Source of the DNA: Kovacikia minuta CCNUW1
Lineage (GTDB): Bacteria; Cyanobacteriota; Cyanobacteriia; Leptolyngbyales; Leptolyngbyaceae
Length of the DNA stretch: 64,000 nucleotides
Reading direction: 5' to 3'
NCBI RefSeq assembly: GCF_020091585.1
Contig: NZ_CP083583.1
Coordinates: 62,001-126,000 of the forward strand
Shown one piece after another: positions 1-64,000 of this stretch. The first letter of the stretch is position 1, and every line of letters starts with the position of its first letter. The notes below the pieces were generated by a model. That model made no database searches. It saw nothing but the letters and a program-made list of their open reading frames with translations, and had not been told where the DNA came from. The position numbers and the translations under genes are program-made.

Positions 1-426
1 CGTCGCCGTTCCATAATCCAACATTAACTGACCCAGCTGAAGCTGTTGGGAATGGAGCAAGGGCGATCGTCGCTGTAACGCCCGCAGCCGTGCCCGCAGT
101 TCTGCCATACCAAAGGGCTTCACCAGATAATCATCGGCTCCCGCATCCAGTCCAATCACCTTATCCTCCATGCGGTCTTTTGCCGTCAACATCAAAACTG
201 GGAGGGTGTAGTGGTTTGCTCTCAGGCGCTGGCACAGCTCAATACCAGATAATCCCGGTAAAAGCCAGTCGAAAATCGCCAGGGTGTAGTGTACGGGCGA
301 ATCCTCCAGGTAGTTCCAGGCGGTGTTGCCATCCTGCACCCAATCCACAATGTATTTATCCCGTTGAAGCGCTTTTTGGATAGCGGCTCCTAAATCCGGT
401 TCATCTTCAACCAGCAAAATTCGCAT
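1..426 (-). CDS. OmpR-family response regulator, RppA/NrsR-like (3' end off window)
   Basis: Two-component response regulator read from the minus strand; the window edge removes the C-terminal DNA-binding domain. The first 142 residues start MRILLVEDEPDLGAAI and form a complete receiver domain: acidic pair ED at 7-8, phospho-acceptor Asp in AIFDWLLPG near residue 53, LTAKD switch region and VKPF lysine. The linker RLRALQRRSP strongly resembles cyanobacterial RppA/NrsR regulators, which control metal efflux or redox genes. Its stop lies beyond the left edge. It is the last visible gene of a minus-strand run (adaptor, pump, lipoprotein, regulator) and begins 5 nt after the lipoprotein stop, so it probably regulates this efflux locus. 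A partner kinase would be expected further left. Confidence 0.9.
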   Translation of the reverse strand, partial: MRILLVEDEPDLGAAIQKALQRDKYIVDWVQDGNTAWNYLEDSPVHYTLAIFDWLLPGLSGIELCQRLRANHYTLPVLMLTAKDRMEDKVIGLDAGADDYLVKPFGMAELRARLRALQRRSPLLHSQQLQLGQLMLDYGTAT

Positions 427-431
427 AACAA

Positions 432-941
432 TTAGTGCTTGAATCGGTATCGGGCATTCACCTTTTCTCCCCGAATTTCTGACAGGATAGCAACTTTGTA
501 CTCTCCAGCAACCGTTGTCGGCAGCACAGTATAGTAGTGCTTACCGGCAGCGTCATACTTCATTTCAAGGGATGTCTGAGAACCGTCGGGCCGTTGGACT
601 TGGGCAGTCACTTTCGCATTGGGGATAGCCGCGTGATTGTCACCTTGCTGTAAATAAAAATCCAGATGAGTACCTTCTGCTTGCTTGAGTGTAACCAGCT
701 CTAGATGATATTTTCCTGTTTCAACGACCTGTCCACCTTGCCCGCCATGACCGTGTTTTTCTCCCGTTTCTGCATTTGTTGCAGAATTCGCCGCAGGAGA
801 AACACTTGCCGTTGGGCTGGGTTCAGCCACTTGGGATGGGGTGGGGCTGTTAGCGGGATTGGTTGGCTGATTGCTACCACACGCTTCTAGCGTTAAAAGT
901 CCAAGGATAGAAATGGCAAGGATGCCCACTTTCAATTGCAT
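432..941 (-). CDS. Exported lipoprotein with FixH/YtkA-like domain, efflux-associated
   Basis: A 169-residue protein with a lipoprotein signal peptide: hydrophobic stretch LAISILGLLTL followed by the lipobox LEAC (Cys near residue 21). A Pro/Ser/Thr-rich linker and a His/Gly stretch (GEKHGHGGQGG) follow, which could bind metal. The C-terminal 85 residues read as a beta-rich domain (AKVTAQVQRPDGSQ, AGEYKVAILSEIRGE) of the kind annotated YtkA-like or FixH. It lies between the CzcA-like pump and the response regulator on the same strand. A periplasmic metal-sensing or chaperone role is inferred only from this setting and the His-rich segment. Confidence 0.75.
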   Translation of the reverse strand: MQLKVGILAISILGLLTLEACGSNQPTNPANSPTPSQVAEPSPTASVSPAANSATNAETGEKHGHGGQGGQVVETGKYHLELVTLKQAEGTHLDFYLQQGDNHAAIPNAKVTAQVQRPDGSQTSLEMKYDAAGKHYYTVLPTTVAGEYKVAILSEIRGEKVNARYRFKH

Positions 942-1008
942 GATTGATCCTCCAAATGGATGAATGGAATCGTATAGCTGAAATCTTGTACCATTCTCAA
1001 AAACCCTG

Positions 1009-1076
1009 AGAAACCGGGTTTCTGAACGGAAAATCAGGGGTTTCAGGTTGAATCAATAGTGAGAAACCCGGTTTCT
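1009..1076. repeat. Two copies of a 15-bp palindromic repeat (AGAAACCSGGTTTCT)
   Basis: AGAAACCGGGTTTCT at 1009-1023 and AGAAACCCGGTTTCT at 1062-1076 are near-perfect palindromes separated by 38 bp. The second copy lies inside the 3' end of the pump gene and supplies part of its last residues (SETGFLTIDST). Related AACCCGTTTCTG text occurs near 20177, so this looks like a dispersed repeat rather than a local operator. Confidence 0.7.
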
Positions 1077-4000
1077 GATACAAGCGTTGGTTTGGGAAAC
1101 AGGTATCGACCAAACCGAGCATAAAAAGCAGGCAAAACAATCAGGGTCAGGGCAGTGGAAGTGACGAGACCGCCCAGAACGACGATCGCCAACGGTTGTA
1201 AAATTTCCTTGCCCGCTCCACCTGCAACCACCAAGGGGGCTAAGCCCAATGCCGACGTAAATGCGGTCATCAAAATTGCGTTGAGGCGTTCCATTGAGCC
1301 TTGGGTTAGCAAGTCTTCGAGGGGCATTCCCTGGGCGAATTTGGTGTTGTAGTTATCGACGAGTAGCAAACCGTTGCGGGTGGCGACACCAAACAAGGTG
1401 ACAAACCCCACAAGGGAGGCAACCGAAAGAATGCCTCCCGTGAGGGCAACAGCAATCACCCCTCCAACCAGCGCCAAAGGCAGATTAATCATGATCATTG
1501 CAGTGGAAGGAATGGACTTAACGGAGAGATACATGATGGCGGTGATCAGTACGCAGGCGATCGCGCTATACAGCAAAAGGCTTTGGGTCGATCTCTGCTC
1601 GGCTTCAAACTGGCCGCCATATTGAATAAAGTAACCTGGAGGGAATTGTACCTGCTGTTGCACCTTTGCCTGAATTTCGTTGACGACTGAGCGCACATCC
1701 CGTCCACTCACGTTGGCAGACACCACCAGCAACCGAGATGCATTTTCCCGACTAATGGTGTTGGGGCCTGTGGCATCCCGAATAGTAGCAACTTGTGCCA
1801 GGGGAATTTTCTGTCCATTGGGAGTGTCAATCAGCAAGTTACCGATTGTCTCCGGGCTACTGCGGGCGCTTGGCTCCAGCCACACGATCAAATCAAATGT
1901 CTGCTGTTGCTCCAGCACTTGAGCAACCACCCGTCCATTCAGAGCGGTTTGAATCATATTAGAAAGTTCGCCAATGGTTAAACCATAACGGCTGGCAGCG
2001 GTACGATCGAACCCAATCTGAATCTGGGGCACCGGAACTTGCGGTTCGGGTTGCAGATCAACCACACCGGGTACGGATTGCATTGCCATCGTCACTTCTT
2101 CACTTAAATGGCGCAAGGTGTTCAACTCAGAACCAAAGATTTTGACGGCGATCGCGCTTCTCACACCGGACAACACTTCATCCATTCGGTGGGAAATGAA
2201 GCCGCCAATGCTGGGAGCGACGCCGGGTAAACGGGCAAACTCCTGACGGAGTTTTTCGATGCTGCCTGGGCGATCATGCATGCCCGCAGTGCTCAGTTCC
2301 ACATCCAAATGGGCACCGTTGACACCCGCCGCATCTGCATCTCCCGGCACACGTCCAGAGCGAAGCTGTACGTGCTCAAACCGGGGGTCATTCTGAAGCG
2401 CAGCTTGCAGCGCAAATCCGACCTGGTTAGTGGACTCCAGCGAGACACCAGGATAAAGTGTAACGGCATTGACCAGCGATGTCTCCTGAAACTCGGGCAG
2501 AAAAATCCGTCCGAAGCTGGGCACAATGATCAGGGTTGCCAGCAGCATGGCGGCTGATGCCAGCAGCACGACCTTCGATCGTTTCATGGAAAAGGTTAGC
2601 CAGGGCAGGTAGAGCCGCTTGAAAAAACGTGCTACCCAGGGTTCGGTTTCTGGCAGGTGTCCGTGGGGTAGCAGGATGGCACAGAGGGCTGGGGTTACGG
2701 TTAAGGCGGTGAGGCTGGAGGCAACCACCGCTGCGATGTAACCCAACCCCATGGGAATGAAAATGCTGCCCTCTACTCCCTCTAAGGCAAATACTGGAGA
2801 GAACACCAGGATTGTAATTACCGTTGCCCCAAACACCGAATCTCGCACCTCTTTACAACCCTCGTACACCACTTCCAGTAACGGACGAGGGTGGGCAGAG
2901 TGCTTGTTTTCGCGCAGGTTGCGGTACACATTTTCAGCATCGACGATCGCATCATCCACGGCTGACCCGATCGCCACGGCTAAACCCCCCAGCGTCATGG
3001 TGTTGAGTCCTTGCCCAAGGAGATTTAGCATGGCCACACCGATCAGCAATGATAGGGGTAATGCCACCAGACAAATCACCAGATTGCGCCAGTTCATTAG
3101 AAATGGAATCAGAATCAGTGCAACAATAATGCTGCCTTCCAATAACGCCTCTCGCACATTTGCGATCGATGCGTCGATGTAGTCCTCTTGGCGAAAGGTC
3201 ACCGTTGCTTTGACATCTTTGGGAAGCCCTGCTTTGACCTCTGCCATCGCTGCTTCAATGGCACGAGTCACGGTTGGGGTATCCGCTTGAGGTTGTTTGT
3301 TGATCAGCAGGACAATTGCAGGCTGACCATCCAGACTGCCATCTCCACGTTTGATGGCGGCTCCAATCTGAACCTCAGCAACATCTGCTAAGCGCACGGG
3401 CTTGCCATCCTGGGCGGTAATGACCGATTGCTTCAGATCTTCGAGCGACTCAATTCGCCCCACTCCCCGAATCAGTCGTTCGCGATCGCGGGTAATCAAA
3501 AATCCACCGGGTGCATTCGCATTGGCTGCTTTGGCTGCTTCTGTTACCTGCTGTAAGGTGACATTGAATGCTTGCAACTTGGCGGGATGCACCAGCACTT
3601 GATACTGTCGAACGTCCCCACCGTAGGCAATAACCTGCGCCACCCCAGGAACCGCAAGTAAACGGTTCGTCACTTGCCAGTCGATCAGGCGACGCAGATC
3701 CATCAGGGAAGTGGGGGCGGAGGCGGGGTTCCCTTCTGCCTCTCTGCCCCCTGCCTGCTGCCTTCTCGACTGTAAATCCGATCATCATGACGGTACTGAT
3801 CGGTGAGGTGATGGGCGACAGTTGGGGCGTTTCAACGCCTTCCGGCAGTTTGTTCTGCGTTTGTTGTAACCGTTCAGTTACCAGTTGCCGGGCGCGATAG
3901 ATTTCGGTATCCCAATTGAAGATGACTTTGATAACGGACAATCCGGCAGCGGAGGACGATCGCACCGTCGTAATTCCTGGCGTACCATTGACGGCACTTT

Positions 4001-4208
4001 CGATCGGGAGTGTGACCAGGGACTCCACTTCTTCCGGTGCCAATCCAGGTGCTTCGGTTTGGATTTCGACCTGTGGCGGTGCAAAGCTTGGAAACACGTC
4101 CAAAGGCATCTGGCTGACCGTGCGGAAAGTCCATACGGTTAGAATTAGCGCTGCAAAAATAACCAACCAGCGGCGAGCGATCGCCCATTTGATGATTGAA
4201 TCGAGCAC
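1043..4208 (-). pseudogene. czcA: CzcA/CusA-family heavy-metal RND efflux pump, split by one +1 frameshift
   Basis: Inner-membrane proton/metal antiporter of a tripartite heavy-metal efflux system. The N-terminal part (4208 to about 3750) starts MLDSIIKWAIARRWLVIFAA and contains the first membrane helix and the porter motif PGLAPEEVESLVTLPIE. The rest, readable from 3703, carries the second porter region, the transmembrane acidic motif SAVDDAIVDAENVYRN (about residue 420 of the joined protein) and the C-terminal six-helix bundle. Removing one G from the G5 run (plus-strand CCCCC at 3747-3751) restores a single frame of 1054 residues, normal for the family. The shift sits in a GGCAGAR heptad-like stretch. 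The break may be a sequencing error or real decay. The C-terminus is built partly from a dispersed palindromic repeat. Substrate metal cannot be assigned. Confidence 0.88.
3730..3770 (-). repeat. GGCAGAR-type heptad repeat inside the efflux pump gene
   Basis: On the minus strand this stretch is degenerate copies of GGCAG(A/G/C)(A/G), the unit that forms arrays in the intergenic DNA at 8128-8223 and 19992-20045. Here it lies in coding sequence between the porter motif SPISTVMMIGFTVE and LMDLRRLIDW, and holds the G5 run where the frame changes. Confidence 0.65.
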
Positions 4209-4349
4209 AGAACACCCGCCAGTAATGTTCTACTGTAAGATAACCTCACTATGGTTGCAGCCAAAAATAAAATCAGGATGAAATCAAAAGCAGTTTAACC
4301 ATTGGACGATAGGGTGAAATCGAGGCACCACCCATGTTTGAGGTCACTC

Positions 4350-4525
4350 ATGCCGTCACCGTTTCCCGGAACAGATCCCTATCTTGAGGGCTATTTATGG
4401 GCAAATGTCCACAATGCATTGGCAAGTAAAATTCAGCAGCAGTTGGTTCCCAAATTGCGTTCTGATTACACAGCCCGGTTAGAGATTTATTTGATAGGAG
4501 ACACTGCTCCAGAAGGTGAAAATAG
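4350..4525 (+). pseudogene. DUF4058 family protein, 5' stump
   Basis: The reading frame from ATG 4350 (MPSPFPGTDPYLEG) matches the start of cyanobacterial DUF4058 proteins, which normally run to about 250 residues. Recognisable sequence continues through WANVHNALASKIQQQL and RLEIYLIGDTAPEGE to about 4520. It is then replaced by the opposite-strand remains of an IS630-type transposase, so only about 58 residues of the family survive. I prefer ATG 4350 to the upstream 4302 start because the family begins with MPSPFPG. Function of the family is unknown. Confidence 0.7.
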
Positions 4526-4905
4526 TCCAATGCACCGTAGTAAGGTTGCCGCTCACGGGTCGATTTGACCTCCACATCCACCCGTTGGTTGCGCCGACTC
4601 CAGCCATAGCCACTGACATCACCCCACAGCAAATGGCATTCGTCCACAAACATCACCCGCATCTGTCCACTGGCAATTTGGGCGCACCACTTGAGCAGGA
4701 ACTCCATAATTGTCGATATATTCCTGCGGCGCGTGATGCGGCGCGTGGTTTGCGCCATGCTAAAGGCATCAACGGGGACATTGTGATTCTTGCCGATCCA
4801 GAAGGTGTTCCATCCTGCATCGCGTGACATGGTTTTTTGACATCGCAATTGTTCGTAACGGTGTTCCCTTATTTCCCATCTAGCCGAATATGGGAGTTGT
4901 GACAA
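4526..4905 (-). mobile_element. IS630-type transposase fragment
   Basis: A minus-strand frame contains MRVMFVDECHLLWGDVSGYGWSRRNQRVDV and RERQPYYGALD, the central DDE part of cyanobacterial IS630-family transposases (catalytic Asp in FVDE). The sequence before it (to 4905) is only weakly transposase-like and the C-terminal third is missing: after YYGALD the frame runs into the antisense of the DUF4058 stump. No terminal inverted repeats or TA target duplications could be recognised, so this is a degenerate relic, not an active element. Confidence 0.65.
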
Positions 4906-4996
4906 TGGAGCGGGTCAACCACCTGCGAGATGAAACCCTGTAACGGGCGCTTTGCGATCGCTCTACAATGGTTTCAAGTATGGGAATTGAGGGCAT

Positions 4997-5632
4997 ATGG
5001 TACTCCTTAGCGATTTAACTGAGCGTCTGCACATTGACGACCCGGAAGAACGGCGAATCATTAGCAATGTTGATTGGTTACAGTACGAAGCGTTGCTTTT
5101 CGATCTGGGCAATGTCTCTCACTACCGGGTCAGCTATTTAGATGGAGTGTTGGAAATTGTGTCACCAAGTCGTCGGCATGAAATTGGAAAAGCTCGCATT
5201 GGTGATTTGTTACTGATTTACTTCGTAGAAACTGACACCGAATACTTCCCCACAGGCTCCACCACCTTTCGTAAGCAGGAAGGACAGGCGGGCACGGAAC
5301 CTGATGAAAGCTATTGCATTGGCACCGATAAGGCATTTCCCGATTTGGCGATCGAAGTTGTTGTCACCAGTGGCGGCATCAATCGGCTGGAGCTTTATCG
5401 ACGATTGGGAGTCCGCGAAGTGTGGTTCTGGCAGAACAATCAGTTTTCGATCTATCACCTGCGCGAGGACGCGCCGATTCAGTTCGCTCAGACCTTTGGC
5501 TATGAGGCAATCAATCATAGTGAAGTTCTCCCTGGTTTGGATATGAATTTGCTGGCTGCCTGTGTTCGTAACCCCAATCCACTGGCAGCAGCGAAGGAAT
5601 TTCGGCAAGGTGTGCGAAACAATCGGTCATGA
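4997..5632 (+). CDS. Uma2 family endonuclease-like protein (DUF820)
   Basis: A 211-residue protein of the Uma2/DUF820 family, a PD-(D/E)XK nuclease-fold group greatly expanded in cyanobacteria. Family landmarks: YLDGVLEIVSPSRRHE near residue 47, TFRKQEGQAGTEPDESYCIG near 90-112, PDLAIEVV near 117, and the closing strand VREVWFW near 140. The acidic residues of EPDE and the Asp/Glu of PDLAIEVV would form the nuclease site. The length is typical. ATG 4997 follows GAGGGCAT weakly. It shares an inserted patch with the DUF4058 stump and IS630 relic between the two halves of the efflux operon. Biological role of the family is not established. Confidence 0.85.
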   Translation: MVLLSDLTERLHIDDPEERRIISNVDWLQYEALLFDLGNVSHYRVSYLDGVLEIVSPSRRHEIGKARIGDLLLIYFVETDTEYFPTGSTTFRKQEGQAGTEPDESYCIGTDKAFPDLAIEVVVTSGGINRLELYRRLGVREVWFWQNNQFSIYHLREDAPIQFAQTFGYEAINHSEVLPGLDMNLLAACVRNPNPLAAAKEFRQGVRNNRS

Positions 5633-6279
5633 TCTCCCCTGCTCCCCTTGGTTAAGGCTACGGTGTACACACAAGTCGATCGCTGATTCGTTTTCCGAAA
5701 ACCTGATCCTCCACAACCTTGATTTCTCGTTGCCGGTTCTCAATAAGCCGAGATTATTGAGATTTCAGCCAATTTCCAAAGTTGAGGCAGAGCAAGGGTT
5801 TCAGGACTTGTGTTCACAGATTTCCGACTTGTGTGTACACGGTAGTTGGTTAAGGGGGGTGCCGAAGGCGGGGGGATCTTGATTTGTAGCGTGTAAAAAG
5901 TGAATTGATATAACGACACGAATTGCGTTTGTTACCTCCGCCAAAGCTTTTGTTATCAAGCAACTTAGATTCATTAGGACAGCGTTCGATTTCACGTCAA
6001 CTGAGATTTTGGCCATTCTCAACAATGAATGGGGGCGATCGCATCTCTATTGAAGATTTGCGGCACCCTGGCTGGGTCAGTCGGTCAATATAGCCATTTG
6101 CATTTGAGTGAAGTACATCTCGAATTGAGGGAGTCAAGGAGTCAAGGAAATCAGGTGCATATCATTGAGGTGAAAACCGCTATCACTATTGTGCTTTAGA
6201 GGAAGAGAAACATTTGCTGGGTATAGAGCGGTCTACTAAACCCGCCCGTACAATTTGCGGATTGATTAAATCCACAATC
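5633..6279. other. Non-coding stretch with an inverted-repeat element
   Basis: No convincing gene seen. ACGGTGTACACACAAGTCG at 5660-5678 is matched in reverse complement (one mismatch) at 5825-5843, bounding a 184-bp MITE-like segment; GGTTAAGG lies just outside both ends. Near 6237 the text AAACCCGCCCGTACAATT resembles one arm of the repeat at 7970-7986. Confidence 0.5.
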
Positions 6280-7815
6280 CTAAGGTGAAAAATGTTTCTG
6301 CTGGTTGCCTCTTTTCGCCCACATCATGCCAGCCCAAAAGGTGCCAGCGGCGATCGCGCCACCAACCGGAACCATCACCCACCAGGGAACCTGTCCACTG
6401 GCGTGATTGGCGGGCTTCGCTGCTGCACCGTGGTCATTCGTCGTTGGGCTGCCACCCCGGAGTGACTGGGCATACAGCATCGGAGCAGCTTGAGTCACGA
6501 TCCGATCGCCATCAAATAGCCCATTCTTAATTTCAACAAACGTGCCGGATTCCCGTCCTAAGGTCACTTGGGTTGGCTCAAAGGCATCGCCGTTTTGGAC
6601 AAACACAAGCTTCTGTTGGGTATTCGTTTCGACAAGTGCGGTTTTGGGAATTGTCAGCAGGTTGGCAGGTGTGCGCGTCGTTAGCACCTCCAGTTCAACA
6701 AACATCCCCGGTTTGAGCACGCCACCTGAATTGTCCAGTTCTGCTTTTACGGGTACAACGCGGGTTTCGCCTTCTACCATTGCCCCAATCACACGGATGC
6801 GTCCCTCAAAGAAACGATTGGGAATGCCATTGGCTTTGACCTGCACACGTTGACCTTTCTGAATCTGGTTTAAATCTTTCTCGTAGATGTTGGCGCTCAC
6901 CTGAACGGTATTACCATCTACGATCGTCATTACCTTTTTGCCCGCATCCTCACCCGATTCTCCCTGGGTGGTTTCACGATCAACAACAATGCCAGCGATC
7001 GGAGCCGCAATTGTGATGGTTCCGTCAGAGTTGGGCTGTGCTCCCAGTTGTTGGAGGCGTGTTTGATAAGTCTTCCCACTCAGGAACCTCCGTGATTGAG
7101 CCACTTCCACCGCAGATTGGGCGCGTCGGAGTTGAGCTTGAGCTTCCGAGACTTCTAGCGCACTGGCTGCTTTTGCCAAAACGGCTCTTGCTTCTGCCAG
7201 TTTTGTTTCCGACTCTAAGACCGTGCGGCGAGGAATTGCGCCACTTGCCAGCAGCTCTCGATCCTTGTCGTAGCGCTCCTGGGCAACATTTACCTGGGTG
7301 CGAGCCTGCCTAATATTCGCTGCCACAATCCGTTTCTGTTGTTCCAGATTTTGCTGGGCTAAGCGCAAATCAGCCTGGGCTTGCTGACCGGCTGCGATCG
7401 CTTCTGCTTGACGGTCTAGTGCAGCCGTTCGCAGTTCTGCCAGTTCTGGACTCGTCATGATTGCCACAGGCTGACCGCGTCTGACCGTATCCCCTGGATT
7501 CACCAGCAGTTTGACCACAGTGCCTTTTACAGGCGTCGTGACTTCAACTTTCTGGTTGGGCAGTGCTTCTAGTTGTCCAGTGGTTTTAATGCCATAGGCA
7601 AGCCGTTGGCGAGAAACTGGCTCAACTTTCAGCCCTAACCGCTGAGCCGTTTCAGGATCGACCCGAATAGAACCAGCCGATTGAGCCGATTGGCTGCCAC
7701 CGAACTCATTCCCATGCCCGCTATGCGCGAGGGTCGCCCCAGGTGAGACAACCAGAGACATCAGCAGAAGGGTTGCAGAAAACCGCAGGGTTGGAGGTTG
7801 AGCAATGCGCGTCAT
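6280..7815 (-). CDS. RND efflux periplasmic adaptor subunit (CusB/HlyD type)
   Basis: Membrane-fusion protein of a tripartite metal efflux system. 511 residues: signal peptide (RFSATLLLMSLVVSPGATLAHSGHG), then a lipoyl half-motif (VEVTTPVKGTVVKLLVNPGDTVRRGQPVAIMTSPELAEL, about 90-128), a long Ala/Gln-rich coiled-coil hairpin (130-240), the second lipoyl half (ITIAAPIAGIVVDRETTQGE) and beta-barrel and membrane-proximal domains. Unusually it ends with a membrane helix (WWVMVPVGGAIAAGTFWAGMMWA, about 475-500). A His-rich HSGHGNEF follows the signal peptide, common in metal adaptors. It lies upstream of the pump on the same strand, but about 2 kb of unrelated inserted sequence now separates them. 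Confidence 0.88.
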   Translation of the reverse strand: MTRIAQPPTLRFSATLLLMSLVVSPGATLAHSGHGNEFGGSQSAQSAGSIRVDPETAQRLGLKVEPVSRQRLAYGIKTTGQLEALPNQKVEVTTPVKGTVVKLLVNPGDTVRRGQPVAIMTSPELAELRTAALDRQAEAIAAGQQAQADLRLAQQNLEQQKRIVAANIRQARTQVNVAQERYDKDRELLASGAIPRRTVLESETKLAEARAVLAKAASALEVSEAQAQLRRAQSAVEVAQSRRFLSGKTYQTRLQQLGAQPNSDGTITIAAPIAGIVVDRETTQGESGEDAGKKVMTIVDGNTVQVSANIYEKDLNQIQKGQRVQVKANGIPNRFFEGRIRVIGAMVEGETRVVPVKAELDNSGGVLKPGMFVELEVLTTRTPANLLTIPKTALVETNTQQKLVFVQNGDAFEPTQVTLGRESGTFVEIKNGLFDGDRIVTQAAPMLYAQSLRGGSPTTNDHGAAAKPANHASGQVPWWVMVPVGGAIAAGTFWAGMMWAKRGNQQKHFSP

Positions 7816-8261
7816 CAGAAAATTCCTGGCTGATACGATTTTAGATTGGAGATTTTAGATTGGAGATTTTAGATTGGAGATTTTATACCAAATTAAATTG
7901 AGAATAGGGCAGATGCCTGTAGGGGTGGGTTTAGCCAGTAACCATCAATTTGAACCCAAAAATCTCAACAAAACCCGCCCCTACAATTGTCCGTATTTGC
8001 CCAGAAGACCGTTTAAATCGGTATCAGATTGAAGATAATAAAAGTCTTTGCTGATGGACGATCGACACTCTAGCGTTTCATATAAAAATAAAACCAGGAT
8101 GAAATTTACTTCTTTTCAGTGATGGCGAAAGGCAGAGGGCAGAGGGCAGAAGGGAAGGATAAAGGATAAAGGATAAAGGATAAAGGATAAAAAGGCAGAG
8201 GGCAGACGGCAGAGGGCAGAAGGTGACACCTACCACCTACCACCTACCACCTACTCGCTAT
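7816..8261. repeat. Intergenic repeat cluster: 14-bp tandem, MITE-like palindrome, heptad arrays
   Basis: No gene. From about 7839 to 7884 TTTTAGATTGGAGA is repeated three times. From 7886 (ATACCAAATTAAA) to about 8026 (AATCGGTAT) lies a MITE-like element whose core has inverted arms TGTAGGGGTGGGTTT (about 7918) and AAAACCCGCCCCTACA (7971-7986). 8128-8223 holds GGCAGAG-type heptads, then five AAGGATA heptads, then more GGCAGAG units. 8226-8252 has tandem CCTACCA units. The minus-strand run stops and restarts here. Confidence 0.75.
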
Positions 8262-9614
8262 TCACCAACCCGGAACCCAATTTGTGCCCGCTAGGGGCAG
8301 ACGTGCCATTGCGGCGGCTTCAACGGTTAGGGCGACGAGGTCTTCCCGTTCCAGGTGATGCACGTTTTGTTTGCCACAGGCACGGGCGATCGTCGTTAAT
8401 TCCATCGTCAACGTTTTGAGATAGTTTCTGAGATGACGGGCTCCAATTTCGGGTGTAAGTCGTTGTTCTAGAACAGCATCCTGGGTCGTAATCCCGACGG
8501 GACATTTTCCGGTATGGCAGTGGTGACAGTAACCGGGGGCGGTGCCGATCGCCGCATAATCTTCGATCGCGGAGTGATATTCTCCAGTTTGAAAATAGCG
8601 ATCGTGGTTGCAACCGAGGGCAATCAAAACGCCCTGCCCGATCGACACCGCATCCGCTCCCATCGCGATCGCCTTTGCCACATCGGCACCGGTACGAATG
8701 CCACCGGAGACGATCAATTGCACCTGTTCCTTCATGCCCATTTCTTCCAGCGCATCCACCGCCTGCCGCACCGCAGCCAGGGTCGGAATGCCGACATGCT
8801 CAATGAACACGGTTTGGGTGGCAGCGGTGCCTCCCTGCATCCCATCCACCACAATCACATCGGCACCCGCATGGACTGCCAATTTGACATCGTTGTAGGT
8901 GCGGGTCGCTCCCACCTTGACATAAATCGGCTTTTCCCAATCGGTCAGCTCCCGCAGCTCTTGAATTTTAATCGTCAGATCATCGGGGCCAGTCCAATCA
9001 GGGTGACGGCAGGCGGAGCGTTGGTCAATGCCTTCCGGCAAGGTTCGCATCTCGGCAACGCGAGGGTTGATCTTCTGTCCTAACAACATCCCTCCACCCC
9101 CCGGTTTTGCCCCCTGACCGACCACGATTTCGATCGCATCTGCTTTGCGGATATCATCAGGATTAAACCCGTAGCGGGATGGTAAACATTGATAGACCAG
9201 GGTTTTGGAGGACTGGCGTTCTTCCGGCGTCATGCCGCCATCGCCAGTGGTGGTGGTGGTGCCCATTTCGGTGGCAGCCCGACCGAGGGCTTCTTTGACG
9301 TTTGCCGATAGAGAGCCAAAACTCATGCCAGCGATCGTAATCGGAATCTCCAACTCGATCGGTTTTTTGGCATAACGAGTCCCCAGGATGGTTTTAGTCA
9401 CACACTTTTCCCGATAGCCTTCTAACGGATAGCGCGACATTGATGCCCCAAAAAATACCAGATCATCAAAGTGGGGCAATTTGCGTTTGGCACCCATGCC
9501 GCGAATTTCATACAACCCATGTGCCGCTGCATTCTGGATATAGTTGAGAATGGTGCGATCGTACCCGGCAGATGCTTCTAAAGAAAGGTGTCGGGAAAAA
9601 TCAGAGTGATTCAT
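8262..9614 (-). CDS. mgsC: FMN-dependent glutamate synthase-like subunit (N-methylglutamate synthase subunit C / GlxD)
   Basis: Stand-alone synthase domain of the glutamate synthase large subunit. 450 residues from ATG 9614 (MNHSDFSRHLSLEASAGYDR); an upstream extension to 9701 would overlap the neighbouring nuclease gene and is not conserved-looking. Key features: glutamate-synthase barrel segments IAGMSFGSLSANVKEALG, GQGAKPGGGGMLLGQK (FMN/substrate loop), VDGMQGGTAATQ, LIVSGGIRTGADVAKAIAMGADAVSIG, and the Cys cluster CHHCHTGKCPVGI expected to hold an iron-sulfur centre. In methylotrophs this protein with MgsA and MgsB makes N-methylglutamate from methylamine and glutamate. Here it is on the same strand as mgsA/mgsB but separated by an Mrr-type gene and a repeat array. 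A plain glutamate-synthase-like role is the alternative. Confidence 0.85.
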   Translation of the reverse strand: MNHSDFSRHLSLEASAGYDRTILNYIQNAAAHGLYEIRGMGAKRKLPHFDDLVFFGASMSRYPLEGYREKCVTKTILGTRYAKKPIELEIPITIAGMSFGSLSANVKEALGRAATEMGTTTTTGDGGMTPEERQSSKTLVYQCLPSRYGFNPDDIRKADAIEIVVGQGAKPGGGGMLLGQKINPRVAEMRTLPEGIDQRSACRHPDWTGPDDLTIKIQELRELTDWEKPIYVKVGATRTYNDVKLAVHAGADVIVVDGMQGGTAATQTVFIEHVGIPTLAAVRQAVDALEEMGMKEQVQLIVSGGIRTGADVAKAIAMGADAVSIGQGVLIALGCNHDRYFQTGEYHSAIEDYAAIGTAPGYCHHCHTGKCPVGITTQDAVLEQRLTPEIGARHLRNYLKTLTMELTTIARACGKQNVHHLEREDLVALTVEAAAMARLPLAGTNWVPGW

Positions 9615-9663
9615 ATTAATTAGTAGAAGTGTATTTTGAAGTTTGCTTGATTTGCTGCTCACG

Positions 9664-10542
9664 CTATGTTTGAAATTCCTGAAAAAAATGGAAATCCACA
9701 TCGAAAGTTTTTCGAGGAATTAACCCAAGCTCTAAATTCTCAAACATATCAAGAAGCTTTTCTCCATGAACCAGTTCAATTGGTGTTGCACCGTCTCGAA
9801 CTGCCTCCTTTTGAGCATCTGATGTAAATGTTCCAGTTGTCAGAATAATCCCTTTGTCCGCTCTTCCCATCATCGCTCCTCGAAAATCTCTTACTTGAGA
9901 AACCGATACTGCACCCACATATCGTTTGCATTGAAAAAGTACCTTAAAACTTACGAATGGATTAACTTGCAAAATTCCATGTCCGTCAATTCCACCGTCT
10001 CCAGAACGCCCTGTAACTGTAACTTGCTCAAATCCAGATTCTCTCAACAAACGTTGACACAAACGCTCAAATCCTTCTGGAGAAAGTGATGTCAGGATCT
10101 CAAGAAGTTTTTTGCGATACGAAGAGTCATCACTAACTGCGGTATCGTTAGGAGCAATACTTTCTCCAACTGGCTCAAGTTCTGAAGGTTCTTCTGAACT
10201 CTTATCACCCTCAAATTCAGCATGAACTTGTTTAAAGAGCGCGCGCGCTTCATCAAAAGATAAAGATTCAATAGTTCTACCTTTGTCACTTAAACTCCAA
10301 ACACCACGCTTTGATGAATCTACTAATCCAGCTTTGACAAGATAAAACCTAGCCCATGCAACTTGATTGTCAAAGCGTGAAGCCCCACCTTCTAGAAGTT
10401 CTGTTTGTTCTTGTTCTGATATATTTAAGCGCTGTGCAATAACATCTCTTACCTCAGAAGGGCGACCTGAACCACCTAATTCCTTAAGAGCTTCAATCAC
10501 TGGAGAGAAGAAACGAACAAATTTAGGTCCACTCATAAGCAA
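9664..10542 (-). CDS. Mrr-type restriction endonuclease
   Basis: 292-residue protein with the two-domain layout of Mrr type IV restriction enzymes. Residues 1-100 form the winged-helix Mrr N-terminal domain (FFSPVIEALKELGGSGRPSEVRDVIAQ ... ARFYLVKAGLVDSSKRGVWSLSDKG). An acidic linker (100-140) follows, then the PD-(D/E)XK catalytic domain: FERLCQRLLRESGFE (Glu159), GRSGDGGIDG (Asp186) and QCKRY (Gln204, Lys206). All expected catalytic residues are present, so it should cleave DNA, in this family usually methylated DNA. The next Met (10536) is an equally good start. It interrupts the mgs gene set: mgsB ends 555 bp upstream and mgsC starts 49 bp downstream, which suggests a later insertion. Confidence 0.88.
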   Translation of the reverse strand: MLMSGPKFVRFFSPVIEALKELGGSGRPSEVRDVIAQRLNISEQEQTELLEGGASRFDNQVAWARFYLVKAGLVDSSKRGVWSLSDKGRTIESLSFDEARALFKQVHAEFEGDKSSEEPSELEPVGESIAPNDTAVSDDSSYRKKLLEILTSLSPEGFERLCQRLLRESGFEQVTVTGRSGDGGIDGHGILQVNPFVSFKVLFQCKRYVGAVSVSQVRDFRGAMMGRADKGIILTTGTFTSDAQKEAVRDGATPIELVHGEKLLDMFENLELGLIPRKTFDVDFHFFQEFQT

Positions 10543-10613
10543 TAGTAGTTATATACAGCATGTTAGGTGAAACTGTAACGCACCATTTCTGGGTTGTAAA
10601 AGTCAACCCCCCA

Positions 10614-10646
10614 GATCCCCGACTTTTCCCAGAAAAGTGGGGGATC
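10614..10646. repeat. Hairpin GATCCCCGACTTTT / AAAAGTGGGGGATC
   Basis: A 14-bp inverted repeat (one mismatch) with a 5-nt loop, at 10614-10627 and 10633-10646, preceded by TGTAACGCACC. Related text (CCGACTTTTTCCAAAAACGTTGGAGATC) occurs at 31620, so it is a dispersed element; it could also act as a terminator for mgsB. Confidence 0.6.
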
Positions 10647-10768
10647 TTTGTCTCACAAATGATTTGAGAGGTTGTTTGGTGAAATCCACTCTCGAAAATC
10701 TTTAGTTCGCTCCGCTGGTGCTGCTCCCAATGCGATCGCTAACGCCCCCATCTTTGTTGCACCACTTG

Positions 10769-11055
10769 CTATCCTCTTGTACCGTGTAACAATCCTTCTG
10801 TACTGGGTTACATTTGTATGATCATAGAGAACATTCAAATTGTATCGAACGCAAATGCTGTTGTCCTCTATGCAAATACTTTTGTATCGCGTGACAATCC
10901 TTCTGTGTCACAGGACAATCCTTCTGTATCAAGTTGCATTCGGATGATCATAGGTAACATTCAAATTGTGGCGGGTGCAAATGCTGTTGTATCTACCGTA
11001 ATTGCTTCTGTGTCGGGTGACATTCTTTCTGTATCGGATGCATTTCTGTAAGAGT
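10769..11055. repeat. Degenerate 21-bp tandem repeat array, 13 units in register
   Basis: Thirteen consecutive 21-nt units start at 10769, 10790, 10811 and so on to 11021, with a partial fourteenth, and no indels. The best unit is CAATCCTTCTGTATCAAGTTG (10916). A higher-order period of six units (126 nt) is visible: the three units from 10811 and the three from 10937 match closely (GATCATAG, CATTCAAATTGT, AAATGCTGTTGT). Because 21 is divisible by 3, the plus strand stays open from before 10770 to 11051. From ATG 10818 it would encode 77 residues of heptapeptide repeats (NPSVSQD, NPSVSSC, IASVSGD). The minus frame has stops (TGA) in some units. No ribosome-binding site is evident, so protein coding is doubtful. 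Confidence 0.8.
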
Positions 11056-11097
11056 CCGTGCAAATGTTATTGTTCTCAGGCAGGTTGGGCACGTGCC

Positions 11098-11787
11098 CTA
11101 ATACTCCTGATTGGCATCCGCATTCCAATGATACAGTTGCTTTGCCGAAGCAATGCGTTTGAACTCGTGGGGAGCGTGGGAGAAACCTGCTTTATCGAGC
11201 AGTTCTTTTACTACCTCATAATCCGCTTCAGACATGGGTTCAATCTGGGCATCGGCACCGAGGGATTTGATGCTACCGCGCACATAAAGAACGGCTTCGT
11301 AAAGGGAATCTCCCAATGCATCTCCGGCATTGCCACAAATGACCATGCGTCCGGCTTGCGCCATGAATGCGGAGAAACTACCGACATTGCCACCCACCAC
11401 AATGTCTGCACCTTTGAGGGAAATACCGCAGCGCAGGCTGGTGTCTCCCTCAATGATTAGCAATCCACCGTGGGCAGAAGCCCCCGCTGAAACGGAAGCA
11501 AATCCCTTAACATGAACGCGACCGGACATCATGTTTTCGGCAACACCGGGACCGACGTTTCCATGAATGGTGACATTTGCCAGTTTGTTCATCCCGGCTG
11601 CGTAGTAACCGGCATGACCGAGGATATTGACTTCAATCGGGGCATCCAACCCAACCGCAATGTTGTGTGCGCCATCTGGATTGAGCAGATCGATCGCCTG
11701 TCCACCGTTTTGACTGACGTTGTGATGCAGAAAGTGATTTACTTCCCGCAGCGGTGTTTGCGTTAAATCAAAGGTCAAACGGTCCAT
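11098..11787 (-). CDS. mgsB: GXGXG-domain protein (N-methylglutamate synthase subunit B / GlxC)
   Basis: 229 residues matching the C-terminal beta-helix (GXGXG) domain of glutamate synthase as a separate polypeptide. The middle is a series of beta-helix turns rich in Gly and Asn: VNILGHAGYYAAGM, VTIHGNVGPGVAENMMSGRVHVKG, IIEGDTSLRCGISLKGADIVVGGNVG, MVICGNAGDALGDSLYEAVLYVRG. In glutamate synthase this domain couples the amidotransferase and synthase sites. It overlaps the mgsA stop by 13 nt on the same strand, so the two are translationally coupled. Overlap and order (mgsA, mgsB) match the cluster known from methylamine-using proteobacteria. Confidence 0.85.
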   Translation of the reverse strand: MDRLTFDLTQTPLREVNHFLHHNVSQNGGQAIDLLNPDGAHNIAVGLDAPIEVNILGHAGYYAAGMNKLANVTIHGNVGPGVAENMMSGRVHVKGFASVSAGASAHGGLLIIEGDTSLRCGISLKGADIVVGGNVGSFSAFMAQAGRMVICGNAGDALGDSLYEAVLYVRGSIKSLGADAQIEPMSEADYEVVKELLDKAGFSHAPHEFKRIASAKQLYHWNADANQEY

Positions 11788-12671
11788 ACGTACATCTCCT
11801 CAGGTGCGGGTTCGTAGATGTGGGCAGTGTTAACATCCGGCAGATGGGCGAGGGAGCGAAACTCCGAGGCGATCGCCACGTAATCTTCCGTTTCGGCAAC
11901 GACAGCAGGTTTGCAGGCAAAGGCATCGCGCACCAGTGCGAGTTTGTCCTGGGTTCCAATCAGCAAGGTATAGAATCCATCCAACTCTTCAAATCCTTGC
12001 TGCAAGGCTGCTTCCAAAGTGTCCCCTGATTGCATGCGCCATTCCAAAAAACGGCAGGCTGCCTCGGTGTCGTTGTCGGTTTCAAAATGAATTCCGCGTG
12101 GTTCCAGTTTGCGTCGAATGGAGTAGGGGTTGGACAGGGAGCCGTTGTGAACCAGGCAAAAGTCTTCGCCTGCGGTAAAGGGGTGGGCATGGGCGGGCGT
12201 CACCGCGGATTCCGTTGCCATGCGGGTGTGCGCCACCACATGAGTACCTTTCAATGTTTTGAAGTTGTAACGGTTGGCAATGTCAGGGGGTGAACCGGCA
12301 TCTTTATAAAGGTCGATCGCCCGTCCCGTGGACAAAACATGCAGTTGCAAATCCTGCTCTTTTAGCCACTGCTTCATCCTTTCGGGGGCAAGGTCAGTGA
12401 TTAAAACTGCCTGATTGCCGTGGGTTTGCAGATCAACCGTTGTATTGAACTGTGCTTGAAACGCGTCTAACAGTTCTGACCAATGAAAGTCTTTGCCACT
12501 AGAATAAAGGCTGTATTTCCGATGAGATTCTGCCACGGTTTCAGTAAACACGGCAAGCCCCGCAGAATCCGGCCCTCGCTCACTCATCCCAATCAACATG
12601 GGTACCATCAGTTCGCCCAGGGAGTTTCGTAGTTCAGGTTTTTTGATCAGTAGTCCGATGATTCCACACAT
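11775..12671 (-). CDS. mgsA: Class II glutamine amidotransferase (N-methylglutamate synthase subunit A / GlxB)
   Basis: 298-residue Ntn-type amidotransferase. The start MCGIIGLLI places the nucleophilic Cys at position 2, exposed when the initiator Met is removed. Other family marks: MSERGPDSAGLAVF, THVVAHTRMATESAVTPAHAHPF, FCLVHNGSLSNPYSIRRKL, FETDNDTEAACRFL and LVRDAFACKPAVVAETEDYVAIASEFRSLAHL. It would release ammonia or act on a glutamine-like substrate for MgsC. ATG 12671 is the only sensible start. It follows mgdD after a 105-bp heptad-rich spacer and overlaps mgsB. The trio with MgsB and MgsC is what separates an N-methylglutamate locus from a plain sarcosine oxidase operon. Confidence 0.87.
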   Translation of the reverse strand: MCGIIGLLIKKPELRNSLGELMVPMLIGMSERGPDSAGLAVFTETVAESHRKYSLYSSGKDFHWSELLDAFQAQFNTTVDLQTHGNQAVLITDLAPERMKQWLKEQDLQLHVLSTGRAIDLYKDAGSPPDIANRYNFKTLKGTHVVAHTRMATESAVTPAHAHPFTAGEDFCLVHNGSLSNPYSIRRKLEPRGIHFETDNDTEAACRFLEWRMQSGDTLEAALQQGFEELDGFYTLLIGTQDKLALVRDAFACKPAVVAETEDYVAIASEFRSLAHLPDVNTAHIYEPAPEEMYVWTV

Positions 12672-12706
12672 GATTTCGTTTTAAGTTTTGAGTTTTAAGT
12701 TGATAG

Positions 12707-12785
12707 AAGGCAGAAGGCAGGAGGCAGGAGGCAGGAGCTAGGATGCAGGAGCTTGAATTAATTCAAAATTCAAAATTCAAAATTC
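12707..12785. repeat. Heptad repeats GGCAGGA and ATTCAAA between mgdD and mgsA
   Basis: The 105-bp spacer holds tandem GGCAGGA/GGCAGAA heptads (about 12707-12745) and ATTCAAA heptads (about 12759-12782). The ATTCAAA array overlaps the mgdD stop codon, so the last residues of MgdD (ENDEF) are encoded by repeat sequence. Confidence 0.7.
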
Positions 12786-13427
12786 ATCATTCTCAATTCC
12801 CTTGCCACCCAGTTCTTCGACAATTTCTACCAGGGTTCGCCAAAAATACATGCCAAAGGTGCCATCGCACCAAATTCTGTAAAAAGGGAAGTTATCGCGT
12901 TCGCTGGGAATGATGGTGACTGCAACCCCAATCATAGAGGTGAGAATAACGGGACGTTCTGACAAAGAAAGAGCGCGAAAGTTGAAGCTACAGGTTTGCC
13001 GCATCAGGTCATTGATCGCTTCACCGTAGAGGGCGATCGCGAGATCCTGGCGTAACACTGGATACACCCTGGCAGGGGGCTGTTGACAGGCTTCAGCCAG
13101 TTGACGGGCAATGTTAGAGTGCAGGTTGTCTTCAATTAAAAACTCACTCATTCCTAAACGAGCGACAATGCCTCCCTGGGAAATGGGATGCCAGGTATTT
13201 GGACGATCGGGAATGGGAATATTCTGGTCCCTCAACCAGTCTGCTGCCCCCTTGCCCTTAACGCCAAAGCGGGTCAGGAATGACAAATCGGAAATCCGCA
13301 AACGGGGAGCGATCTCACCTTCATTCAAGGTATGAACCCATACGGGCATCCCGTTGATTTCCCGCCAGGAGCCAGGCATCGTTGGTAGCGCATCATGAAC
13401 CGGGCTGAGACGGAGCGGCGTGGTCAT
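12777..13427 (-). CDS. mgdD: Sarcosine oxidase gamma-like subunit (N-methylglutamate dehydrogenase subunit D)
   Basis: 216 residues with the SoxG fold, related to the aminomethyltransferase (GcvT) family but without a free-standing catalytic site. Visible markers: RLRISDLSFLTRFGVKGKGAADWLRDQNIPIP, ISQGGIVARLGMSEFLIED, and RQTCSFNFRALSLSERPVILTSMIGVAVTIIP near the C-terminus, ending FPFYRIWCDGTFGMYFWRTLVEIVEELGG. In heterotetrameric sarcosine oxidases this subunit helps bind FMN at the alpha/beta interface. The ATG overlaps the mgdC stop by 4 nt (ATGA), showing operon organisation. The C-terminal tail comes from an ATTCAAA repeat. Confidence 0.83.
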   Translation of the reverse strand: MTTPLRLSPVHDALPTMPGSWREINGMPVWVHTLNEGEIAPRLRISDLSFLTRFGVKGKGAADWLRDQNIPIPDRPNTWHPISQGGIVARLGMSEFLIEDNLHSNIARQLAEACQQPPARVYPVLRQDLAIALYGEAINDLMRQTCSFNFRALSLSERPVILTSMIGVAVTIIPSERDNFPFYRIWCDGTFGMYFWRTLVEIVEELGGKGIENDEF

Positions 13428-16400
13428 ACGGGCACCTCCTGACGTTGTGCAGCTTCTTTTTGGCGCAGGTTGTTGAGGTCATAAAACGGCGTTGCTGTAA
13501 CGGTTGCGCTGATTAATGCCCCATCCGTTAATCGGATTGAAAAGTGCATGCCGTTGTCTGCTAATTCTGGTTTGACATAGGCTAAACCGATGAATCGTTT
13601 CAGCACTGGGCTAAACCCAATACTGGTTACGCGACCTGCGATCTGATCAGAGTCAATGATCAGATGGCACTCCTGCGGCGGGGTTCCGCGAAAGTTTTGA
13701 GCCAGCATAAAACCAACCAGTTTTTGTTTAATCGGGCGCTTAGCAACCGTTTGCAGACTGCGCTGACCGATAAAAAACGGCTTGTCGAGTTTGGCTGCCC
13801 ACTCTAGATTGGCTTCGAAGGGAGTCGTCAATCCGTCCGTATCCTGACCCACAATCAGATGCCCCTTTTCAAGCCGGAGCAGCCGTTGTGCTTCCACCCC
13901 AAAGGGACAAATGCCATACTCCGCCCCTGCCTCCAGCAGGGCATCCCAGAGTGCCGGGGCGGATTCTGCTGCAACGTGAATTTCGTATCCCCACTCCCCG
14001 ACAAAACCAACCCGCATCAAAATCGCCGGAATTCCGGCAACCGTGGCTTCACGCACGGCAAGGTAGGGAAATGCCGTTCCCGACAGATCACAATCAGTCA
14101 ATTGGGTCAGCACATGACGGGCATTGGGTCCGGCAAGATTGATAGCCGATCGTGCTCCTGTCAAGTTGACCAGCCCACAATCCAACTGCCACATCGTATT
14201 CAAACGAGACAATTCACGATAAATTGCCGCTGCCCCAGAAGTGGTGGTGGTGAAATAGAAATGGTCGGCTCCCAATCGTGCAATCACCCCATCATCCACA
14301 ATCACCCCTGCCTCATCCAGCATCAACGCATAGCGGGACATGCCCACCTTGAGATTGGTGTAGCGTCCGGTGTAAACCCGCTCCAGAAATTCGGCAGCAT
14401 CCGAACCGCGTAACTCCAATTTGCCCAACGTTCCCACATCAATGATGCCAACGCGGGTGCGAACGGCTTCTGCTTCCCGCTGAATACACTGCGATCGATC
14501 TTTTCCAGATTGAGCATAATACGCGGGTCGTCGCCACTGACCTGCCAGCAGAAACGTTGCGCCAAGTGCTGTATGGCGACTGTGCAAAGGCGTCTGCCGT
14601 TCAGGCATAAATCCCCGTCCGGCTAGATGCGATAGGGGCACAGGGTGGAAAAATGGGCGGGCAGTTGTCGTTCCCACCTGACCCGGAGATTTGCCTGTAA
14701 TTCGTGCCAGAATCCGCAATGCATTCATGTTGGAATGTTTACCCTGACTCGGACCCATGCCAACGGTTGTAAATCTTTTGAGTAGCTCAATGTTGTCAAA
14801 TCCCTCCTGAGCCGCGTTGTAAAAGTCCTTTAATTGCAGGTCTTCATCAAAGTCTACAAAGTTCTTACCGGCGGGATGGGCGATCAAGGGAAAGGGATGG
14901 GAAGGGGGTGTGGGGTGTGGGGTGTGGGGTGTGGGATGTGGGGCAAGGGAATTTTGAGTTAATTCTAGCTCCTGGCTCCTGGCTCCTGGCTCCTGGCTCC
15001 TGGCTCCTGGCTCCTGGCTCCTGGCTCCTGGCTCCTGGCTCCTGCTCCCCTGCCTTCCTCCATCCCCCATCCCCAGATATTGAATCGCTTCGCTCCCCGC
15101 CCGTTCACCATCGGTGATTTTCTGGTCGAATTCGTACACGCCATTTACCCGACCACAGGCAAAGATGCCCGCTGGCAGAATTTCGGGAACAAATTGTTGC
15201 AAGGAGGGATCAAACCGCATTTGGGTTCCGGCTTGATAGAGCAGGTTGGCAGCGGGTGCCCAACCCACGCTCATGATGATGCCATCACAGGCGATCGCTT
15301 GTTTATCCTCAGTCTGCGGTTGACCATCAGCATCGATCGGACAAATCACAGCAGTAGAAACCCGATCGACGGCTGGATTGGATTTCGCTTCATAGATGCA
15401 ATGGCTGTAGTAAATGGGAATTCCGATCGCTTGAATGGTTTTTGTTAGATCATTTTCTATATTATTTGGACGTAGATCGACAATTGCCATGACGGTGATG
15501 CCATGCGTTGCTAAATCAATGGCAGCTCGATAGCCATCCTGATTGGCAACCAGGACAACGGCTCGTTCCATTGGCTGAACCGCATAGCGGTAGATCAAGC
15601 GCTGGGCAGCCGATGCCAGCATTACACCAGGCAGATCATTATTGTGAAATACGGCAGGTTGTTCGTAGGCACCGGTTGCCATAATGACCGCTTTCGCCCG
15701 CATTTTGGTAAGACACTGCTTGTCCACTAAAGGAATCCAGTGATCGGCGTAATACCCTGCTGCTTGCGTGGCTAAATAAACTCGAATTTGGGGATGGTTT
15801 TGAACCGTTTGAAGGAGGGCGATCGTGGTTTCCGCCTGCCATGTTTCACCACCTCGCTGATAGCATCCCGCTCCCCCTGCTTGAGCATTTTCATCCACAA
15901 TTACCACATCTGCACCCGCATCGGCTGCGGTTAGGGCTGCCGAAAGCCCTGATATGCCTGCACCAACAACCAGCACATCACAGAAGTCATAGCATTTGGG
16001 TGTGCGAATGTGGGGTGTGGAAGTATCCACCTTTCCTAAGCCGCTGATGGTGCGAATCAGTCGTTCCCAAAATGGAAATCGGTTTTTGTCGTGAAATGCT
16101 TTGTAGTAGAAGCCAACGGGTAAAAAGGGTGAAAAAAAGTTGAGCACACTGGCGCGATCGCCCATCAATCCACCCTTCGTATTCACCGCTGTCAGGGACA
16201 TGCCCGCTTCTAAGGGGGTGATATCTGCACGAATGTTGAGCTGCTGTCCATCCTGTATCAAAGCATTGACATCGTGATTGGCAAGACTTAAAACCCCGCG
16301 CGGACGATGGTATTTAAAACTACGACCCATTACCCGTTGTCCAGCGGCAACCAGTGCAGTGGTAATCGTATCTCCGGCGTAGCCCCAAAAGGAATTGCCC

Positions 16401-16474
16401 TCAAAGGTAAAGGGGAGAATTTGGCTGCGATCGATCCACTCACCTGCGATCGGGGGCAATCGTCTAGCACTCAT
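13424..16474 (-). CDS. mgdC: Sarcosine oxidase alpha-like subunit (N-methylglutamate dehydrogenase subunit C), with a heptad-repeat insertion
   Basis: 1016-residue large subunit. Order of domains: ferredoxin-like domain at 15-95 with GRSFKYHRPRGVLSLANHDVN but no 2Fe-2S cysteines, as in sarcosine oxidase alpha; FAD/NAD-binding domain at about 165-470 with VVGAGISGLSAALTAADAGADVVIVDE and the second dinucleotide segment GIIMSVGWAP; C-terminal GcvT-like folate/formaldehyde domain from about 600 to the end (VGTLGKLELRGSDAAEFLERVYTG, VGFVGEWGYEIH). Residues about 477-524 are a foreign low-complexity insert: SQEPGAR repeats, then HPTP repeats, encoded by heptanucleotide arrays. The family's usual length is about 970, which fits an added segment of this size. 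It overlaps mgdB and mgdD. Predicted role: oxidise N-methylglutamate with the beta subunit and hand the one-carbon unit to folate or release formaldehyde. Confidence 0.87.
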   Translation of the reverse strand: MSARRLPPIAGEWIDRSQILPFTFEGNSFWGYAGDTITTALVAAGQRVMGRSFKYHRPRGVLSLANHDVNALIQDGQQLNIRADITPLEAGMSLTAVNTKGGLMGDRASVLNFFSPFLPVGFYYKAFHDKNRFPFWERLIRTISGLGKVDTSTPHIRTPKCYDFCDVLVVGAGISGLSAALTAADAGADVVIVDENAQAGGAGCYQRGGETWQAETTIALLQTVQNHPQIRVYLATQAAGYYADHWIPLVDKQCLTKMRAKAVIMATGAYEQPAVFHNNDLPGVMLASAAQRLIYRYAVQPMERAVVLVANQDGYRAAIDLATHGITVMAIVDLRPNNIENDLTKTIQAIGIPIYYSHCIYEAKSNPAVDRVSTAVICPIDADGQPQTEDKQAIACDGIIMSVGWAPAANLLYQAGTQMRFDPSLQQFVPEILPAGIFACGRVNGVYEFDQKITDGERAGSEAIQYLGMGDGGRQGSRSQEPGARSQEPGARSQEPGARSQELELTQNSLAPHPTPHTPHPTPPSHPFPLIAHPAGKNFVDFDEDLQLKDFYNAAQEGFDNIELLKRFTTVGMGPSQGKHSNMNALRILARITGKSPGQVGTTTARPFFHPVPLSHLAGRGFMPERQTPLHSRHTALGATFLLAGQWRRPAYYAQSGKDRSQCIQREAEAVRTRVGIIDVGTLGKLELRGSDAAEFLERVYTGRYTNLKVGMSRYALMLDEAGVIVDDGVIARLGADHFYFTTTTSGAAAIYRELSRLNTMWQLDCGLVNLTGARSAINLAGPNARHVLTQLTDCDLSGTAFPYLAVREATVAGIPAILMRVGFVGEWGYEIHVAAESAPALWDALLEAGAEYGICPFGVEAQRLLRLEKGHLIVGQDTDGLTTPFEANLEWAAKLDKPFFIGQRSLQTVAKRPIKQKLVGFMLAQNFRGTPPQECHLIIDSDQIAGRVTSIGFSPVLKRFIGLAYVKPELADNGMHFSIRLTDGALISATVTATPFYDLNNLRQKEAAQRQEVPV
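14905..15044. repeat. Two heptanucleotide arrays inside the mgdC coding sequence
   Basis: GGGGTGT is repeated five times at 14905-14939 (last unit GGGATGT). GCTCCTG is repeated eleven times exactly at 14968-15044 (77 bp). Translated on the minus strand they give the HPTP-type and SQEPGAR-type peptides in the alpha subunit. Since 7 is not a multiple of 3, each unit gained or lost shifts the frame; the present total keeps the gene open. Confidence 0.92.
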
Positions 16475-16733
16475 GCAACCCTCTCTTCACCGTACAAATC
16501 GGGCGTAAAATTTCGTCCGTTTGAGTATTTCGTTCCACCACAAACCAGGTATTGCTGGGACTATGGCACCACCATTCCTGCTTAATCCCCGCTGCTCCAT
16601 TGCGGTTGAATACATAATCTGCCCAGGTGGCATCGTCAGCGGTTTGGGGATCGGGCATCAGCCGCACCTCACCCCCATAAATAAATTCAGAAATCGGTCT
16701 TGCTCCATTTACCGGGCAAATCATGATTTTCAT
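16464..16733 (-). CDS. mgdB: Sarcosine oxidase delta-like subunit (N-methylglutamate dehydrogenase subunit B)
   Basis: 89-residue SoxD-type subunit: MKIMICPVNGARPISEFIYGGEVRLMPDP, then WADYVFNRNGAAGIKQEWWCHSPSNTWFVVERNTQTDEI. In sarcosine oxidases the delta subunit binds zinc through a CPxC pair and a downstream His/Cys. Here the first Cys (6) is kept, but the second position is Asn (CPVN), so the zinc site is incomplete or uses other ligands. The EWWCHSPSNTWF block is intact. The 3' end overlaps the mgdC start by 11 nt. Its presence makes the enzyme heterotetrameric rather than a monomeric sarcosine oxidase. Confidence 0.85.
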   Translation of the reverse strand: MKIMICPVNGARPISEFIYGGEVRLMPDPQTADDATWADYVFNRNGAAGIKQEWWCHSPSNTWFVVERNTQTDEILRPICTVKRGLHEC

Positions 16734-16737
16734 AACG

Positions 16738-17067
16738 CTAAAAAGTTCCTAACAGGGGTAGTACTTTCTGCTTGAGGAGTTCCACCAGAACTGGCTCCAT
16801 ATAACCGTAGTGATCAGGAATATCCAGACAAATGACACGCTTATTTTTGAGCAGCGGTTGAAACTTGTTTGTAAGTTTGCTGCGATGGGATGGTTCCATT
16901 ACAAAGATGATGTCTGCCCATTGAATTGACTCGTTGGATAAAGGCACTTCTGCTTCCCGATCGACCCCCGCTGATTCCACTTCTAGCCCCTCATATTCAG
17001 AGAAAATCGCCTCGGCTGTTGGGCTACGTAATCGATTCTTACCGCAAACAAATAGCAATTTTTTCAT
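16738..17067 (-). CDS. Low-molecular-weight protein tyrosine phosphatase-like protein
   Basis: 109 residues with the P-loop at the N-terminus: LLFVCGKNRLRSPTAE contains CX5R (Cys8, Arg14) followed by Ser, the active-site signature of LMW-PTPs. The general acid region is DIPDHYGYMEP near residue 82. At 109 residues it is shorter than classical LMW-PTPs (about 150) but matches a compact bacterial subfamily. It lies 9 nt after mgdA and 4 nt before mgdB, so it would be co-transcribed although it has no known role in methylamine use. It may be a passenger. Substrate unknown; an arsenate-reductase-like role is possible but there is no extra support. Confidence 0.8.
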   Translation of the reverse strand: MKKLLFVCGKNRLRSPTAEAIFSEYEGLEVESAGVDREAEVPLSNESIQWADIIFVMEPSHRSKLTNKFQPLLKNKRVICLDIPDHYGYMEPVLVELLKQKVLPLLGTF

Positions 17068-17076
17068 AGATAGTCA

Positions 17077-18319
17077 TCAATGACCAACAGATGCCGCGCC
17101 CTTTTCGCCAACTAAGGCATGGTTCGCAAACCGATCGAGGGAAAAATCTTGAATTAATTCGTGGGGGCGATCGCACGCCACCGTGTATGCCATGGTTTTG
17201 CCGCAGACTGGCGTTGCTTTAAAGCCCCAGGTGCCCCATCCCGCATCCAAATAGAAGCCATCAATCTCGGTCTTACCCATAATGGGGGCAAAGTCGGGCG
17301 TCATATCTGCCATCCCCGCCCATTGGCGCACAATCTTGACATGGGACAGAAATGGAAACAGTTCCAGCATGTGGGCGGCAAGTCCTTCCACAAAATCCAG
17401 GGTCGATCGGGTGGAATGCAACTCGTAGGGATCGAGCGATGCCCCCATCACCAGTTCTCCGCGGGCAGTTTGGCTGACGTACACATGCAAGCTTCCAGAT
17501 ACAATAATTGGATCAAGCCAGGGGTTCATGGGTTCGCTGACCATTGCTTGCAGCGGGTGAATGTAGAGGGGCGATCGCAGTCCGAGCATCGCCAAAATTC
17601 GGGGAGTAAATCCGGCAACGGCACACAATACACGCGGAGTCGCAATTCTGCCACGGGTGGTTTGGACGCCTGTGACTTTGCCAGATTCGACCGTAATTCC
17701 CAGCACTTCCGTTTGCTGATGAATTTCCACACCGCGCCGATCGGCACCGCGACCATAGCCCCACGCCACCGCATCATGGCGGGCAATACTGCCAGGTGCA
17801 TGATATAGCGCCGCCAAAACTGGTGCCTTACCACCACAATCCAGATCCATGAACGGACAGGCTTTCTGAATCGCATTTCGATCGACCAGTTCGCTATTAA
17901 TGCCGTAGTGCTTATTCACCTCTGCCCGCCAACGCATTGTCCGTACTGCTGCATCGGTATGCGCCAGGGTGAAATGGCCGCGGGTGGAATAAAACAAATT
18001 CAGATCAAAATCCTGGGATAAATCCTGCCAGAGCCGCACCGATTCATCGTAAAACTTAACCCCTTCTGGTGTGAGATAGTTCGATCGAATAATGGTCGTA
18101 TTCCGTCCCCGTGTGGCCCCCGCCAATGTAGCCTTTTTCTAATACCGCCACGTTTGTCATGCCGTGATCCTTTGCCAGGTAGTACGCGGCTGCCAATCCG
18201 TGCCCACCGCCACCAATAATCACCGCATCGTAACTGGACTGGAGGCGATCGGGTTGGCGGAACATGCGGGGTTCCGGGTGCTGCTTGGAAAAAGCGAATT
18301 TCAGCAGGCGTAGGGGCAT
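17077..18319 (-). pseudogene. mgdA: Sarcosine oxidase beta-like subunit (N-methylglutamate dehydrogenase subunit A), one +1 frameshift
   Basis: FAD-dependent catalytic subunit (DAO family). The 5' part, from ATG 18319 ([18 protein letters not shown]), has the Rossmann motif [42 protein letters not shown]. The frame then changes, and the 3' part resumes with [23 protein letters not shown] and continues to the stop at 17077, including RQWAGMADMTPDFAPIMG and the FAD-closing DAGWGTWGFKATPVCGKTMA. A plus-strand CCCC run at 18107-18110 has one base too many; with three, the joined protein reads HTGRNTT and is 413 residues, the normal length. Sequencing error is the simplest explanation, since every other subunit is intact. 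It heads the operon, facing the XRE-cupin regulator. Confidence 0.87.
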
Positions 18320-18325
18320 GGGGGG

Positions 18326-18400
18326 GAGTTATGAGTTATGAGTTATGAGTTATGAGTTATGAGTTATGAGTTGTGAGTTATGAGTTATGAGTTATGAGTT
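18326..18400. repeat. GAGTTAT heptad array upstream of the mgdA start
   Basis: About ten tandem GAGTTAT units (a few with one change, e.g. GAGTTGT) run from 18326 to 18400, starting 7 bp upstream of the mgdA ATG. The array therefore occupies the region expected for its ribosome-binding site and leader; no clear Shine-Dalgarno is left. Confidence 0.88.
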
Positions 18401-18454
18401 TTGAATTTTGAGGTGCAGAGGGGGGACACTGGATTGGAGGAACACAATAGATTC

Positions 18455-18533
18455 TTATCAGGAAACTTAATTGAATATAGTGCATCAATAATTCACACCT
18501 GTCAATAAAGTTTCGTATTGTTATGCCTGATAA
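18455..18533. promoter_or_regulatory. Possible operator arms in the mgdA/regulator divergent region
   Basis: TTATCAGG at 18455-18462 and CCTGATAA at 18526-18533 form separated inverted arms in the DNA shared by the divergent operon and regulator. The right arm overlaps the proposed regulator start. Only 8 bp each, so chance is not excluded. Confidence 0.3.
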
Positions 18534-19204
18534 TGAAAGGAGTCTGGAGACTACCTCTCTTTTCCTTCTATGCCCACACCCCGCCCCACACCCCACACCC
18601 CACACCCCACACCCCACCTGATTCCCTGGAACGTTACCTCGGCAACACCATTCGAGAACTGCGGTTGAAACATGGCTTGACGATCGCAGAAGTTGCAGAA
18701 CAGGTTGGGATCTCCCGTGGCATGTGGTCAAAGATTGAGAACGCGCAGACGGCTACCAGTTTGGATACCCTGGCGCGGATTGCGAATGCACTGGGGGTTT
18801 CGCTTTCAATCCTATTTCGCAACTACAACATGCCGCAGGGAGGTGCCCAACTGGTCAAAAATGGGACTGGAATGGAGGTGGTGAGGCGAGGAACCAAATG
18901 TGGGCATACCTACCAATTGCTGGCCTACGATCAGGGACCAACCAAACGATTTGAACCATTCTTGATCACGATGGATGATGCTTCTGAAGTATTTCCGACT
19001 TTTGAGCATCCCGGTATTGAATTTATCTATATGTTGGAGGGGCAAATAGAGTACCGCCACGGGCAACACACCTACTTGCTGTCACCCGGCGATGCCCTCA
19101 GCTTTCGGGGTGAAATTCCCCACGGTCCCGAAAAGCTCGTACAGTTACCGATTCGCTTCTTAGCGATTATCTACTATTCCGCTTCTGCGGATTCGGAGAT
19201 ATGA
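18533..19204 (+). CDS. XRE-family transcriptional regulator with C-terminal cupin sensor
   Basis: Helix-turn-helix domain: LERYLGNTIRELRLKHGLTIAEVAEQVGISRGMWSKIENAQTATSLDTLARIANALGVSLSILF. It is followed by a cupin domain (FEHPGIEFIYMLEGQIEYRHGQHTYLLSPGDALSFRGEIPHGPEKL), the architecture of small-ligand-responsive repressors such as those beside amine and polyamine genes. It is divergent from mgdA and is the natural regulator of that operon. The start is uncertain: ATG 18533 is in frame. A better-looking N-terminus, MPDNERSLETTSLFL from ATG 18523, is one base out of frame with the HTH and would join it if one C were removed from the CCCCACA heptad array at 18573-18618, which encodes the His/Pro/Thr-rich linker. 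Confidence 0.85.
   Translation: MKGVWRLPLFSFYAHTPPHTPHPTPHTPPDSLERYLGNTIRELRLKHGLTIAEVAEQVGISRGMWSKIENAQTATSLDTLARIANALGVSLSILFRNYNMPQGGAQLVKNGTGMEVVRRGTKCGHTYQLLAYDQGPTKRFEPFLITMDDASEVFPTFEHPGIEFIYMLEGQIEYRHGQHTYLLSPGDALSFRGEIPHGPEKLVQLPIRFLAIIYYSASADSEI
18573..18618. repeat. CCCCACA heptad array in the regulator N-terminus
   Basis: CCCCACA is repeated at 18584, 18591, 18598 and 18605, with flanking variants at 18573-18583 and 18612-18618. It encodes a Pro/Thr/His-rich stretch just before the helix-turn-helix domain and is the reverse-complement type of the GGGGTGT array in mgdC. Confidence 0.85.
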
Positions 19205-19406
19205 ATGGCTCTCTCCTTCCACGCCCCCTAAAGTTGTGCCAATTGCACTGGTAGCAATAAATTTCCTTAGAATGTTTGTTGTAAGGGCATAGCAATACAT
19301 CACAGTACTATGCCCTATGCTTGACTCCACTATCTTCCATTTAACAGGGTGTGATGCCCGCTCAAAAGTTGCCAGAATAATAGAGCGACGCAGGTTATAA
19401 AAATGT

Positions 19407-19769
19407 TCAGTGATCTGTTTTACAACTCGATACAGCATCCAGTTGTTTTGAAGCAGAAACCCCCGATGCCTGAGGAGTCAATGAGCACCCAGAAGAACTG
19501 GTATCAACATTAAGCCTCTTGTTTGTTTCTGTCGTCATGGTTAGCTGTCTTGGTGCTGTTGATAGTTGCCTCCCAGAGTTATCTCCGGATGATGGGTGGA
19601 AGCTTTGACTTGCGGCGACGCCCGAAGTCGATGGTTGAAGCGCCAGCAGATACGTTGTGGGTTGAGTTGGAACTGGGTTAGGGGGAGTTAAGGACCATGC
19701 CGCAGATTGGGTGGTAAGAGTAACAGCGATCGCCCAGGTTAAAGTAATTGCCAGGTTATGTTGTTGCAT
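19407..19769 (-). CDS. Small exported protein of unknown function
   Basis: 120 residues with a clear Sec signal peptide (MQQHNLAITLTWAIAVTLTTQSAAWS) and a strong Shine-Dalgarno (GAAGGAGACTTCATC before the ATG). The mature part is Ser/Thr/Pro-rich and low in structure: TPPNPVPTQPTTYLLALQPSTSGVAASQSFHPSSG, with two Cys near the C-terminus (SSGCSLTP, AVSSCKTD). I recognise no family. The signal peptide plus good ribosome-binding site argue that it is a real gene. Neighbours give no clue. Confidence 0.55.
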   Translation of the reverse strand: MQQHNLAITLTWAIAVTLTTQSAAWSLTPPNPVPTQPTTYLLALQPSTSGVAASQSFHPSSGDNSGRQLSTAPRQLTMTTETNKRLNVDTSSSGCSLTPQASGVSASKQLDAVSSCKTDH

Positions 19770-20192
19770 GATGAAGTCTCCTTCTCAGTCAGAATGTTGA
19801 TTTCTAAAGTGATTGAAACTGGTCTGATTCCCAAGTTCCTAAAGTGTGTTGGGAACATTTACTTGTTGCTTAATTCTGATTAAAGTTCTCTAATCTGAGA
19901 TGGCTCTGATAGCAGGATGGGATCAAATAAGGCTTGGCTGAGAAAGTTACAGTATTTTTCATTTCGGTGAAGTACGGAGTCATTGGCATTAAGGCAGCAG
20001 ACGGCAGAGGGCAGAAGGAAACAGCCATTTCTCCCTTCTGCCTTCTGGCTTTACCAGTGCTGTGCCTTATGCAACGCAAATTGGCTGTAACTGAGATGGT
20101 GCTCCCGTTTTAATAAGGGTTGAGGAACCGGGGTTCTCAACGAGGAATGAATATTTTCTGCGTTTAATTATGGTAAGAACCCGTTTCTGAAA
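19770..20192. other. Intergenic, with a heptad hairpin and a palindromic repeat
   Basis: 19992-20050 contains GGCAGAC/GGCAGAG/GGCAGAA heptads followed by their reverse complement (CCCTTCTGCCTTCTGGC), a potential stem-loop. 20119-20190 contains GGTTGAGGAACCGGGGTTCTCAAC and AAGAACCCGTTTCTGAAAC, related to the AGAAACCSGGTTTCT repeat at 1009-1076. No gene seen. Confidence 0.55.
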
Positions 20193-20939
20193 CTACTGCA
20201 AGACCTGGGTTAACCAAGCCAGTGCCTGTTCTGCGGTTGCCACCTGTTCACTGGGGGGTATGGCTGGACGCTGCACCATAATGATGGGAATTCCCAATTC
20301 CCTGGCGGCAATAATTTTGGCGTAGGTTGCATCACCGCCGCTATTCTTGCTCACGATCGCATCAATACGGTAGTGAATCAGTAATTGACGTTCGTTATCC
20401 AGAGTGAAGGGACCGCGATCGCACAAAACTTCTCCCTGGGGCACGATCGCATCGGGGGCGGGTGGATCAATCATTCGCATTAAAAACCAGCGATCAACCA
20501 GTGGTGCAAAGGGAGCAAGTTCCTGTCTGCCGATCGTCAAAAAAACGCGCTTTGCTGTAGCGGGTATTGCCTGTGCTGCATCTGAAGTATTTTCAACCTC
20601 AATCCAGTGATCTCCGGTTACCCAATTCCAGGCAGGACGCACCAACATCAGGTGGGGAATTGCAACCGACTTTGCCGCTTCTGCTGCATGCCAAGATATC
20701 TGTGCCGCAAAGGGATGGGTTGCATCAATCAAAATATCAATCTGATGTTCACGCAAATAAGCTGCCAATCCCGTAGAACCACCAAATCCACCAACTCGCA
20801 CCCTCCCTTCAGGAACCGAGGGATGACGGGTGCGTCCTGCCAGCGAGGTAATGACGTGATCAACACCCCTGATGAACGAAACTTTTGCAGCTAACTCAGC
20901 GGCATCGCCCGTTCCACCCAGAATTAAGACTCGTGCCAT
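20193..20939 (-). CDS. cobK: Precorrin-6A reductase (CobK/CbiJ)
   Basis: 248 residues covering the whole CobK family: N-terminal MARVLILGGTGDAAELA (dinucleotide-binding loop GGTGDA), then VDHVITSLAGRTRHPSVPEGRVRVGGFGGSTGLAAYLREHQIDILIDATHPFAAQIS, RVFLTIGRQELAPF, WFLMRMIDPPAP and VSKNSGGDATYAKIIAARELGIPIIMVQRP. It reduces precorrin-6A (or its cobalt form) with NADPH in corrin ring synthesis, in the cytoplasm. It overlaps the preceding polyferredoxin-CNB gene by 16 nt, so the two are translationally coupled; no other cobalamin gene is in the window. Confidence 0.92.
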   Translation of the reverse strand: MARVLILGGTGDAAELAAKVSFIRGVDHVITSLAGRTRHPSVPEGRVRVGGFGGSTGLAAYLREHQIDILIDATHPFAAQISWHAAEAAKSVAIPHLMLVRPAWNWVTGDHWIEVENTSDAAQAIPATAKRVFLTIGRQELAPFAPLVDRWFLMRMIDPPAPDAIVPQGEVLCDRGPFTLDNERQLLIHYRIDAIVSKNSGGDATYAKIIAARELGIPIIMVQRPAIPPSEQVATAEQALAWLTQVLQ

Positions 20940-23749
20940 GACGATCGAACCGTTTGTACCAATCGTTGAAGTTGCCGACTTTCGAGTTCTAAAACCCGTC
21001 GGGCAAACTCAGGGTCATGGTCCAGAAACTCATCGAAGGCATCGACTGGAATTGCCAAAATACGGGTTGTTTCACTGTCTGCGATGATGGTGTTTTCTGT
21101 ACTGCTATGGGTTAAAACCTCTAGTTCATCCAGGGTTTGTCCCGGATGCAGCTTTTCAACGTGGACCCCGTCGGCAAGCCCGTAGTGGATATTGGCATCG
21201 CCTACAACTAACAGCAGCAACTCCCGGCAGGTATCTCCCGCTTCTGTGATGATGTCGTTGGTTGAATAAGTTTTTATTTCGGCACAATTTCCAAGGGCAA
21301 TCAGTGTTTCAGTCTGCATCCGCTGGAAGAAATCGCTGTTCGACAGAAACACTAATTTCTCCAGGGTTGGCAAAGCAGACAGTGCAGGTGGAGTGGGTGA
21401 AGCCAGAATCCGTTCTGCGGTTTCTCGCAGCAGGGGTTGAGGGGAGCCATGCTGCATATCACGGGCAAGTACCTGAGCACGGGCTGCATCGAATTGGGCG
21501 ATCAAATAAAGGGATGCTGCCTGAATCAGCGGATCGTAATCTTGTTGCAAGGATTCTAAGTGGCTCAAAACTTCTTGAGGGGTCACTACCAAAATACTGG
21601 CAACGACTGCTTCTCCTGGCTGAGTCAGCGATCGCAGGAGTTCCGGAGACAACCGATCGCTCCAATTCTCGCGATTAAAAAGCTGCATCACCATTTGAGC
21701 TGCCAACTGCTGTAGAGATTGGGCGATTGCCTGTGCTTTCTGCTCAGGTTGCAGCGTCGTCAGGGTCTCCAGAATTGATTGGACTATCAATGCCTGCTTG
21801 TGAGCGATGCTTGTTTGCACAACCATGACCACCGTTCGATGTTCGTCAAGTAAGGGATGATTCAAAGCGCGTTCGCAGGCGCTCAGATCGGATAAACGAG
21901 CCAACAAATACTCAGCCTTTTGAACATTGCCTGCATTGGGCGACAAACCGTTGAGAATCCACTCCTCTTCCTGGGCAGTAATGGAATACTCACGCCGCAG
22001 GGAGCGAATTTCGGCTGAATTTTGCTGCAACAATTGGTCAAATCCGGTGCGATCGGATTGCCTTTGTTGAATCGCCATCAAGCGCTCCAAAGATTTCTGA
22101 TAACCACTCAAGCGGATCTGGTTCTCCAGGGTTCGTTGGCGATTGGGATTGAGTAACTCCGGGTCTTCGATCCCTAATTCTTCTAGAACTTCTCGATGTT
22201 CATCATCGGAAATCCCCAGTTCCTGGCGCATTTGTTGCAACACCGACAAACTGCTGGAGGTGTTGACATAGCCTTCTTCCAGGGCTTCTCGAACCACTCC
22301 TTTATAAGCCTGGTGCCGTTTTGTGTGCGTGAAACCCGGAAGAATTTTTGCCAGGACGTATACTTCATCCGTATGCAGGTCATCCAGCGATCGCCCGTCT
22401 AAATATTGGGAAACATCTAGCTGCAACTTCTGCAATTGTTTTCGAAAGCGATTGGCGAGGTTTTCGCGTGAGTAGAGATCGGAGCTACGTCGCCAGGTTT
22501 TCTGGAGCCATAACGTACTCAGAAATACCAGACCCAGATCATAAACATACTGCACCCACACGGGCGTTAACAAAATCAGGGGACGAGCCGCAAAGATAAA
22601 GAAGAAATTGAACACTCCAAACGTGCAAATGGCAAAAATGCGGTGCCGAATTGTCTCAGAAGTCAGACCTGGCCTATGCCGACGGTTGTAAGATTGAATT
22701 CTTGCCTCAATCCATTGTCCAAGGACATAGGCGATCGCGATCGCTCCCCCCAGAACAAGCGGAACGGCAACTAATTTGGGAATGTTAATGACATGCCCAA
22801 ATAGATAGAGGCCAGGTTTCATCAGGGAGGCGAGTTGATCGGGTTCCCGATTCCATGCCCCCGAAAAGTAATAATCCCAGTTACCTGCATACAAGTAGTA
22901 GTAAACAAAATAGCCAAACACAATGCCGATATAGCCGTATCGCAATAGAGACGTATTGGGGCTGCTTAACCCTTGCCAGTAGGTTCGTTCAGAATCAATA
23001 TCAAAGCAAGGATTCTGACAGGCGACACAGGCGCTTTTCTCTTCGCCATCCGGCAACACTGTGCGACACATAGATTGGGTAATGGGTTGTTGGCTTGTGT
23101 GCGCCTTGCTGCCCAACAAGCCCCCCGGTTCGCTAAAAACAGTCTGCACAGGTGCCATCGGGCAGAAATATTGGCACCAGGATTTGCCCCCATAGAAGTA
23201 ACCAACGGCGATCGCAGCTACGATTGTAACCAGTAGCCAGATTGCCAACATGAGGCGATCGGCGTTGAAAAACAAAATTCGTCCACACAGTCCAATAAAA
23301 AACCAACTCAGTTGCACATAGAGATAATTTCTGCCCAACCAGGAATCTGGCTTGACTTTTGCTAATTCATAGCGCACCTTGCCAGTTTTTTGATTCTCCC
23401 GTTTGAATTGGCGCTGCCAACCCAATGCACGGGGAATTTGAGACAAAAAAGAAAGGGGACAAATCCGCCGCCATAGCTCATGCCCAAACACCAGCAGAAT
23501 AAAAATTCCTGCTGGCACAACTGCCCCCCAAAAGATGGTGGCTCCCAAAGGGTAGGGTGCTTGCTCCAAACATTGCCCCTGCACTTTGATGCACTCATCC
23601 GGTAATCGCAACGGACTCCAGGGATGATCTGGTTGGGTTAATGCTGGCGTCCAGGGATCGTAAAACAGAGAAGCAATCAACAGCAGCCAACCGATCGTCA
23701 AGAACCAGCGAATCTCATGCATCCGTCGCTCAGGCAGTTGTGCAAACAT
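20924..23749 (-). CDS. Membrane polyferredoxin (NapH/CcoG-like) fused to a cyclic-nucleotide-binding domain
   Basis: 941 residues, start MFAQLPERRMHEIRW. The N-terminal half has about six to eight membrane helices (IRWFLTIGWLLLIASLFY, ATIFWGAVVPAGIFILLVFGH, LMLAIWLLVTIVAAIAVGYFYGG and others). Cysteine groups resemble NapH/CcoG ferredoxin proteins: RRICPLSFLSQIPR, CQYFCPMAPVQTVF, and CRTVLPDGEEKSACVACQNPCFDID (CX2CX3C). A soluble helical region (about 440-790) links to a C-terminal CAP-type domain (FFQRMQTETLIALGNCAEIKTYSTNDIITEAGDTCRELLLLVVGDANIH ... LDELEVLTHSSTENTIIADSETTRILAIP). This suggests electron transfer through the membrane gated by a nucleotide or another ligand. It is upstream of and overlaps cobK. 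Its electron acceptor is unknown; the fusion itself is what can be seen. Confidence 0.8.
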   Translation of the reverse strand: MFAQLPERRMHEIRWFLTIGWLLLIASLFYDPWTPALTQPDHPWSPLRLPDECIKVQGQCLEQAPYPLGATIFWGAVVPAGIFILLVFGHELWRRICPLSFLSQIPRALGWQRQFKRENQKTGKVRYELAKVKPDSWLGRNYLYVQLSWFFIGLCGRILFFNADRLMLAIWLLVTIVAAIAVGYFYGGKSWCQYFCPMAPVQTVFSEPGGLLGSKAHTSQQPITQSMCRTVLPDGEEKSACVACQNPCFDIDSERTYWQGLSSPNTSLLRYGYIGIVFGYFVYYYLYAGNWDYYFSGAWNREPDQLASLMKPGLYLFGHVINIPKLVAVPLVLGGAIAIAYVLGQWIEARIQSYNRRHRPGLTSETIRHRIFAICTFGVFNFFFIFAARPLILLTPVWVQYVYDLGLVFLSTLWLQKTWRRSSDLYSRENLANRFRKQLQKLQLDVSQYLDGRSLDDLHTDEVYVLAKILPGFTHTKRHQAYKGVVREALEEGYVNTSSSLSVLQQMRQELGISDDEHREVLEELGIEDPELLNPNRQRTLENQIRLSGYQKSLERLMAIQQRQSDRTGFDQLLQQNSAEIRSLRREYSITAQEEEWILNGLSPNAGNVQKAEYLLARLSDLSACERALNHPLLDEHRTVVMVVQTSIAHKQALIVQSILETLTTLQPEQKAQAIAQSLQQLAAQMVMQLFNRENWSDRLSPELLRSLTQPGEAVVASILVVTPQEVLSHLESLQQDYDPLIQAASLYLIAQFDAARAQVLARDMQHGSPQPLLRETAERILASPTPPALSALPTLEKLVFLSNSDFFQRMQTETLIALGNCAEIKTYSTNDIITEAGDTCRELLLLVVGDANIHYGLADGVHVEKLHPGQTLDELEVLTHSSTENTIIADSETTRILAIPVDAFDEFLDHDPEFARRVLELESRQLQRLVQTVRSSWHES

Positions 23750-23829
23750 AGATTTTCTGGAGTTTTATAGGTGCTACTCACCTATCTTAGAGCGGAGTGG
23801 CACTGAGATAAGCAAAGTAGAACTGGGGC

Positions 23830-24309
23830 TTATGATTCACTACACCCCGAAACGCTGATCCGATAGCGAGCACCCTGTCTTCCACGGATGTTTGTATTGA
23901 TTTGAAACGGTTGTCGTGATGAAGCTGAAGGGGCAATGACAATCTGGAACGGAATTCCACCCACCAGACGCGCCCCATCCCGTCTAAAAACCTGTTCAGA
24001 TGTATTATCACCCTGTCTGAAATTGATGATGATATTGTAGTTCTCAGGGGTTTCTGAGGTGATGGTGGTAATGTAGCGAATGAAGTTAGTTCCCCCTGGC
24101 ACAACAAAGTCCGTATCCCAGTTGTTTCTGACGCCTGGAGTAACCCCTGAAGAGGAAACAGTTTTCCTTACTTCATAACTCGAACCTTCAACAGGTTTAA
24201 ATGACACACAGGTTTCTGCGGCGTTGACCAGGGAATAGGAGCTGAATGGAATGCCAACCCCTAATAACAGACTAAACACTCTAACTAACACATGATTAGA
24301 AATCATCAC
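23830..24309 (-). CDS. Secreted protein, paralogue of the gene at 31041
   Basis: 159 residues with a Sec signal (HVLVRVFSLLLGVGIPFSSYSLVNAAE). The mature part aligns with the secreted protein at 31041-31601: VRNNWDTDFVVPGGTNFIRYITTI against VRNNWNTDWFVPSGHAFKKYRITF, and PFQINTNIRG against PYQVNTNIGG, both ending in a Cys near the C-terminus (SGCSES / AGCL). Two Cys in the mature protein may pair. No named domain recognised. It is downstream of the polyferredoxin-cobK pair on the opposite side of a small gap and seems to be a separate transcription unit. Confidence 0.72.
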   Translation of the reverse strand: MMISNHVLVRVFSLLLGVGIPFSSYSLVNAAETCVSFKPVEGSSYEVRKTVSSSGVTPGVRNNWDTDFVVPGGTNFIRYITTITSETPENYNIIINFRQGDNTSEQVFRRDGARLVGGIPFQIVIAPSASSRQPFQINTNIRGRQGARYRISVSGCSES

Positions 24310-24787
24310 AAACCTCAGTTTGCAAAACAGAAATAGATCAACCGTTAATCACGGAAATCAACTCCCGTAGATTATAGTTAACACTTATATGAAAGTAATA
24401 TGATTCAATTGCCATAAACCATCTAAAAATTAATCATCTTCCCTGACAGATTGAATCAATTCAGTTCTCAACCTGACAGTAAAAAATAGGAATTCACACG
24501 TAGGGTGCCGTTAGCGGCAGCGTAACGCACCGAAACAGGACTGATTGAATCAATTTATCAACCCAGTAACAAAAAGGAATTCACACGTAGGGTGCCGTTA
24601 GCGGCAGCGTAACGCACCGAAACAAGACTGATTGAATCAATTTTAAACGTTAAACGCGGCGGCAGAAGGGGTACTTCGGTAGGGTTGTGGCAAGTAGAAA
24701 ACAAACCCCTGTAAATAATAGGGCAATTAATAATGAGGTTTTGATGCCTGAAACGGCAGCATCAAGCCTAATCGATCGCAATGATGC
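24310..24787. repeat. Intergenic region with a 69-bp direct repeat
   Basis: 24488-24556 and 24575-24643 are the same 69-bp sequence with one mismatch (period 87 bp). The repeat runs from AGGAATTCACACGTAGGGTG through AGCGTAACGCACC to TGATTGAATCAATTT. The core recurs in reverse complement at about 32225-32275 and in variant form at 56330-56365, so it is a dispersed cyanobacterial repeat. Nothing gene-like was found. Confidence 0.85.
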
Positions 24788-26285
24788 CTAGGCTGAGGGC
24801 GGTAGCTTTTCAGCAAATAAATTTTTCAGGTCTTCCCTGGAAAAGGTTTGCAACATTTCTTGTAATTTGGCAATGGCTTCACTCCGCTGAACTGGAGGTA
24901 ATACTTTCCCAAGTTCCTGGAGGATATCATCAACAATACTTTGAGAAGCAAAGAAGACAAGCGCAGTGCCAAGGATTCCCCTACCCAAGGAGTTACCTAA
25001 ATTCTGAATGGGATTATAAATTCCTGGACATTGGGGTTTATCTTCTATGGAAGCGGCTGAGAACGCGAGGGCACTGGCATAGGACAAAAATAATCCTGAA
25101 CCGATGCCCATAATAATTAACCCTGGCATCAGATCAAGCGAGGTAACCTGGAGATGGATGCGACTGTAAAGCACTCCAATGCCTACTGCAACCAAACCAA
25201 TACCACTACAAACGATCGTTCTGGGTGCAACGCGGTTACCTAAAATCAGATACTTAATTACAGCAACTAACACAATTGCCATGGTCAGGTTGTAAGGAAT
25301 AATTGTCAGTGCTGTTTGGAAGGGATTGAGCGTTAATGCAACTGGCACAAACTGAAACAAATTGAATTGTACGCCTGTGACAATTAGCGTATGCAGCATG
25401 GCAGTGAGAATCCCTAAAACAAAGCTGCGTTCCCGTAGTAACCCAACTTGCAGTAAAGAAGCCTCTGATCGGTTTGCCTGTCGTCGTTGCCAGAGGCCAA
25501 AGAATCCTAAAATAATTACTCCTACGGCAACTAACGTTGGCACAATCGAAATTGCAAAAGGGGGAATCACTACACCTGCGATCGAAAATACCTGTTTTGG
25601 TTCCCACCAGCCAAATTCCCCAGCCAAACTAATGCCAGCCAAGATAGAGGTTAGCCCCAGAACATGAAAGTAAGCCCCCCACCCAGTCGATCGGTTGCTG
25701 AACGGAAAAGACCTGAGTCGGAAGCGATCGCCGGAAGCGCATCACAAACAGCAGAACGCAGAGTGACGGTAAAAATGCCCAACGCCAGCCAAAATTGGAG
25801 GCAAGATAGCCCCCCATCAAAGATCCTGAGATTCCTCCCAGGACGGAAGCTAAAATCATTGCCAGGGTAGCCTGTTCAGTTGATTCGTCGTCATAAAGCA
25901 TATCGGCGAGCGCCCAGGGTGTACTGATTAAGGGAGTGGCAGCCAACCCTGTTAACAACGAAAAACTAATGGCCAGTGCGCCGATCGTCGGACTCAGAGA
26001 GGTCAGCCCAATCCCAAGCCCATAGAGAATTAAGCCGATCTGAAAGACGCGCGTTCGACCGTAAAAGCGACACAGATTCTCCGTTGTGGGTGCAAAGGAA
26101 GCGGTCACCAGAGAAAAAATAACCAGGATGCCCTGGATGTAACCCACACTTGAATTGAGGTCAAGTACAATTTTGGGCATGATGGCAGGCATAACACTGA
26201 CATTGTAGGCAACCATGTAGAGGGTGAGCGTAATTGCCCAAAAGCTTTGCTGCTTAAATCGACTCTTCCGCGTTGGACTCATCAT
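24788..26285 (-). pseudogene. MFS transporter, EmrB/QacA-like (DHA2 type), one +1 frameshift
   Basis: The 5' part from ATG 26285 (MMSPTRKSRFKQQSFWAITLTLYMVAYNVSVMPAIMPKIVLDLNSS) holds the first membrane helices, with a motif-A-like loop (TTENLCRFYGRTRVFQIGLILYGLGIGLTSLSP). The 3' part continues GAYFHVLGLTSILAGISLAGEFGWWEP to the stop at 24788 and contains the remaining helices. The break falls at a plus-strand C6 run (25675-25680); with five C the reading is DWVGAYFHVLG and the protein is 498 residues, typical for 14-helix DHA2 carriers. This suggests a proton-driven exporter of unknown substrate. The final segment (LQEMLQTFSREDLKNLFAEKLPPSA) is cytoplasmic. Confidence 0.82.
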
Positions 26286-26536
26286 GTCTGGAATTTTGTC
26301 CTGGCAAGTGGCTTAAATTCGTTACAGAGAACCAGTATGGAACTATTAAATAACGGATGAACAGTGAATGTGTAACAAAGTAGGAATCCTAATTGTTTAT
26401 AGGATAAGCTTCTGTTTATGCATCTGCTTGTTGGGTATCTTCCCGATCAGGGCATTGTTACATGGGAGCGAACGGGTTACATTGCCCTGAAGGATTAGAT
26501 GCTACACGCTCCAAAACATCATAATCACCAACGTCA

Positions 26537-27926
26537 ATGTTGAGCCAGGATTCTCAAACCGCCCATCTCCCTTCCCAGGCAACGCTTCTTCCCAGGTCTG
26601 ATCGAGTTGCTGCCGGAAAAGCGTTACGAGACAAGGTTCCCCGCACCCTCCACGGTATTTGGCAACCTGCAACTGACCGTCCTGATCCGATCGCCCTTCT
26701 GGAGGCATCCAGTCAGGGGCGGTTGACCAATCTGCTGCCCATCCGGTACGAGCGAATGCTGACTTCGCCGTTTGCTTTTTTGCGTGGTGCAGCGATCATC
26801 ATGGCAGCCGATCTTGCCACCACACCCACCACGGGTGTTTATGTGCAGGCCTGCGGCGATTGTCATTTACTGAATTTTGGCGGCTATGGGACACCAGAAC
26901 GAAATCTAGTGTTTGACTTAAATGATTTTGACGAAACGCTGCCAGCTCCGTGGGAATGGGATATTAAGCGGTTGGCAGCCAGCATTGTTGTGGCGGGTCG
27001 TCACATTAATCTGGCTGCCGAGGCGGGTGAGGTGGCGGCGCGGGAGGCGGTGCGTTCCTACCGCGAACATCTGAGTGAGTATGCCCAGATGGGAGCTTTA
27101 GAGCTGTGGTATTCCCGCATTGATGCCGACTATTTGTTGGATATAGTCCGTGCCTCCAAGGATTCAAAGCGGATCAAGCAGCTAGAGCAGTCAATGAAAA
27201 AGGCACTGAAACGAACCAGTGAATCCGTCATCCCTAAATTAACTGAGGTGGTCAATGGGCAACGGCGCATTGTGGATAACCCACCCCTGGTTTATCATCT
27301 GCAATCCGACGAATCCTTAAAGTTAGAGTTCGAACAGGTGATTCACCGCTACCGTCAAAGTATTCGCGAGGATTTGCATCTGTTGTTGGATCGGTATCAA
27401 CTTGTGGATGTTGCCATGAAAGTGGTGGGCGTTGGGAGTGTGGGCACTCGCTGTGCGATCGCTCTGTTTATGGCGGGGGAGGATGACTTTCTGTTTCTGC
27501 AATGTAAGGAAGCTCGAACCATCAGTCCTCGCCCCCTATGCTGGCAACAGTACTTACGCCCATCAAGGGCAGCGGGTTGTGGTGGGTCAGCGCATGATGC
27601 AGGCTGCCAGCGACCTGTTTTTAGGCTGGACTCGCACTGAGTTAGGTCATGACTTTTATGTCCGGCAACTGCGAGATATGAAAGTATCCATGACGATCGA
27701 AGCAATGACCGCATCTGAATTGGTACGCTATGCCAGAGGTTGTGGTTGGGCACTGGCTCGTGCCCATGCCCGTTCTGGGGATGCCGTGTTAATCAGTAGT
27801 TACCTGGGTAAACGGGATCGGTTCGATCGGGCGATCGCCCAATTTGCGGTAGCCTATGCGGATCAAACTGAGCGAGATCATGCGGCTCTGGTTGCAGCGG
27901 CTCGTAGTGGGCGGCTACCCACTTAA
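26537..27926 (+). pseudogene. DUF2252 family protein, one +1 frameshift
   Basis: The first part (ATG 26537, MLSQDSQTAHLPSQATLLPRSDRVAAGKALRDKVPR) contains the DUF2252 hallmarks YERMLTSPFAFLRGAAIIMAADLA, QACGDCHLLNFGGYGTPERNLVFDLNDFDETLPAPWEWDIKRLAAS and VVGVGSVGTRC. These resemble the kinase-like fold of the family (GDCHLxN and DFD). The frame breaks after LQCKEAR; the other frame then gives PSVLAPYAGNSTYAHQGQRVVVGQRMMQAASDLFLGW to the stop at 27926. Removing one A of the AA at 27517-27518 joins them into a 462-residue protein of normal length. Function of the family is not established. Divergent from the MFS gene. Confidence 0.85.
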
Positions 27927-27944
27927 CCCGTGTCTTGAAGGCGC

Positions 27945-28511
27945 TTATCGTAGGGCAGCGCGAACCGCTGAAGACAGGAGTAAAATCCAGAGTCCATTCA
28001 GGAGGAGATGGATGCCAACCCACAGCCCAATAATCCAATCCGCCGAGGAGGGAAAACTAGACCAGATAAAAATCCCCAGGATAATGCCTGCAATTCCCCC
28101 CAGTAACATCCAACCCCAATTGGGTGCAGGACGCATTTGAAATGCCAGAATCACTTCAATCACACCGTGGGCAAAAATGGTAATTCCAAGCACCAGCGTT
28201 AGGGCAGCCGCACCAGTAGCGGGACTATTAACAACAGAAAGACCTGCGATCAAATAGAGGATACCCAGCAACAGTTTCCACGCAAGCTGACCCACTCCCT
28301 GCGATCGCAATGCGTAGAACGTTTGGATAACACCAGCGATGATAAACAGCCAACCGAAGACCAATGCGGATGCAATGGTGATGTAGAGGGGTCGAGCGAT
28401 CGCGATGATTCCCAAAACCATCATAATGATGCCGAGGGCAACACCCCACCCAAAGCCAGCACGAACCTGTTTCGCAAGCTCAGAGCCTACAGGGTCTTCT
28501 GTGTATGTCAT
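27945..28511 (-). CDS. HdeD family (DUF308) membrane protein
   Basis: 188 residues with six predicted membrane helices arranged as repeated DUF308 units: GVALGIIMMVLGIIAIARPLYITIASALVFGWLFIIAGVIQTFYAL, then LLGILYLIAGLSVVNSPATGAAALTLVLGITIFAHGVIEVILAF and MLLGGIAGIILGIFIWSSFPSSADWIIGLWVGIHLLLNGLWILLL. HdeD was named for acid resistance in E. coli; the biochemical role is unclear. It converges with the DUF2252 gene, with 18 bp between the two stops. Confidence 0.88.
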   Translation of the reverse strand: MTYTEDPVGSELAKQVRAGFGWGVALGIIMMVLGIIAIARPLYITIASALVFGWLFIIAGVIQTFYALRSQGVGQLAWKLLLGILYLIAGLSVVNSPATGAAALTLVLGITIFAHGVIEVILAFQMRPAPNWGWMLLGGIAGIILGIFIWSSFPSSADWIIGLWVGIHLLLNGLWILLLSSAVRAALR

Positions 28512-28845
28512 TTTTCTAAACCCAATGATTTTACTTTAATCAATACCATAGGTTTATATGAAATTGCAGCATCTCAACGAAGCGTAATCAATCGGGTCGC
28601 TCTAAACCCGGTGTAAGAACTGGAGATCGCGTTATATAAGTTTCTTATTTTTATAGAGTAGGTTGGAAAAAAGATCCACCATCCCATCACTGGCGGTTGC
28701 GATTGAGCGGTGTATCACTTTAGAACATCGGTGCAGTCCTTCTGGCGACATTCTCGCATGGACAATTCCTACGACTCCGGTATCTATGCTCTAGCAAAAA
28801 ATCGCCTGGAGAATCGACTGATTTTCAACTATTAGAGAAGTTACA
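28512..28845. other. Intergenic region between divergent hdeD-like gene and a secreted protein gene
   Basis: Contains the start regions of both flanking genes; no repeats or further genes recognised. AT-rich runs near 28640 could be promoter elements but no firm -10/-35 pair is called. Confidence 0.35.
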
Positions 28846-29355
28846 ATGGCTAAGCAGAATCATTTGTTAATTGGGTTTACTGCGGTTGTAGTCACAGCAA
28901 TAGGGTTATCTTTCCTGCCCCATGCTACTGCCCAAATACAGGAACAGAAAATGCCAATTGGGCAGGTCACACCATCTGCCCGTCCGACGCAAACTAATTT
29001 CCAGGGTAGGGGCGTTGCTCAAGGATCTGCATTTACGAGAGGACGGAATGCAAATGTTGCCCTGACCATTGACCGGGATAACTTCGGGTTAGAACTGGCA
29101 GAACCCCCCGGAACGCGAGCACGGGTGCAATACCGGGGCGCGATCGTGCGGCGAAACAACAATTCCGGCAACTCCAACAGTTTTACCCTGGATGGGCGCG
29201 TGCGGAGTTTTAATTCCTCTGCCAATTTGCGCGTCGTCAGCAACACCACAGGCACCTGTCGGATTGAAGTATTCGACGCGCGGGTAATCTCCAGTAGCTG
29301 TAGAAGCGCTGCTCCCGATAGTTATACCCAGTTTCTAGGATTGGAACAGTTTTAA
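28846..29355 (+). CDS. Secreted protein of unknown function
   Basis: 169 residues. A Sec signal peptide is clear (HLLIGFTAVVVTAIGLSFLPHATAQ). The mature region is polar and Asn/Arg-rich: GVAQGSAFTRGRNANVALTIDRDNFGLELAEPPGTRARVQYRGAIVRRNNNSGNSNSFTLDGRVRSFNSSANLRVVSNTTGTCRIEVFDARVISSSCRSAAP, with two Cys that could form a disulphide. It reads as a small beta-sandwich secreted protein; no family name recognised. It is followed after 12 nt by the META-domain gene, so the two are likely co-transcribed. Confidence 0.65.
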   Translation: MAKQNHLLIGFTAVVVTAIGLSFLPHATAQIQEQKMPIGQVTPSARPTQTNFQGRGVAQGSAFTRGRNANVALTIDRDNFGLELAEPPGTRARVQYRGAIVRRNNNSGNSNSFTLDGRVRSFNSSANLRVVSNTTGTCRIEVFDARVISSSCRSAAPDSYTQFLGLEQF

Positions 29356-29367
29356 TCCGGTGTGAAG

Positions 29368-29874
29368 ATGAATATTAGAGCGTTATTCAATTACTCATTT
29401 GCTTCTTCCATGATCACGCTGCTGATTGTGTCCACGGTTGCTACCGCTGCAACACCTGGGACAACCCAGCCAGTTTCTAAAAAAATGCTACCGCTTCAAA
29501 TGGCTCAATCCGCTTCAATTGAAGGCAGTTGGCGACTGGCAAATATGACCGAGGCAGATTTACCAACGCCGATGCTTCCCTCGACGGATCTGACCGCAGA
29601 CTTTACGGGCGATCGCGTCACTGGTTCGGGCGGATGCAATCGCTTTAATGGAGGCTACAAAACCCAGGGTGAGCAATTAAGTATCGGACCTCTGGCCTCC
29701 ACGTTTAAGGCATGTGAGGAGTCGATCATGACCCAGGAGGCACGATTTTTGAAAGCCTTGCAAGCCGCACAGCGATATGAAGTGAATGATCAGGGGTTAC
29801 AAATTTTCTACACAACTGACCAGGGTTCAGGTGTTTTACGTTTTACGTCTCAAGCCGTTCAGGGATTATGGTAG
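29368..29874 (+). CDS. META domain-containing exported protein (HslJ-like)
   Basis: About 168 residues from ATG 29368 (a GTG two codons earlier is possible). Signal peptide FNYSFASSMITLLIVSTVATAA, then a single META domain: IEGSWRLANMTEADLPTPMLPSTDLTADFTGDRVTGSGGCNRFNGGYKTQGEQLSIGPLASTFKACEESIMTQEARFLKALQAAQRYEVNDQGLQIFY. The SGCNxFxG-like core and the paired Cys (SGGCNRF ... KACEE) match HslJ/META proteins, found in the periplasm or outer membrane and linked to stress or heat response. The stop overlaps the first possible ATG of the next gene. Confidence 0.85.
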   Translation: MNIRALFNYSFASSMITLLIVSTVATAATPGTTQPVSKKMLPLQMAQSASIEGSWRLANMTEADLPTPMLPSTDLTADFTGDRVTGSGGCNRFNGGYKTQGEQLSIGPLASTFKACEESIMTQEARFLKALQAAQRYEVNDQGLQIFYTTDQGSGVLRFTSQAVQGLW

Positions 29875-29900
29875 TAATTCCGATGCAAGCCTTGCACACG

Positions 29901-30948
29901 ATGACAACTCTTACGGGCGATACAATCCAGGGTGTTCCTGTGATCAGCCAGCTCAATGTCAACGACCTTGAACCGGGCAGAAAGCATCGCTTCTTCTTCC
30001 AGGGGGTGCAGATGGGCACCGGACAGCACTGGTATGTTCCGATCGTCGTGGCGAAGGGGATTCAAGATGGCAAACGCATCTCGCTCACTGCGGGTGTGCA
30101 TGGGGATGAGTTAAGCCCAGTGGATGCGGTGCAGCGTGTTATGGCTACGCTTGATCCCATGCAGATGTCGGGGACCGCGATCGCAATTTACGATCTGTCC
30201 CGTCCAGCAAAGGAGTATACCCAACGCAACTGGCCGATCGCCCAAAAGGGCGGTGCATTGATCGACCTGAATCGCGTCTGGCCGGGGGATGAAATGGGCA
30301 ACGATCCACCAACCCGTCATGCTGGCATTCTGTGGAATCGACTATTCAAGCACAATGTTGATATTGCGCTGGACTTTCACACGGCTTCAACCGGCGGCGA
30401 TTTCACAATGTTCATCTTTGCTGACTTCCGCAATCCAGAGATCCGGCAGATTGCGGAGTTGTTTCCGATCGAACAGATCAAGAACGATCCAGGAGAGGGA
30501 GGTTCCCTCGAAATGGCGTTTGTTGAGGCGGGCATTCCAGTGATGACGATCGAGATTGGTGGTCCTCGCGTTTTCGATGCCCGCAAGATTGCCATGGCAG
30601 TTGAAGGTAGTCTGAATGTAATGAAGCATCATGGGGTGATCGAAGGAACCATCGGTCGCACATCCAGGGAGAGCTGGAACTTTTTTGGGGGATGCTTTTG
30701 AAACAATTCGATCGACAGTAGGCGGTTACCTCGAACTGCTCGTCGATCTGAACGACGCAGTAATTCCCGGTCAAAAAGTTGCGATCCAACGCAATTCCTT
30801 TGGGGATGTGGTTGCCGAGTATAGCGTTAGTGTGACGGGCAGAGTTGCGACGATCGCGCGGGATGCCTTGAACGAACCGGGTTCACGGATTATACAAATT
30901 CTATATAACAGCGCAGATTCACAGAACAAGTTGTACGGCACCGAATGA
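29901..30948 (+). pseudogene. Succinylglutamate desuccinylase/aspartoacylase family metallo-hydrolase, one +1 frameshift
   Basis: Zinc carboxypeptidase-like amidohydrolase. From ATG 29901 (MTTLTGDTIQGVPVISQLNVNDLEPGRKHRFFFQGVQMGTGQ) the zinc motif ISLTAGVHGDELSP (His and Glu near 66-69) and the later ligand ALDFHTASTGGD near 158 are present, as is VEAGIPVMTIEIGGPR. The frame ends at GGCF. The continuation GDAFETIRSTVGGYLELLVDLND...VAIQRNSFGDVVAEYSVSVTGRVATIARDALNEPGSRIIQILY lies one base away. The T6 run at 30681-30686 with five T restores a 348-residue protein (SWNFLGDAFETIR). I chose ATG 29901 because the family starts close to the TGDTIQG segment. Substrate (an N-acyl amino acid or similar) is not predictable. 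Confidence 0.83.
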
Positions 30949-31040
30949 GAACCGCTGCAATTTCTCAAAATGTTTCGCTGCAATTGTTTATAAGCAATAC
31001 TCACCCTACAATCTAGGCAATTCGTAAGGTTATTTTCCCT

Positions 31041-31601
31041 ATGCACGATCGGTTCTCTATGTTTGGGCTACTCACCTTACTTCTAGGGTTGGGTGTGGTT
31101 GCTTCAGCGCAACTATCACTGGCTCAGACAAAATCACCCCCTACCTCTGAAAGTACGGAAACTCAAGATGCACCCCTACCGCCCCTACCCGCGAACTGTA
31201 AGCCTTTGCCCCTGGTAGGCGGGGAAGGAAGCCAGGTGACAAAATCTGCCTCGGTACCAGGGGTGAGGATTCCCCTTCCTGGTCCCGCTCCCAGCGTCGG
31301 TGTGCGAAATAACTGGAATACGGATTGGTTTGTTCCGAGCGGTCACGCTTTCAAAAAGTACCGGATCACTTTCATGCCCCATAACGACGCTGAATACAGT
31401 GTGAATATGACGCTAAAGTATCCGGACAACACGATCGATCAGTTTTTTAGAGAACGGGGGAAGCGGTTCCCTGCCAATCAACCCCTCATTATCGAAACCT
31501 CCCCCCGGACCAATCTGCAACCCTATCAGGTCAACACCAACATTGGTGGGTTGCAAACTGTTGGTTCCAGATACACGGTCGGAGTGGCAGGTTGTTTGTA
31601 A
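31041..31601 (+). CDS. Secreted protein, paralogue of the gene at 23830
   Basis: 186 residues: signal peptide GLLTLLLGLGVVASAQLSLAQ, a Pro/Thr-rich spacer (KSPPTSESTETQDAPLPPLPANCKPLP), then the region shared with the 23830-24309 protein (VGVRNNWNTDWFVPSGHAFKKYRITFMPHNDAEYSVNMTLKYPDNTIDQFFRERGKRFPANQPLIIETSPRTNLQPYQVNTNIGG) and a C-terminal Cys. Shared blocks and spacing show that the two are diverged duplicates about 7 kb apart. Family and function unknown; a periplasmic or extracellular beta-rich protein is likely. Confidence 0.72.
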   Translation: MHDRFSMFGLLTLLLGLGVVASAQLSLAQTKSPPTSESTETQDAPLPPLPANCKPLPLVGGEGSQVTKSASVPGVRIPLPGPAPSVGVRNNWNTDWFVPSGHAFKKYRITFMPHNDAEYSVNMTLKYPDNTIDQFFRERGKRFPANQPLIIETSPRTNLQPYQVNTNIGGLQTVGSRYTVGVAGCL

Positions 31602-31716
31602 GCGACAATACCCAGGTTTCCGACTTTTTCCAAAAACGTTGGAGATCTCAATTGGATTATTCCGATACTCTTAAAACTTCTCTCTCCCATACCCCATCCT
31701 CCATTGAGTTAATCCA

Positions 31717-32088
31717 ATGAGTGAAAAAGGCAAATTTGATCAATTTCTACCCAATGACGATGAGAAGCTTGATCGGGATAAACTTTCGATTGAGGTTCCA
31801 GCTGAGCAAAGACCTGTCCAGCACGATCGAATTCCCTCTGGCTATGATCCAATGGGGGAGATCCACCTGCGGGGGCGCGTTTCTCAAGGACTGGCTGGGG
31901 GGCGAATTCCGTGGTGGGTTTTGATTGCGGGTTGGATTATTTTTGGTGGAACTGCCTTGCTAATGCTCTACGCAGCAGTTACTTCATCCACTGCTACTGT
32001 CTGGCTTATGTTCGCGATCGCGGTCATTCCCCTGGTTCTGCTGTGGAAAGGTACGACAGCTAAACTTTCTAAGAAACGTAGAAGATAA
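31717..32088 (+). CDS. Small membrane protein of unknown function
   Basis: 123 residues. The N-terminal 60 are polar (MSEKGKFDQFLPNDDEKLDRDKLSIEVPAEQRPVQHDRIPSGYDPMGEIHLRGR). Two membrane helices follow: IPWWVLIAGWIIFGGTALLMLYAAV and TATVWLMFAIAVIPLVLLWKG. It ends with a basic tail (TTAKLSKKRRR) that favours a cytoplasmic C-terminus. No family recognised. It stands alone between the secreted-protein gene and a repeat-bearing gap. Confidence 0.65.
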   Translation: MSEKGKFDQFLPNDDEKLDRDKLSIEVPAEQRPVQHDRIPSGYDPMGEIHLRGRVSQGLAGGRIPWWVLIAGWIIFGGTALLMLYAAVTSSTATVWLMFAIAVIPLVLLWKGTTAKLSKKRRR

Positions 32089-32189
32089 TAAATTACAATT
32101 CACCTTGGTGGAAAAGTACTAATTCTAACGATTAACTCGGCAACCGCTGTTGATACCGATTTGGCAGTGACAACCAGGTTGCGTCGCGT

Positions 32190-32275
32190 GCGTTAAACAA
32201 CGCTGTAACGCACAGTTTGCCTTGGTTTCGGTGCGTTACGCTGACGCTAACGGCACCCTACGAGTGAATGTCCTA
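32190..32275. repeat. Dispersed GCGTTACGCTGACGCTAACG-type repeat
   Basis: GGTTTCGGTGCGTTACGCTG followed by ACGCTAACGGCACCCTACG (to about 32267) is the reverse complement of the unit duplicated at 24488-24643. It is preceded by a partly matching arm (CGCTGTAACGCACAG, about 32200), making a loose palindrome. Confidence 0.75.
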
Positions 32276-32297
32276 TCTTTTGTTGCCAGCTTAATAT

Positions 32298-34803
32298 ATG
32301 ACCCATTCCTCCCTGACTCAAAGTACGCTGCAAGGATTGAGCGATCGCGAAGTGACGGCACAACGAGCAGCGGGAAAAGGTAACGATGTCCCGCTGCAAA
32401 CCAGTCGCACCTATTGGGATATTCTGCGCGATAACCTGTTCACGTTTATTAATGGTGTGTATCTATTTCTCAGCCTGGTATTGATTGTGCTGGGGCGTGC
32501 CAGTGATGTGGTCGTGCTTGCCTTTGTAATTTTGTTGAATGTGGTCGTCAACCTGGTTCAAGAAGTTCGGGCAAAAAATAAACTGGATAAAATCGCATTG
32601 GTCACCCGTCCACAGGCGATCGTCATTCGCAGTGGGGAAGAACGGGTCATTGACCCCAACGAGATTGTGCTGGGGGATGTGCTGGTCGTCCATCCAGGGG
32701 ATCAGATTGTAGTGGACGGCAGTGTGGTCGGTGATGGGTCAATGAAGGTAGATGAATCCCTGTTAACGGGCGAATCCGACTTGATTCCGAAGCAGGAGGG
32801 AGATCCGGTTTACTCTGGTAGTTTTTGTGTCAGCGGCACTGCTTGCTATGGGGCAGAAAAGGTAGGGGCAGATAGCTTAGCCAACAAAATGACAGCGGCA
32901 GCCCGGAAGTTTCGCAAATCGCTGACTCCGTTGCAACGTCAGATTAACTTGATGATCCGGTTGTTGCTAGGAGTGGCAATCTTGTTGGGGTTCACAGCAT
33001 CGCTACAGATGTTGTTGCGGGTAACTTCGCTGACCCGTGGGGTACAAAATATTGCCGTAATTATTGGTCTGGTACCCAGCGGATTGTATTTAATGATTAC
33101 CCTGGCATATACGTTTGGTTCGTTGCGAATTGCACAGCAAAGTGCGCTGGTGCAGCAGGCAAACGCCGTGGAGTCAATCAGCAATGTGGATGTGATGTGT
33201 CTGGACAAAACCGGAACCCTCACCGCCAATCGGATTAATTTGCAAACGGTTTATCCGATCGACATGGATCAACCTGAGTTGGCGGCGATTTTAGGAGATT
33301 ATGCTGCCAGTGCTTCTGCCAGCAACAAAACCAATGAGGCGATCGCCCTTGCCTGTCCTGGTTCTAAGCGCCCCGTAACCACAGAAGTTCCCTTTGGTTC
33401 TGCCCACAAGTGGAGTGCGATTGCCTTTGCTGATGGAGCTGGAGTCTATGTTTTGGGTGCGGCAGAAATTTTGGCGGCAGCGATCGGGCTAACCCGATGA
33501 TCTGAGTGCCCCCATTCGGCAAGGAGCTGACCAGGGCTTGCGTGTGTTGCTGTTTGCCTACAGTTCTACCGTAACCCAAATGCAAGATGCAGCAGGAAAC
33601 CCAGTCCTACCCCCCAACCTGCAACCGTTGGGCATTCTGTTGTTTGGGGATGAGTTGCGCCACGATGCACGAGAAACCCTGGAAGAATTTCGGCAGGCAG
33701 GAATTCAAATCAAAGTCATTTCTGGGGATAACCCCGTTACAGTGGCAGCCCTGGCAAAGCAAGCCGGACTGAGTAATGACATCATTGCCGTCTCCGGTCA
33801 GGATTTGGCGCAGATGAATGATGCGGAGTTTACCCAAACGGCGGAAGATGGCACCATTTTTGGACGGATTACGCCGGAGCAAAAAGCTCGGTTGGTGAAA
33901 AGTTTGCAATCCCGTGGGCACTATGTTGCCATGATGGGGGATGGGGTAAATGATGTGCTGTCATTGAAACAGGCAAATGTGGGAATTGCGATGGAAAGTG
34001 GCAGTCAGGCAACCCGTGGTGTTGCGGATATCATGCTGATCAAAGACTCCTTTAGCGCGCTCCCTAAAACGTTTTTGGAAGGTCAGCGAATTAAAAACGG
34101 CATCGCGGACATCAGCAAACTATTCATGGTGCGGATCTTTTCATTCATCCTGGTGATCATTGCTTTGGGGATGATTACGTTCTCGTTTCCCTTCGGAATT
34201 AAAACCAGCACGATCGTTACCCTGCTAACAGTTGGCATTCCGCCCTTTTTCGTGACACTGTGGGCAAAACCAGGTAAACAGGAAACGGGCGGGGGAAATT
34301 CGTTTTTGCATTTTGTTGTACCCGCAACCCTGACTCTCTCCCTCGCCAGCATTCTGGTTTATGTTTACTTTTTGGCGGGTAACTTTAAACCTTTTCTGGC
34401 TTGGGCTAGCGGTGCTATCACCTTTGAGCAACTGACCCAACTGATTACGCCCCAAAATTTCAGCACAGCCCAGGCGATCGCTGAAACGGCTTTAATTACC
34501 ATGCAGGTGTTCGCTGGATTGTTGCTGTTGCCCTTCCTCAAACCACCCACGGCTATCTGGGTTGGAGGCGAACGGTTAAGCCGAGATTGGCGGTTTACCA
34601 TTCTGGCTGGGCTGGTTTTTATCGGGTATCTGCTGCTGTTGACCGTGCCATTTCTGCGGCACTTCTTTGAACTGCAACCCCTCAGTTTTAATGCCATCTT
34701 TGGCATTGGTTTAGTGGCAATACTGTGGGCATTAGGGGTGCGATCGGTGTGGCGCTATCGCCTGCTTGATCGGTTTTTGGGAATTAAAATCAGTCCCTTT
34801 TGA
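32298..34803 (+). pseudogene. CtpE-like P-type cation ATPase, one +1 frameshift
   Basis: The first part (MTHSSLTQSTLQGLSDREVTAQRAAGKGNDVP) has two N-terminal helices, the actuator domain with LLTGESD (about residue 157), the PSGLYLM helix and the phosphorylation motif LDKTGTLTANR (Asp about 303). The frame stops after ILAAAIGLTR; the remainder (GLRVLLFAYSS ... MMGDGVNDVLSLKQANVGIAM ... GVRSVWRYRLLDRFLGI) is one base away. The CCC at 33493-33495 with only two C gives IGLTDDLSAPIRQGADQGLRV and an 834-residue protein. The short N-terminus, sequence around TGES, and the GDGVNDVLSLK loop resemble mycobacterial CtpE (calcium-linked) more than heavy-metal or K/Na types; the ion is not certain. Confidence 0.85.
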
Positions 34804-35053
34804 GGGTTTCGCCCTCTCCCCTCCTCTCCCCCTCCTTCCCTTCAGGGCACTACCCCGGTAAGAACTGTGACCAGAATTCAGCGTGGATGATGTGTAGAGT
34901 TGTTGAGTTGGTCCGCTTTGGGGGGAGGGCGATCGCGTTAGATTTTCCAACCGAGTGGCAAAATAGAAAGGCAATCCTTGGGAATGGCTGGCTGATCAAG
35001 CTGGAATTGTTTCCATCCCCTGCCCCCTCCCCCTAGCTACCGAGGAAAACGGT

Positions 35054-37603
35054 GTGATACAAGCCTCGCTACCTGAGCCAGAGCAACCGGAACAAATCGG
35101 GATCGAAACCTCATTTTTTGGTGCAGGTAGTTTGCAAACTTTGGCTCCGGGTAAGCCCCTGGCGGTAATTCTTAATTCCTCTGGGCGGGAGGTTGTTACA
35201 CCTGGATCGGTCTTTAGTGTTGGCGTTACGGTGCATAACAAAGGCAAACAGAGCGCCATTATTGATGTTTCGATTGATGATCGCTCCGGCATTTTGCAGC
35301 AGTGGTGTTTGTCCCTGCGAGAACGGCTGGCACTGGGGGCGAACCAGAGTGGTGAGGTGGTTTTTCCAATTCGGGTGCCCACCAACGCCCTACCGGGACT
35401 GTATCCCTACCTGATCGTGGTGGATGCACAAGAGCATTATCCAGAAGACACACCGATTCAATTTCCGCAGCGGATTCAAATTTTACCTGCCGCCCAGGAC
35501 GCGGTTCATTCCAGCGATCCGACGTTTATCCTACAGCCTGCCACAAATCCAACCAAACCAGCTTTGATCCAGCCGGGAGGGGCACTGGCGGTGCAGGTGT
35601 TGGTGCATAACCGGAGTGATCGCGTCGATCGATTTCGGCTGGTCTGTACGGACCTACCCCGCCCCTGGTTTAACGTCACCTATCCCCAGGGGATAGAGGG
35701 AGCAGGGTTAATGGTAAGTACCGACAGCCTTAATCTCAATCCTGGTGATCAGGGCTTAATTTCGCTGCTGCTGAATCCACCCCTGAACGCTCTGGCAGGA
35801 ACCTACATCCCCACTCTGCGGCTGTATTCAGAAAATAATCCCGATCTGGTGCTGCTGGATCTGATTTATTTACAAGTTCCGCCGATTTATCTGTTGCAGG
35901 TAGAGCTACGTACCATCATCAGTCGCGTGCAGCAGCAGGCAGGCATATACCAGGTGCGGCTAAATAACATGGGCAACACCCGCCGGGAGGTTTTGCTGCG
36001 CGTCCAAAACCTGGATGAAGAGGAACTTTGCACCTATCAGCTGGAGCATTCCCAGGTGCGGATCGCGCCGAAAGAAGTGGTCGGTGTGGGCTTGCAGGTG
36101 CAACCTAAAAAATGGTGGCGACGCCCTATTTTCGGCGGCGGGCGGGTACTGAACTTCAGCGTCGATCTGGAAGATTCCCGCCAGTTGCCGCTGACGATCG
36201 ACCATTTGCCCACCTACCTGTTATGGGAAGCGCGTCCCTGGTGGCAAATTGTGCCGTTGATACTATTGGGAGTTTTGAGCCTTCTGGCGATCGCTTACCT
36301 GATCTGGTGGTGGTTATTTCGGGTGCCGCCCCCTGCCCAAATTGTGCAGTTTTTCTCAGAAGATCCGACCTACTCGGCAGTGAATGGAGATGTGGTGCGG
36401 TTGGGTTGGCAAATCAGTCAGCCAAACCGATTGCAATCGCTGAAAATCACCGGGCTTTCTGCCGATGGCAAACCTCTTACCCGTCCTGAGACCTATGACT
36501 TTGGGGGGAGCATTCCCACTGCCCTACAACCATTTTGCACCCAGGATCGATCGCTGCTGACTTGCAGAAATGTTCGCACCAGTGCCCGCAAACCCGGTAC
36601 TTACATCTTTGAACTGTTGATGCTGCCCAAAACAGGACGGGGGGCTACGTCTGCCACGGCAAAAACGAACCTGGTGGCGATCGCCCCCATTCCCCAACCC
36701 AAGATTGTTGGTTTTGCTTCAACCCAACCGATTTATCAGGAACCGATCACACCCATTGCAGGGGTTCGTCCCTTTGCCAGTCCGGCTCCGAAACCCGCCG
36801 TTACTCCCACACCCAGCCCCTCCCCTGACAACAAAACAGGGTTTGGCGTTCGGCTCAATTGGGCAATTACCCAGCCGGAGCGGCTACGCGCCATTCAACT
36901 GGTGGGGCGATCGCCGGAGGGATTGGTGCTCAGCCCACCGCAGCAGTACGACTTTAGCCAGGGCATTCCCCCAGAGTTACGAAAGTTCTGTGTGGTGAAG
37001 CAGCAATTGATCTGCCAGAACGTTCAGACAAATGCCAAAAACCCTGGAGACTACGTATTTGAGCTGACTGCCCTGGCAAATAGTGGCAGCAGCACTCCAG
37101 CAGAAGCGAGGAAGACGGATTTAATTAAAATTCTGCCGAAACCACTCCGCATTTTAGAGTTCAAGCTGAATGGGCAGCCTTCCCAACCCAAGTACCTGAT
37201 TCCACTGGTTGCTGACCAACCCATTCCCAACCTGGTGCTGTCCTGGTTAGTGGATGGGAGCGCCGGAACAAAAGTAGAATTGCTGCCAGCTCCCGGCAGT
37301 GTGCCTGCTAGGGCCGCTGTGCCGCTCATTCTAAGCCCCAAACCGGGCAGCGTAACGGTGACGCTGCAAGTGACCAGTTCTACCGGACAGCAGGTCGTCC
37401 GATCGGTGACCCTGGAAACCTATGACCCCAGCGACCCCGCAGCGGCAACGGCAGCGGCAGTGGCAACGGCGATCGCCGAGTCCCAAAAGAAAGAGGGTGC
37501 TTCCGGCAGTCAGGGGGGCACTCCGGTTTTGGATACGCCCGCCCCTGCCACACCGGGTACGCTGTCACCGATCGAATTACCACCCCAGTTCGATCGACGT
37601 TAG
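35054..37603 (+). CDS. Large membrane protein with Ig-like (CARDB-type) domains and duplicated C-terminal modules
   Basis: 849 residues from GTG 35054. The first 390 residues read as several beta-sandwich domains of the CARDB/NPCBM-associated type (GSVFSVGVTVHNKGKQSAIIDVSIDDRS, LAVQVLVHNRSDRVDRFRLVCTDLPRPWF, YQVRLNNMGNTRREVLLRVQNLDEEEL). A single membrane helix follows at about 396-418 (WWQIVPLILLGVLSLLAIAYLIWWWLF). After it come two copies of one roughly 110-residue module: RLGWQISQPNRLQSLKITGLSADGKPL ... FGGSIPTALQPFC ... CRNVRTSARKPGTYIFELLML, and RLNWAITQPERLRAIQLVGRSPEGLVL ... FSQGIPPELRKFC ... CQNVQTNAKNPGDYVFELTAL. Each carries two Cys. No enzyme motif. It may be an envelope or scaffold protein. 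Its stop overlaps the convergent pentapeptide gene by 4 bp. Confidence 0.7.
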   Translation: MIQASLPEPEQPEQIGIETSFFGAGSLQTLAPGKPLAVILNSSGREVVTPGSVFSVGVTVHNKGKQSAIIDVSIDDRSGILQQWCLSLRERLALGANQSGEVVFPIRVPTNALPGLYPYLIVVDAQEHYPEDTPIQFPQRIQILPAAQDAVHSSDPTFILQPATNPTKPALIQPGGALAVQVLVHNRSDRVDRFRLVCTDLPRPWFNVTYPQGIEGAGLMVSTDSLNLNPGDQGLISLLLNPPLNALAGTYIPTLRLYSENNPDLVLLDLIYLQVPPIYLLQVELRTIISRVQQQAGIYQVRLNNMGNTRREVLLRVQNLDEEELCTYQLEHSQVRIAPKEVVGVGLQVQPKKWWRRPIFGGGRVLNFSVDLEDSRQLPLTIDHLPTYLLWEARPWWQIVPLILLGVLSLLAIAYLIWWWLFRVPPPAQIVQFFSEDPTYSAVNGDVVRLGWQISQPNRLQSLKITGLSADGKPLTRPETYDFGGSIPTALQPFCTQDRSLLTCRNVRTSARKPGTYIFELLMLPKTGRGATSATAKTNLVAIAPIPQPKIVGFASTQPIYQEPITPIAGVRPFASPAPKPAVTPTPSPSPDNKTGFGVRLNWAITQPERLRAIQLVGRSPEGLVLSPPQQYDFSQGIPPELRKFCVVKQQLICQNVQTNAKNPGDYVFELTALANSGSSTPAEARKTDLIKILPKPLRILEFKLNGQPSQPKYLIPLVADQPIPNLVLSWLVDGSAGTKVELLPAPGSVPARAAVPLILSPKPGSVTVTLQVTSSTGQQVVRSVTLETYDPSDPAAATAAAVATAIAESQKKEGASGSQGGTPVLDTPAPATPGTLSPIELPPQFDRR

Positions 37604-38935
37604 CACTTAATTTTTCGTCCATCCGGCATCGTTGCCCCACAGACATTGGCTTTGGTTAAACTGGCACCATTCAGTTTCGCATTCAACAAATTCGCATTGC
37701 TAAGGTTGGCGTAGATCAAAACCGCTCCACTCAAGTCGGCACCACTCAGGTCGGCTTTGCTGAGATTCGCACTCATCAGGTTCGCGCTGCCCAGGTTCGC
37801 ATTTTTTAGGGATGCTTCACTCAGGTTACTGTTTCTGAAGTTGGCAGCCCGCAGATTATTACCGCTCAGGTCAGCACCACGTAGATTCAAACCACTTAAG
37901 TTTGCCCCTTCCAGTTTCAGTGCCCGCAGGTTTGCCCCCTCCAGGTTCGTACCCTGCAAATTGCTCTGAACTGCCGCTGCACTACTCAGATCTGCTCCCA
38001 TGAGATTGGTGCCACTCAACTCTACCTGGGTCAGGTTGGCTTCCCGCAGGTCGGCTGTAAACAGGTTTGCTCCCTGCAATTGAGATTGGGTCAGGTTTGC
38101 CTGGTTTAATTGTGCCCGCGAGAGATTGGCACCTTTAAGCGTCGCACTGCTCAGGTTCGCGGTTTGTAAGTAGGAGCCTGTCAGGTCCACACGGGTCAGG
38201 TTGGACTTTTCCAGGGTTGCTCCCCGCAGATCCGTCGATCGCAGGCTGCTCTGGTTCAGGTCGCCTTCGTTAAGGTTGGCTTGACGCAGGTCACTGAGGA
38301 ACAAACTGGATCGCTGCAAATTGGTTTTGTTAAAATTAGCACCCCCCAATAGGGCTTCCTCGACGGTCGCTTCCGACAAATTAGCCCCTTCCAAGTTAGC
38401 GTTGCGCAGATCAGCCCCCGAAAGGTTTGCCTTCGCTAAATCAACCTTCCTTCAAATCCCGATCGCCCCCACCCTGATTCACCAGCGATCGCACCAGTTG
38501 CCACTTGGCTGCCATGACGGTGCGATCGCTGATCATCGAGTTTTTTAACCGTGCTCCATCCAAAATGGCATTCTCAAGATTGGCATCCTCCAGGTTGGCG
38601 TTGCGGAGATCGGCTCCTGTCAGGTTCGCCTGTTTCAGAAATGCCCCTTTCAAATTCGCACCATTCAAATTTGCCCCTTTCAGGTTTGCTCCCCTCAGAT
38701 TTGCCTTCTCCAAAAAAAAGCCCTGCAAATTTGCATTCACCAGGTCACACCCCCCACACTGCCGGGTTTCTTTCAACTGCTTCACCTGGTTAGCATTGGC
38801 AGCATGGGCAGCGGATGCTGTCAGTAGGGAAAGAAAGGCGACCCAGAGGGAAAGAAAGAGACGGGTGCATAGGAAATAAAGGCGGGGGGGAGGGAAATAA
38901 CCCGCGATCGGGAGATGATCCTTAGGGTTCCCCAC
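37600..38935 (-). pseudogene. Secreted pentapeptide-repeat protein, one +1 frameshift
   Basis: The 5' part (from 38935) has an export signal (FLCTRLFLSLWVAFLSLLTASAAHA) and the CGGCDLVNANLQG start typical of cyanobacterial exported pentapeptide proteins, then repeats of A(D/N)LxG type (ANLRGANLKGANLNGANLKGAFLKQANLTGADLRNANLEDANL). The frame ends at QGGGDRDLKEG. One base away the repeats continue as VDLAKANLSGADLRNANLEGANL down to the stop at 37600, ending CGATMPDGRKIKC. Dropping one base at the plus-strand CC 38445-38446 yields LKEVDLAKANL and one 444-residue protein. It would form a right-handed quadrilateral beta-helix; function unknown. Convergent with the preceding gene. Confidence 0.85.
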
Positions 38936-39126
38936 TTACCCAATGGGCTGACCAGATGTGGTTAAGGTCAGCCCGTGAGGCTAATCTAACAGATCTGGGA
39001 TGAACCCTTTGCCCATTTTATACCCGCCACAGCTTCAGAAATTTTGTAAGTTACGCATCATCATCATTTGCATCTTCTGTTTTATGCTTCAAGGGCATCA
39101 GGACGAGGATCAGAGGTACTGAGATA

Positions 39127-39378
39127 ATGAAGGGTCTCAAAGAGTATATTGTTAGCCTGGGCGATCGAGAGTTTATTCCTACAGGTTTGAAAACCGCTGT
39201 GTTTGTCGGCTCTCTGCTGTTCTTAATTAATCATGGGCCAGCCCTCTGGCGCAGAGAGATGACCCGTGAACGCTGGATTTCTACGATCGTGACTTACACC
39301 ATGCCCTATCTGGTTAATGTTTATGGTCAGTACAGCTATCGCCGCAAGTTGGCAACGGCAACTGCTCCACTGAAATAA
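39127..39378 (+). CDS. nrtS: NrtS-type nitrate/nitrite transporter
   Basis: 83 residues: [74 protein letters not shown]. Two membrane helices, the INHG turn between them and the [20 protein letters not shown] block match NrtS of cyanobacteria, a tiny nitrate/nitrite uptake protein first described in Synechococcus sp. PCC 7002. In that strain two related small subunits are required together; here only one copy is seen. Its 3' end overlaps the convergent glycoside hydrolase gene by 43 bp. An inorganic-nitrogen link suits the methylamine cluster but the two are 20 kb apart. Confidence 0.75.
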
Positions 39379-42110
39379 TCCTGGTGATGGGTGGTTTGGG
39401 GTTCATATTCACCCAACTGCTGAATTAGTTTAGCGATTAACCCAGTCCACCCCGTTTGGTGACTGGCACCAATTCCAGCCCCGTTATCTCCATGAAAGTA
39501 TTCATAAAACAGGATCAGATCGCGCCAGTGGGGATCGGTTTGGAACAGCTGACTCCCACCATAAACCGGACGTTGACCCGCTGAATTTCTTAAAAATATG
39601 CGCGTCAGCCGTTGAGACAATTCCGATGCAACTTCCCACAGGGTGAGCATCTGACCCGATCCGGTTGGGCACTCAACCTTGAACTCGTCACCCAGATAGT
39701 GATGGAACTTTTGCAGGGACTCGACCAACAGAAAGTTTACCGGAAACCACACAGGACCGCGCCAATTAGAATTGCCCCCAAACAGACCGCTGCTGGATTC
39801 TGCGGGTTCATAATCGACGCGGCACTCCATCCCGTTGGCGTAGAAGATGTAAGGGTTGTCCGCATGATAACGGGATACGGCGCGAATGCCGTAGTCTCCC
39901 AAGAATTCCGATTCATCCAGCATTTTCTGCAAAATTCGTCTGAGCTTCTCTTGTGAGGCGATCGCCAACAACCGTCGTGCGCCCATGCCCATGGTTTCCA
40001 TACAAGCCACATTTTTCCGCAGATCGGGACGGTTTTGAATGAACCATTCCAGTCGCTTCTTAAAGTTAGGAAGCTGTTGCAACGTCTCAGGTTCCAGGGT
40101 TTCCACTGCAAATAGGGGAATCAATCCCACCATCGATCGCACCTTGAGTTCAATTTGGCGATCGTCGGGCAAATGCAGGACATCGTAATAGAATCCATCC
40201 TGTTCATTCCAGAGAGAGGACTCCATCTCACCGATGTGGTTCATGGCATCGGCAATATAGAGATAGTGTTCGAAAAATTTAGTGGCAATGTCTTCATAAA
40301 CGGGATTGGTCTTTGCCAGTTCGAGGGCGATCGCCAGCATGTTCAGGCAATACATCCCCATCCAGCTTGTCCCATCGGATTGGTCAATGTGCCCACCCGT
40401 GGGCAGGGCAGCGCTGCGATCGAACACCCCAATATTGTCTAGACCCAAAAATCCACCCTGAAAAACGTTGTTACCCTCCGCATCCTTGCGGTTTACCCAC
40501 CAGGTAAAATTCAGCATCAGCTTTTGAAACACCCGCTCTAGAAACTGGCGGTCTGCCTTGCCATACAGCTTTTGCTCAATCTTGTAGACGCGCCAGGTTG
40601 CCCAGGCATGAACAGGCGGATTAACATCCCCAAACGCCCATTCGTAGGCTGGAATTTGCCCATTTGGATGCATGTACCACTCTCGTGTCAGCACATCCAA
40701 TTGATACTTGGCAAAATCGGGATCAATCATGGCAAAGGTAATGCAATGGAATGCCAGATCCCAGGCAGCAAACCAGGGATATTCCCACTTATCACACATG
40801 GAAAGAATGTCATCGGTATAAAGATGAAACCAGTCCCGATTTCTGCCCCGCTTGCGTTCTGAGGGTGGTTTGGGTGTAGCAACATCCCCCTTTAGCCAAT
40901 CCTCAATCACATAGTGATAATACTGCTTGCACCAAAGCATTCCGGCAAATGCCTGTCGTTGTACGTTGCACATATCCTGACTGAGGGGAAAGGGGGTAAT
41001 GCGCTGGTAAAATTCATCGGCTTCCTGTTGGCGGGTTGCGAAGGTTTCCTCAAAGGTGTGGAATGGAGATGTTTGAGATTCGATCTTTGATGGTGAACGA
41101 TCAACTTGAGTGTCCAATCCAAACTCCGTTGGGGGGATATCCGTCAATCGTAATTGAATTGTTTTTGTTTCCCCTGGCTCGATCGTTAATGGGTAATGGA
41201 TTGAAGTTTTAGTTCCAACCTGATTTGGATTGACCGCATCTTTCAGACCATGGACGACATACTCATGAATGCCATCTTTGACGTAGGGAGAAGTATTTGG
41301 AAGATTAAAAACGCGTTCCTGGTTTGTTTCGTTATTTGTAAATAAAACTTCTGCATTTCCCTGGGCATATAACCAGCGATTACCTAGTGTGGGATGAAAC
41401 GCATGAATGATCGGTTCATCATGTTCAGAATGAATTCTTTCTAGCGTGGGCTGTCTGCGATCGCCATTCCATGACCAGGTATTGCGAAACCAGAGGGTTG
41501 GTAATAGATGCAAGGTTTTTGCTTGCGGTCCTCGGTTGGTCACCGTAATCTGGATCAAGATATCTTCCGCCGATCGCTTGGCGTATTCTACAAACACATC
41601 AAAGTAGCGGTTTTCATCAAACACCCCCGTGTCTAGCAACTCAAATTCTGGTTCATGTCGATTGCGGCGACGGTTTTCTTCCACCAGTTGGGCGTAGGGA
41701 AATGCCCTGTGGGGATATTTGTACAGCGCCTTCATGTAGGAATGCGTGGGTGTATTGTCCAGGTAAAAGTAGTATTCTTTGACATCTTCTCCATGATTAC
41801 CCTCATTCCCGGTTAACCCAAATAAACGCTCTTTGAGAATGGGGTCTTCGCCGTTCCAGAGGGCGATCGCAAAACATAACCGCTGGTGGTTATCCGAAAT
41901 CCCCAACAACCCATCTTCGCCCCAACGGTAGGTGCGGGAACGCGCCTGGTCATGGGTGAAGTAATCCCAGGCAGATCCATAGGGGCTGTAGTCTTCGCGC
42001 ACCGTTCCCCATTGGCGATCGCTCAGGTATGGCCCCCATCTACGCCAATGGGCTGTGTGATTGAGTGCAGCTTCCAATCGAATTTCTTCTTGAGTACGAG
42101 TTGCCATCAT
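39336..42110 (-). CDS. GH63/MGH1-like glycoside hydrolase (glucosidase)
   Basis: About 924 residues from ATG 42110 ([81 protein letters not shown]). I prefer this start, with AGGA seven bases upstream, over the TTG at 42134. The N-terminal half is a beta-rich domain; the C-terminal (alpha/alpha)6 region carries [25 protein letters not shown]-type segments ([15 protein letters not shown]), [20 protein letters not shown] (acidic residues near the active site) and [28 protein letters not shown]. These match MGH1/GH63 family glucosidases, long conserved cytoplasmic proteins in cyanobacteria. Likely role: trimming glucosylated compatible solutes or glycogen-related sugars; substrate not known. Confidence 0.85.
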
Positions 42111-42227
42111 GGGTCCTACCGAATGTAAAAACAAGGCTTTGGTGTGACTCCTTGAATGATGGCTGTTGTGTCCTAGCGCGGGTTGAGAAGCTGATTAAAA
42201 GCAGATAAGAAAATAACCGACAGTCAT

Positions 42228-42314
42228 TTAAAATGGGTGAAATGCCAGCCCCAAAGTAATCGCAAAGCTAATCAGGCAGGAAAGGGTCAGAATTAACAAC
42301 GGTGAATTATCCAC
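42228..42314 (-). CDS. Candidate 28-residue membrane peptide
   Basis: GTG 42314 opens 28 codons: VDNSPLLILTLSCLISFAITLGLAFHPF, one hydrophobic helix. A perfect AGGAGG lies six bases upstream (plus-strand CCTCCT 42321-42326), much stronger than the sites of most genes here. Size and composition recall the single-helix peptides of photosystem and NDH complexes, but no named subunit is recognised. It could also be a toxin-like peptide. Confidence 0.5.
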   Translation of the reverse strand: MDNSPLLILTLSCLISFAITLGLAFHPF

Positions 42315-42344
42315 TGAGCACCTCCTGTAAATCAATGAGTAGCG

Positions 42345-42510
42345 AAGGCAATACCAATCGTCCATGCTAAGTTTTAGCACCCCAAGCAATAAAAATTGGC
42401 TATTTCCAGAGCAAATTAAATAGTCTTCGTAGCACATCAACATCCTGTAGGGGTGTTTGGCCAAACGCCCCTACCCGAACTGTCGCGTTTTCAATTCAAA
42501 TTGATAGAAT
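42345..42510. repeat. MITE-like repeat, copy A
   Basis: Core TGTAGGGGTGTTTGGCC followed by AAACGCCCCTAC (about 42446-42474) is a near-perfect palindrome, flanked by AAATTAAATAGTCTTCG on the left and TTTTCAATTCAAATTGATA on the right. The same block recurs at 60753-60852 and 63447-63535. An extra arm (42345-42405, ATACCAATCGTCCATGCTAA onward) recurs inverted at 63543-63600. Confidence 0.8.
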
Positions 42511-42658
42511 AGTGTATTCTACGGTAAGTCGGTGGACAAATCGTAGTAAACATAGGAATGATCCTTGCACAGGCTTTTTGAAAAAACAAGCCTGGTTAAA
42601 ACAACTTTTCCTCAAAACCGATTCAGGTAGTCCGATTCAGGAAGGGAGAGGGATGAAC

Positions 42659-42877
42659 TTAGTAGTCATCCTCATCCGCTGGTGCAAGCGGAGTCAGGGA
42701 AGTGGCTTCTTCTTGCCCAGTTCGATCGAATAAGTTTTTTGCCCAGCGAGTCAGCCGCTTGACGCCGCTGAGGGTCACCAGAGTCAATAGCGCACCAATT
42801 AGGCCCATCTCCCATAAGCCACAGCCGATCGCTGCCCCCAGGGCTGCTGCCGTCCAAACAGATGCGGCTGTCGTCAA
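42659..42877 (-). CDS. Short MgtC-like membrane protein, start uncertain
   Basis: The frame reads KVRGLTTAASVWTAAALGAAIGCGLWEMGLIGALLTLVTLSGVKRLTRW and ends TSLTPLAPADEDDY. The LTTAASVWTAAALG and GLxxxGLIGALLTL blocks are those of the MgtC/SapB family, of which only this two-helix segment (about 45 residues) is present. An in-frame ATG at 42928 is followed by one codon and a TAA (ATG TCT TAA), after which the frame is open; so either translation starts at TTG 42877, or a stop codon has replaced Gln (CAA) in an original MSQPDLNHQSTPPKVRGL. A truncated relic is as likely as a functional small protein. Confidence 0.5.
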   Translation of the reverse strand: MTTAASVWTAAALGAAIGCGLWEMGLIGALLTLVTLSGVKRLTRWAKNLFDRTGQEEATSLTPLAPADEDDY

Positions 42878-42928
42878 CCCACGTACTTTAGGAGGCGTTG
42901 ATTGATGGTTAAGATCAGGTTAAGACAT

Positions 42929-43377
42929 CTAGAGGGAAATGAACAACTATTTTGGAACAGTGAGTTGAAATCTGGATTCTAGGATAGGTTCTCCCCAACG
43001 GGTTTGCTGTGCCTCTGTCTCTGGTCGTCGATGAGTTCCTTTCCCTTAATAGCTCCCTGTAACCACTGATTTCATTAGCATTTCGGGCAACTGCACAAAA
43101 AACTGATTTCTGGGACAGGCCGGTGGTTCTTAAACCCAAAAACCGTAAAATCTACTGGCTTACCGTAGTATACTTTGGTTAATTAGAGGATCTAGGTTAG
43201 AAGGAGTGGGTAAGTGGACATGATTGAATCAAACTTGTTAAAAGCTGAGAGTTGATGACTATCAACTTTTAGCAATCTTTCGTTGATTGATGCGCCTCTA
43301 CTTATCTCCCTGCTCTAAGTTCTTCTAAAAAAGGATAAACAACTCTCCCAGTAGGCTGACAGCAATGCGGATTGCAA
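42929..43377. other. Upstream region of cysK
   Basis: No gene seen. TTGGTTAATTAGAG (43177-43190) and GGTTAGAAGGAGTG (about 43195) are AT-rich promoter-like stretches. TTACCGTAG (43160-43168) is shared with 42520-42535 (inverted) and 63670-63678, part of a dispersed repeat. Confidence 0.35.
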
Positions 43378-44352
43378 ATGAAACTCACTGAATTAATTGG
43401 TAAAACCCCCCTGGTCAGGCTGAATCGAATTCCCCAGGCAGAGGGCTGTGTGGCTGAAGTTGTGGCAAAGCTGGAAGGTATGAACCCGACCGCGTCGGTT
43501 AAAGACCGGATTGGTATTAGCATGGTGCTGGCAGCGGAAGCGGATGGGTTGATTCAACCTGGAAAAACAATTTTGGTTGAGCCAACCTCTGGTAATACGG
43601 GTATTGCTTTAGCAATGGTTGCCGCCGCGAAGGGATACCGCCTGATTCTGACAATGCCAGATACGATGAGTCTGGAACGGCGGGCAATGCTAAAAGCCTA
43701 TGGTGCCCAGTTGGAGTTGACCCCTGGTGTCGAGGGCATGAGGGGGGCAGTGAGTAGGGCAGAGGAAATTGTCAGGGGAATTCCTGAAGCCTATATGTTG
43801 CAGCAGTTTGCCAATCCTGCCAACCCCCAAATTCACCAGGAAACAACCGCAGAAGAACTTTGGGCAGACACCGATGGCAAGATTGATTTTTTGATTGCAG
43901 GGGTGGGCACGGGAGGTACGATTACTGGGGTTGCCGAAGTCTTGAAACAACGCAAACCAGAGTTCAAGGCGATCGCGGTTGAACCACAAGAAAGCCATGT
44001 CATTTCGGGTGGAACAGCAGGACCGCACAAAATTCAAGGAATTGGAGCGGGGTTTATTCCTCAGGTTTTGAAGGTGGAATTCATTGATGAGGTGATTCAA
44101 ATTAGCAGCGAGGAAGCGATCGGGTTTGGTCGTCGTCTTGCCCAGGAGGAAGGAGTGCTATCCGGGATTTCCTCCGGTGCCGCCCTGGCAGCCGCTATTC
44201 AGGTTGCTAAACGCCCAGAAAATGCTGGCAAGTTAGTGGTATTTGTGCAACCGAGCTATGGTGAACGCTATCTCAGTACGCCCCTGTTCAAAGATTTGCC
44301 GGACATGGAAATTGTACTGTCTAATGGGATGGGAGTAGAGCATAGGAAGTAG
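43378..44352 (+). CDS. cysK: Cysteine synthase A (O-acetylserine sulfhydrylase)
   Basis: 324 residues from ATG 43378 ([24 protein letters not shown]). The PLP lysine is in [12 protein letters not shown] (Lys42), the substrate loop in [11 protein letters not shown] (about 70-76), the phosphate-binding glycine loop in [10 protein letters not shown] near 175, and the substrate-closing serine region in [12 protein letters not shown] near 260. It makes cysteine from O-acetylserine and sulfide using PLP, in the cytoplasm. Length and motifs are complete. Convergent with the phosphatase-like gene downstream. Confidence 0.95.
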
Positions 44353-44430
44353 GGGATAGGAAATGGCTTTAAATATCTTCCTCTGCCTAATATCTTCCCC
44401 TGTCTGGAGCGGATTGGCTAAAAACCGAGC

Positions 44431-44868
44431 CTACCGCTCGCTTTTGCCATAGGTCTGTTGAATAAACTGTTGCAATTGGGGTTGCTCTGGTTGCAACCCA
44501 ATGGCAGCTGCCTGTTGTGTCAACTGTTCTAGCGTCCAGTTTTCAGCTTTGGCAGTGGCAATCAGGGCGATCGCACCTGCCCGCAAACCCGCCCCACAAT
44601 GGACTAACACCGGCTTGGGCAAATCTTCCAGGGTTTCCAGTGCTTGGTTAACCAGCACTTCATCGGCAACGGAAGAATTGAGCCACACATGGGCATATTT
44701 CAGTCCGGCAGATTCGGCATGCTGCTGTTCATCGGGCAGGGAATTGGTTTCACCGGGCGATCGCAAATTCAACACCGACTTAAACCCGATTTTAGGAGCT
44801 TGCTGCAAATCTTCGGGGGATGGTTGTCCGGCGACACTCAAGTCTTCACTGACTTTCTTTGCTTCCAT
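44431..44868 (-). CDS. DUF442/BLH-type protein phosphatase-like domain (paralogue of 58659)
   Basis: 145 residues: MEAKKVSEDLSVAGQPSPEDLQQAPKIGFKSVLNLRSPGETNSLPDEQQHAESAGLKYAHVWLN, then the active-site loop PKPVLVHCGAGLRAGAIAL (Cys91, Arg96, HCxxGxR). The family (beta-lactamase hydrolase-like, DUF442) is a small dual-specificity-phosphatase fold often fused to or next to sulfur-oxidising or thiol proteins. Here it converges with cysK, and its paralogue at 58659 stands before ssuD, which supports a link to sulfur metabolism in this genome. Substrate unknown. Confidence 0.85.
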   Translation of the reverse strand: MEAKKVSEDLSVAGQPSPEDLQQAPKIGFKSVLNLRSPGETNSLPDEQQHAESAGLKYAHVWLNSSVADEVLVNQALETLEDLPKPVLVHCGAGLRAGAIALIATAKAENWTLEQLTQQAAAIGLQPEQPQLQQFIQQTYGKSER

Positions 44869-45701
44869 AGCAATCCTGATATTGCTCCTGCGGATTTACG
44901 TATTTAAGGGAATGACTGGGAGGGTATCTGAGGAGTAGAAATTTATCGAAGATTGTATCAATGATAAATCGGGTTGGGTAATCAGCGATCGAAACGTTTA
45001 AGCAATATTCTAAGCCCTATTCCAATCCAACACAGAATGAGAAGCCCGCGACTAAAGTTTTGTAGTCCCAATCACACTTGTCATTCAACTTAAAACTCCA
45101 TTTCTTGAAGGTACAAAAGATACAAAAAGATTGCAATACAAAGCACAATTTGATTTGCCCTTCAAGAGATTGGTTTGAATAGAACGATACAAAATTCTGG
45201 TTATTGAAATTACAATTTCATCATTCCCATTAGCCGATTTATTGAAAGATAGGTTGTTCTGCCTGAACCACCAATCTCCTTTCCAGAAAGGAATCTAAAG
45301 ATTTAATGGAAATAGAAAAAGTATTTTTCCGACCTGATTTTAAAGCTGAAATAAAAAGTTGAGAGAACGGAAGAAAGCGAGATTCTAAACAATTTTTAAC
45401 AAAAAAAGAGGCGGGTACATTGTAAAAATATTTTTGTAGGGAAACGCACAGAATAAAGTCGATTAGACTTCTGTTGTTTAAAGCTTTCTTTCCTCTCGTT
45501 ATTGATTGAGAAAACCTTCTTAATTTCTAAAAGTCAATCATGCCTTTTGGTCAGGTATTGCATGGAAATTTGAGCGTTGGAACTGCTCCAGTTTCAGTTC
45601 CCGCGTATGCCCCAGGTTGCCGATCTGAGATGAAATGAAAGCTGCTCTCTACGTGAAACTATCCTTATTTTTGAATTGATCATCATTTAGGAGATTGAAA
45701 C
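44869..45701. promoter_or_regulatory. Long leader/promoter region of cpcB
   Basis: Over 800 bp without a clear gene lies upstream of the phycocyanin pair, as expected for a strongly regulated pigment operon. It is AT-rich at 45290-45430. AGGAGA (45689-45694), seven bases before ATG 45702, is a strong ribosome-binding site. A 32-codon frame from ATG 45540 (MPFGQVLHGNLSVG...) has no ribosome-binding site and is not called. Confidence 0.5.
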
Positions 45702-46223
45702 ATGGTATTAGATGCCTTTGCTAAGGTTGTCTCTCAAGCAGATGCGCGGGGAGAATACCTCAGCAGTTCTCAACTGGATGCGTTGATTGCGATCGTGAAA
45801 GATGGCAATAAGCGTGTTGATGCGGTCAATCGCATTTCCAGCAACGCTTCCACCATCGTCGCCAATGCAGCCCGTTCCCTCTTCGCAGAGCAACCCCAGT
45901 TGATTGCTCCTGGTGGTAATGCCTACACCAGCCGTCGTGCTGCTGCTTGCCTGCGAGATCTGGAAATTATCCTGCGCTATGTTACCTATGCCATTTTTGC
46001 AGGGGATTCCAGTGTGCTTGAAGACCGGGCGCTAAATGGCTTGCGTGAAACCTATCTGGCGCTGGGTACTCCTGGGGCTTCTGTGGCGGTTGGGATTCAA
46101 AAATTAAAGGAAGCTTCGATCGCTATCGTCAACGATCCAAACGGCATCACCAAAGGAGATTGCAGTGCATTGATTGCAGAAATCTCTAGCTACTTCGATC
46201 GTGCTGCGGCAGCAGTGGGTTAG
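45702..46223 (+). CDS. cpcB: Phycocyanin beta subunit
   Basis: 173 residues: [122 protein letters not shown]. Both bilin-binding Cys are in place: Cys83 in AACLRD and Cys154 in TKGDCSAL; the methylated Asn is Asn73 (GGNAYT). It is a rod or core light-harvesting subunit that carries two phycobilins. The Cys at DRCLNG of typical CpcB is Ala here, and the sequence is more diverged than a usual main copy. Phycoerythrocyanin beta (PecB) is a near alternative. Confidence 0.9.
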
Positions 46224-46413
46224 GGATAGGGTCATAGGTCATGAGTCATGGGTTACGGGTTATTCCTCATTGGTCATTAGAGTTGAATACTGTTCAAAGC
46301 TGAATGCCACTTTGATGGATAACAAACAACAACTGACAAATGACAACTGACAAAACAGCCAGATGACAAATACGAACAGATTCGTGTAAACCAATTAGGG
46401 AGAAATTGAATTC
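46224..46413. repeat. cpcB-cpcA spacer with heptad-type repeats
   Basis: The 190-bp gap holds degenerate repeats GGTCATAGGTCATGAGTCATG (46229-46250) and TGACAAATGACAACTGACAAA (about 46337-46360). AGGGAGA at 46397-46403 is the likely ribosome-binding site of cpcA. The gap is longer than in standard cpcBA operons. Confidence 0.6.
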
Positions 46414-46905
46414 ATGTCGAAGACCCCTTTAACAGAAGCGATCGCCACTGCGGATTCTCAAGGACGCTTTCTGAGCAGCACCGAATATCAGGTAGCATTT
46501 GGGCGGTTCCGGCAGGCTGCCGCTTCGCTGGAAGCCGTGAAAAGTTTGAGTGGAAAGGCTCAGGGTTTGGCTGAAGCCGCAGCGAATGAGGTATACCAAA
46601 AATTTCCCTATACCACCCAACTGCAAGGGCCTAACTATGCCTCTACGCAAACCGGCAAAGCTAAATGTGTGCGTGATATCGGTTACTACCTGCGGATTGT
46701 TATCTATGCGCTGGTCGTGGGTGGTACGGGACCCATTGATGATTATCTAATCTCTGGTCTGTCCGAAATCAACAGTACCTTTGAGCTATCGCCCAGTTGG
46801 TATGTCGAAGCATTGAAGTACATTAAGGCAAATCATGGGATTTCCGGTGATCCTGCCGTTGAACTCAATTCCTACATCGACTATGTGATCAATTCATTGA
46901 TCTAG
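46414..46905 (+). CDS. cpcA: Phycocyanin alpha subunit
   Basis: 163 residues: [142 protein letters not shown]. The chromophore Cys is Cys85 (KAKCVRD). Pairs with CpcB to form the alpha-beta monomer. Several otherwise near-invariant positions differ ([18 protein letters not shown] instead of YCLIAGGTGPMDEYLIAG). No linker (cpcC/D) or lyase (cpcE/F) gene follows, so this may be a second, specialised phycocyanin pair. Phycoerythrocyanin alpha (PecA) is the alternative. Confidence 0.88.
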
Positions 46906-47510
46906 GCGATCGATGAGTTGATTCAGGCGATCGCACTCTGAGTTCCATGAGGAGCAGGTTTGGCATCGAGAGAATTGATTCAAATTAAAGATCTTGAGCG
47001 AAGCCTGCTCCTACAATCAAGCTTGCCAAAATACTGCTGTAGCAGTTCTAACTCAGCTGCAAGTGTTGATACGCTACAATTGCATCTGATTTTTCGTACA
47101 GGTATATTGTTTATCCAAGTAGGTAGTTGCAATAAAATGTAGGATGGGTTAGCGATAGCGTAACCCATGCGGGCGTAGGGTTTCCTTCCTCAACCCAACC
47201 TGCACAGGTCTTATATTTAATTGCATCCTCCCACTTATAGCAATCCGATAGGAGTGGTGAGAAAGCCTGTGAGCATTCAAGCTATCAGCAAAAAGCTGCT
47301 AGCGGGCTGCTAACCGCTCAAGGATACGGTTCGCTACACCTGATTTGGGATTACAATATACGGCAAAAAAAGTTTTCTAAGTTTGTCAAGTTAAGGCGTC
47401 TAGCCCTTTGCATAGTGGGTTTGAGTGGCTTACTCTGTGATTCTCAGGTTGAAGTGATTTATCGCTGACTGAAATGCCTGAATGACCAGTTTGTATGGTT
47501 GCTTCACCGA
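46906..47510. other. Intergenic with dispersed repeats
   Basis: No gene seen. TGGGTTAGCGATAGCGTAACCCA (47146-47168) is a dispersed palindrome of the GCGTAAC type. GTGGTGAGAAAGCCTGTGAG (about 47256) followed by AGCTATCAGCAAAAAGCT matches a repeat at 60570-60640. HIP1-like GGCGATCG sites occur at 46907 and 46929. Confidence 0.5.
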
Positions 47511-48995
47511 TTACGCAAGGGCTTTTTCTTTTGACATGGGTAACGCGATCTCAAACACGGCTCCCTGCCCAGGTTTGGAGCGAACCGTAATGCTCCCACC
47601 CATGCCCTCGACCAGGGTTTTGACAATTGCCAGACCCAATCCATGCCCCCCAGATACATATTTTGTGTCATCCTCAGAAATCCGGGTACGGGCTTCATCC
47701 ACCCGATAAAATCGCTCAAAAATGCGGCTCTGGTCTTGAAGTGGAATCCCAACACCCTGATCACACACCTGAATGATTGCCTGTCGTTCAACCTGCTCCA
47801 GATTCAACTCAATAGGTTGTTCAGGTTGGGAGTACTTCACAGCGTTATCAATCAGATTAATTAACACCTGCTTCAGGCGATCGCGGTCTACGATAGCTGT
47901 GACTTTTTCCCTCGCTTCAACTCGAATCGATCGATTGCTAAATTTCTCTGCCATTCCTGTTACTTCCGCCACCAGATCATTTAGCATGACTGGCTCCAGA
48001 CGAAAGTGCATATAACCACTATCCGCCCGTGCTAAATCTAACAGGTCTTGGAGTAGGCGTACCGTTCGATCTGCTTCTGCGGCAGCCGTTTCCAGTGCTT
48101 CTTTTTGATAATCGTTTAAGTTCGTGCTCCGACGCAAAATGCTTTGCAAATAGCCGACTACCACAGTTAAGGGAGTACGCAACTCATGCGAAACATTGCT
48201 GACAAACTGACGTTGCTGCTCCCACGCTTCAGAGAGCCGTGACAACATCATGTCAAAGGTCTGCGCCAATTCCTTCACTTCACTGGGGGCAGAGGTAAGC
48301 TGTAGTTTTGCCTGACTCAAATCATCGACTGATATTGCACCTGCAATCTGACTCATGGACTGTAGTGGTTGGAGCGATCGCCGGATGCGGTAGGCGATCG
48401 CCGCCATTGTCAGAATCGTTACCAGAATGCATACGATCGCTAAACCCTGAATAGCAGCAATTAATTGGCGCTGGTCTTGCGTCACGTCCTGCGCCATATA
48501 TACCTTGCCTAACTGTTTGCCCTTAACGGTTACCAAACCTTCATAGAGAATGAGGTACCGATTCCCCACTTGATAAACCTGAGGCTTAAGGGGCATGTCT
48601 GCCAGAGAGATCAGTGCCGCTGTTGCAGGAAAGGATGAGTACATTTGATTCGATTGAGCCAGCAACCGTTTCCCATCCAGACTCTTAACCCAAATGACTA
48701 AACCTGGAACTGACACATTATCAATTGTTTTTTGCAGCCCTGTTTCCACGGGCAGCATTTCACTGTAAAGTTCCACGTCGCGTGGAAATCGGGTTGCTAC
48801 GTACTCTACACCCTGGGTGTGCGTTGTAATCAAAACCTGCTGCATTTTCCAGCTTGTCCAAATAGCAACGCTGCTTAAACCTAAAACAGAAAGTGCAGCA
48901 ATTTCTGCGGTTAAACGAAACTGGAGCGAAGCGGGGTTGAGATGCCGCTGTCTAACTTGACGAATCGCCCCCCACAGTTTGTGAATCGGTTGCAT
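47511..48995 (-). CDS. Membrane sensor histidine kinase (BaeS/PhoR-like)
   Basis: 494 residues. Helix 1 near 32-50 (IAALSVLGLSSVAIW), a periplasmic sensor of about 120 residues, helix 2 near 180-203 (IQGLAIVCILVTILTMAAIAY), then a HAMP segment (RIRRSLQPLQSMSQIAGAISVDDL). Dimerisation/phosphorylation: FVSNVSHELRTPLTVVVGYLQ with His270. Catalytic part: N-box LINLIDNAVKYS, DQGVGIP, and G-boxes GGHGLGLAIVKTLVEGMGG. A complete hybrid-less kinase. No response regulator gene adjoins it, so the partner must be elsewhere; ligand unknown. Divergent from the EamA gene. Confidence 0.9.
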   Translation of the reverse strand: MQPIHKLWGAIRQVRQRHLNPASLQFRLTAEIAALSVLGLSSVAIWTSWKMQQVLITTHTQGVEYVATRFPRDVELYSEMLPVETGLQKTIDNVSVPGLVIWVKSLDGKRLLAQSNQMYSSFPATAALISLADMPLKPQVYQVGNRYLILYEGLVTVKGKQLGKVYMAQDVTQDQRQLIAAIQGLAIVCILVTILTMAAIAYRIRRSLQPLQSMSQIAGAISVDDLSQAKLQLTSAPSEVKELAQTFDMMLSRLSEAWEQQRQFVSNVSHELRTPLTVVVGYLQSILRRSTNLNDYQKEALETAAAEADRTVRLLQDLLDLARADSGYMHFRLEPVMLNDLVAEVTGMAEKFSNRSIRVEAREKVTAIVDRDRLKQVLINLIDNAVKYSQPEQPIELNLEQVERQAIIQVCDQGVGIPLQDQSRIFERFYRVDEARTRISEDDTKYVSGGHGLGLAIVKTLVEGMGGSITVRSKPGQGAVFEIALPMSKEKALA

Positions 48996-49259
48996 TGGAA
49001 AAAAGTTCTGTCCCGTTCATTCAATTAATTTAGTAAAAACTCTGTCAGCCACCAGCAAACACTTCTTCAAAGATCCTGATCAGGAACCTATACTTAGTGT
49101 AGTCGAAGCCCCACCTGTAAGATGATGGCGCTCTAACGGAAGGATTAGTTTTTGCTGAGAAACCCTGAAACCAAACTTCTCAGTTTTCCCTCAGCTTTTC
49201 CTTAGCAGGATTTTAGCTAAACCTGCTTTATTAAGGTGAAAAAGGTAAAAACTAATTAA

Positions 49260-50312
49260 ATGACAACCCCGATTAATCGTTGTATCGAACGTATTCCTGG
49301 ACAAGTTTACCTTTGGGTCGCGGTTGCGATCTTTGGGGCTTCAGGCGCAGTGACCCGTAAGCTTACGGAACTGGGTGCCCAAAATTTTGTTGGTGGACAG
49401 AATCCCATTTCGCTCTGTAATGTTTTGTTTGTGGGGAATCTCTGTGCGTTACTGGTTCTTTTAATTATTTACCGACACCAATGGAATAGGGAGATTTTGA
49501 GGCGACTATCCAGGCAGGAGCGGTTTGGTATCGTGACAGTTGCCATCCTGTCTGGTGCGTTAGCTCCTGGTTTGATTTTTCAGGCACTTGCCCTGACTCA
49601 GGTGACAAACGTTGTATTGGTTGGACGGTTAGAACCACCACTGACCCTGGCCTTATCTATCTGGCTGTTGCAAGAAAGGGTGAACCGCTGGGAGGTCCTG
49701 GGCGCGATCGCAGCCTTCATTGGTGTTGTGCTGACGATCGTACTTCAACCCGCTGGAGCGATCAGGATTAGTATGGCAGGCTTGCCCATTGGTGTGGGTG
49801 AACTGTCAGCAGCTTTAGGCGCAATTGCTTTAGCAGCCTCCACCATTGTAGGTAAAAAATGGCTGGCAAAAGTTCCTCTGGGGATTTACAGCATTGTTCG
49901 AACTGGATTAGGAACCATTATCTTCTTCTGCGTGGCACTAGTGCTGTACGGACGAGATCACTTTATGGGAGTTCTCTCGCCCTTTCTCTGGCAATGGATG
50001 CTGGTATATGGTGTGGTGGTTGTGGTTATGGGGCAATCGTTCTGGGTAGTTGGGTTACGGGCAGCGTCCGTTTCTACCGCATCCATTGTGGCTTCCTTTG
50101 CCCCGATCTCAGGTATTCTGGCAGCCTATTTCATTCTGCAAGAAGTTCCCACTTCAGCGCAGTACATTGGTGGTAGCGTGATTCTGTTGGGGTTGCTGCT
50201 CAGCCAGATTGGTATCCGACGCCAGGCTTCCCGTAAAGGTGCGATGGGCAAAGCTGGTTCTGTCCAGAGAGAGCAAACCCTTGAGGCGAAAATTGGATTC
50301 AAGGGCATTTAG
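49260..50312 (+). CDS. EamA/DMT family transporter
   Basis: 350 residues with ten predicted membrane helices in two EamA repeats: VYLWVAVAIFGASGAVTRKL, LCNVLFVGNLCALLVLLIIY, IVTVAILSGALAPGLIFQALALTQVTNVVLVGRLEPPLTLALSIWLLQE (first repeat, with the conserved Pro-rich PPLTLALSIWLLQERVNRWE), and a second one ending QSFWVVGLRAASVSTASIVASFAPISGILAAYFILQEVPTSAQYIGGSVILLGLLLSQIG. The family exports or imports metabolites such as amino acids or purines; no substrate can be inferred. ATG 49260 has no strong ribosome-binding site. Divergent from the kinase. Confidence 0.88.
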   Translation: MTTPINRCIERIPGQVYLWVAVAIFGASGAVTRKLTELGAQNFVGGQNPISLCNVLFVGNLCALLVLLIIYRHQWNREILRRLSRQERFGIVTVAILSGALAPGLIFQALALTQVTNVVLVGRLEPPLTLALSIWLLQERVNRWEVLGAIAAFIGVVLTIVLQPAGAIRISMAGLPIGVGELSAALGAIALAASTIVGKKWLAKVPLGIYSIVRTGLGTIIFFCVALVLYGRDHFMGVLSPFLWQWMLVYGVVVVVMGQSFWVVGLRAASVSTASIVASFAPISGILAAYFILQEVPTSAQYIGGSVILLGLLLSQIGIRRQASRKGAMGKAGSVQREQTLEAKIGFKGI

Positions 50313-50352
50313 TAGAATGGCACCAACCAGAGGATGCCATCAGTGTTATTTT

Positions 50353-51336
50353 TCAATCCTGAATCCATTGGCGAATCTGGTCTTCAGACAACCCCGTTAA
50401 CTGAACCACCTGATCAACGGTCATTCCAGACTGCAACAGGTTGAGTGACACTTGCTTTAATTGGGCTTCTGCTTGTTGCCTCAATTCTTGCTCCTGTTCT
50501 GCCCGTTGTTGCTCCTGTTCTGCCCGTGTCAGTGCCAGTTCCTTCTCCTGCCGCTCCTGTTCAGCATCCGTTAACATCCAGGTTCCCTGGGAGTCATACC
50601 AACGTAACCAGAACCGGGAGATCCCTTCAAATGTTCCTTGCCACAATCCTAATCCCAATTTCAATTCTGGAATCCAGATGCGTGGGTCGCTTGGGTCTAA
50701 TGGTTGTTCCTGATAGTGACCACCTACCAGTTGAAAGAATCGCAGCTTGTTGGTGTAGCGGCTAAACACGACATAGTAGGGAACGCGTAAAACCCGTTCA
50801 TATACTTTCCATTTTCGGGGTGGGGTTTCTTTCCCTGATTGTCCATTGGCGGATTCTGGGGCGATCGCCGTTCCATTTTCTGGTTGAACCGTTTCAGCTT
50901 CAACGGAAACTGGTTGATCCGGATTTGTGGCTAACTCGACCTGTTCCCCCAGGTCTTCTTTCTCTGTCCCCGGAGACAGCAATTCTACTACTACAAACGG
51001 GTTGACCCCTTCTTGCCAGACTACATAACTTGAGCGAAGTTCCGTTCCTTCATATAACCGTGGCACATTCAATACCAGGAACCAGTCTGGACGCTTGTGC
51101 CAGAGGGGATGCCAGACATCATAGTAAAGGTTGAGATCGGAACCTGTAAAAATCTGGTCTGCGGCGTAATCTGTTAATCGCAATGTACGGCTTAATAACT
51201 GAGGTTGTAAATCATGAAACTCATCAGGCAAACCTGGTTCCTCCGGATCTTCACTCGGCAAATCGTACATGGTGGGTAGCGTCAACCTGGGGGGCAGAGG
51301 AGGGTCGGTTTGGGGAACAGAAGGGCGTGATGTCAT
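50353..51336 (-). CDS. Uma2 family endonuclease-like protein with C-terminal coiled coil
   Basis: 327 residues. The central Uma2 (DUF820) fold is visible: LNLYYDVWHPLWHKRPDWFLVLNVPRLYEGTELRSSYVVWQEGVNPFVVVELLSPGTEKEDLG, then RKWKVYERVLRVPYYVVFSRYTNKLRFFQLVGGHYQE, with the EL/SPGTE acidic cluster. An Ala/Glu/Gln-rich insert (about 138-170) splits it. The C-terminus is a charged coiled coil (LTDAEQERQEKELALTRAEQEQQRAEQEQELRQQAEAQL) ending SGMTVDQVVQLTGLSEDQIRQWIQD, a helical tail seen in related long Uma2 proteins. Nuclease activity is predicted, not known. Unlike the short Uma2 at 4997 it sits in ordinary chromosomal context. Confidence 0.82.
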   Translation of the reverse strand: MTSRPSVPQTDPPLPPRLTLPTMYDLPSEDPEEPGLPDEFHDLQPQLLSRTLRLTDYAADQIFTGSDLNLYYDVWHPLWHKRPDWFLVLNVPRLYEGTELRSSYVVWQEGVNPFVVVELLSPGTEKEDLGEQVELATNPDQPVSVEAETVQPENGTAIAPESANGQSGKETPPRKWKVYERVLRVPYYVVFSRYTNKLRFFQLVGGHYQEQPLDPSDPRIWIPELKLGLGLWQGTFEGISRFWLRWYDSQGTWMLTDAEQERQEKELALTRAEQEQQRAEQEQELRQQAEAQLKQVSLNLLQSGMTVDQVVQLTGLSEDQIRQWIQD

Positions 51337-51578
51337 CGTTGCTGAAAAAGGTGGAATTTATACCATCTTAGATTGAAGATTTTGAATTTTAGATTGAAGA
51401 TGACGCAGGCTTTGAGCGGTCAGCCTTTCAGAAAAACATTTGCCAGTCTCAACTACCAATATAGTAAGGGCATCGCTTTGTGTCTGTTTAAGGGGGGTAC
51501 CCTTATTGCGTATGACCCATTGCGATGCCCTTAAAGCAGGTGATTCTAGGGGAGGGATTTTATCTCAGCGCAGATCCC

Positions 51579-52079
51579 TTAGCTCCTTACGGGAAGTTGA
51601 ACCCTGGCTGTTCCGATCGGAATTTCGCCCCGTAAACCAACCCGCTGACCTGTCACTCCATAAAACAGAACTCCCTCATTGAGGGTTCTCATTTGTACCC
51701 CTGTGAATTGCACCTCCACGTAACTACCCGCTGCTACAGGTTGATCAAAGGTCACTGCCAAACGCTGTTTGCTCAGTTCTGTCTTAGCTGGAATGACTCT
51801 GCCTGACTGGTCAACAACGCGAATTTGATCAAACTGTTCCATTTGTTCTGGAATCGAGACCATTAGATCCTGGAGTGCCATCCCAATCACCGCAACGCGG
51901 ATGAAATGGGTACTGCCGCGCACCCCAGAATTGGTAATCATGGGAGCAGTAAAGTTGAAAACCATTCCTGTTTCTGTTTGTGCTGCCTGTGCTTGAATTT
52001 TGGTCACAGGTTCAGCCATTGCTGCGGTTGCTGTAGTCAATAGCAAAGCCGATAAACCGCCATAGATGAAGCCTTTCAT
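51579..52079 (-). CDS. DUF2808 exported protein
   Basis: About 166 residues from ATG 52079 (MKGFIYGGLSALLLTTATAAMAEP), which has AGGATCTGTAT before it; an upstream extension to 52190 lies in low-quality sequence. The signal peptide is followed by a beta-rich domain with IQAQAAQTETGMVFNFTAPMITNSGVRGSTHFIRVAVIGMALQDLMVSIPEQMEQFDQIRVVDQSGRVIPAKTELSKQRLAVTFDQPVAAGSYVEVQFTGVQMRT. Matches the DUF2808 family found in most cyanobacteria, outside the cytoplasm, function unknown. Confidence 0.8.
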   Translation of the reverse strand: MKGFIYGGLSALLLTTATAAMAEPVTKIQAQAAQTETGMVFNFTAPMITNSGVRGSTHFIRVAVIGMALQDLMVSIPEQMEQFDQIRVVDQSGRVIPAKTELSKQRLAVTFDQPVAAGSYVEVQFTGVQMRTLNEGVLFYGVTGQRVGLRGEIPIGTARVQLPVRS

Positions 52080-52816
52080 ATACAGATCCTTGAGGTAGGT
52101 GAAAGAGATAAACGATCGGTCGTCCTTTTTGGGAAAGGAAAGAGATGAAGATCGGGAGGATGGGAGGGTGAGAGCGTAAGCATTTCGCACTCTCCCACCC
52201 GCTCACCGCCGTTCTCCCACCCGCTCACCCCCCTTCCCTCCAGGGCACTATCAAACGACCGCAACAGTGTTGGGTTGGATGGAGTCCTGTTCTCTGTTTT
52301 CTGCTCTTCGTCATGGGTTATGTGCTGTTTGTTAGGGGGGGTGCCCATCACTCAACCCAACTAAAACTGCTGTGGTCTAACTGAATGTTTTTTTCAGCCT
52401 TGATTTCATAGATTGACCTGTAACCATGAGGTGAAACTGATTGATAAATGAAAGGAGTCTGAGAATTTGAGGAAAAATTAGGCAGACAGTGGAGAAGGTA
52501 AGTTGGGGCAGAGAATCCAGAATTGAGAATGGTGAATGTTAAGCGTTGAGGGTTGAGTCAGGGGTGGGGTGAAAGGTGGTGTACGCGGCTAACATCTAGC
52601 GCTATGGTTACCAGGACCGATCGCCGGGTTGGGAAAACTACCCATCGATCGATCGATCGCAAGATTTCGATAGCAGCGCAGGAATTAAATAGTTAAACAG
52701 GAAACAATTTCCTAAGCTAAAGGGATCGTCTTTGTGACCGGCGCTGATCGAATGGTTCACACCTGTACCAGGCGATCGCCCCGTCCTATGGAAATGTAAT
52801 CTGAGTTGGAGATCCT
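52080..52816. other. Long intergenic region
   Basis: No gene recognised. 52150-52250 has repeated CTCCCACCCGCTCACC text and CCCTTCCCTCCAGGGCACTA (about 52229), which resembles CCTTCCCTTCAGGGCACTAC at about 34833. 52641-52670 has overlapping ATCGATCG runs. The flanking genes are divergent, so promoters for both lie here. Confidence 0.4.
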
Positions 52817-53317
52817 ATGGCAATTCCCCACGTCCCATTCTTTCTGTTGAAGCTAATTGCCGCGATCGGCTGTGGGCTGGTCGCGGGTGTCTTTTTTGCC
52901 TTCTCAACCTTTGTGATGCCTGCCCTCGCCCGACTTCAGCCCAAGGATGGGATGACTGCCATGCAGTCGATCAATATCACGGCAATTAATCCGTTGTTTA
53001 TGCTGGCACTCTTTGGAACGGCTGCAATTTGCCTTTTTCTAGCAATCATCTCGCTACTAAAGTGGGATCAACCAGGTTCTATCTACTTGATCCTTGGCAG
53101 TGTGCTTTATCTGGGAGGCACCATTGGGGTGACGATCGCAGGCAACGTTCCCCTAAACGATGCCCTGGCAGTTGTTAAACCAGGTAGCCCCGAAGGTGCA
53201 GATTTATGGATGAAATACCTGACCGACTGGACCTTCTGGAACCATATTCGGACACTCGCCGCACTGGTGGCAGCAGGATTATTCACCGTTGCAGTCACCC
53301 TGCCAGCAAAGTCGTGA
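52817..53317 (+). CDS. DUF1772 (anthrone oxygenase family) membrane protein
   Basis: 166 residues, four membrane helices: FLLKLIAAIGCGLVAGVFFAFSTFVMPALARL, NPLFMLALFGTAAICLFLAIISLL, SIYLILGSVLYLGGTIGVTIAGNVPLNDAL and IRTLAALVAAGLFTVAVTL. The GVFFAFSTFVMPALA start and the TIAGNVPLNDALA turn with Trp-rich WTFWNHIRT are those of DUF1772/anthrone-oxygenase-like proteins. Activity in cyanobacteria is unknown. Convergent with the ImmA gene. Confidence 0.85.
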   Translation: MAIPHVPFFLLKLIAAIGCGLVAGVFFAFSTFVMPALARLQPKDGMTAMQSINITAINPLFMLALFGTAAICLFLAIISLLKWDQPGSIYLILGSVLYLGGTIGVTIAGNVPLNDALAVVKPGSPEGADLWMKYLTDWTFWNHIRTLAALVAAGLFTVAVTLPAKS

Positions 53318-53453
53318 GTAGGCTTCCAGCAATTTTTGAGTGAATGAGTCACCTTGAGCCTGGGTGGGTGGCTTCGAGGTGAGCTTTCGACTTGAGCTTA
53401 AGCCGGAGGGCGCTCAGCCGAACGGGGTGTGGTTAACGCAAATGAAAAGGCGA

Positions 53454-54335
53454 TCAATCCGACCCCGATCGGTGCAGTAACGATAAAACACAGGACTGAT
53501 CACCGAATGCTATCGGTATTGCTTCAACCTGACATCGAACTTCGCCCCAGCCAAGATGAATCGTTTCAGTGCCACTATGATGGTGCCCTTTAAGATGGGT
53601 TTTGGCAATCAGTGAATCAGGGGCGATCGATTTGTGTTTGGGAATGAAGCCTCCCCGCCAGTCATCGGTGCGAATACTCCACCAAATTCGGAGTTTCTTT
53701 TTGGCTTTTATTGAGGACGATGCTGTTTGAGCAGATTCTCGTTGGGTCAGGGCATGGTGCCACAGGACGAGGGCATGCTCTCCAGTACCATATTGCACCA
53801 TGCGAACCAGAGTTGCCAGCAGGGACGTTTGGTAGAGCGCTGCCAGCGATCGGCCCGTACTCAGGGACAGACCCAGTTCATTTAATCGGGGCAAAAATGA
53901 AGTCTGCGGCATTAATAAATCTGCGGCTCCCTGGTCGCACAGCCGTTCCTTGCGATCGGCGCTCCAATTGGGCAGGAAACTCTCTGTGCGGGCCTGTTCC
54001 TGCGCGTCAAACAACAGTTCCATCAGCTCGTGCCCTTCCGTAAATCGTTGCCGCACCAGCGGATCATCTTCTTTAATCAGAATCATCCCGGTGCGGCTGT
54101 CCACCAGAATGCCCTGCTGTTCATCTAAGGGCGCACGTCGTGGTGTTGGTATTCCAAAGTGGCGATAAATCAGCGACAAATCGATCGGAGGGGTATCGCC
54201 CAACCCCGCCTCCTGCCTCAGAAATTCGACGTACCGTGAAACATCCTGTTCCCTTTGGAGCGCCCCATAGCGAGACAGGAATGCCTGCCCAGGATGGCGG
54301 TATTTCCTGTCCCCTTCCCCATGTTCCACTCCCAT
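53454..54335 (-). CDS. ImmA/IrrE family metallo-endopeptidase-like protein (altered HExxH)
   Basis: 293 residues. Family hallmark region at 85-115: MILIKEDDPLVRQRFTEGHELMELLFDAQEQA. The zinc motif of ImmA/IrrE is HELGH; here it reads HELME (His102, Glu103, Glu106), so the second zinc-binding His is replaced by Glu. Either this subfamily uses Glu, or the protein is not a peptidase. The N-terminal 80 residues include YRHFGIPTPRRAPLDEQQGILVD, typical of ImmA folds. The C-terminus (200-293) is a further domain with no known match. It follows its XRE partner after 3 nt on the same strand, the layout of XRE/ImmA regulator pairs controlling mobile elements or stress genes. Confidence 0.8.
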   Translation of the reverse strand: MGVEHGEGDRKYRHPGQAFLSRYGALQREQDVSRYVEFLRQEAGLGDTPPIDLSLIYRHFGIPTPRRAPLDEQQGILVDSRTGMILIKEDDPLVRQRFTEGHELMELLFDAQEQARTESFLPNWSADRKERLCDQGAADLLMPQTSFLPRLNELGLSLSTGRSLAALYQTSLLATLVRMVQYGTGEHALVLWHHALTQRESAQTASSSIKAKKKLRIWWSIRTDDWRGGFIPKHKSIAPDSLIAKTHLKGHHHSGTETIHLGWGEVRCQVEAIPIAFGDQSCVLSLLHRSGSD

Positions 54336-54338
54336 CCC

Positions 54339-54707
54339 CTAATTCCCCGCCGTCATCTTGATCACGTTGTAAAGCAGTTCCCATTTTTCCGGCGTGGTGG
54401 GTTGTTGCCCCCGGTACTTCAACCGAGCCAGCATCAACACATCGTCAGGAGGGAGATGGGCAGCCCTGGCAAACTGAACCAGACTGGGTGGGATATCAGC
54501 AGCCTGTTCTAGGGTTCCCCCGGAGTCTTCCTTAAGTCCCAAAACAGCAGTTAGCCGCTCCACAAGCTGCCAGGAGAGATTGGTAGCCTGACCTCGCTCA
54601 ATCTGGGACAGGTAATTGCGGGAAATACCCACTTTATTCGCCAGTTCTTCCTGGCTCAGTTTCTCTTGCAGGCGTCGATCGCGGACTTTTTGTGCAAATT
54701 CATCCAT
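54339..54707 (-). CDS. XRE-family transcriptional regulator, ImmA partner
   Basis: 122 residues: MDEFAQKVRDRRLQEKLSQEELANKVGISRNYLSQIERGQATNLSWQLVERLTAVLGL forms a full lambda-repressor-like helix-turn-helix. The remainder (EDSGGTLEQAADIPPSLVQFARAAHLPPDDVLMLARLKYRGQQPTTPEKWELLYNVIKMTAGN) is the short C-terminal tail seen in XRE proteins paired with ImmA-type peptidases. ATG 54707 is followed after 136 bp by the divergent coiled-coil gene, and the gap carries a candidate palindromic operator with a related half-site, so it probably represses itself and the coiled-coil genes. Confidence 0.85.
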   Translation of the reverse strand: MDEFAQKVRDRRLQEKLSQEELANKVGISRNYLSQIERGQATNLSWQLVERLTAVLGLKEDSGGTLEQAADIPPSLVQFARAAHLPPDDVLMLARLKYRGQQPTTPEKWELLYNVIKMTAGN

Positions 54708-54791
54708 ACACTAATGACAACTGTAGATTGCAAAATTTGTCTCCATATATTGCATAAGCAGAAAAATGATGGTAATTTAGTACGTATGAAC

Positions 54792-54809
54792 TGCAAACTG
54801 TAGTTTGCA
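54792..54809. promoter_or_regulatory. Candidate operator TGCAAACTGTAGTTTGCA
   Basis: A 7-bp inverted repeat (TGCAAAC / GTTTGCA) around TGTA lies between the divergent XRE and coiled-coil genes. Its right part, ACTGTAGTTTGCA, recurs with one mismatch at 54720-54732 (ACTGTAGATTGCA), 77 bp away near the XRE start. Two related sites in one divergent promoter region are what an XRE autorepressor would need. No experimental evidence. Confidence 0.55.
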
Positions 54810-54847
54810 TTCTAATAACACTTTAGCAGTAAACCCAAGCAGCAAGG

Positions 54848-55849
54848 ATGACGATGATGGCTCAGACTGCGGCAACGGATCGTAAAGCGAGAATTATTGA
54901 TGAGTTTCAACAAATCCTGGCAAACCGACAAACCCTGGCATCACGAGTTGCCACCCGCGAAGAAGAGGCAGAAAAAGAGCAAAATCGAAGTGTCCTGGAA
55001 GTCGTGTCGCAATATTCCGCGGACGGCATTATCCGGGGGCTGGCTGACTTGCAGTTGGAATTTGGCACTGTCATCACTGGACTTTCCACCCGATTGACCC
55101 GCGAAACCGCAAAATTGGATGACCTGCAACGGGCGATCGCTGCCGAAACCCAAAATTTGGCAGACCTGCGGCAAACGAGGGTGGTTGCCGATGCCCTTTA
55201 CCTGTTAACGCAGGAACATCAGGAAAATCTGCGGTTGCTGGAGCAACGGTTAACGAGCGATCGGGAAGTGCTGGAAAAGGAAATCACCGAAACGCGCAAA
55301 CTCTGGCAGCGAGAGCAGGAAGAATTTGAGTTGAGCGCTAATGATAGTAACGAACTGTTGCAACGAGAACGGTTGCGGCAGGAAGCAGATTACCAGTACG
55401 ACAATCAGCGATCGCGGAAAATTGCCACCGATGATTATGAAGAAACGAAACGGCAAATTGAACGGGAACTTCAAGAAACGCGGCAAGCCAAGGAGAAAGA
55501 TTGGGCAGAACGGGAACGCACTTTGGCAGCCAATCAAACCCTATTGGAAGAGTACCAACGCAAAGTTGCTGCCATCCCCAATGAACTGGATGAAGCAATT
55601 AAGAAAGCCCGCGAGGAAGGCATTCGGGATGCGAACCAGGATGCCAAGATCAAGGCGGATTTGCTAGAGAAAGAATGGGAAGCCGCTAAACAGGGTTACG
55701 AGTTTCAGATTCAGTCGCTCGAAGCGAAAGTGCAAAAACAAACGGAACAAATTGCCGAAACCACGACCCAACTTCAAGCCGCCCTACGACAGGCGCAAGA
55801 ACTAGCAATGCGTGCTTTTGACAGCTCATCCAACCGAAATAATCAGTAG
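54848..55849 (+). CDS. Coiled-coil protein (paralogue of 56692)
   Basis: 333 residues with long charged coiled coil. Conserved with its paralogue: NRSVLEVVSQYSADGIIRGLADLQLEFGTVITGLSTRLTRETAKLDDLQRAIAAETQNLADLRQ (globular-like start) and WAERERTLAANQTLLEEYQRKVAAIPNELDEAIKKAREEGIRDANQDAKIKADLLEKEWEAAKQGYEFQIQSLEAKVQKQTEQIAETTTQLQAALRQAQELAMRAFDSSS at the end. ATGs at 54848, 54854 and 54857 compete; AAGG at 54844-54847 is best spaced for 54854. Family name not recognised. Structural or regulatory scaffold possible. It is the first gene divergent from XRE/ImmA. Confidence 0.75.
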   Translation: MTMMAQTAATDRKARIIDEFQQILANRQTLASRVATREEEAEKEQNRSVLEVVSQYSADGIIRGLADLQLEFGTVITGLSTRLTRETAKLDDLQRAIAAETQNLADLRQTRVVADALYLLTQEHQENLRLLEQRLTSDREVLEKEITETRKLWQREQEEFELSANDSNELLQRERLRQEADYQYDNQRSRKIATDDYEETKRQIERELQETRQAKEKDWAERERTLAANQTLLEEYQRKVAAIPNELDEAIKKAREEGIRDANQDAKIKADLLEKEWEAAKQGYEFQIQSLEAKVQKQTEQIAETTTQLQAALRQAQELAMRAFDSSSNRNNQ

Positions 55850-55977
55850 CAAATGTAATTAAATAAAGATGATGCAATTTGTACTCTCTGTGTCAACCCA
55901 ACATTTGGTTGAGATCGCTACATGGCAGAATTAAATTTCTAGGACATCTGTATCCGCAAGTGAATGGTGAATTGTAA

Positions 55978-56124
55978 ATGAAACAAACCTCTATCAGCAA
56001 TGCAGTTGAAGTGCTTTTTTGTAAGCTGGAAATTCTTTCTACCGATCATGATGAATTAACGGATACCGACGTTCGAGAAGCTATTCACCTGACACTTAAT
56101 TACTTTACAGGTTGGCGATTTTAG
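55978..56124 (+). CDS. Candidate small protein of unknown function (48 residues)
   Basis: ATG 55978 opens MKQTSISNAVEVLFCKLEILSTDHDELTDTDVREAIHLTLNYFTGWRF. The composition is protein-like (amphipathic helix, acidic turn TDHDELTDTD) but there is no ribosome-binding site and no family is recognised. It ends about 20 bp before the MITE-like element. It may be a remnant of a longer gene. Confidence 0.35.
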   Translation: MKQTSISNAVEVLFCKLEILSTDHDELTDTDVREAIHLTLNYFTGWRF

Positions 56125-56142
56125 TTCGTTCTTGTTCCTAAG

Positions 56143-56254
56143 GATCGCGAATTAAATAACCTGCGTAGGTTGGGTTGAAGTATGAAACCCAACACCCCCG
56201 CAGATGTTGGGTTTCGCAGACTCAACCCAACCTACAAAAGTCGATGTTATTTAA
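56143..56254. mobile_element. MITE-like element flanked by 14-bp direct repeats
   Basis: TTCTTGTTCCTAAG at 56129-56142 is repeated exactly at 56255-56268, bracketing a 112-bp segment. The segment has outer inverted arms TTAAATAAC (left, about 56152) and GTTATTTAA (right, to about 56254). Inside is a palindrome GTAGGTTGGGTTGAAG ... AACCCAACACC ... GTTGGGTTTCG ... CTCAACCCAACCTAC. The layout is that of a non-autonomous insertion with a target-site duplication. I see no related transposase in the window. Confidence 0.7.
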
Positions 56255-56360
56255 TTCTTGTTCCTAAGCTGTACACAGAACTCCTGACTACTACTGTTTT
56301 CTTTAGCCGTAATGCACAAGATAACCTTGGATGGTGCGTTACGCTGGCGCTAACAGCACC

Positions 56361-56633
56361 CTACGCTGGCAAAAATAAACCTTTGCGATATTTCTCATGC
56401 CACTCTTCTGGCGTAACCACAACTAAATTTTCAGGGTTTTCTGCCCGTTCAATCGCCTGCAAAAGTTGAGTTCGATTTGCCTGATTGGAGAGAAGATAAT
56501 CGGTTTCGTCTTGCCCATTTGGTTCAACTAAAACAATGATTTCGACGACCGTACCTTCGGATAGTTCTGACGTCTGAATCTCAATCTTTCCATTCTTACC
56601 AACTACACCGCGTCGTTTAATTCCATTAATCAT
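56361..56633 (-). CDS. Antitoxin-like protein, C-terminus altered by a repeat, partner toxin absent
   Basis: 90 residues: MINGIKRRGVVGKNGKIEIQTSELSEGTVVEIIVLVEPNGQDETDYLLSNQANRTQLLQAIERAENPENLVVVTPEEWHEKYRKGLFLPA. The KIEIQ ... EGTVVEIIV beta-hairpin and DETDYLLSNQANRTQLLQAIE helix recall the AbrB-like and RelB/YefM-like antitoxins common in cyanobacteria. No toxin gene lies beside it. The last residues (GLFLPA) and the stop fall where a dispersed GGTGCGTTACGCTGGCGC repeat begins (about 56330-56365), so the original 3' end, and possibly the toxin gene, appear to have been lost. Confidence 0.6.
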   Translation of the reverse strand: MINGIKRRGVVGKNGKIEIQTSELSEGTVVEIIVLVEPNGQDETDYLLSNQANRTQLLQAIERAENPENLVVVTPEEWHEKYRKGLFLPA

Positions 56634-56691
56634 GGAATGCCCTCACAGTTGACTGTAACCTAAAACTTTTGAACTATTATCAGTATACGCC

Positions 56692-57780
56692 ATGCCTACC
56701 AAACGTCCGTCCGAAAGAAGCACGAAGACCGAACTTCTGTCCGCCTTTGACCAATTACTGCAAGAGAAAAAGGCACTGGAAGCGCAACTGGAGATCGCGA
56801 GTCAACTCGAACCTCCGCGCAACGGCAAAACGGCAACGATCGCGCCACCGCCATCCGCCCCTGAACCTCCGCCAGATCCTGCGCCAAATCAAAAGATGGA
56901 ATCCATCATTGAAGGATTGAATCGACTGCAACTTAACTTTGGTGGTGCCGTTAGCGATTTGTCTGAGAAGCTAACCCTAGAAGTTTTTCAGTTGCAGGAA
57001 GTGCAGCAATCTGTGGCAGAGGAAGTACAGCAATTAGAAACCCTGCATGGGCTGCAAGCAGCGGAAACAAATCTGGATACCTTAATTCAGGAATACGAAG
57101 CGAGCGCTAAGACGTTTAATGAGGAGTTGCGCCAGCGTCAGGATGCGATCGACCAGGAGATGACGCAGGCTAAAAAGACATGGGCAAAAGAACAGGAAGA
57201 CCAGCGGCGATTAATCAAAGAACGCCATGAAACGTTTGCCAAAACGCGCCAACGGGATACCAAGGAGTACACTTACGATCTGACACTGCTTCGCAAGCTC
57301 GCGGATGATGAGTACGAGCAGGAAAGGAAAAGACTCTACCAGGAATTGGAAGAGTTGCAGCAAACCCAGGCAAAACAGTTGGCAGAACGGGAAAAGACGA
57401 TCGCCGATCGGGAAAATCAATTTACTGAACTCAAAGCTAAAGTTGAAGCCTTTCCTAAGGATCTGGAAGCCGCCATCAAACGGGCGAAAGAAGAAGGCAA
57501 AGGCATTGCCAATCAACAGGCAAAGGTAAAAGCCGATTTGTTGGCAAAAGAAATTGAAGGCAGTAAACGTACCTATGAACTGCGTTTGGATTCATTGGAA
57601 GAAACGATCGAAGACCAACAAACCCGCCTCCAAAACCTCGCTAAACAATTGGATGCGGCACTCAAACAAGTACAAGATCTGGCAGTAAAAGCGATCGAAG
57701 GGGCTTCTGATGTCAGCTCGTATCAAGCGATCAAGGAAATCGCGCTGGAACAAGCAAAGAACTTGAATAAGAACAAATAA
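56692..57780 (+). CDS. Coiled-coil protein (paralogue of 54848)
   Basis: 362 residues. After a variable, Pro-rich N-terminus (about 1-60) the sequence follows the 54848 protein: IIEGLNRLQLNFGGAVSDLSEKLTLEVFQLQEVQQSVAEEVQQLETLHGLQAAETNLDTLIQEYEASAKTFNEELRQRQDAIDQEMTQAKKTWAKEQED, and near the end VEAFPKDLEAAIKRAKEEGKGIANQQAKVKADLLAKEIEGSKRTYELRLDSLEETIEDQQTRLQNLAKQLDAALKQVQDLAVKAIEG. No family known. The two paralogues probably arose by local duplication and may assemble together. A KTSC-domain gene follows 90 bp later. Confidence 0.75.
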   Translation: MPTKRPSERSTKTELLSAFDQLLQEKKALEAQLEIASQLEPPRNGKTATIAPPPSAPEPPPDPAPNQKMESIIEGLNRLQLNFGGAVSDLSEKLTLEVFQLQEVQQSVAEEVQQLETLHGLQAAETNLDTLIQEYEASAKTFNEELRQRQDAIDQEMTQAKKTWAKEQEDQRRLIKERHETFAKTRQRDTKEYTYDLTLLRKLADDEYEQERKRLYQELEELQQTQAKQLAEREKTIADRENQFTELKAKVEAFPKDLEAAIKRAKEEGKGIANQQAKVKADLLAKEIEGSKRTYELRLDSLEETIEDQQTRLQNLAKQLDAALKQVQDLAVKAIEGASDVSSYQAIKEIALEQAKNLNKNK

Positions 57781-57870
57781 GGAAGAGGGGGAAAGGGGAA
57801 AGGCTAAAACGTGGGTCTTCGTCCTTAAAACTCCCCCTCCCCCTGTCTGGCTAATAAGGAGCACCAAACT

Positions 57871-58308
57871 ATGCGACTATCTAAAATCGACCTGAGCAAC
57901 CTGATCGCAATCAGCCATGACGATGATTATCTGGGATTAGTAATCGATCGAGGTGACAGCCTGGATGTGATTGAAATCCCCGCTCCGGTCGCTGCCTATG
58001 AGGGGCTTCAACAATTGGATGCGATCGTTGCTTCTGACGTACTCGCGCTGACAGAAACCGTTGACTTTAATCATCTGCCTGGTGTGAAACAAACCATCGA
58101 TATGCATCCAATTCAGTCTGGAATGGCAAATGCAGTCGGGTATGACCCGGATCGCAACCTGCTCCAAATTGAGTTTAAGAGTGGCTCGGTTTATCAATAT
58201 GAAGATGTTGATGCCGCAACCTGGAGGGAATTGCAGACCTCAGATTCTGCGGGACGTTTCTTCAACCGCAGAATCAAAGGGCAGTACCGATCGTGTCAGG
58301 TCGATTAG
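57871..58308 (+). CDS. KTSC domain-containing protein
   Basis: 145 residues with AAGGAG nine bases before ATG 57871. The C-terminal 60 residues (MHPIQSGMANAVGYDPDRNLLQIEFKSGSVYQYEDVDAATWRELQTSDSAGRFFNRRIKGQYRS) form a KTSC domain, a small fold of unknown activity often found next to lysyl-tRNA-synthetase-like or phage-related proteins. The N-terminal 80 residues (LIAISHDDDYLGLVIDRGDSLDVIEIPAPVAAYEGLQQLDAIV) are unassigned. Follows the coiled-coil pair; probably co-transcribed. Confidence 0.82.
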   Translation: MRLSKIDLSNLIAISHDDDYLGLVIDRGDSLDVIEIPAPVAAYEGLQQLDAIVASDVLALTETVDFNHLPGVKQTIDMHPIQSGMANAVGYDPDRNLLQIEFKSGSVYQYEDVDAATWRELQTSDSAGRFFNRRIKGQYRSCQVD

Positions 58309-58658
58309 GCGTCTCCTGGCTAATTCCTTTGAAAACGGTCGTAAATTACGGATCACATTTCTATCGGGTGGAAGGGCGCAGGGCTTTGCGCCCTATTTTT
58401 GTACCCTTCGTTGCATAACTAAAGGTAAATTACCTTCCAAAACCTATAATCTTCTCTTAATATACGGTAAACCAATCGACAAACCGTATATTATGGTGAC
58501 AGTCTAGAAATATCTAGATTTAAAAGTGAATTTAGCTAAAACCAGGCACACTCAGCGGTAAATAAGGAGAAATCTAAGTTTCTCTTGAGTTCCTACTGCC
58601 AGAGCAGGTTTTAGCTGCCTTTACGAAGTTAAAACTGTCGGACTAGGAAGGAGTCCCT
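58309..58658. other. Intergenic with a perfect inverted repeat
   Basis: TAATATACGGT (58458-58468) and ACCGTATATTA (58483-58493) are perfect inverted arms around a 14-nt loop, 166 bp before the next start; operator or terminator use is possible. No gene recognised. Confidence 0.5.
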
Positions 58659-59129
58659 GTGGATCACGCATTACGGATTACCAATGACCTGACCGTGATT
58701 GGACAGGTGCAATTACAACAGTTGCAACAAGCTGCCGAGGAAGGGTTTCGCTCTGTCTTAAATTTGCGATCGCCCGATGAACTTGGATTTCTAAAAAATG
58801 AACCGCAACTGGTCGAATCTCTGAATCTACACTATGTCAACATTCCCTTAAAGCTGGATTACCTGGATGAAGCCGTTATTACAGAGATATTGCAAACGCT
58901 GAAACAACTACCAAAGCCTGTAATTGTGCATTGTGCCGCCGGAATTCGATCAACTGCGATCGCACTTTTAAGCCTTGCCATTCAAGAGGGGTTAACCCCT
59001 GAGCAAACGCTGGCAAAGGCACGAAGTTTAGGTTTCCACTACGTAGACTGCACAATGGTAAGCCCCGAATTGAAGCGGCGATTTGTTGATTACATCAGCA
59101 AACACACACAAGTTACTGCCACTGCCTAA
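58659..59129 (+). CDS. DUF442/BLH-type phosphatase-like protein (paralogue of 44431)
   Basis: 156 residues from GTG 58659, with AGGAG six bases upstream. It matches the 44431 protein in layout: MDHALRITNDLTVIGQVQLQQLQQAAEEGFRSVLNLRSPDELGF ... LPKPVIVHCAAGIRSTAIALLSLAIQEGLTPEQTLAKARSLGF, with the P-loop HCAAGIRS (Cys, Arg). It precedes ssuD by 181 bp on the same strand. Two such paralogues each beside a sulfur-assimilation gene (cysK, ssuD) suggest a sulfur-related role, not proven. Confidence 0.85.
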   Translation: MDHALRITNDLTVIGQVQLQQLQQAAEEGFRSVLNLRSPDELGFLKNEPQLVESLNLHYVNIPLKLDYLDEAVITEILQTLKQLPKPVIVHCAAGIRSTAIALLSLAIQEGLTPEQTLAKARSLGFHYVDCTMVSPELKRRFVDYISKHTQVTATA

Positions 59130-59310
59130 TCAACAATTTGAGTTTGGTAATGGGTAAGGGGAAAAGGGTTGAGAGGAGGGTCGTTTTTATCCTTACATCC
59201 CTTCCCTACCACCTACCACCTAAAGGCAGTTAGTTATCCTTCATCCTTTATCCTTCCTCTTCCCTCCCCATCCGCACTTAACCACGCATCTTTAAAACGG
59301 AGATTGATCC

Positions 59311-60474
59311 ATGCAGTTACTTTGGTTTATTCCCACCGGAGGAGACGGACGCTATTTAGGGACAGGCATTGGTGGACGAACTACAGACTTTCCTTACCTG
59401 GAGCAGATTGCGAAAGCTGTTGATCATTTGGGCTTTGCTGGCGCGTTGTTACCCGTTGGTCGGTATTGTGAAGATCCCTGGGTGGTGGCTTCTACCCTGG
59501 TTTCAATGACACGCCAAATGCGGTTTCTGGTGGCTTTGCGTCCGGGGTTGATGTCACCGGGGGTTGCTGCCCGCATGGCGGCAACCTTTGATCGCCTTTC
59601 CGGTGGGCGGTTGATGTTAAACGTCGTAACAGGGGGTGATCCGCTGGAGTTAGCAGGGGATGGTTTGCACCTCAGCCACGACGATCGCTACCGCTTGACC
59701 GATGAATTTTTAACGGTTTGGCGACAGGTTACAGCGGGGCAAACCACAACCTTTAAGGGTGACTATCTTGATATTCAAAATGGCAAACTGATGTTTCCAT
59801 CCCACCAGGTTCCCCACCCGCCTCTCTGGTTTGGGGGTTCCTCCGAGATTGCCCAACAGATTGCGGCAAGACATGTCGATACTTACCTCACCTGGGGGGA
59901 ACCGCCCGCCCAGGTGGCTGAAAAAATTGCATCTGTGCGGGCACTGGCAACCGCTGAGGGGAGATCGCTGAAGTTTGGCATGCGGCTGCATGTTATTGTG
60001 CGTGAGACCGAATCAGAAGCCTGGGATGCCGCCGAACAACTGATTCGTTATGTGGATGATGAGGCGATCGCTACTGCCCAGGCTGCCCTGGCAAAAAACG
60101 ATTCCGTAGGTCAACGGCGGATGGTGGCGTTGCACCGGGGCGATCGCACTGCCCTCGAAATTAGCCCCAATCTCTGGGCAGGCGTGGGGCTGGTGCGAAG
60201 TGGAGCGGGCACCGCGCTGGTTGGTGATCCAGACACTGTGGCAACCCGTTTGCTGGAATACCAGCAGTTGGGCATTGATACCTTCATTCTGTCTGGCTAT
60301 CCTCACTTAGAAGAAGCCTTTCGAGTTGCCGAATTGCTGTTTCCGCGTTTGCCACTTACCCATCATTCATCTGAACTGTATGGGCGATCCATCAGTCCAC
60401 GCGGTGAGATTGTTGGCAATTTTGCCTTTCCAAAGCAACCAGAGCAACCCAAAGTTCAACTCAGTGTGGACTAA
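59311..60474 (+). CDS. ssuD: FMNH2-dependent alkanesulfonate monooxygenase
   Basis: 387 residues matching SsuD along its length. Active-site landmarks: Cys53 in [18 protein letters not shown], the MRLHVIV segment with Arg225/His227, and the C-terminal flexible loop [48 protein letters not shown]. It releases sulfite from alkanesulfonates using FMNH2 and O2 in the cytoplasm. No ssuE (flavin reductase) or ssuABC transporter gene is in the window. ATG 59311 is the family-consistent start. Confidence 0.93.
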
Positions 60475-60701
60475 ACCCAGGTGTATCGACTCAGGCGAGT
60501 GCGATCGTAGCTTAAAGAGAGTTCGAAGAGTAGTGCCATCACAGCTATCTGGTGTTGGTTTTTAGATTGTGAGAAAGCCTGCGGGGATGAGAGCTATCAG
60601 CGATTAGCGGTCAGCAAAAAGCTAATTGCTGACTGCTGACCGCTAAATGGTTAATTTTGCTCACACTGATTTGGGACTGATATATAGCGATCCTATTTAG
60701 A

Positions 60702-60738
60702 TTGTGAGAAAGGATTCCAGTAGAATCCTTTCTCACAA
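60702..60738. repeat. Perfect 16-bp hairpin TTGTGAGAAAGGATTC / GAATCCTTTCTCACAA
   Basis: Inverted arms 60702-60717 and 60723-60738, 5-nt loop CAGTA, no mismatch. A related copy with two mismatches is at 61248-61284, and TTGTGAGAAAGCC occurs at 60567, so it is a repeat family; it may also terminate ssuD transcription. Confidence 0.8.
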
Positions 60739-60752
60739 AGCCTTTCAATCTC

Positions 60753-60852
60753 ATACCAAATTAAATAGTCTTCGTGGCACATCAATGTCCTGTAAGGGCG
60801 TTTGGCCAAACGCCCCTACCAGATCTGTCGCGTTTTCAATTCAAATTGGTAT
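60753..60852. repeat. MITE-like repeat, copy B (100 bp, ATACCAA ends)
   Basis: Starts ATACCAAATTAAA and ends TTCAAATTGGTAT, i.e. matching terminal inverted repeats. Core GGGCGTTTGGCC / AAACGCCC is palindromic. Closely related to copies at 42345-42510 and 63447-63535. No target duplication resolved. Confidence 0.8.
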
Positions 60853-61427
60853 CACAACTGATCTAGGACTGCTATATAAGGAAACTTTAGAAGATAGATT
60901 TCAATCATTTATCTCTAAATGTTTATCAAGTTTCTAATTTTTAGTATCACTTGAACTTGGTTTACCCAAATGTGCATGCAATACTATAGAGGCAAATTTA
61001 TTGTAACTATATTTAATGCGACTTTTAGCTGTGTCAGGTTGTGAACTATCATTTCATTAATGCCCAGCCTGGTTAACTTGCCAGATTTCCATTTGTCTGA
61101 AACATGCTGTTCAATTTGTCTAACTCTTCTGCCAGATCATCAGAGGTTTTAGTTCCTCTTCCAGAGTTATTTACTTATTTGAAATAGTATTCGCATTCAA
61201 TGCGAGCTTACATTCAGGTTCAAAATTAGATAGCGGTTTTATCTAAATTGTGAAAAAGGTTTCTGAAGGAAACTTTCTTCACAAGTTCTCCAATCTCATG
61301 GGTAAATGAGGACTGCTATGGAACTTGAATGTAATTTTTGACGCCTAAATTCACCTGTCTGCCCAGCCTGATTGGGCAGTTACTTGGCTTAGATTGTGTC
61401 CGTTTAGTTTCTTGTGTGAGGTGTTCA

Positions 61428-63254
61428 GTGAATCAATACTTGCATCTAATCGGTAAGATTGGATTATTTTTGCTTCCGTTCAGTTTCGTTCCACTCCAAA
61501 CTCTTGCCGCTTTTGCAGAACCCTCAAATGATCCGATCGTTCCATTACCCAAAGAGACTGAGAATAAGGCACTGGATCAGGTTACTTCCGTTTCCCAATT
61601 ATCAGATGTTCGACCAACGGATTGGGCATTTCAAGCATTGCAGTCGTTGGTTGAACGCTATGGGTGCATTGTGGGTTATCCCGATAAAACCTATCGAGGC
61701 AATCGAGCACTTAGCCGTTATGAATTTGCTGCTGGATTAAATGCCTGCCTGGATCGAATCAATGAACTCATTGCTAGCGCAACGGCTGATTTAGTAAAAA
61801 AAGAAGATTTAGTGACCGCGCAAAAGTTGCAGGAGGAATTTGCCGCAGAATTAGCCGCCCTCAGGGGACGGGTTGATGCCCTGGAAACTCGGACAGCAAC
61901 CCTGGAAAAGCAGCAGTTCTCTACAACGACTAAGTTGAGTGGGGAAGTTATTTTTAGTCTTTCCAGTGCCTATGGTGCTTACCGTGGCGGTAATTTAGCA
62001 TTCATCAATAATACCAATGCTGCCACTGGAGCCATTCCAAGAGCGGGTCGAGATGCTCAGATTGTGTTTAACGATCGCGTCCGACTCAATCTGCTAACCA
62101 GCTTTTCCGGGAAAGATCTGTTAATCACGGGATTACAAGCTTACAACTTTGGGGGTGGTCCCAGTGCCGCATTACCCGGATTTACAACGGGTGGCAGCCT
62201 TGCCGGAACCCTGGGCTATGGCGATGTCCTATTTGGGAATGCCAGTAATGTGAGACTGTCCTATGAGCCTCAGTTTCCAACCGTTAATCCATCCAATCTC
62301 TCCTTTGTGGGCGGAAACAATAGCGTCAACATTTACAAATTGCTCTACATCTTTCCAATTGCAGATAAATTAACGCTATTTGCTGGAACCAATGCAGAAG
62401 TGTCGGACGCATTTCCAGCGATTCTGCCCTTTGCCGGTGAAGGGCAGGGGTCGATCTCCCGCTTTGGTAATTTGCCAGCCGCACAGCGTGTATCCGGAGG
62501 GACATCCCAGACTGGATTGGCATCCGCAGCCGGATTCATCTGGACGATTTCAGATGCAGTGGATCTGCGGGCATTGTACGGAGCAGTGCAGGCAAACTTA
62601 CCAGCCAATCAGGGCTTTCCCGGTACGCCCTTGGGAGCGGGGATCTTTAACGGGAGTTACATTGCCGCAACCCAACTGACCATTAAGCCTTCCAAGAGCT
62701 TTGATATTGGTCTAAATTATGCTCACAGCTATCACCAAATCAACATTTTAGGAACGGGGTTGGCTTCCGCTGACATTGGTTCTGTTTTGTTTGCACCGAA
62801 TGCGTCTGAACTAGCCAGAGCGAATGGATCGGCACTGGTTGCGGTTGCGAATCAGGGAATCACACTGGATACTCTCGGCGCAACTGCGGCTTTTCGGATT
62901 ACCCCAGCAGTGACGCTGGCAGGCTCATTTACCTATATTTTCAGCGATTTGGTGCGGGTCGATGCATCCACCAATTTTATTAGCTGGTTGGTGGGTGTTC
63001 ATTTCAAAGATCTGCTGACTAAGGGGGGTTCTGCGGGGCTTTTGTTTGGTCGTCCCCTATCTCGAATTGCAACAGGGGGAAGAGCTTTTGCGCCTGAAGA
63101 TGAGACTCCTTACCAGTTGGAAGGGTATATCAATTTCAAGCTGACCGACAACATTAGCGTTACTCCTGGTCTGTTTGTTATTTTCAATCCGGAAGGGTTT
63201 AGTGATAATCCGACGACCTACGTACCCGTGATTCGCACAACGTTTACGTTTTAA
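61428..63254 (+). CDS. Iron uptake porin (SLH + OprB domains)
   Basis: About 608 residues from GTG 61428 (GAGGTG six bases before); an upstream TTG at 61338 would add 30 residues that are not porin-like. Signal peptide IGLFLLPFSFVPLQTLAAFA, then an S-layer homology domain (LSDVRPTDWAFQALQSLVERYGCIVGYPDKTYRGNRALSRYEFAAGLNACLDRI) that anchors to the cell wall. A coiled coil follows (LQEEFAAELAALRGRVDALETRTATLEKQ), then a C-terminal OprB-type beta-barrel (AGRDAQIVFNDRVRLNLLTSFSGKDLLITGLQAYNF ... ending with the terminal strand VPVIRTTFTF). The family includes SomA/SomB and iron-uptake porins. A major outer-membrane channel is likely. Confidence 0.9.
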   Translation: MNQYLHLIGKIGLFLLPFSFVPLQTLAAFAEPSNDPIVPLPKETENKALDQVTSVSQLSDVRPTDWAFQALQSLVERYGCIVGYPDKTYRGNRALSRYEFAAGLNACLDRINELIASATADLVKKEDLVTAQKLQEEFAAELAALRGRVDALETRTATLEKQQFSTTTKLSGEVIFSLSSAYGAYRGGNLAFINNTNAATGAIPRAGRDAQIVFNDRVRLNLLTSFSGKDLLITGLQAYNFGGGPSAALPGFTTGGSLAGTLGYGDVLFGNASNVRLSYEPQFPTVNPSNLSFVGGNNSVNIYKLLYIFPIADKLTLFAGTNAEVSDAFPAILPFAGEGQGSISRFGNLPAAQRVSGGTSQTGLASAAGFIWTISDAVDLRALYGAVQANLPANQGFPGTPLGAGIFNGSYIAATQLTIKPSKSFDIGLNYAHSYHQINILGTGLASADIGSVLFAPNASELARANGSALVAVANQGITLDTLGATAAFRITPAVTLAGSFTYIFSDLVRVDASTNFISWLVGVHFKDLLTKGGSAGLLFGRPLSRIATGGRAFAPEDETPYQLEGYINFKLTDNISVTPGLFVIFNPEGFSDNPTTYVPVIRTTFTF

Positions 63255-63348
63255 TGGGTTCCAGGCTGATTATTGGGTAGGGCACAGGTCGGTAAACAAG
63301 TCAGCTTCATATAACCTGCGCTCCAGCCAAGCATGAAAATAAGGAGCC

Positions 63349-63409
63349 AGAATCCAGAAACTAGAAGAGGGCAGCCATTTCGGTTCCTAACTTCTAGCTT
63401 CTGGATTCT
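63349..63409. terminator. Inverted repeat downstream of the porin gene
   Basis: AGAATCCAGAAACTAGAAG (63349-63367) and CTTCTAGCTTCTGGATTCT (63391-63409) form a near-perfect stem around a 23-nt loop, followed by ATTTTGTGT. It lies 95 bp after the porin stop and could end its transcription, though the wording (CTTCTGGATTCT heptad-like) also fits a dispersed repeat. Confidence 0.5.
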
Positions 63410-63446
63410 ATTTTGTGTCTAGAAAAATCTAATCGGTAAGGTTGTC

Positions 63447-63600
63447 CCAAATTAAATCGTCTTCGTGGCACATCAACATCCTGTAAGGGCGTTTGGCCAA
63501 ACGCCTCTACCCGATCTGTCGCGTTTTCACTTCAAATTGCTACGAAAATAGCCAATTTTTATTTCTTGGGGTACTAAAACTTAGTACGGACGATTGGTAT
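63447..63600. repeat. MITE-like repeat, copy C
   Basis: CCAAATTAAATCGTCTTCGT ... GGGCGTTTGGCCAAACGCC ... TCACTTCAAATTG (63449-63530) repeats the core of copies A and B. The following 63540-63600 (AAAATAGCCAATTTTTATTT ... GGACGATTGGTAT) is the reverse complement of the left arm of copy A (42345-42405). Confidence 0.8.
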
Positions 63601-63729
63601 TACTGCCAACAAAAACTGTATTCCTAATCTTCGTGTAAGTGCCACCCAACTGCTAAAAATCGCTCGACTTACCGTAGAATGGTCTGAGTAATGCTGATTG
63701 TTCGTCTAAACTTGATTCCCACTCTTTGA

Positions 63730-64000
<271 letters not shown>

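Follow-up and report, generated by a model that had tools for sequence, protein, structure and literature searches.

A cyanobacterial gene cluster that probably encodes the N-methylglutamate pathway for monomethylamine

Our analysis indicates, with a probability of about 0.86, that a gene cluster in a 64-kb stretch of cyanobacterial DNA (the window) encodes the N-methylglutamate pathway for monomethylamine, and that cyanobacteria acquired it from a proteobacterium. Gene content and order, phylogeny, conserved residues, the presence of an unlinked gmaS and its co-occurrence pattern are reported as observed. The window also contains cpcB and cpcA, so its host is a phototroph. In work on cyanobacteria, methylamine is commonly employed as a non-nutritive analogue of ammonium. 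Our literature search, which had partial coverage, found no description of the pathway in cyanobacteria, and the distribution survey PMC5023228, in the portion available to us, covers methylotrophic Proteobacteria.

Architecture of the cluster

All seven genes lie on the minus strand, ordered mgdA, mgdB, mgdC, mgdD, mgsA, mgsB and mgsC, and an XRE-cupin gene diverges from them on the plus strand (Table 1). ORFs and profile matches agree with the earlier note, which had read SoxB-, SoxD-, SoxA- and SoxG-like subunits, a class II amidotransferase, a GXGXG protein and an FMN domain in this order beside a divergent XRE-cupin regulator. The mgsABC genes are linked to the mgd genes, as expected of the pathway. 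The gene order is the same in the loci of Methyloversatilis universalis EHg5 and Methylovorus menthalis; as it recurs identically in dozens of loci, a chance arrangement is excluded.

Two other statements of that note held in part. All seven mgd and mgs genes are present, but the set is not intact, since the mgdA frame is broken and genes are inserted. Overlapping stops and starts were found at mgdB/mgdC (11 bases), mgdC/mgdD (4) and mgsA/mgsB (13) but not at mgdA/mgdB, which are separated by the insertion of a 109-aa ORF of the LMWPc type, without an NCBIfam match. About 1.4 kb lies between mgsB and mgsC and includes an Mrr-type endonuclease ORF. MgdC is about 40 residues longer than two aligned relatives, largely through heptamer repeats. 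The true start of mgsC is probably nearer 9612, and that of the XRE-cupin gene, judged from the alignment, probably nearer 18617. A CxxCxxxxC group was read by eye in MgsC.

Table 1. Features of the cluster and its surroundings (window positions)
Feature	Position	Strand	Evidence and remarks
mgdA, soxB-like beta subunit of N-methylglutamate dehydrogenase	17077..18319	-	TIGR01373 378 bits; frame broken near 18107
109-aa ORF, N-terminal part low-molecular-weight phosphotyrosine phosphatase-like (LMWPc-type)	16738..17067	-	PF01451 3e-07
mgdB, soxD-like delta subunit	16464..16733	-	PF04267 2.8e-28; CPxNG replaces CPxCG
mgdC, soxA-like alpha subunit with folate-binding GcvT half	13424..16474	-	TIGR01372 828 bits; alignment; tree
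Heptamer repeats within mgdC	14905..15048	-	Encode most of the ~40 extra residues
mgdD, soxG-like gamma subunit	12777..13427	-	TIGR01375 weak, 6e-05; 57% to homologue in same position in a cyanobacterial relative (L035)
mgdD-mgsA gap	12672..12776	-	Only 105 bases, heptamer repeats; gmaS site in relatives
mgsA, class II amidotransferase with Cys2	11775..12671	-	Profile search, alignment to relatives
mgsB, GXGXG beta-helix domain	11098..11787	-	PF01493; 75% to L035 MgsB
Mrr-type restriction endonuclease gene	9664..10542	-	PF04471, PF14338; between mgsB and mgsC
mgsC, FMN glutamate-synthase domain	8262..9701	-	PF01645 2e-96; 84-85% to relatives
XRE-cupin regulator, divergent	18518..19204	+	PF01381, PF07883; 80% to L035 homologue

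The closest known counterpart is the mgdABCD-gmaS-mgsABC cluster of M. universalis, which has the same genes in the same order and the same divergent XRE-cupin gene. The question whether MgsABC might group with unrelated glutamate-synthase-like proteins was addressed through MgsC, and the reading was not refuted. MgsC is close to that of M. universalis: the homologue in genome G308 shares 85% identity with the window protein and 83% with that of strain EHg5, and the G308 homologues of MgdA and MgdC are 77% and 60% identical to those of EHg5. In the part of PMC5023235 available to us, mgsC and mgdD mutants of another strain, M. universalis FAM5, lost methylamine use. Unlike M. universalis, the window's host is an oxygenic phototroph, and its cluster lacks gmaS (a different GmaS type is on another contig), carries two foreign genes and has a broken mgdA frame in this assembly.

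The frame break in mgdA

The start of mgdA lies in the ORF 18056-18319 and the remainder in the ORF 17077-18126. The motif at the break is read through in 43 of 48 comparison loci (9 of the 43 being duplicates), and the other five gave no motif match. An assembly indel is the most likely cause of the break, because further window genes are split in the same manner; this is clear for an RND pump and a DUF2252 gene and probable for a P-type ATPase and an MFS transporter. A recO gene on contig C1 is seemingly cut short too. G/C runs surround each of the five window breaks, as long-read indels predict, with the background frequency of such runs uncontrolled.

An alternative is that the pathway is decaying in this strain, with mgdA a genuine pseudogene and the intergenic inserts marking loss. 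The broken frame itself would fit, as would the N69H change adjoining it (all 29 other sequences agree at this position), the two inserted genes with the repeat expansion, and the real decay visible in another genome, G605. In changes at otherwise invariant positions the window ranks 6th of 30 sequences for MgdA and 4th of 25 for MgsC. Against this, the remaining subunits show no marked relaxation, and the changes at positions invariant in the compared relatives number 1/289 in MgdC, 0/127 in MgsA, 1/104 in MgsB and 3/294 in MgsC. Together with the other split genes, this makes decay unlikely, and we read mgdA as probably whole.

gmaS outside the cluster and the proposed pathway

In 20 of the cyanobacterial clusters that were read, and in 55/55 non-cyanobacterial loci with readable mgsA, gmaS lies between mgdD and mgsA. 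The earlier note saw no gmaS in the window and left the choice between a direct MgsABC route and a gmaS elsewhere; it is elsewhere, at C1:2098708-2100033. This unlinked GmaS scored 521 bits to RhGmaS of Rhodovulum sp. 12E13 (PDB 7cql), 379 to the Methylovorus-type GMAS (PDB 9qur) and at most 265 to glutamine synthetases. At the key positions named in the available part of PMC7948447 it is identical to RhGmaS in 20/20 compared; it (L037:8709-10037) has Asp177, Glu186, Arg312 and the methylamine-pocket residues, and no Asp50-type residue. By these scores and residues, the genome does appear to encode a gamma-glutamylmethylamide synthetase outside the cluster. In a GmaS/glutamine synthetase tree, from which glutamine synthetase rows below 400 aa and near-copies were omitted, it falls in a sister clade and not with RhGmaS itself. 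Most cyanobacterial relatives have the Methylovorus type as their cluster gmaS (L035 scored 724 bits); it was not found in the window's genome, where the best matches are 43-46% identical.

A glutamine-synthetase-like protein (the L002/L036 group; C1:478900) had been the first strong match to 9qur (443 bits) and was rejected as the missing GmaS, its group lacking the GmaS residues (Q175S, N188D and H237N in 14/14 rows). Its neighbours are an arginase-family gene and, by eye, HypA/HypB-like, creatininase-like and ABC transporter genes.

The unlinked type, called at 65% identity or more (58 genomes), was present in 8/8 cluster genomes without the usual gmaS and in 0/22 with it, so the two types are mutually exclusive (Fisher p 1.7e-07, not corrected for kinship). 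The 22 comprise 19 clusters of the class sample and G308, all with gmaS at the mgdD-mgsA site, and G582 and G578, with gmaS of this type on another contig; G308 came from the phylum sample and was screened separately for unlinked gmaS. Carriers include Phormidium tenue FACHB-886 and Vasconcelosia minhoensis LEGE 07310, whose clusters lack gmaS, and Chlorogloea sp. CCALA 695, whose cluster has it. The gmaS of G400 is broken by stops and that of G594 is in two pieces. G605, G602 and G586, with all or part of the cluster and neither type, were set apart from the count; G605 is visibly decayed and the other two are fragmentary. Cluster gmaS was lost about five times, as counted from about five changes on a tree that omits G582, G578 and G594 (short MgdC) and includes L045 and L093, which have gmaS and whose genomes lie outside the unlinked-type screen. 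The unlinked type also occurs in 39/345 class genomes with neither mgs system, where it must serve other purposes or act alone.

As predicted from these genes, the unlinked Rhodovulum-type GmaS would join methylamine and glutamate at the expense of ATP. MgsABC, a split glutamate synthase, would transfer the methylamino group to 2-oxoglutarate, yielding N-methylglutamate and glutamate, and MgdABCD would oxidise N-methylglutamate to glutamate, with the GcvT half of MgdC transferring the one-carbon unit to tetrahydrofolate. The gain to the cell would be nitrogen, in the form of glutamate, together with one-carbon units for biosynthesis. Control of the operon probably lies with the XRE-cupin protein. 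A scan for exact NtcA-type sites (GTAN8TAC) found none in the promoter region of the window and a site in only 1/31 cyanobacterial regions; a search of promoter regions for a shared XRE operator gave HIP1-like words (GCGATCGC) as the commonest, with a few longer ones, and we claim no motif.

Alternatively, MgsABC could form N-methylglutamate directly from methylamine and 2-oxoglutarate, with no part for the unlinked GmaS. In the sections of PMC6237917 available to us, GMAS is reported as essential in M. extorquens DM4 when methylamine is the carbon source but not when it is the nitrogen source, and some N-methylglutamate was formed in P. putida with mgsABC alone; a phototroph would need only the nitrogen. 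The pairing described above (the other GmaS accompanies every one of the eight readable clusters that lack their own gmaS and is absent from all 22 genomes with the usual gene) would be unexpected if GmaS were idle, and 11/11 genomes with a second mgsABC locus also carry the unlinked type. We consider the direct route improbable, somewhat more so than decay, and favour the route through GmaS.

If the carriers use methylamine, its nitrogen would pass straight into primary producers, bypassing heterotrophs, and its methyl carbon into the one-carbon pool; methylamine may be a nitrogen source for some phototrophs. The gmaS replacements offer a natural experiment on the need of MgsABC for GmaS. According to the available part of PMC7948447, gmaS is in use as a marker of organisms that consume methylamine; because the cyanobacterial genes are of distinct types, pathway-linked and unlinked, marker surveys can misread phototrophs.

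N-methylglutamate dehydrogenase and sarcosine oxidase

The genes mgdABCD stand together (mgdA broken in this assembly). The window's MgdC scored 828 bits (826 in the genome search) against TIGR01372, below the cut-off of 1164 bits for the alpha subunit of heterotetrameric sarcosine oxidase. Scores were bimodal, 793-856 bits for 11 Mgd versus 1350-1496 for 5 proteins above the cut-off; the latter are called catabolic type by this score. In four genomes with both, the two kinds are plainly separate by score. The earlier note had asked whether MgdC would group with catabolic sarcosine oxidases: it grouped with Mgd, apart from catabolic-type SoxA (SH-aLRT 100), in a tree made by a quick method, in which one SoxA row drew a long-branch warning and 24/103 inner branches were unresolved. 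SoxA rows below 600 aa and ten duplicates were omitted from this tree, in which the 32 cyanobacterial rows fell together (SH-aLRT 99) within an otherwise mostly proteobacterial clade.

The window's MgdB has CPVNG and lacks the CxxC of the sarcosine oxidase delta subunit, whose second Cys is a zinc ligand. CPxNG was found in 32/34 cyanobacterial and 59/66 other loci, the remainder giving no motif match, whereas CPxCG was found in 4/5 catabolic-type SoxD, with no match in the fifth. MgdA of L035 and the window ORF both keep the histidine that aligns (hand count) with position 173 of 2gag_B and that we take to be the FMN-bearing residue. A heterotetrameric sarcosine oxidase (as in PDB 2gag and 1vrq) of choline or glycine betaine breakdown adjoining an unrelated glutamate-synthase-like operon shares the four subunit families and the folate-binding GcvT half with the window's Mgd, but this identity was rejected as highly improbable by the model scores, the separate clade of MgdC, the CPxNG marker and the fixed linkage to mgsABC and gmaS in the 55 non-cyanobacterial loci.

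Distribution in cyanobacteria

SoxD was present in 34/388 Cyanobacteriia genomes sampled. Of these 34, 32 have it in an N-methylglutamate system, and in the other two (G411 and G475) it is part of another kind of SoxDA system. The frequency in the phylum sample was 3/386. A second, divergent mgsABC locus was found in 11/388 class genomes; the heterotetramer is absent from 9/11 of them by the SoxD test, and a single-subunit FAD amine oxidoreductase, such as that at L258:1458-2666, adjoins mgs or gmaS genes in 5/11. We tentatively suggest, as a possibility that we do not hold to be the probable one, that the assimilation of methylamine nitrogen is a widespread trait of oxygenic phototrophs that has gone unnoticed and that arose in cyanobacteria at least twice: by transfer of the whole proteobacterial cluster (32/388), its gmaS then repeatedly replaced by the unlinked GmaS, and as the second system (11/388), in which the FAD amine oxidoreductase would replace the heterotetramer. 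The second mgsABC system is often accompanied by a GntR-type regulator.

Operon layout

The G000 assembly, that of the window's genome, comprises 8.56 Mb in three contigs, and the window corresponds to G000:C2:62001-126000. The presence of cpcB and cpcA in the same window marks the host as an oxygenic phototroph. Running from 18319 down to 8262, the minus strand carries mgdA, a 109-aa phosphatase-like ORF, mgdB, mgdC, mgdD, mgsA, mgsB, a gene for an Mrr-type restriction endonuclease, and mgsC, with an XRE-cupin gene oriented away from mgdA. All gene families named in the earlier note are thus present. The compact overlapping layout described there holds only in part, as the phosphatase-like ORF separates mgdA from mgdB and the endonuclease gene separates mgsB from mgsC. 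The cluster of G308 has a GNAT-like gene, recognised by eye, between mgsB and mgsC, and that of G605 has a small ORF between mgdA and mgdB, unrelated to the window's insert there. Heptamer repeat arrays (14905-15048, 12708-12786 and 18326-18412) lie at gene joints and also within mgdC, the reading frame of which continues through the repeats.

Coordinates of the features discussed in the text
Feature	Location	Remark
cpcB	window 45702-46223	phycocyanin gene
cpcA	window 46414-46905	phycocyanin gene
Mrr-type endonuclease gene	window 9664-10542	inside operon
Phosphatase-like gene	window 16738-17067	inside operon
Genes split or seemingly split by frame breaks	window 1043-4208, 24788-26285, 26537-27926, 32298-34803; L037:14150-15188	
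Unlinked gmaS, window's genome	C1:2098708-2100033	
Second mgsABC locus	L258-L268, e.g. L258:1458-8511	11/388 class genomes
Divergent soxD-soxA genes	L222:7919-13209 and L219:4450-8885	36-37% to MgdC
Decaying cluster copy, G605	L220:180-8132	mgdC and mgsA in pieces

Frame break in mgdA

The start of MgdA (up to GGGHTG) lies in ORF 18056-18319 and the rest, from a 10-residue stretch onwards, in ORF 17077-18126. The unbroken 16-residue motif was found in 43 of the 48 relatives' loci scanned (nine are duplicates); the other five gave no match, and two of these are without soxB of this kind. Clear splits elsewhere in the window affect the genes for an RND pump (model positions 1-144 and 151-1019 of PF00873) and for DUF2252 (1-267 and 255-392). 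P-type ATPase and MFS transporter genes are probably split likewise, with one half only recognised, and recO on C1 appears to be cut short. G/C runs surround all five window breaks, a count made without a control for their background frequency. Together, the split genes and these runs point to indel errors in the assembly, which are the simplest account of the breaks in mgdA and elsewhere in the window.

Decay was gauged by changes in the window's proteins at positions invariant among the relatives compared. There were 0/127 in MgsA, 1/104 in MgsB, 1/289 in MgdC (window 24th of 29 sequences), 3/294 in MgsC (4th of 25) and 3/230 in MgdA (6th of 30), one of the last, N69H, adjoining the frame break. 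The proteins thus bear little sign of decay.

Mgd versus sarcosine oxidase

A SoxA model run over 11 genomes gave 793-856 bits for 11 Mgd proteins, including the window's. Five proteins, from four genomes with both kinds, scored 1350-1496 bits, above the cut-off, and were taken as catabolic-type SoxA on this score. In a 106-row alpha-subunit tree (a quick method, with a long-branch warning on one SoxA row), 32 cyanobacterial MgdC formed one group (SH-aLRT 99) within the Mgd clade, from which the five SoxA were separated (SH-aLRT 100). The grouping of MgdC with catabolic sarcosine oxidases, against which the earlier note had weighed its reading, was not seen: the window's MgdC falls in the Mgd clade. 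CPxNG was found in MgdB of 32/34 cyanobacterial and 59/66 other loci, and CPxCG in 4/5 catabolic-type SoxD; in the other loci neither motif matched.

From a scan of the genome collection the best 80 of 434 confirmed loci were kept, 13 labelled cyanobacteria and 67 not (mostly Betaproteobacteria). Among these best 80, all 55 of the 67 non-cyanobacterial loci in which mgsA was found carry gmaS between the mgd and mgs genes. They include Methyloversatilis universalis EHg5. For M. universalis FAM5, passages of PMC5023235 report loss of methylamine use in mgsC and mgdD mutants, and methylamine induction of a putative regulator along with the pathway genes.

Two types of gmaS

Twenty cyanobacterial clusters (19 from the class sample, and G308) have a Methylovorus-type gmaS flanked by mgdD and mgsA; stops break the G400 copy, and the G594 copy is in two pieces. 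In the fragmentary assemblies of G582 and G578 it is on a different contig from the cluster. Eight genomes, including the window's, lack it in an otherwise readable cluster, which implies about five changes on the MgdC tree (bootstrap range 4-6). All eight of these possess an unlinked gmaS of the other type (RhGmaS-like; scored as present where the genome search gave a match of at least 65% identity), versus none of the 22 with the cluster type (Fisher p 1.7e-07, kinship ignored). The exceptions with neither type are G605, whose mgdC and mgsA are broken, and the fragmentary G602 and G586.

Against RhGmaS the unlinked GmaS of G000 reaches 521 bits, compared with 379 for 9qur (Methylovorus type) and no more than 265 for glutamine synthetases. 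It equals RhGmaS at 20/20 positions compared: passages of PMC7948447 assign binding or catalytic roles to 18 of these, and the other two distinguish GmaS from glutamine synthetase. On the glutamine synthetase tree it lies in a clade whose sister group holds RhGmaS together with additional cyanobacterial proteins. From the scores, residues and tree place, we conclude that the genome does hold a gmaS outside the window, the second of the two alternatives left open by the earlier note. Across the 28 rows of the unlinked group, no catalytic or methylamine-pocket position varies; position 48 does so in five rows and position 191 in four.

Unlinked-type gmaS is beside an ammonium-transporter-family gene in 7/30 short loci (L236, L237, L238, L239, L241, L244 and L249), one confirmed by Pfam. 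Fe-alcohol and aldehyde dehydrogenase genes occur near it in some loci.

A second mgsABC system

An MgsC search matched 41/388 class genomes, and 11 of the 41 had a divergent MgsC alone (68-71% identical). In these 11, mgsA, mgsB and mgsC occur together. The unlinked GmaS type is present in 11/11 of them versus 39/345 genomes with neither mgs system. This co-occurrence supports the view that unlinked GmaS serves MgsABC, while the 39 genomes show that it has other settings as well.

Neighbours, with family names resting on single examples, include one GntR-type family gene in seven loci, unlinked gmaS within the stretch in three, and a single-subunit FAD amine oxidoreductase gene in three (5/11 genomes once stretches around gmaS are counted). 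Two of the 11 genomes hold soxD- and soxA-like genes in addition, in one case directly behind gmaS.

Distribution

SoxD was present in 34/388 sampled class genomes (23/160 genera) and in 3/386 of a whole-phylum sample. Two of the 34, G411 and G475, have a divergent SoxDA system, leaving 32/388 with the window's system. Among the named carriers, some represented by metagenome assemblies, are Tildeniella nuda, Stenomitos rutilans, Phormidium tenue FACHB-886, Chlorogloea sp. CCALA 695 and Vasconcelosia minhoensis. No mgsC or gmaS was found in the G605 cluster copy. In L222, soxD-soxA stand in a row behind unlinked-type gmaS, and a small GcvT-like gene comes next, in the position of soxG; no soxB accompanies them.

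Our literature search (titles, abstract starts and passages, with most subscription papers outside its scope) returned no description of the pathway in cyanobacteria. GmaS-like proteins there are not new as such, since the Figure 10 alignment of PMC7948447 contains Cyanophyceae GmaS according to its legend.

Proposed pathway

With the chemistry carried over from the proteobacterial literature, GmaS would convert methylamine, glutamate and ATP to gamma-glutamylmethylamide, MgsABC would transfer the methylamino group to 2-oxoglutarate, and MgdABCD would oxidise N-methylglutamate to glutamate and methylene-tetrahydrofolate. We infer that the cell uses methylamine. For proteobacteria, passages of PMC6237917 and PMC5023235 still treat as open what exactly GmaS does and which donor supplies electrons to MgsABC. 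According to PMC6237917, which cites Gruffaz et al. 2014, M. extorquens DM4 can do without GMAS when it uses methylamine as nitrogen source; this makes the keeping of one GmaS type in cyanobacterial genomes informative.

On C1, G000:C1:470000-489000 holds an operon-like set with an arginase-family gene (Pfam) and a glutamine-synthetase-like gene without the GmaS residues. HypA-like, HypB-like, ABC transporter and creatininase-like genes were recognised there by eye. The set resembles guanidine hydrolase loci of cyanobacteria.
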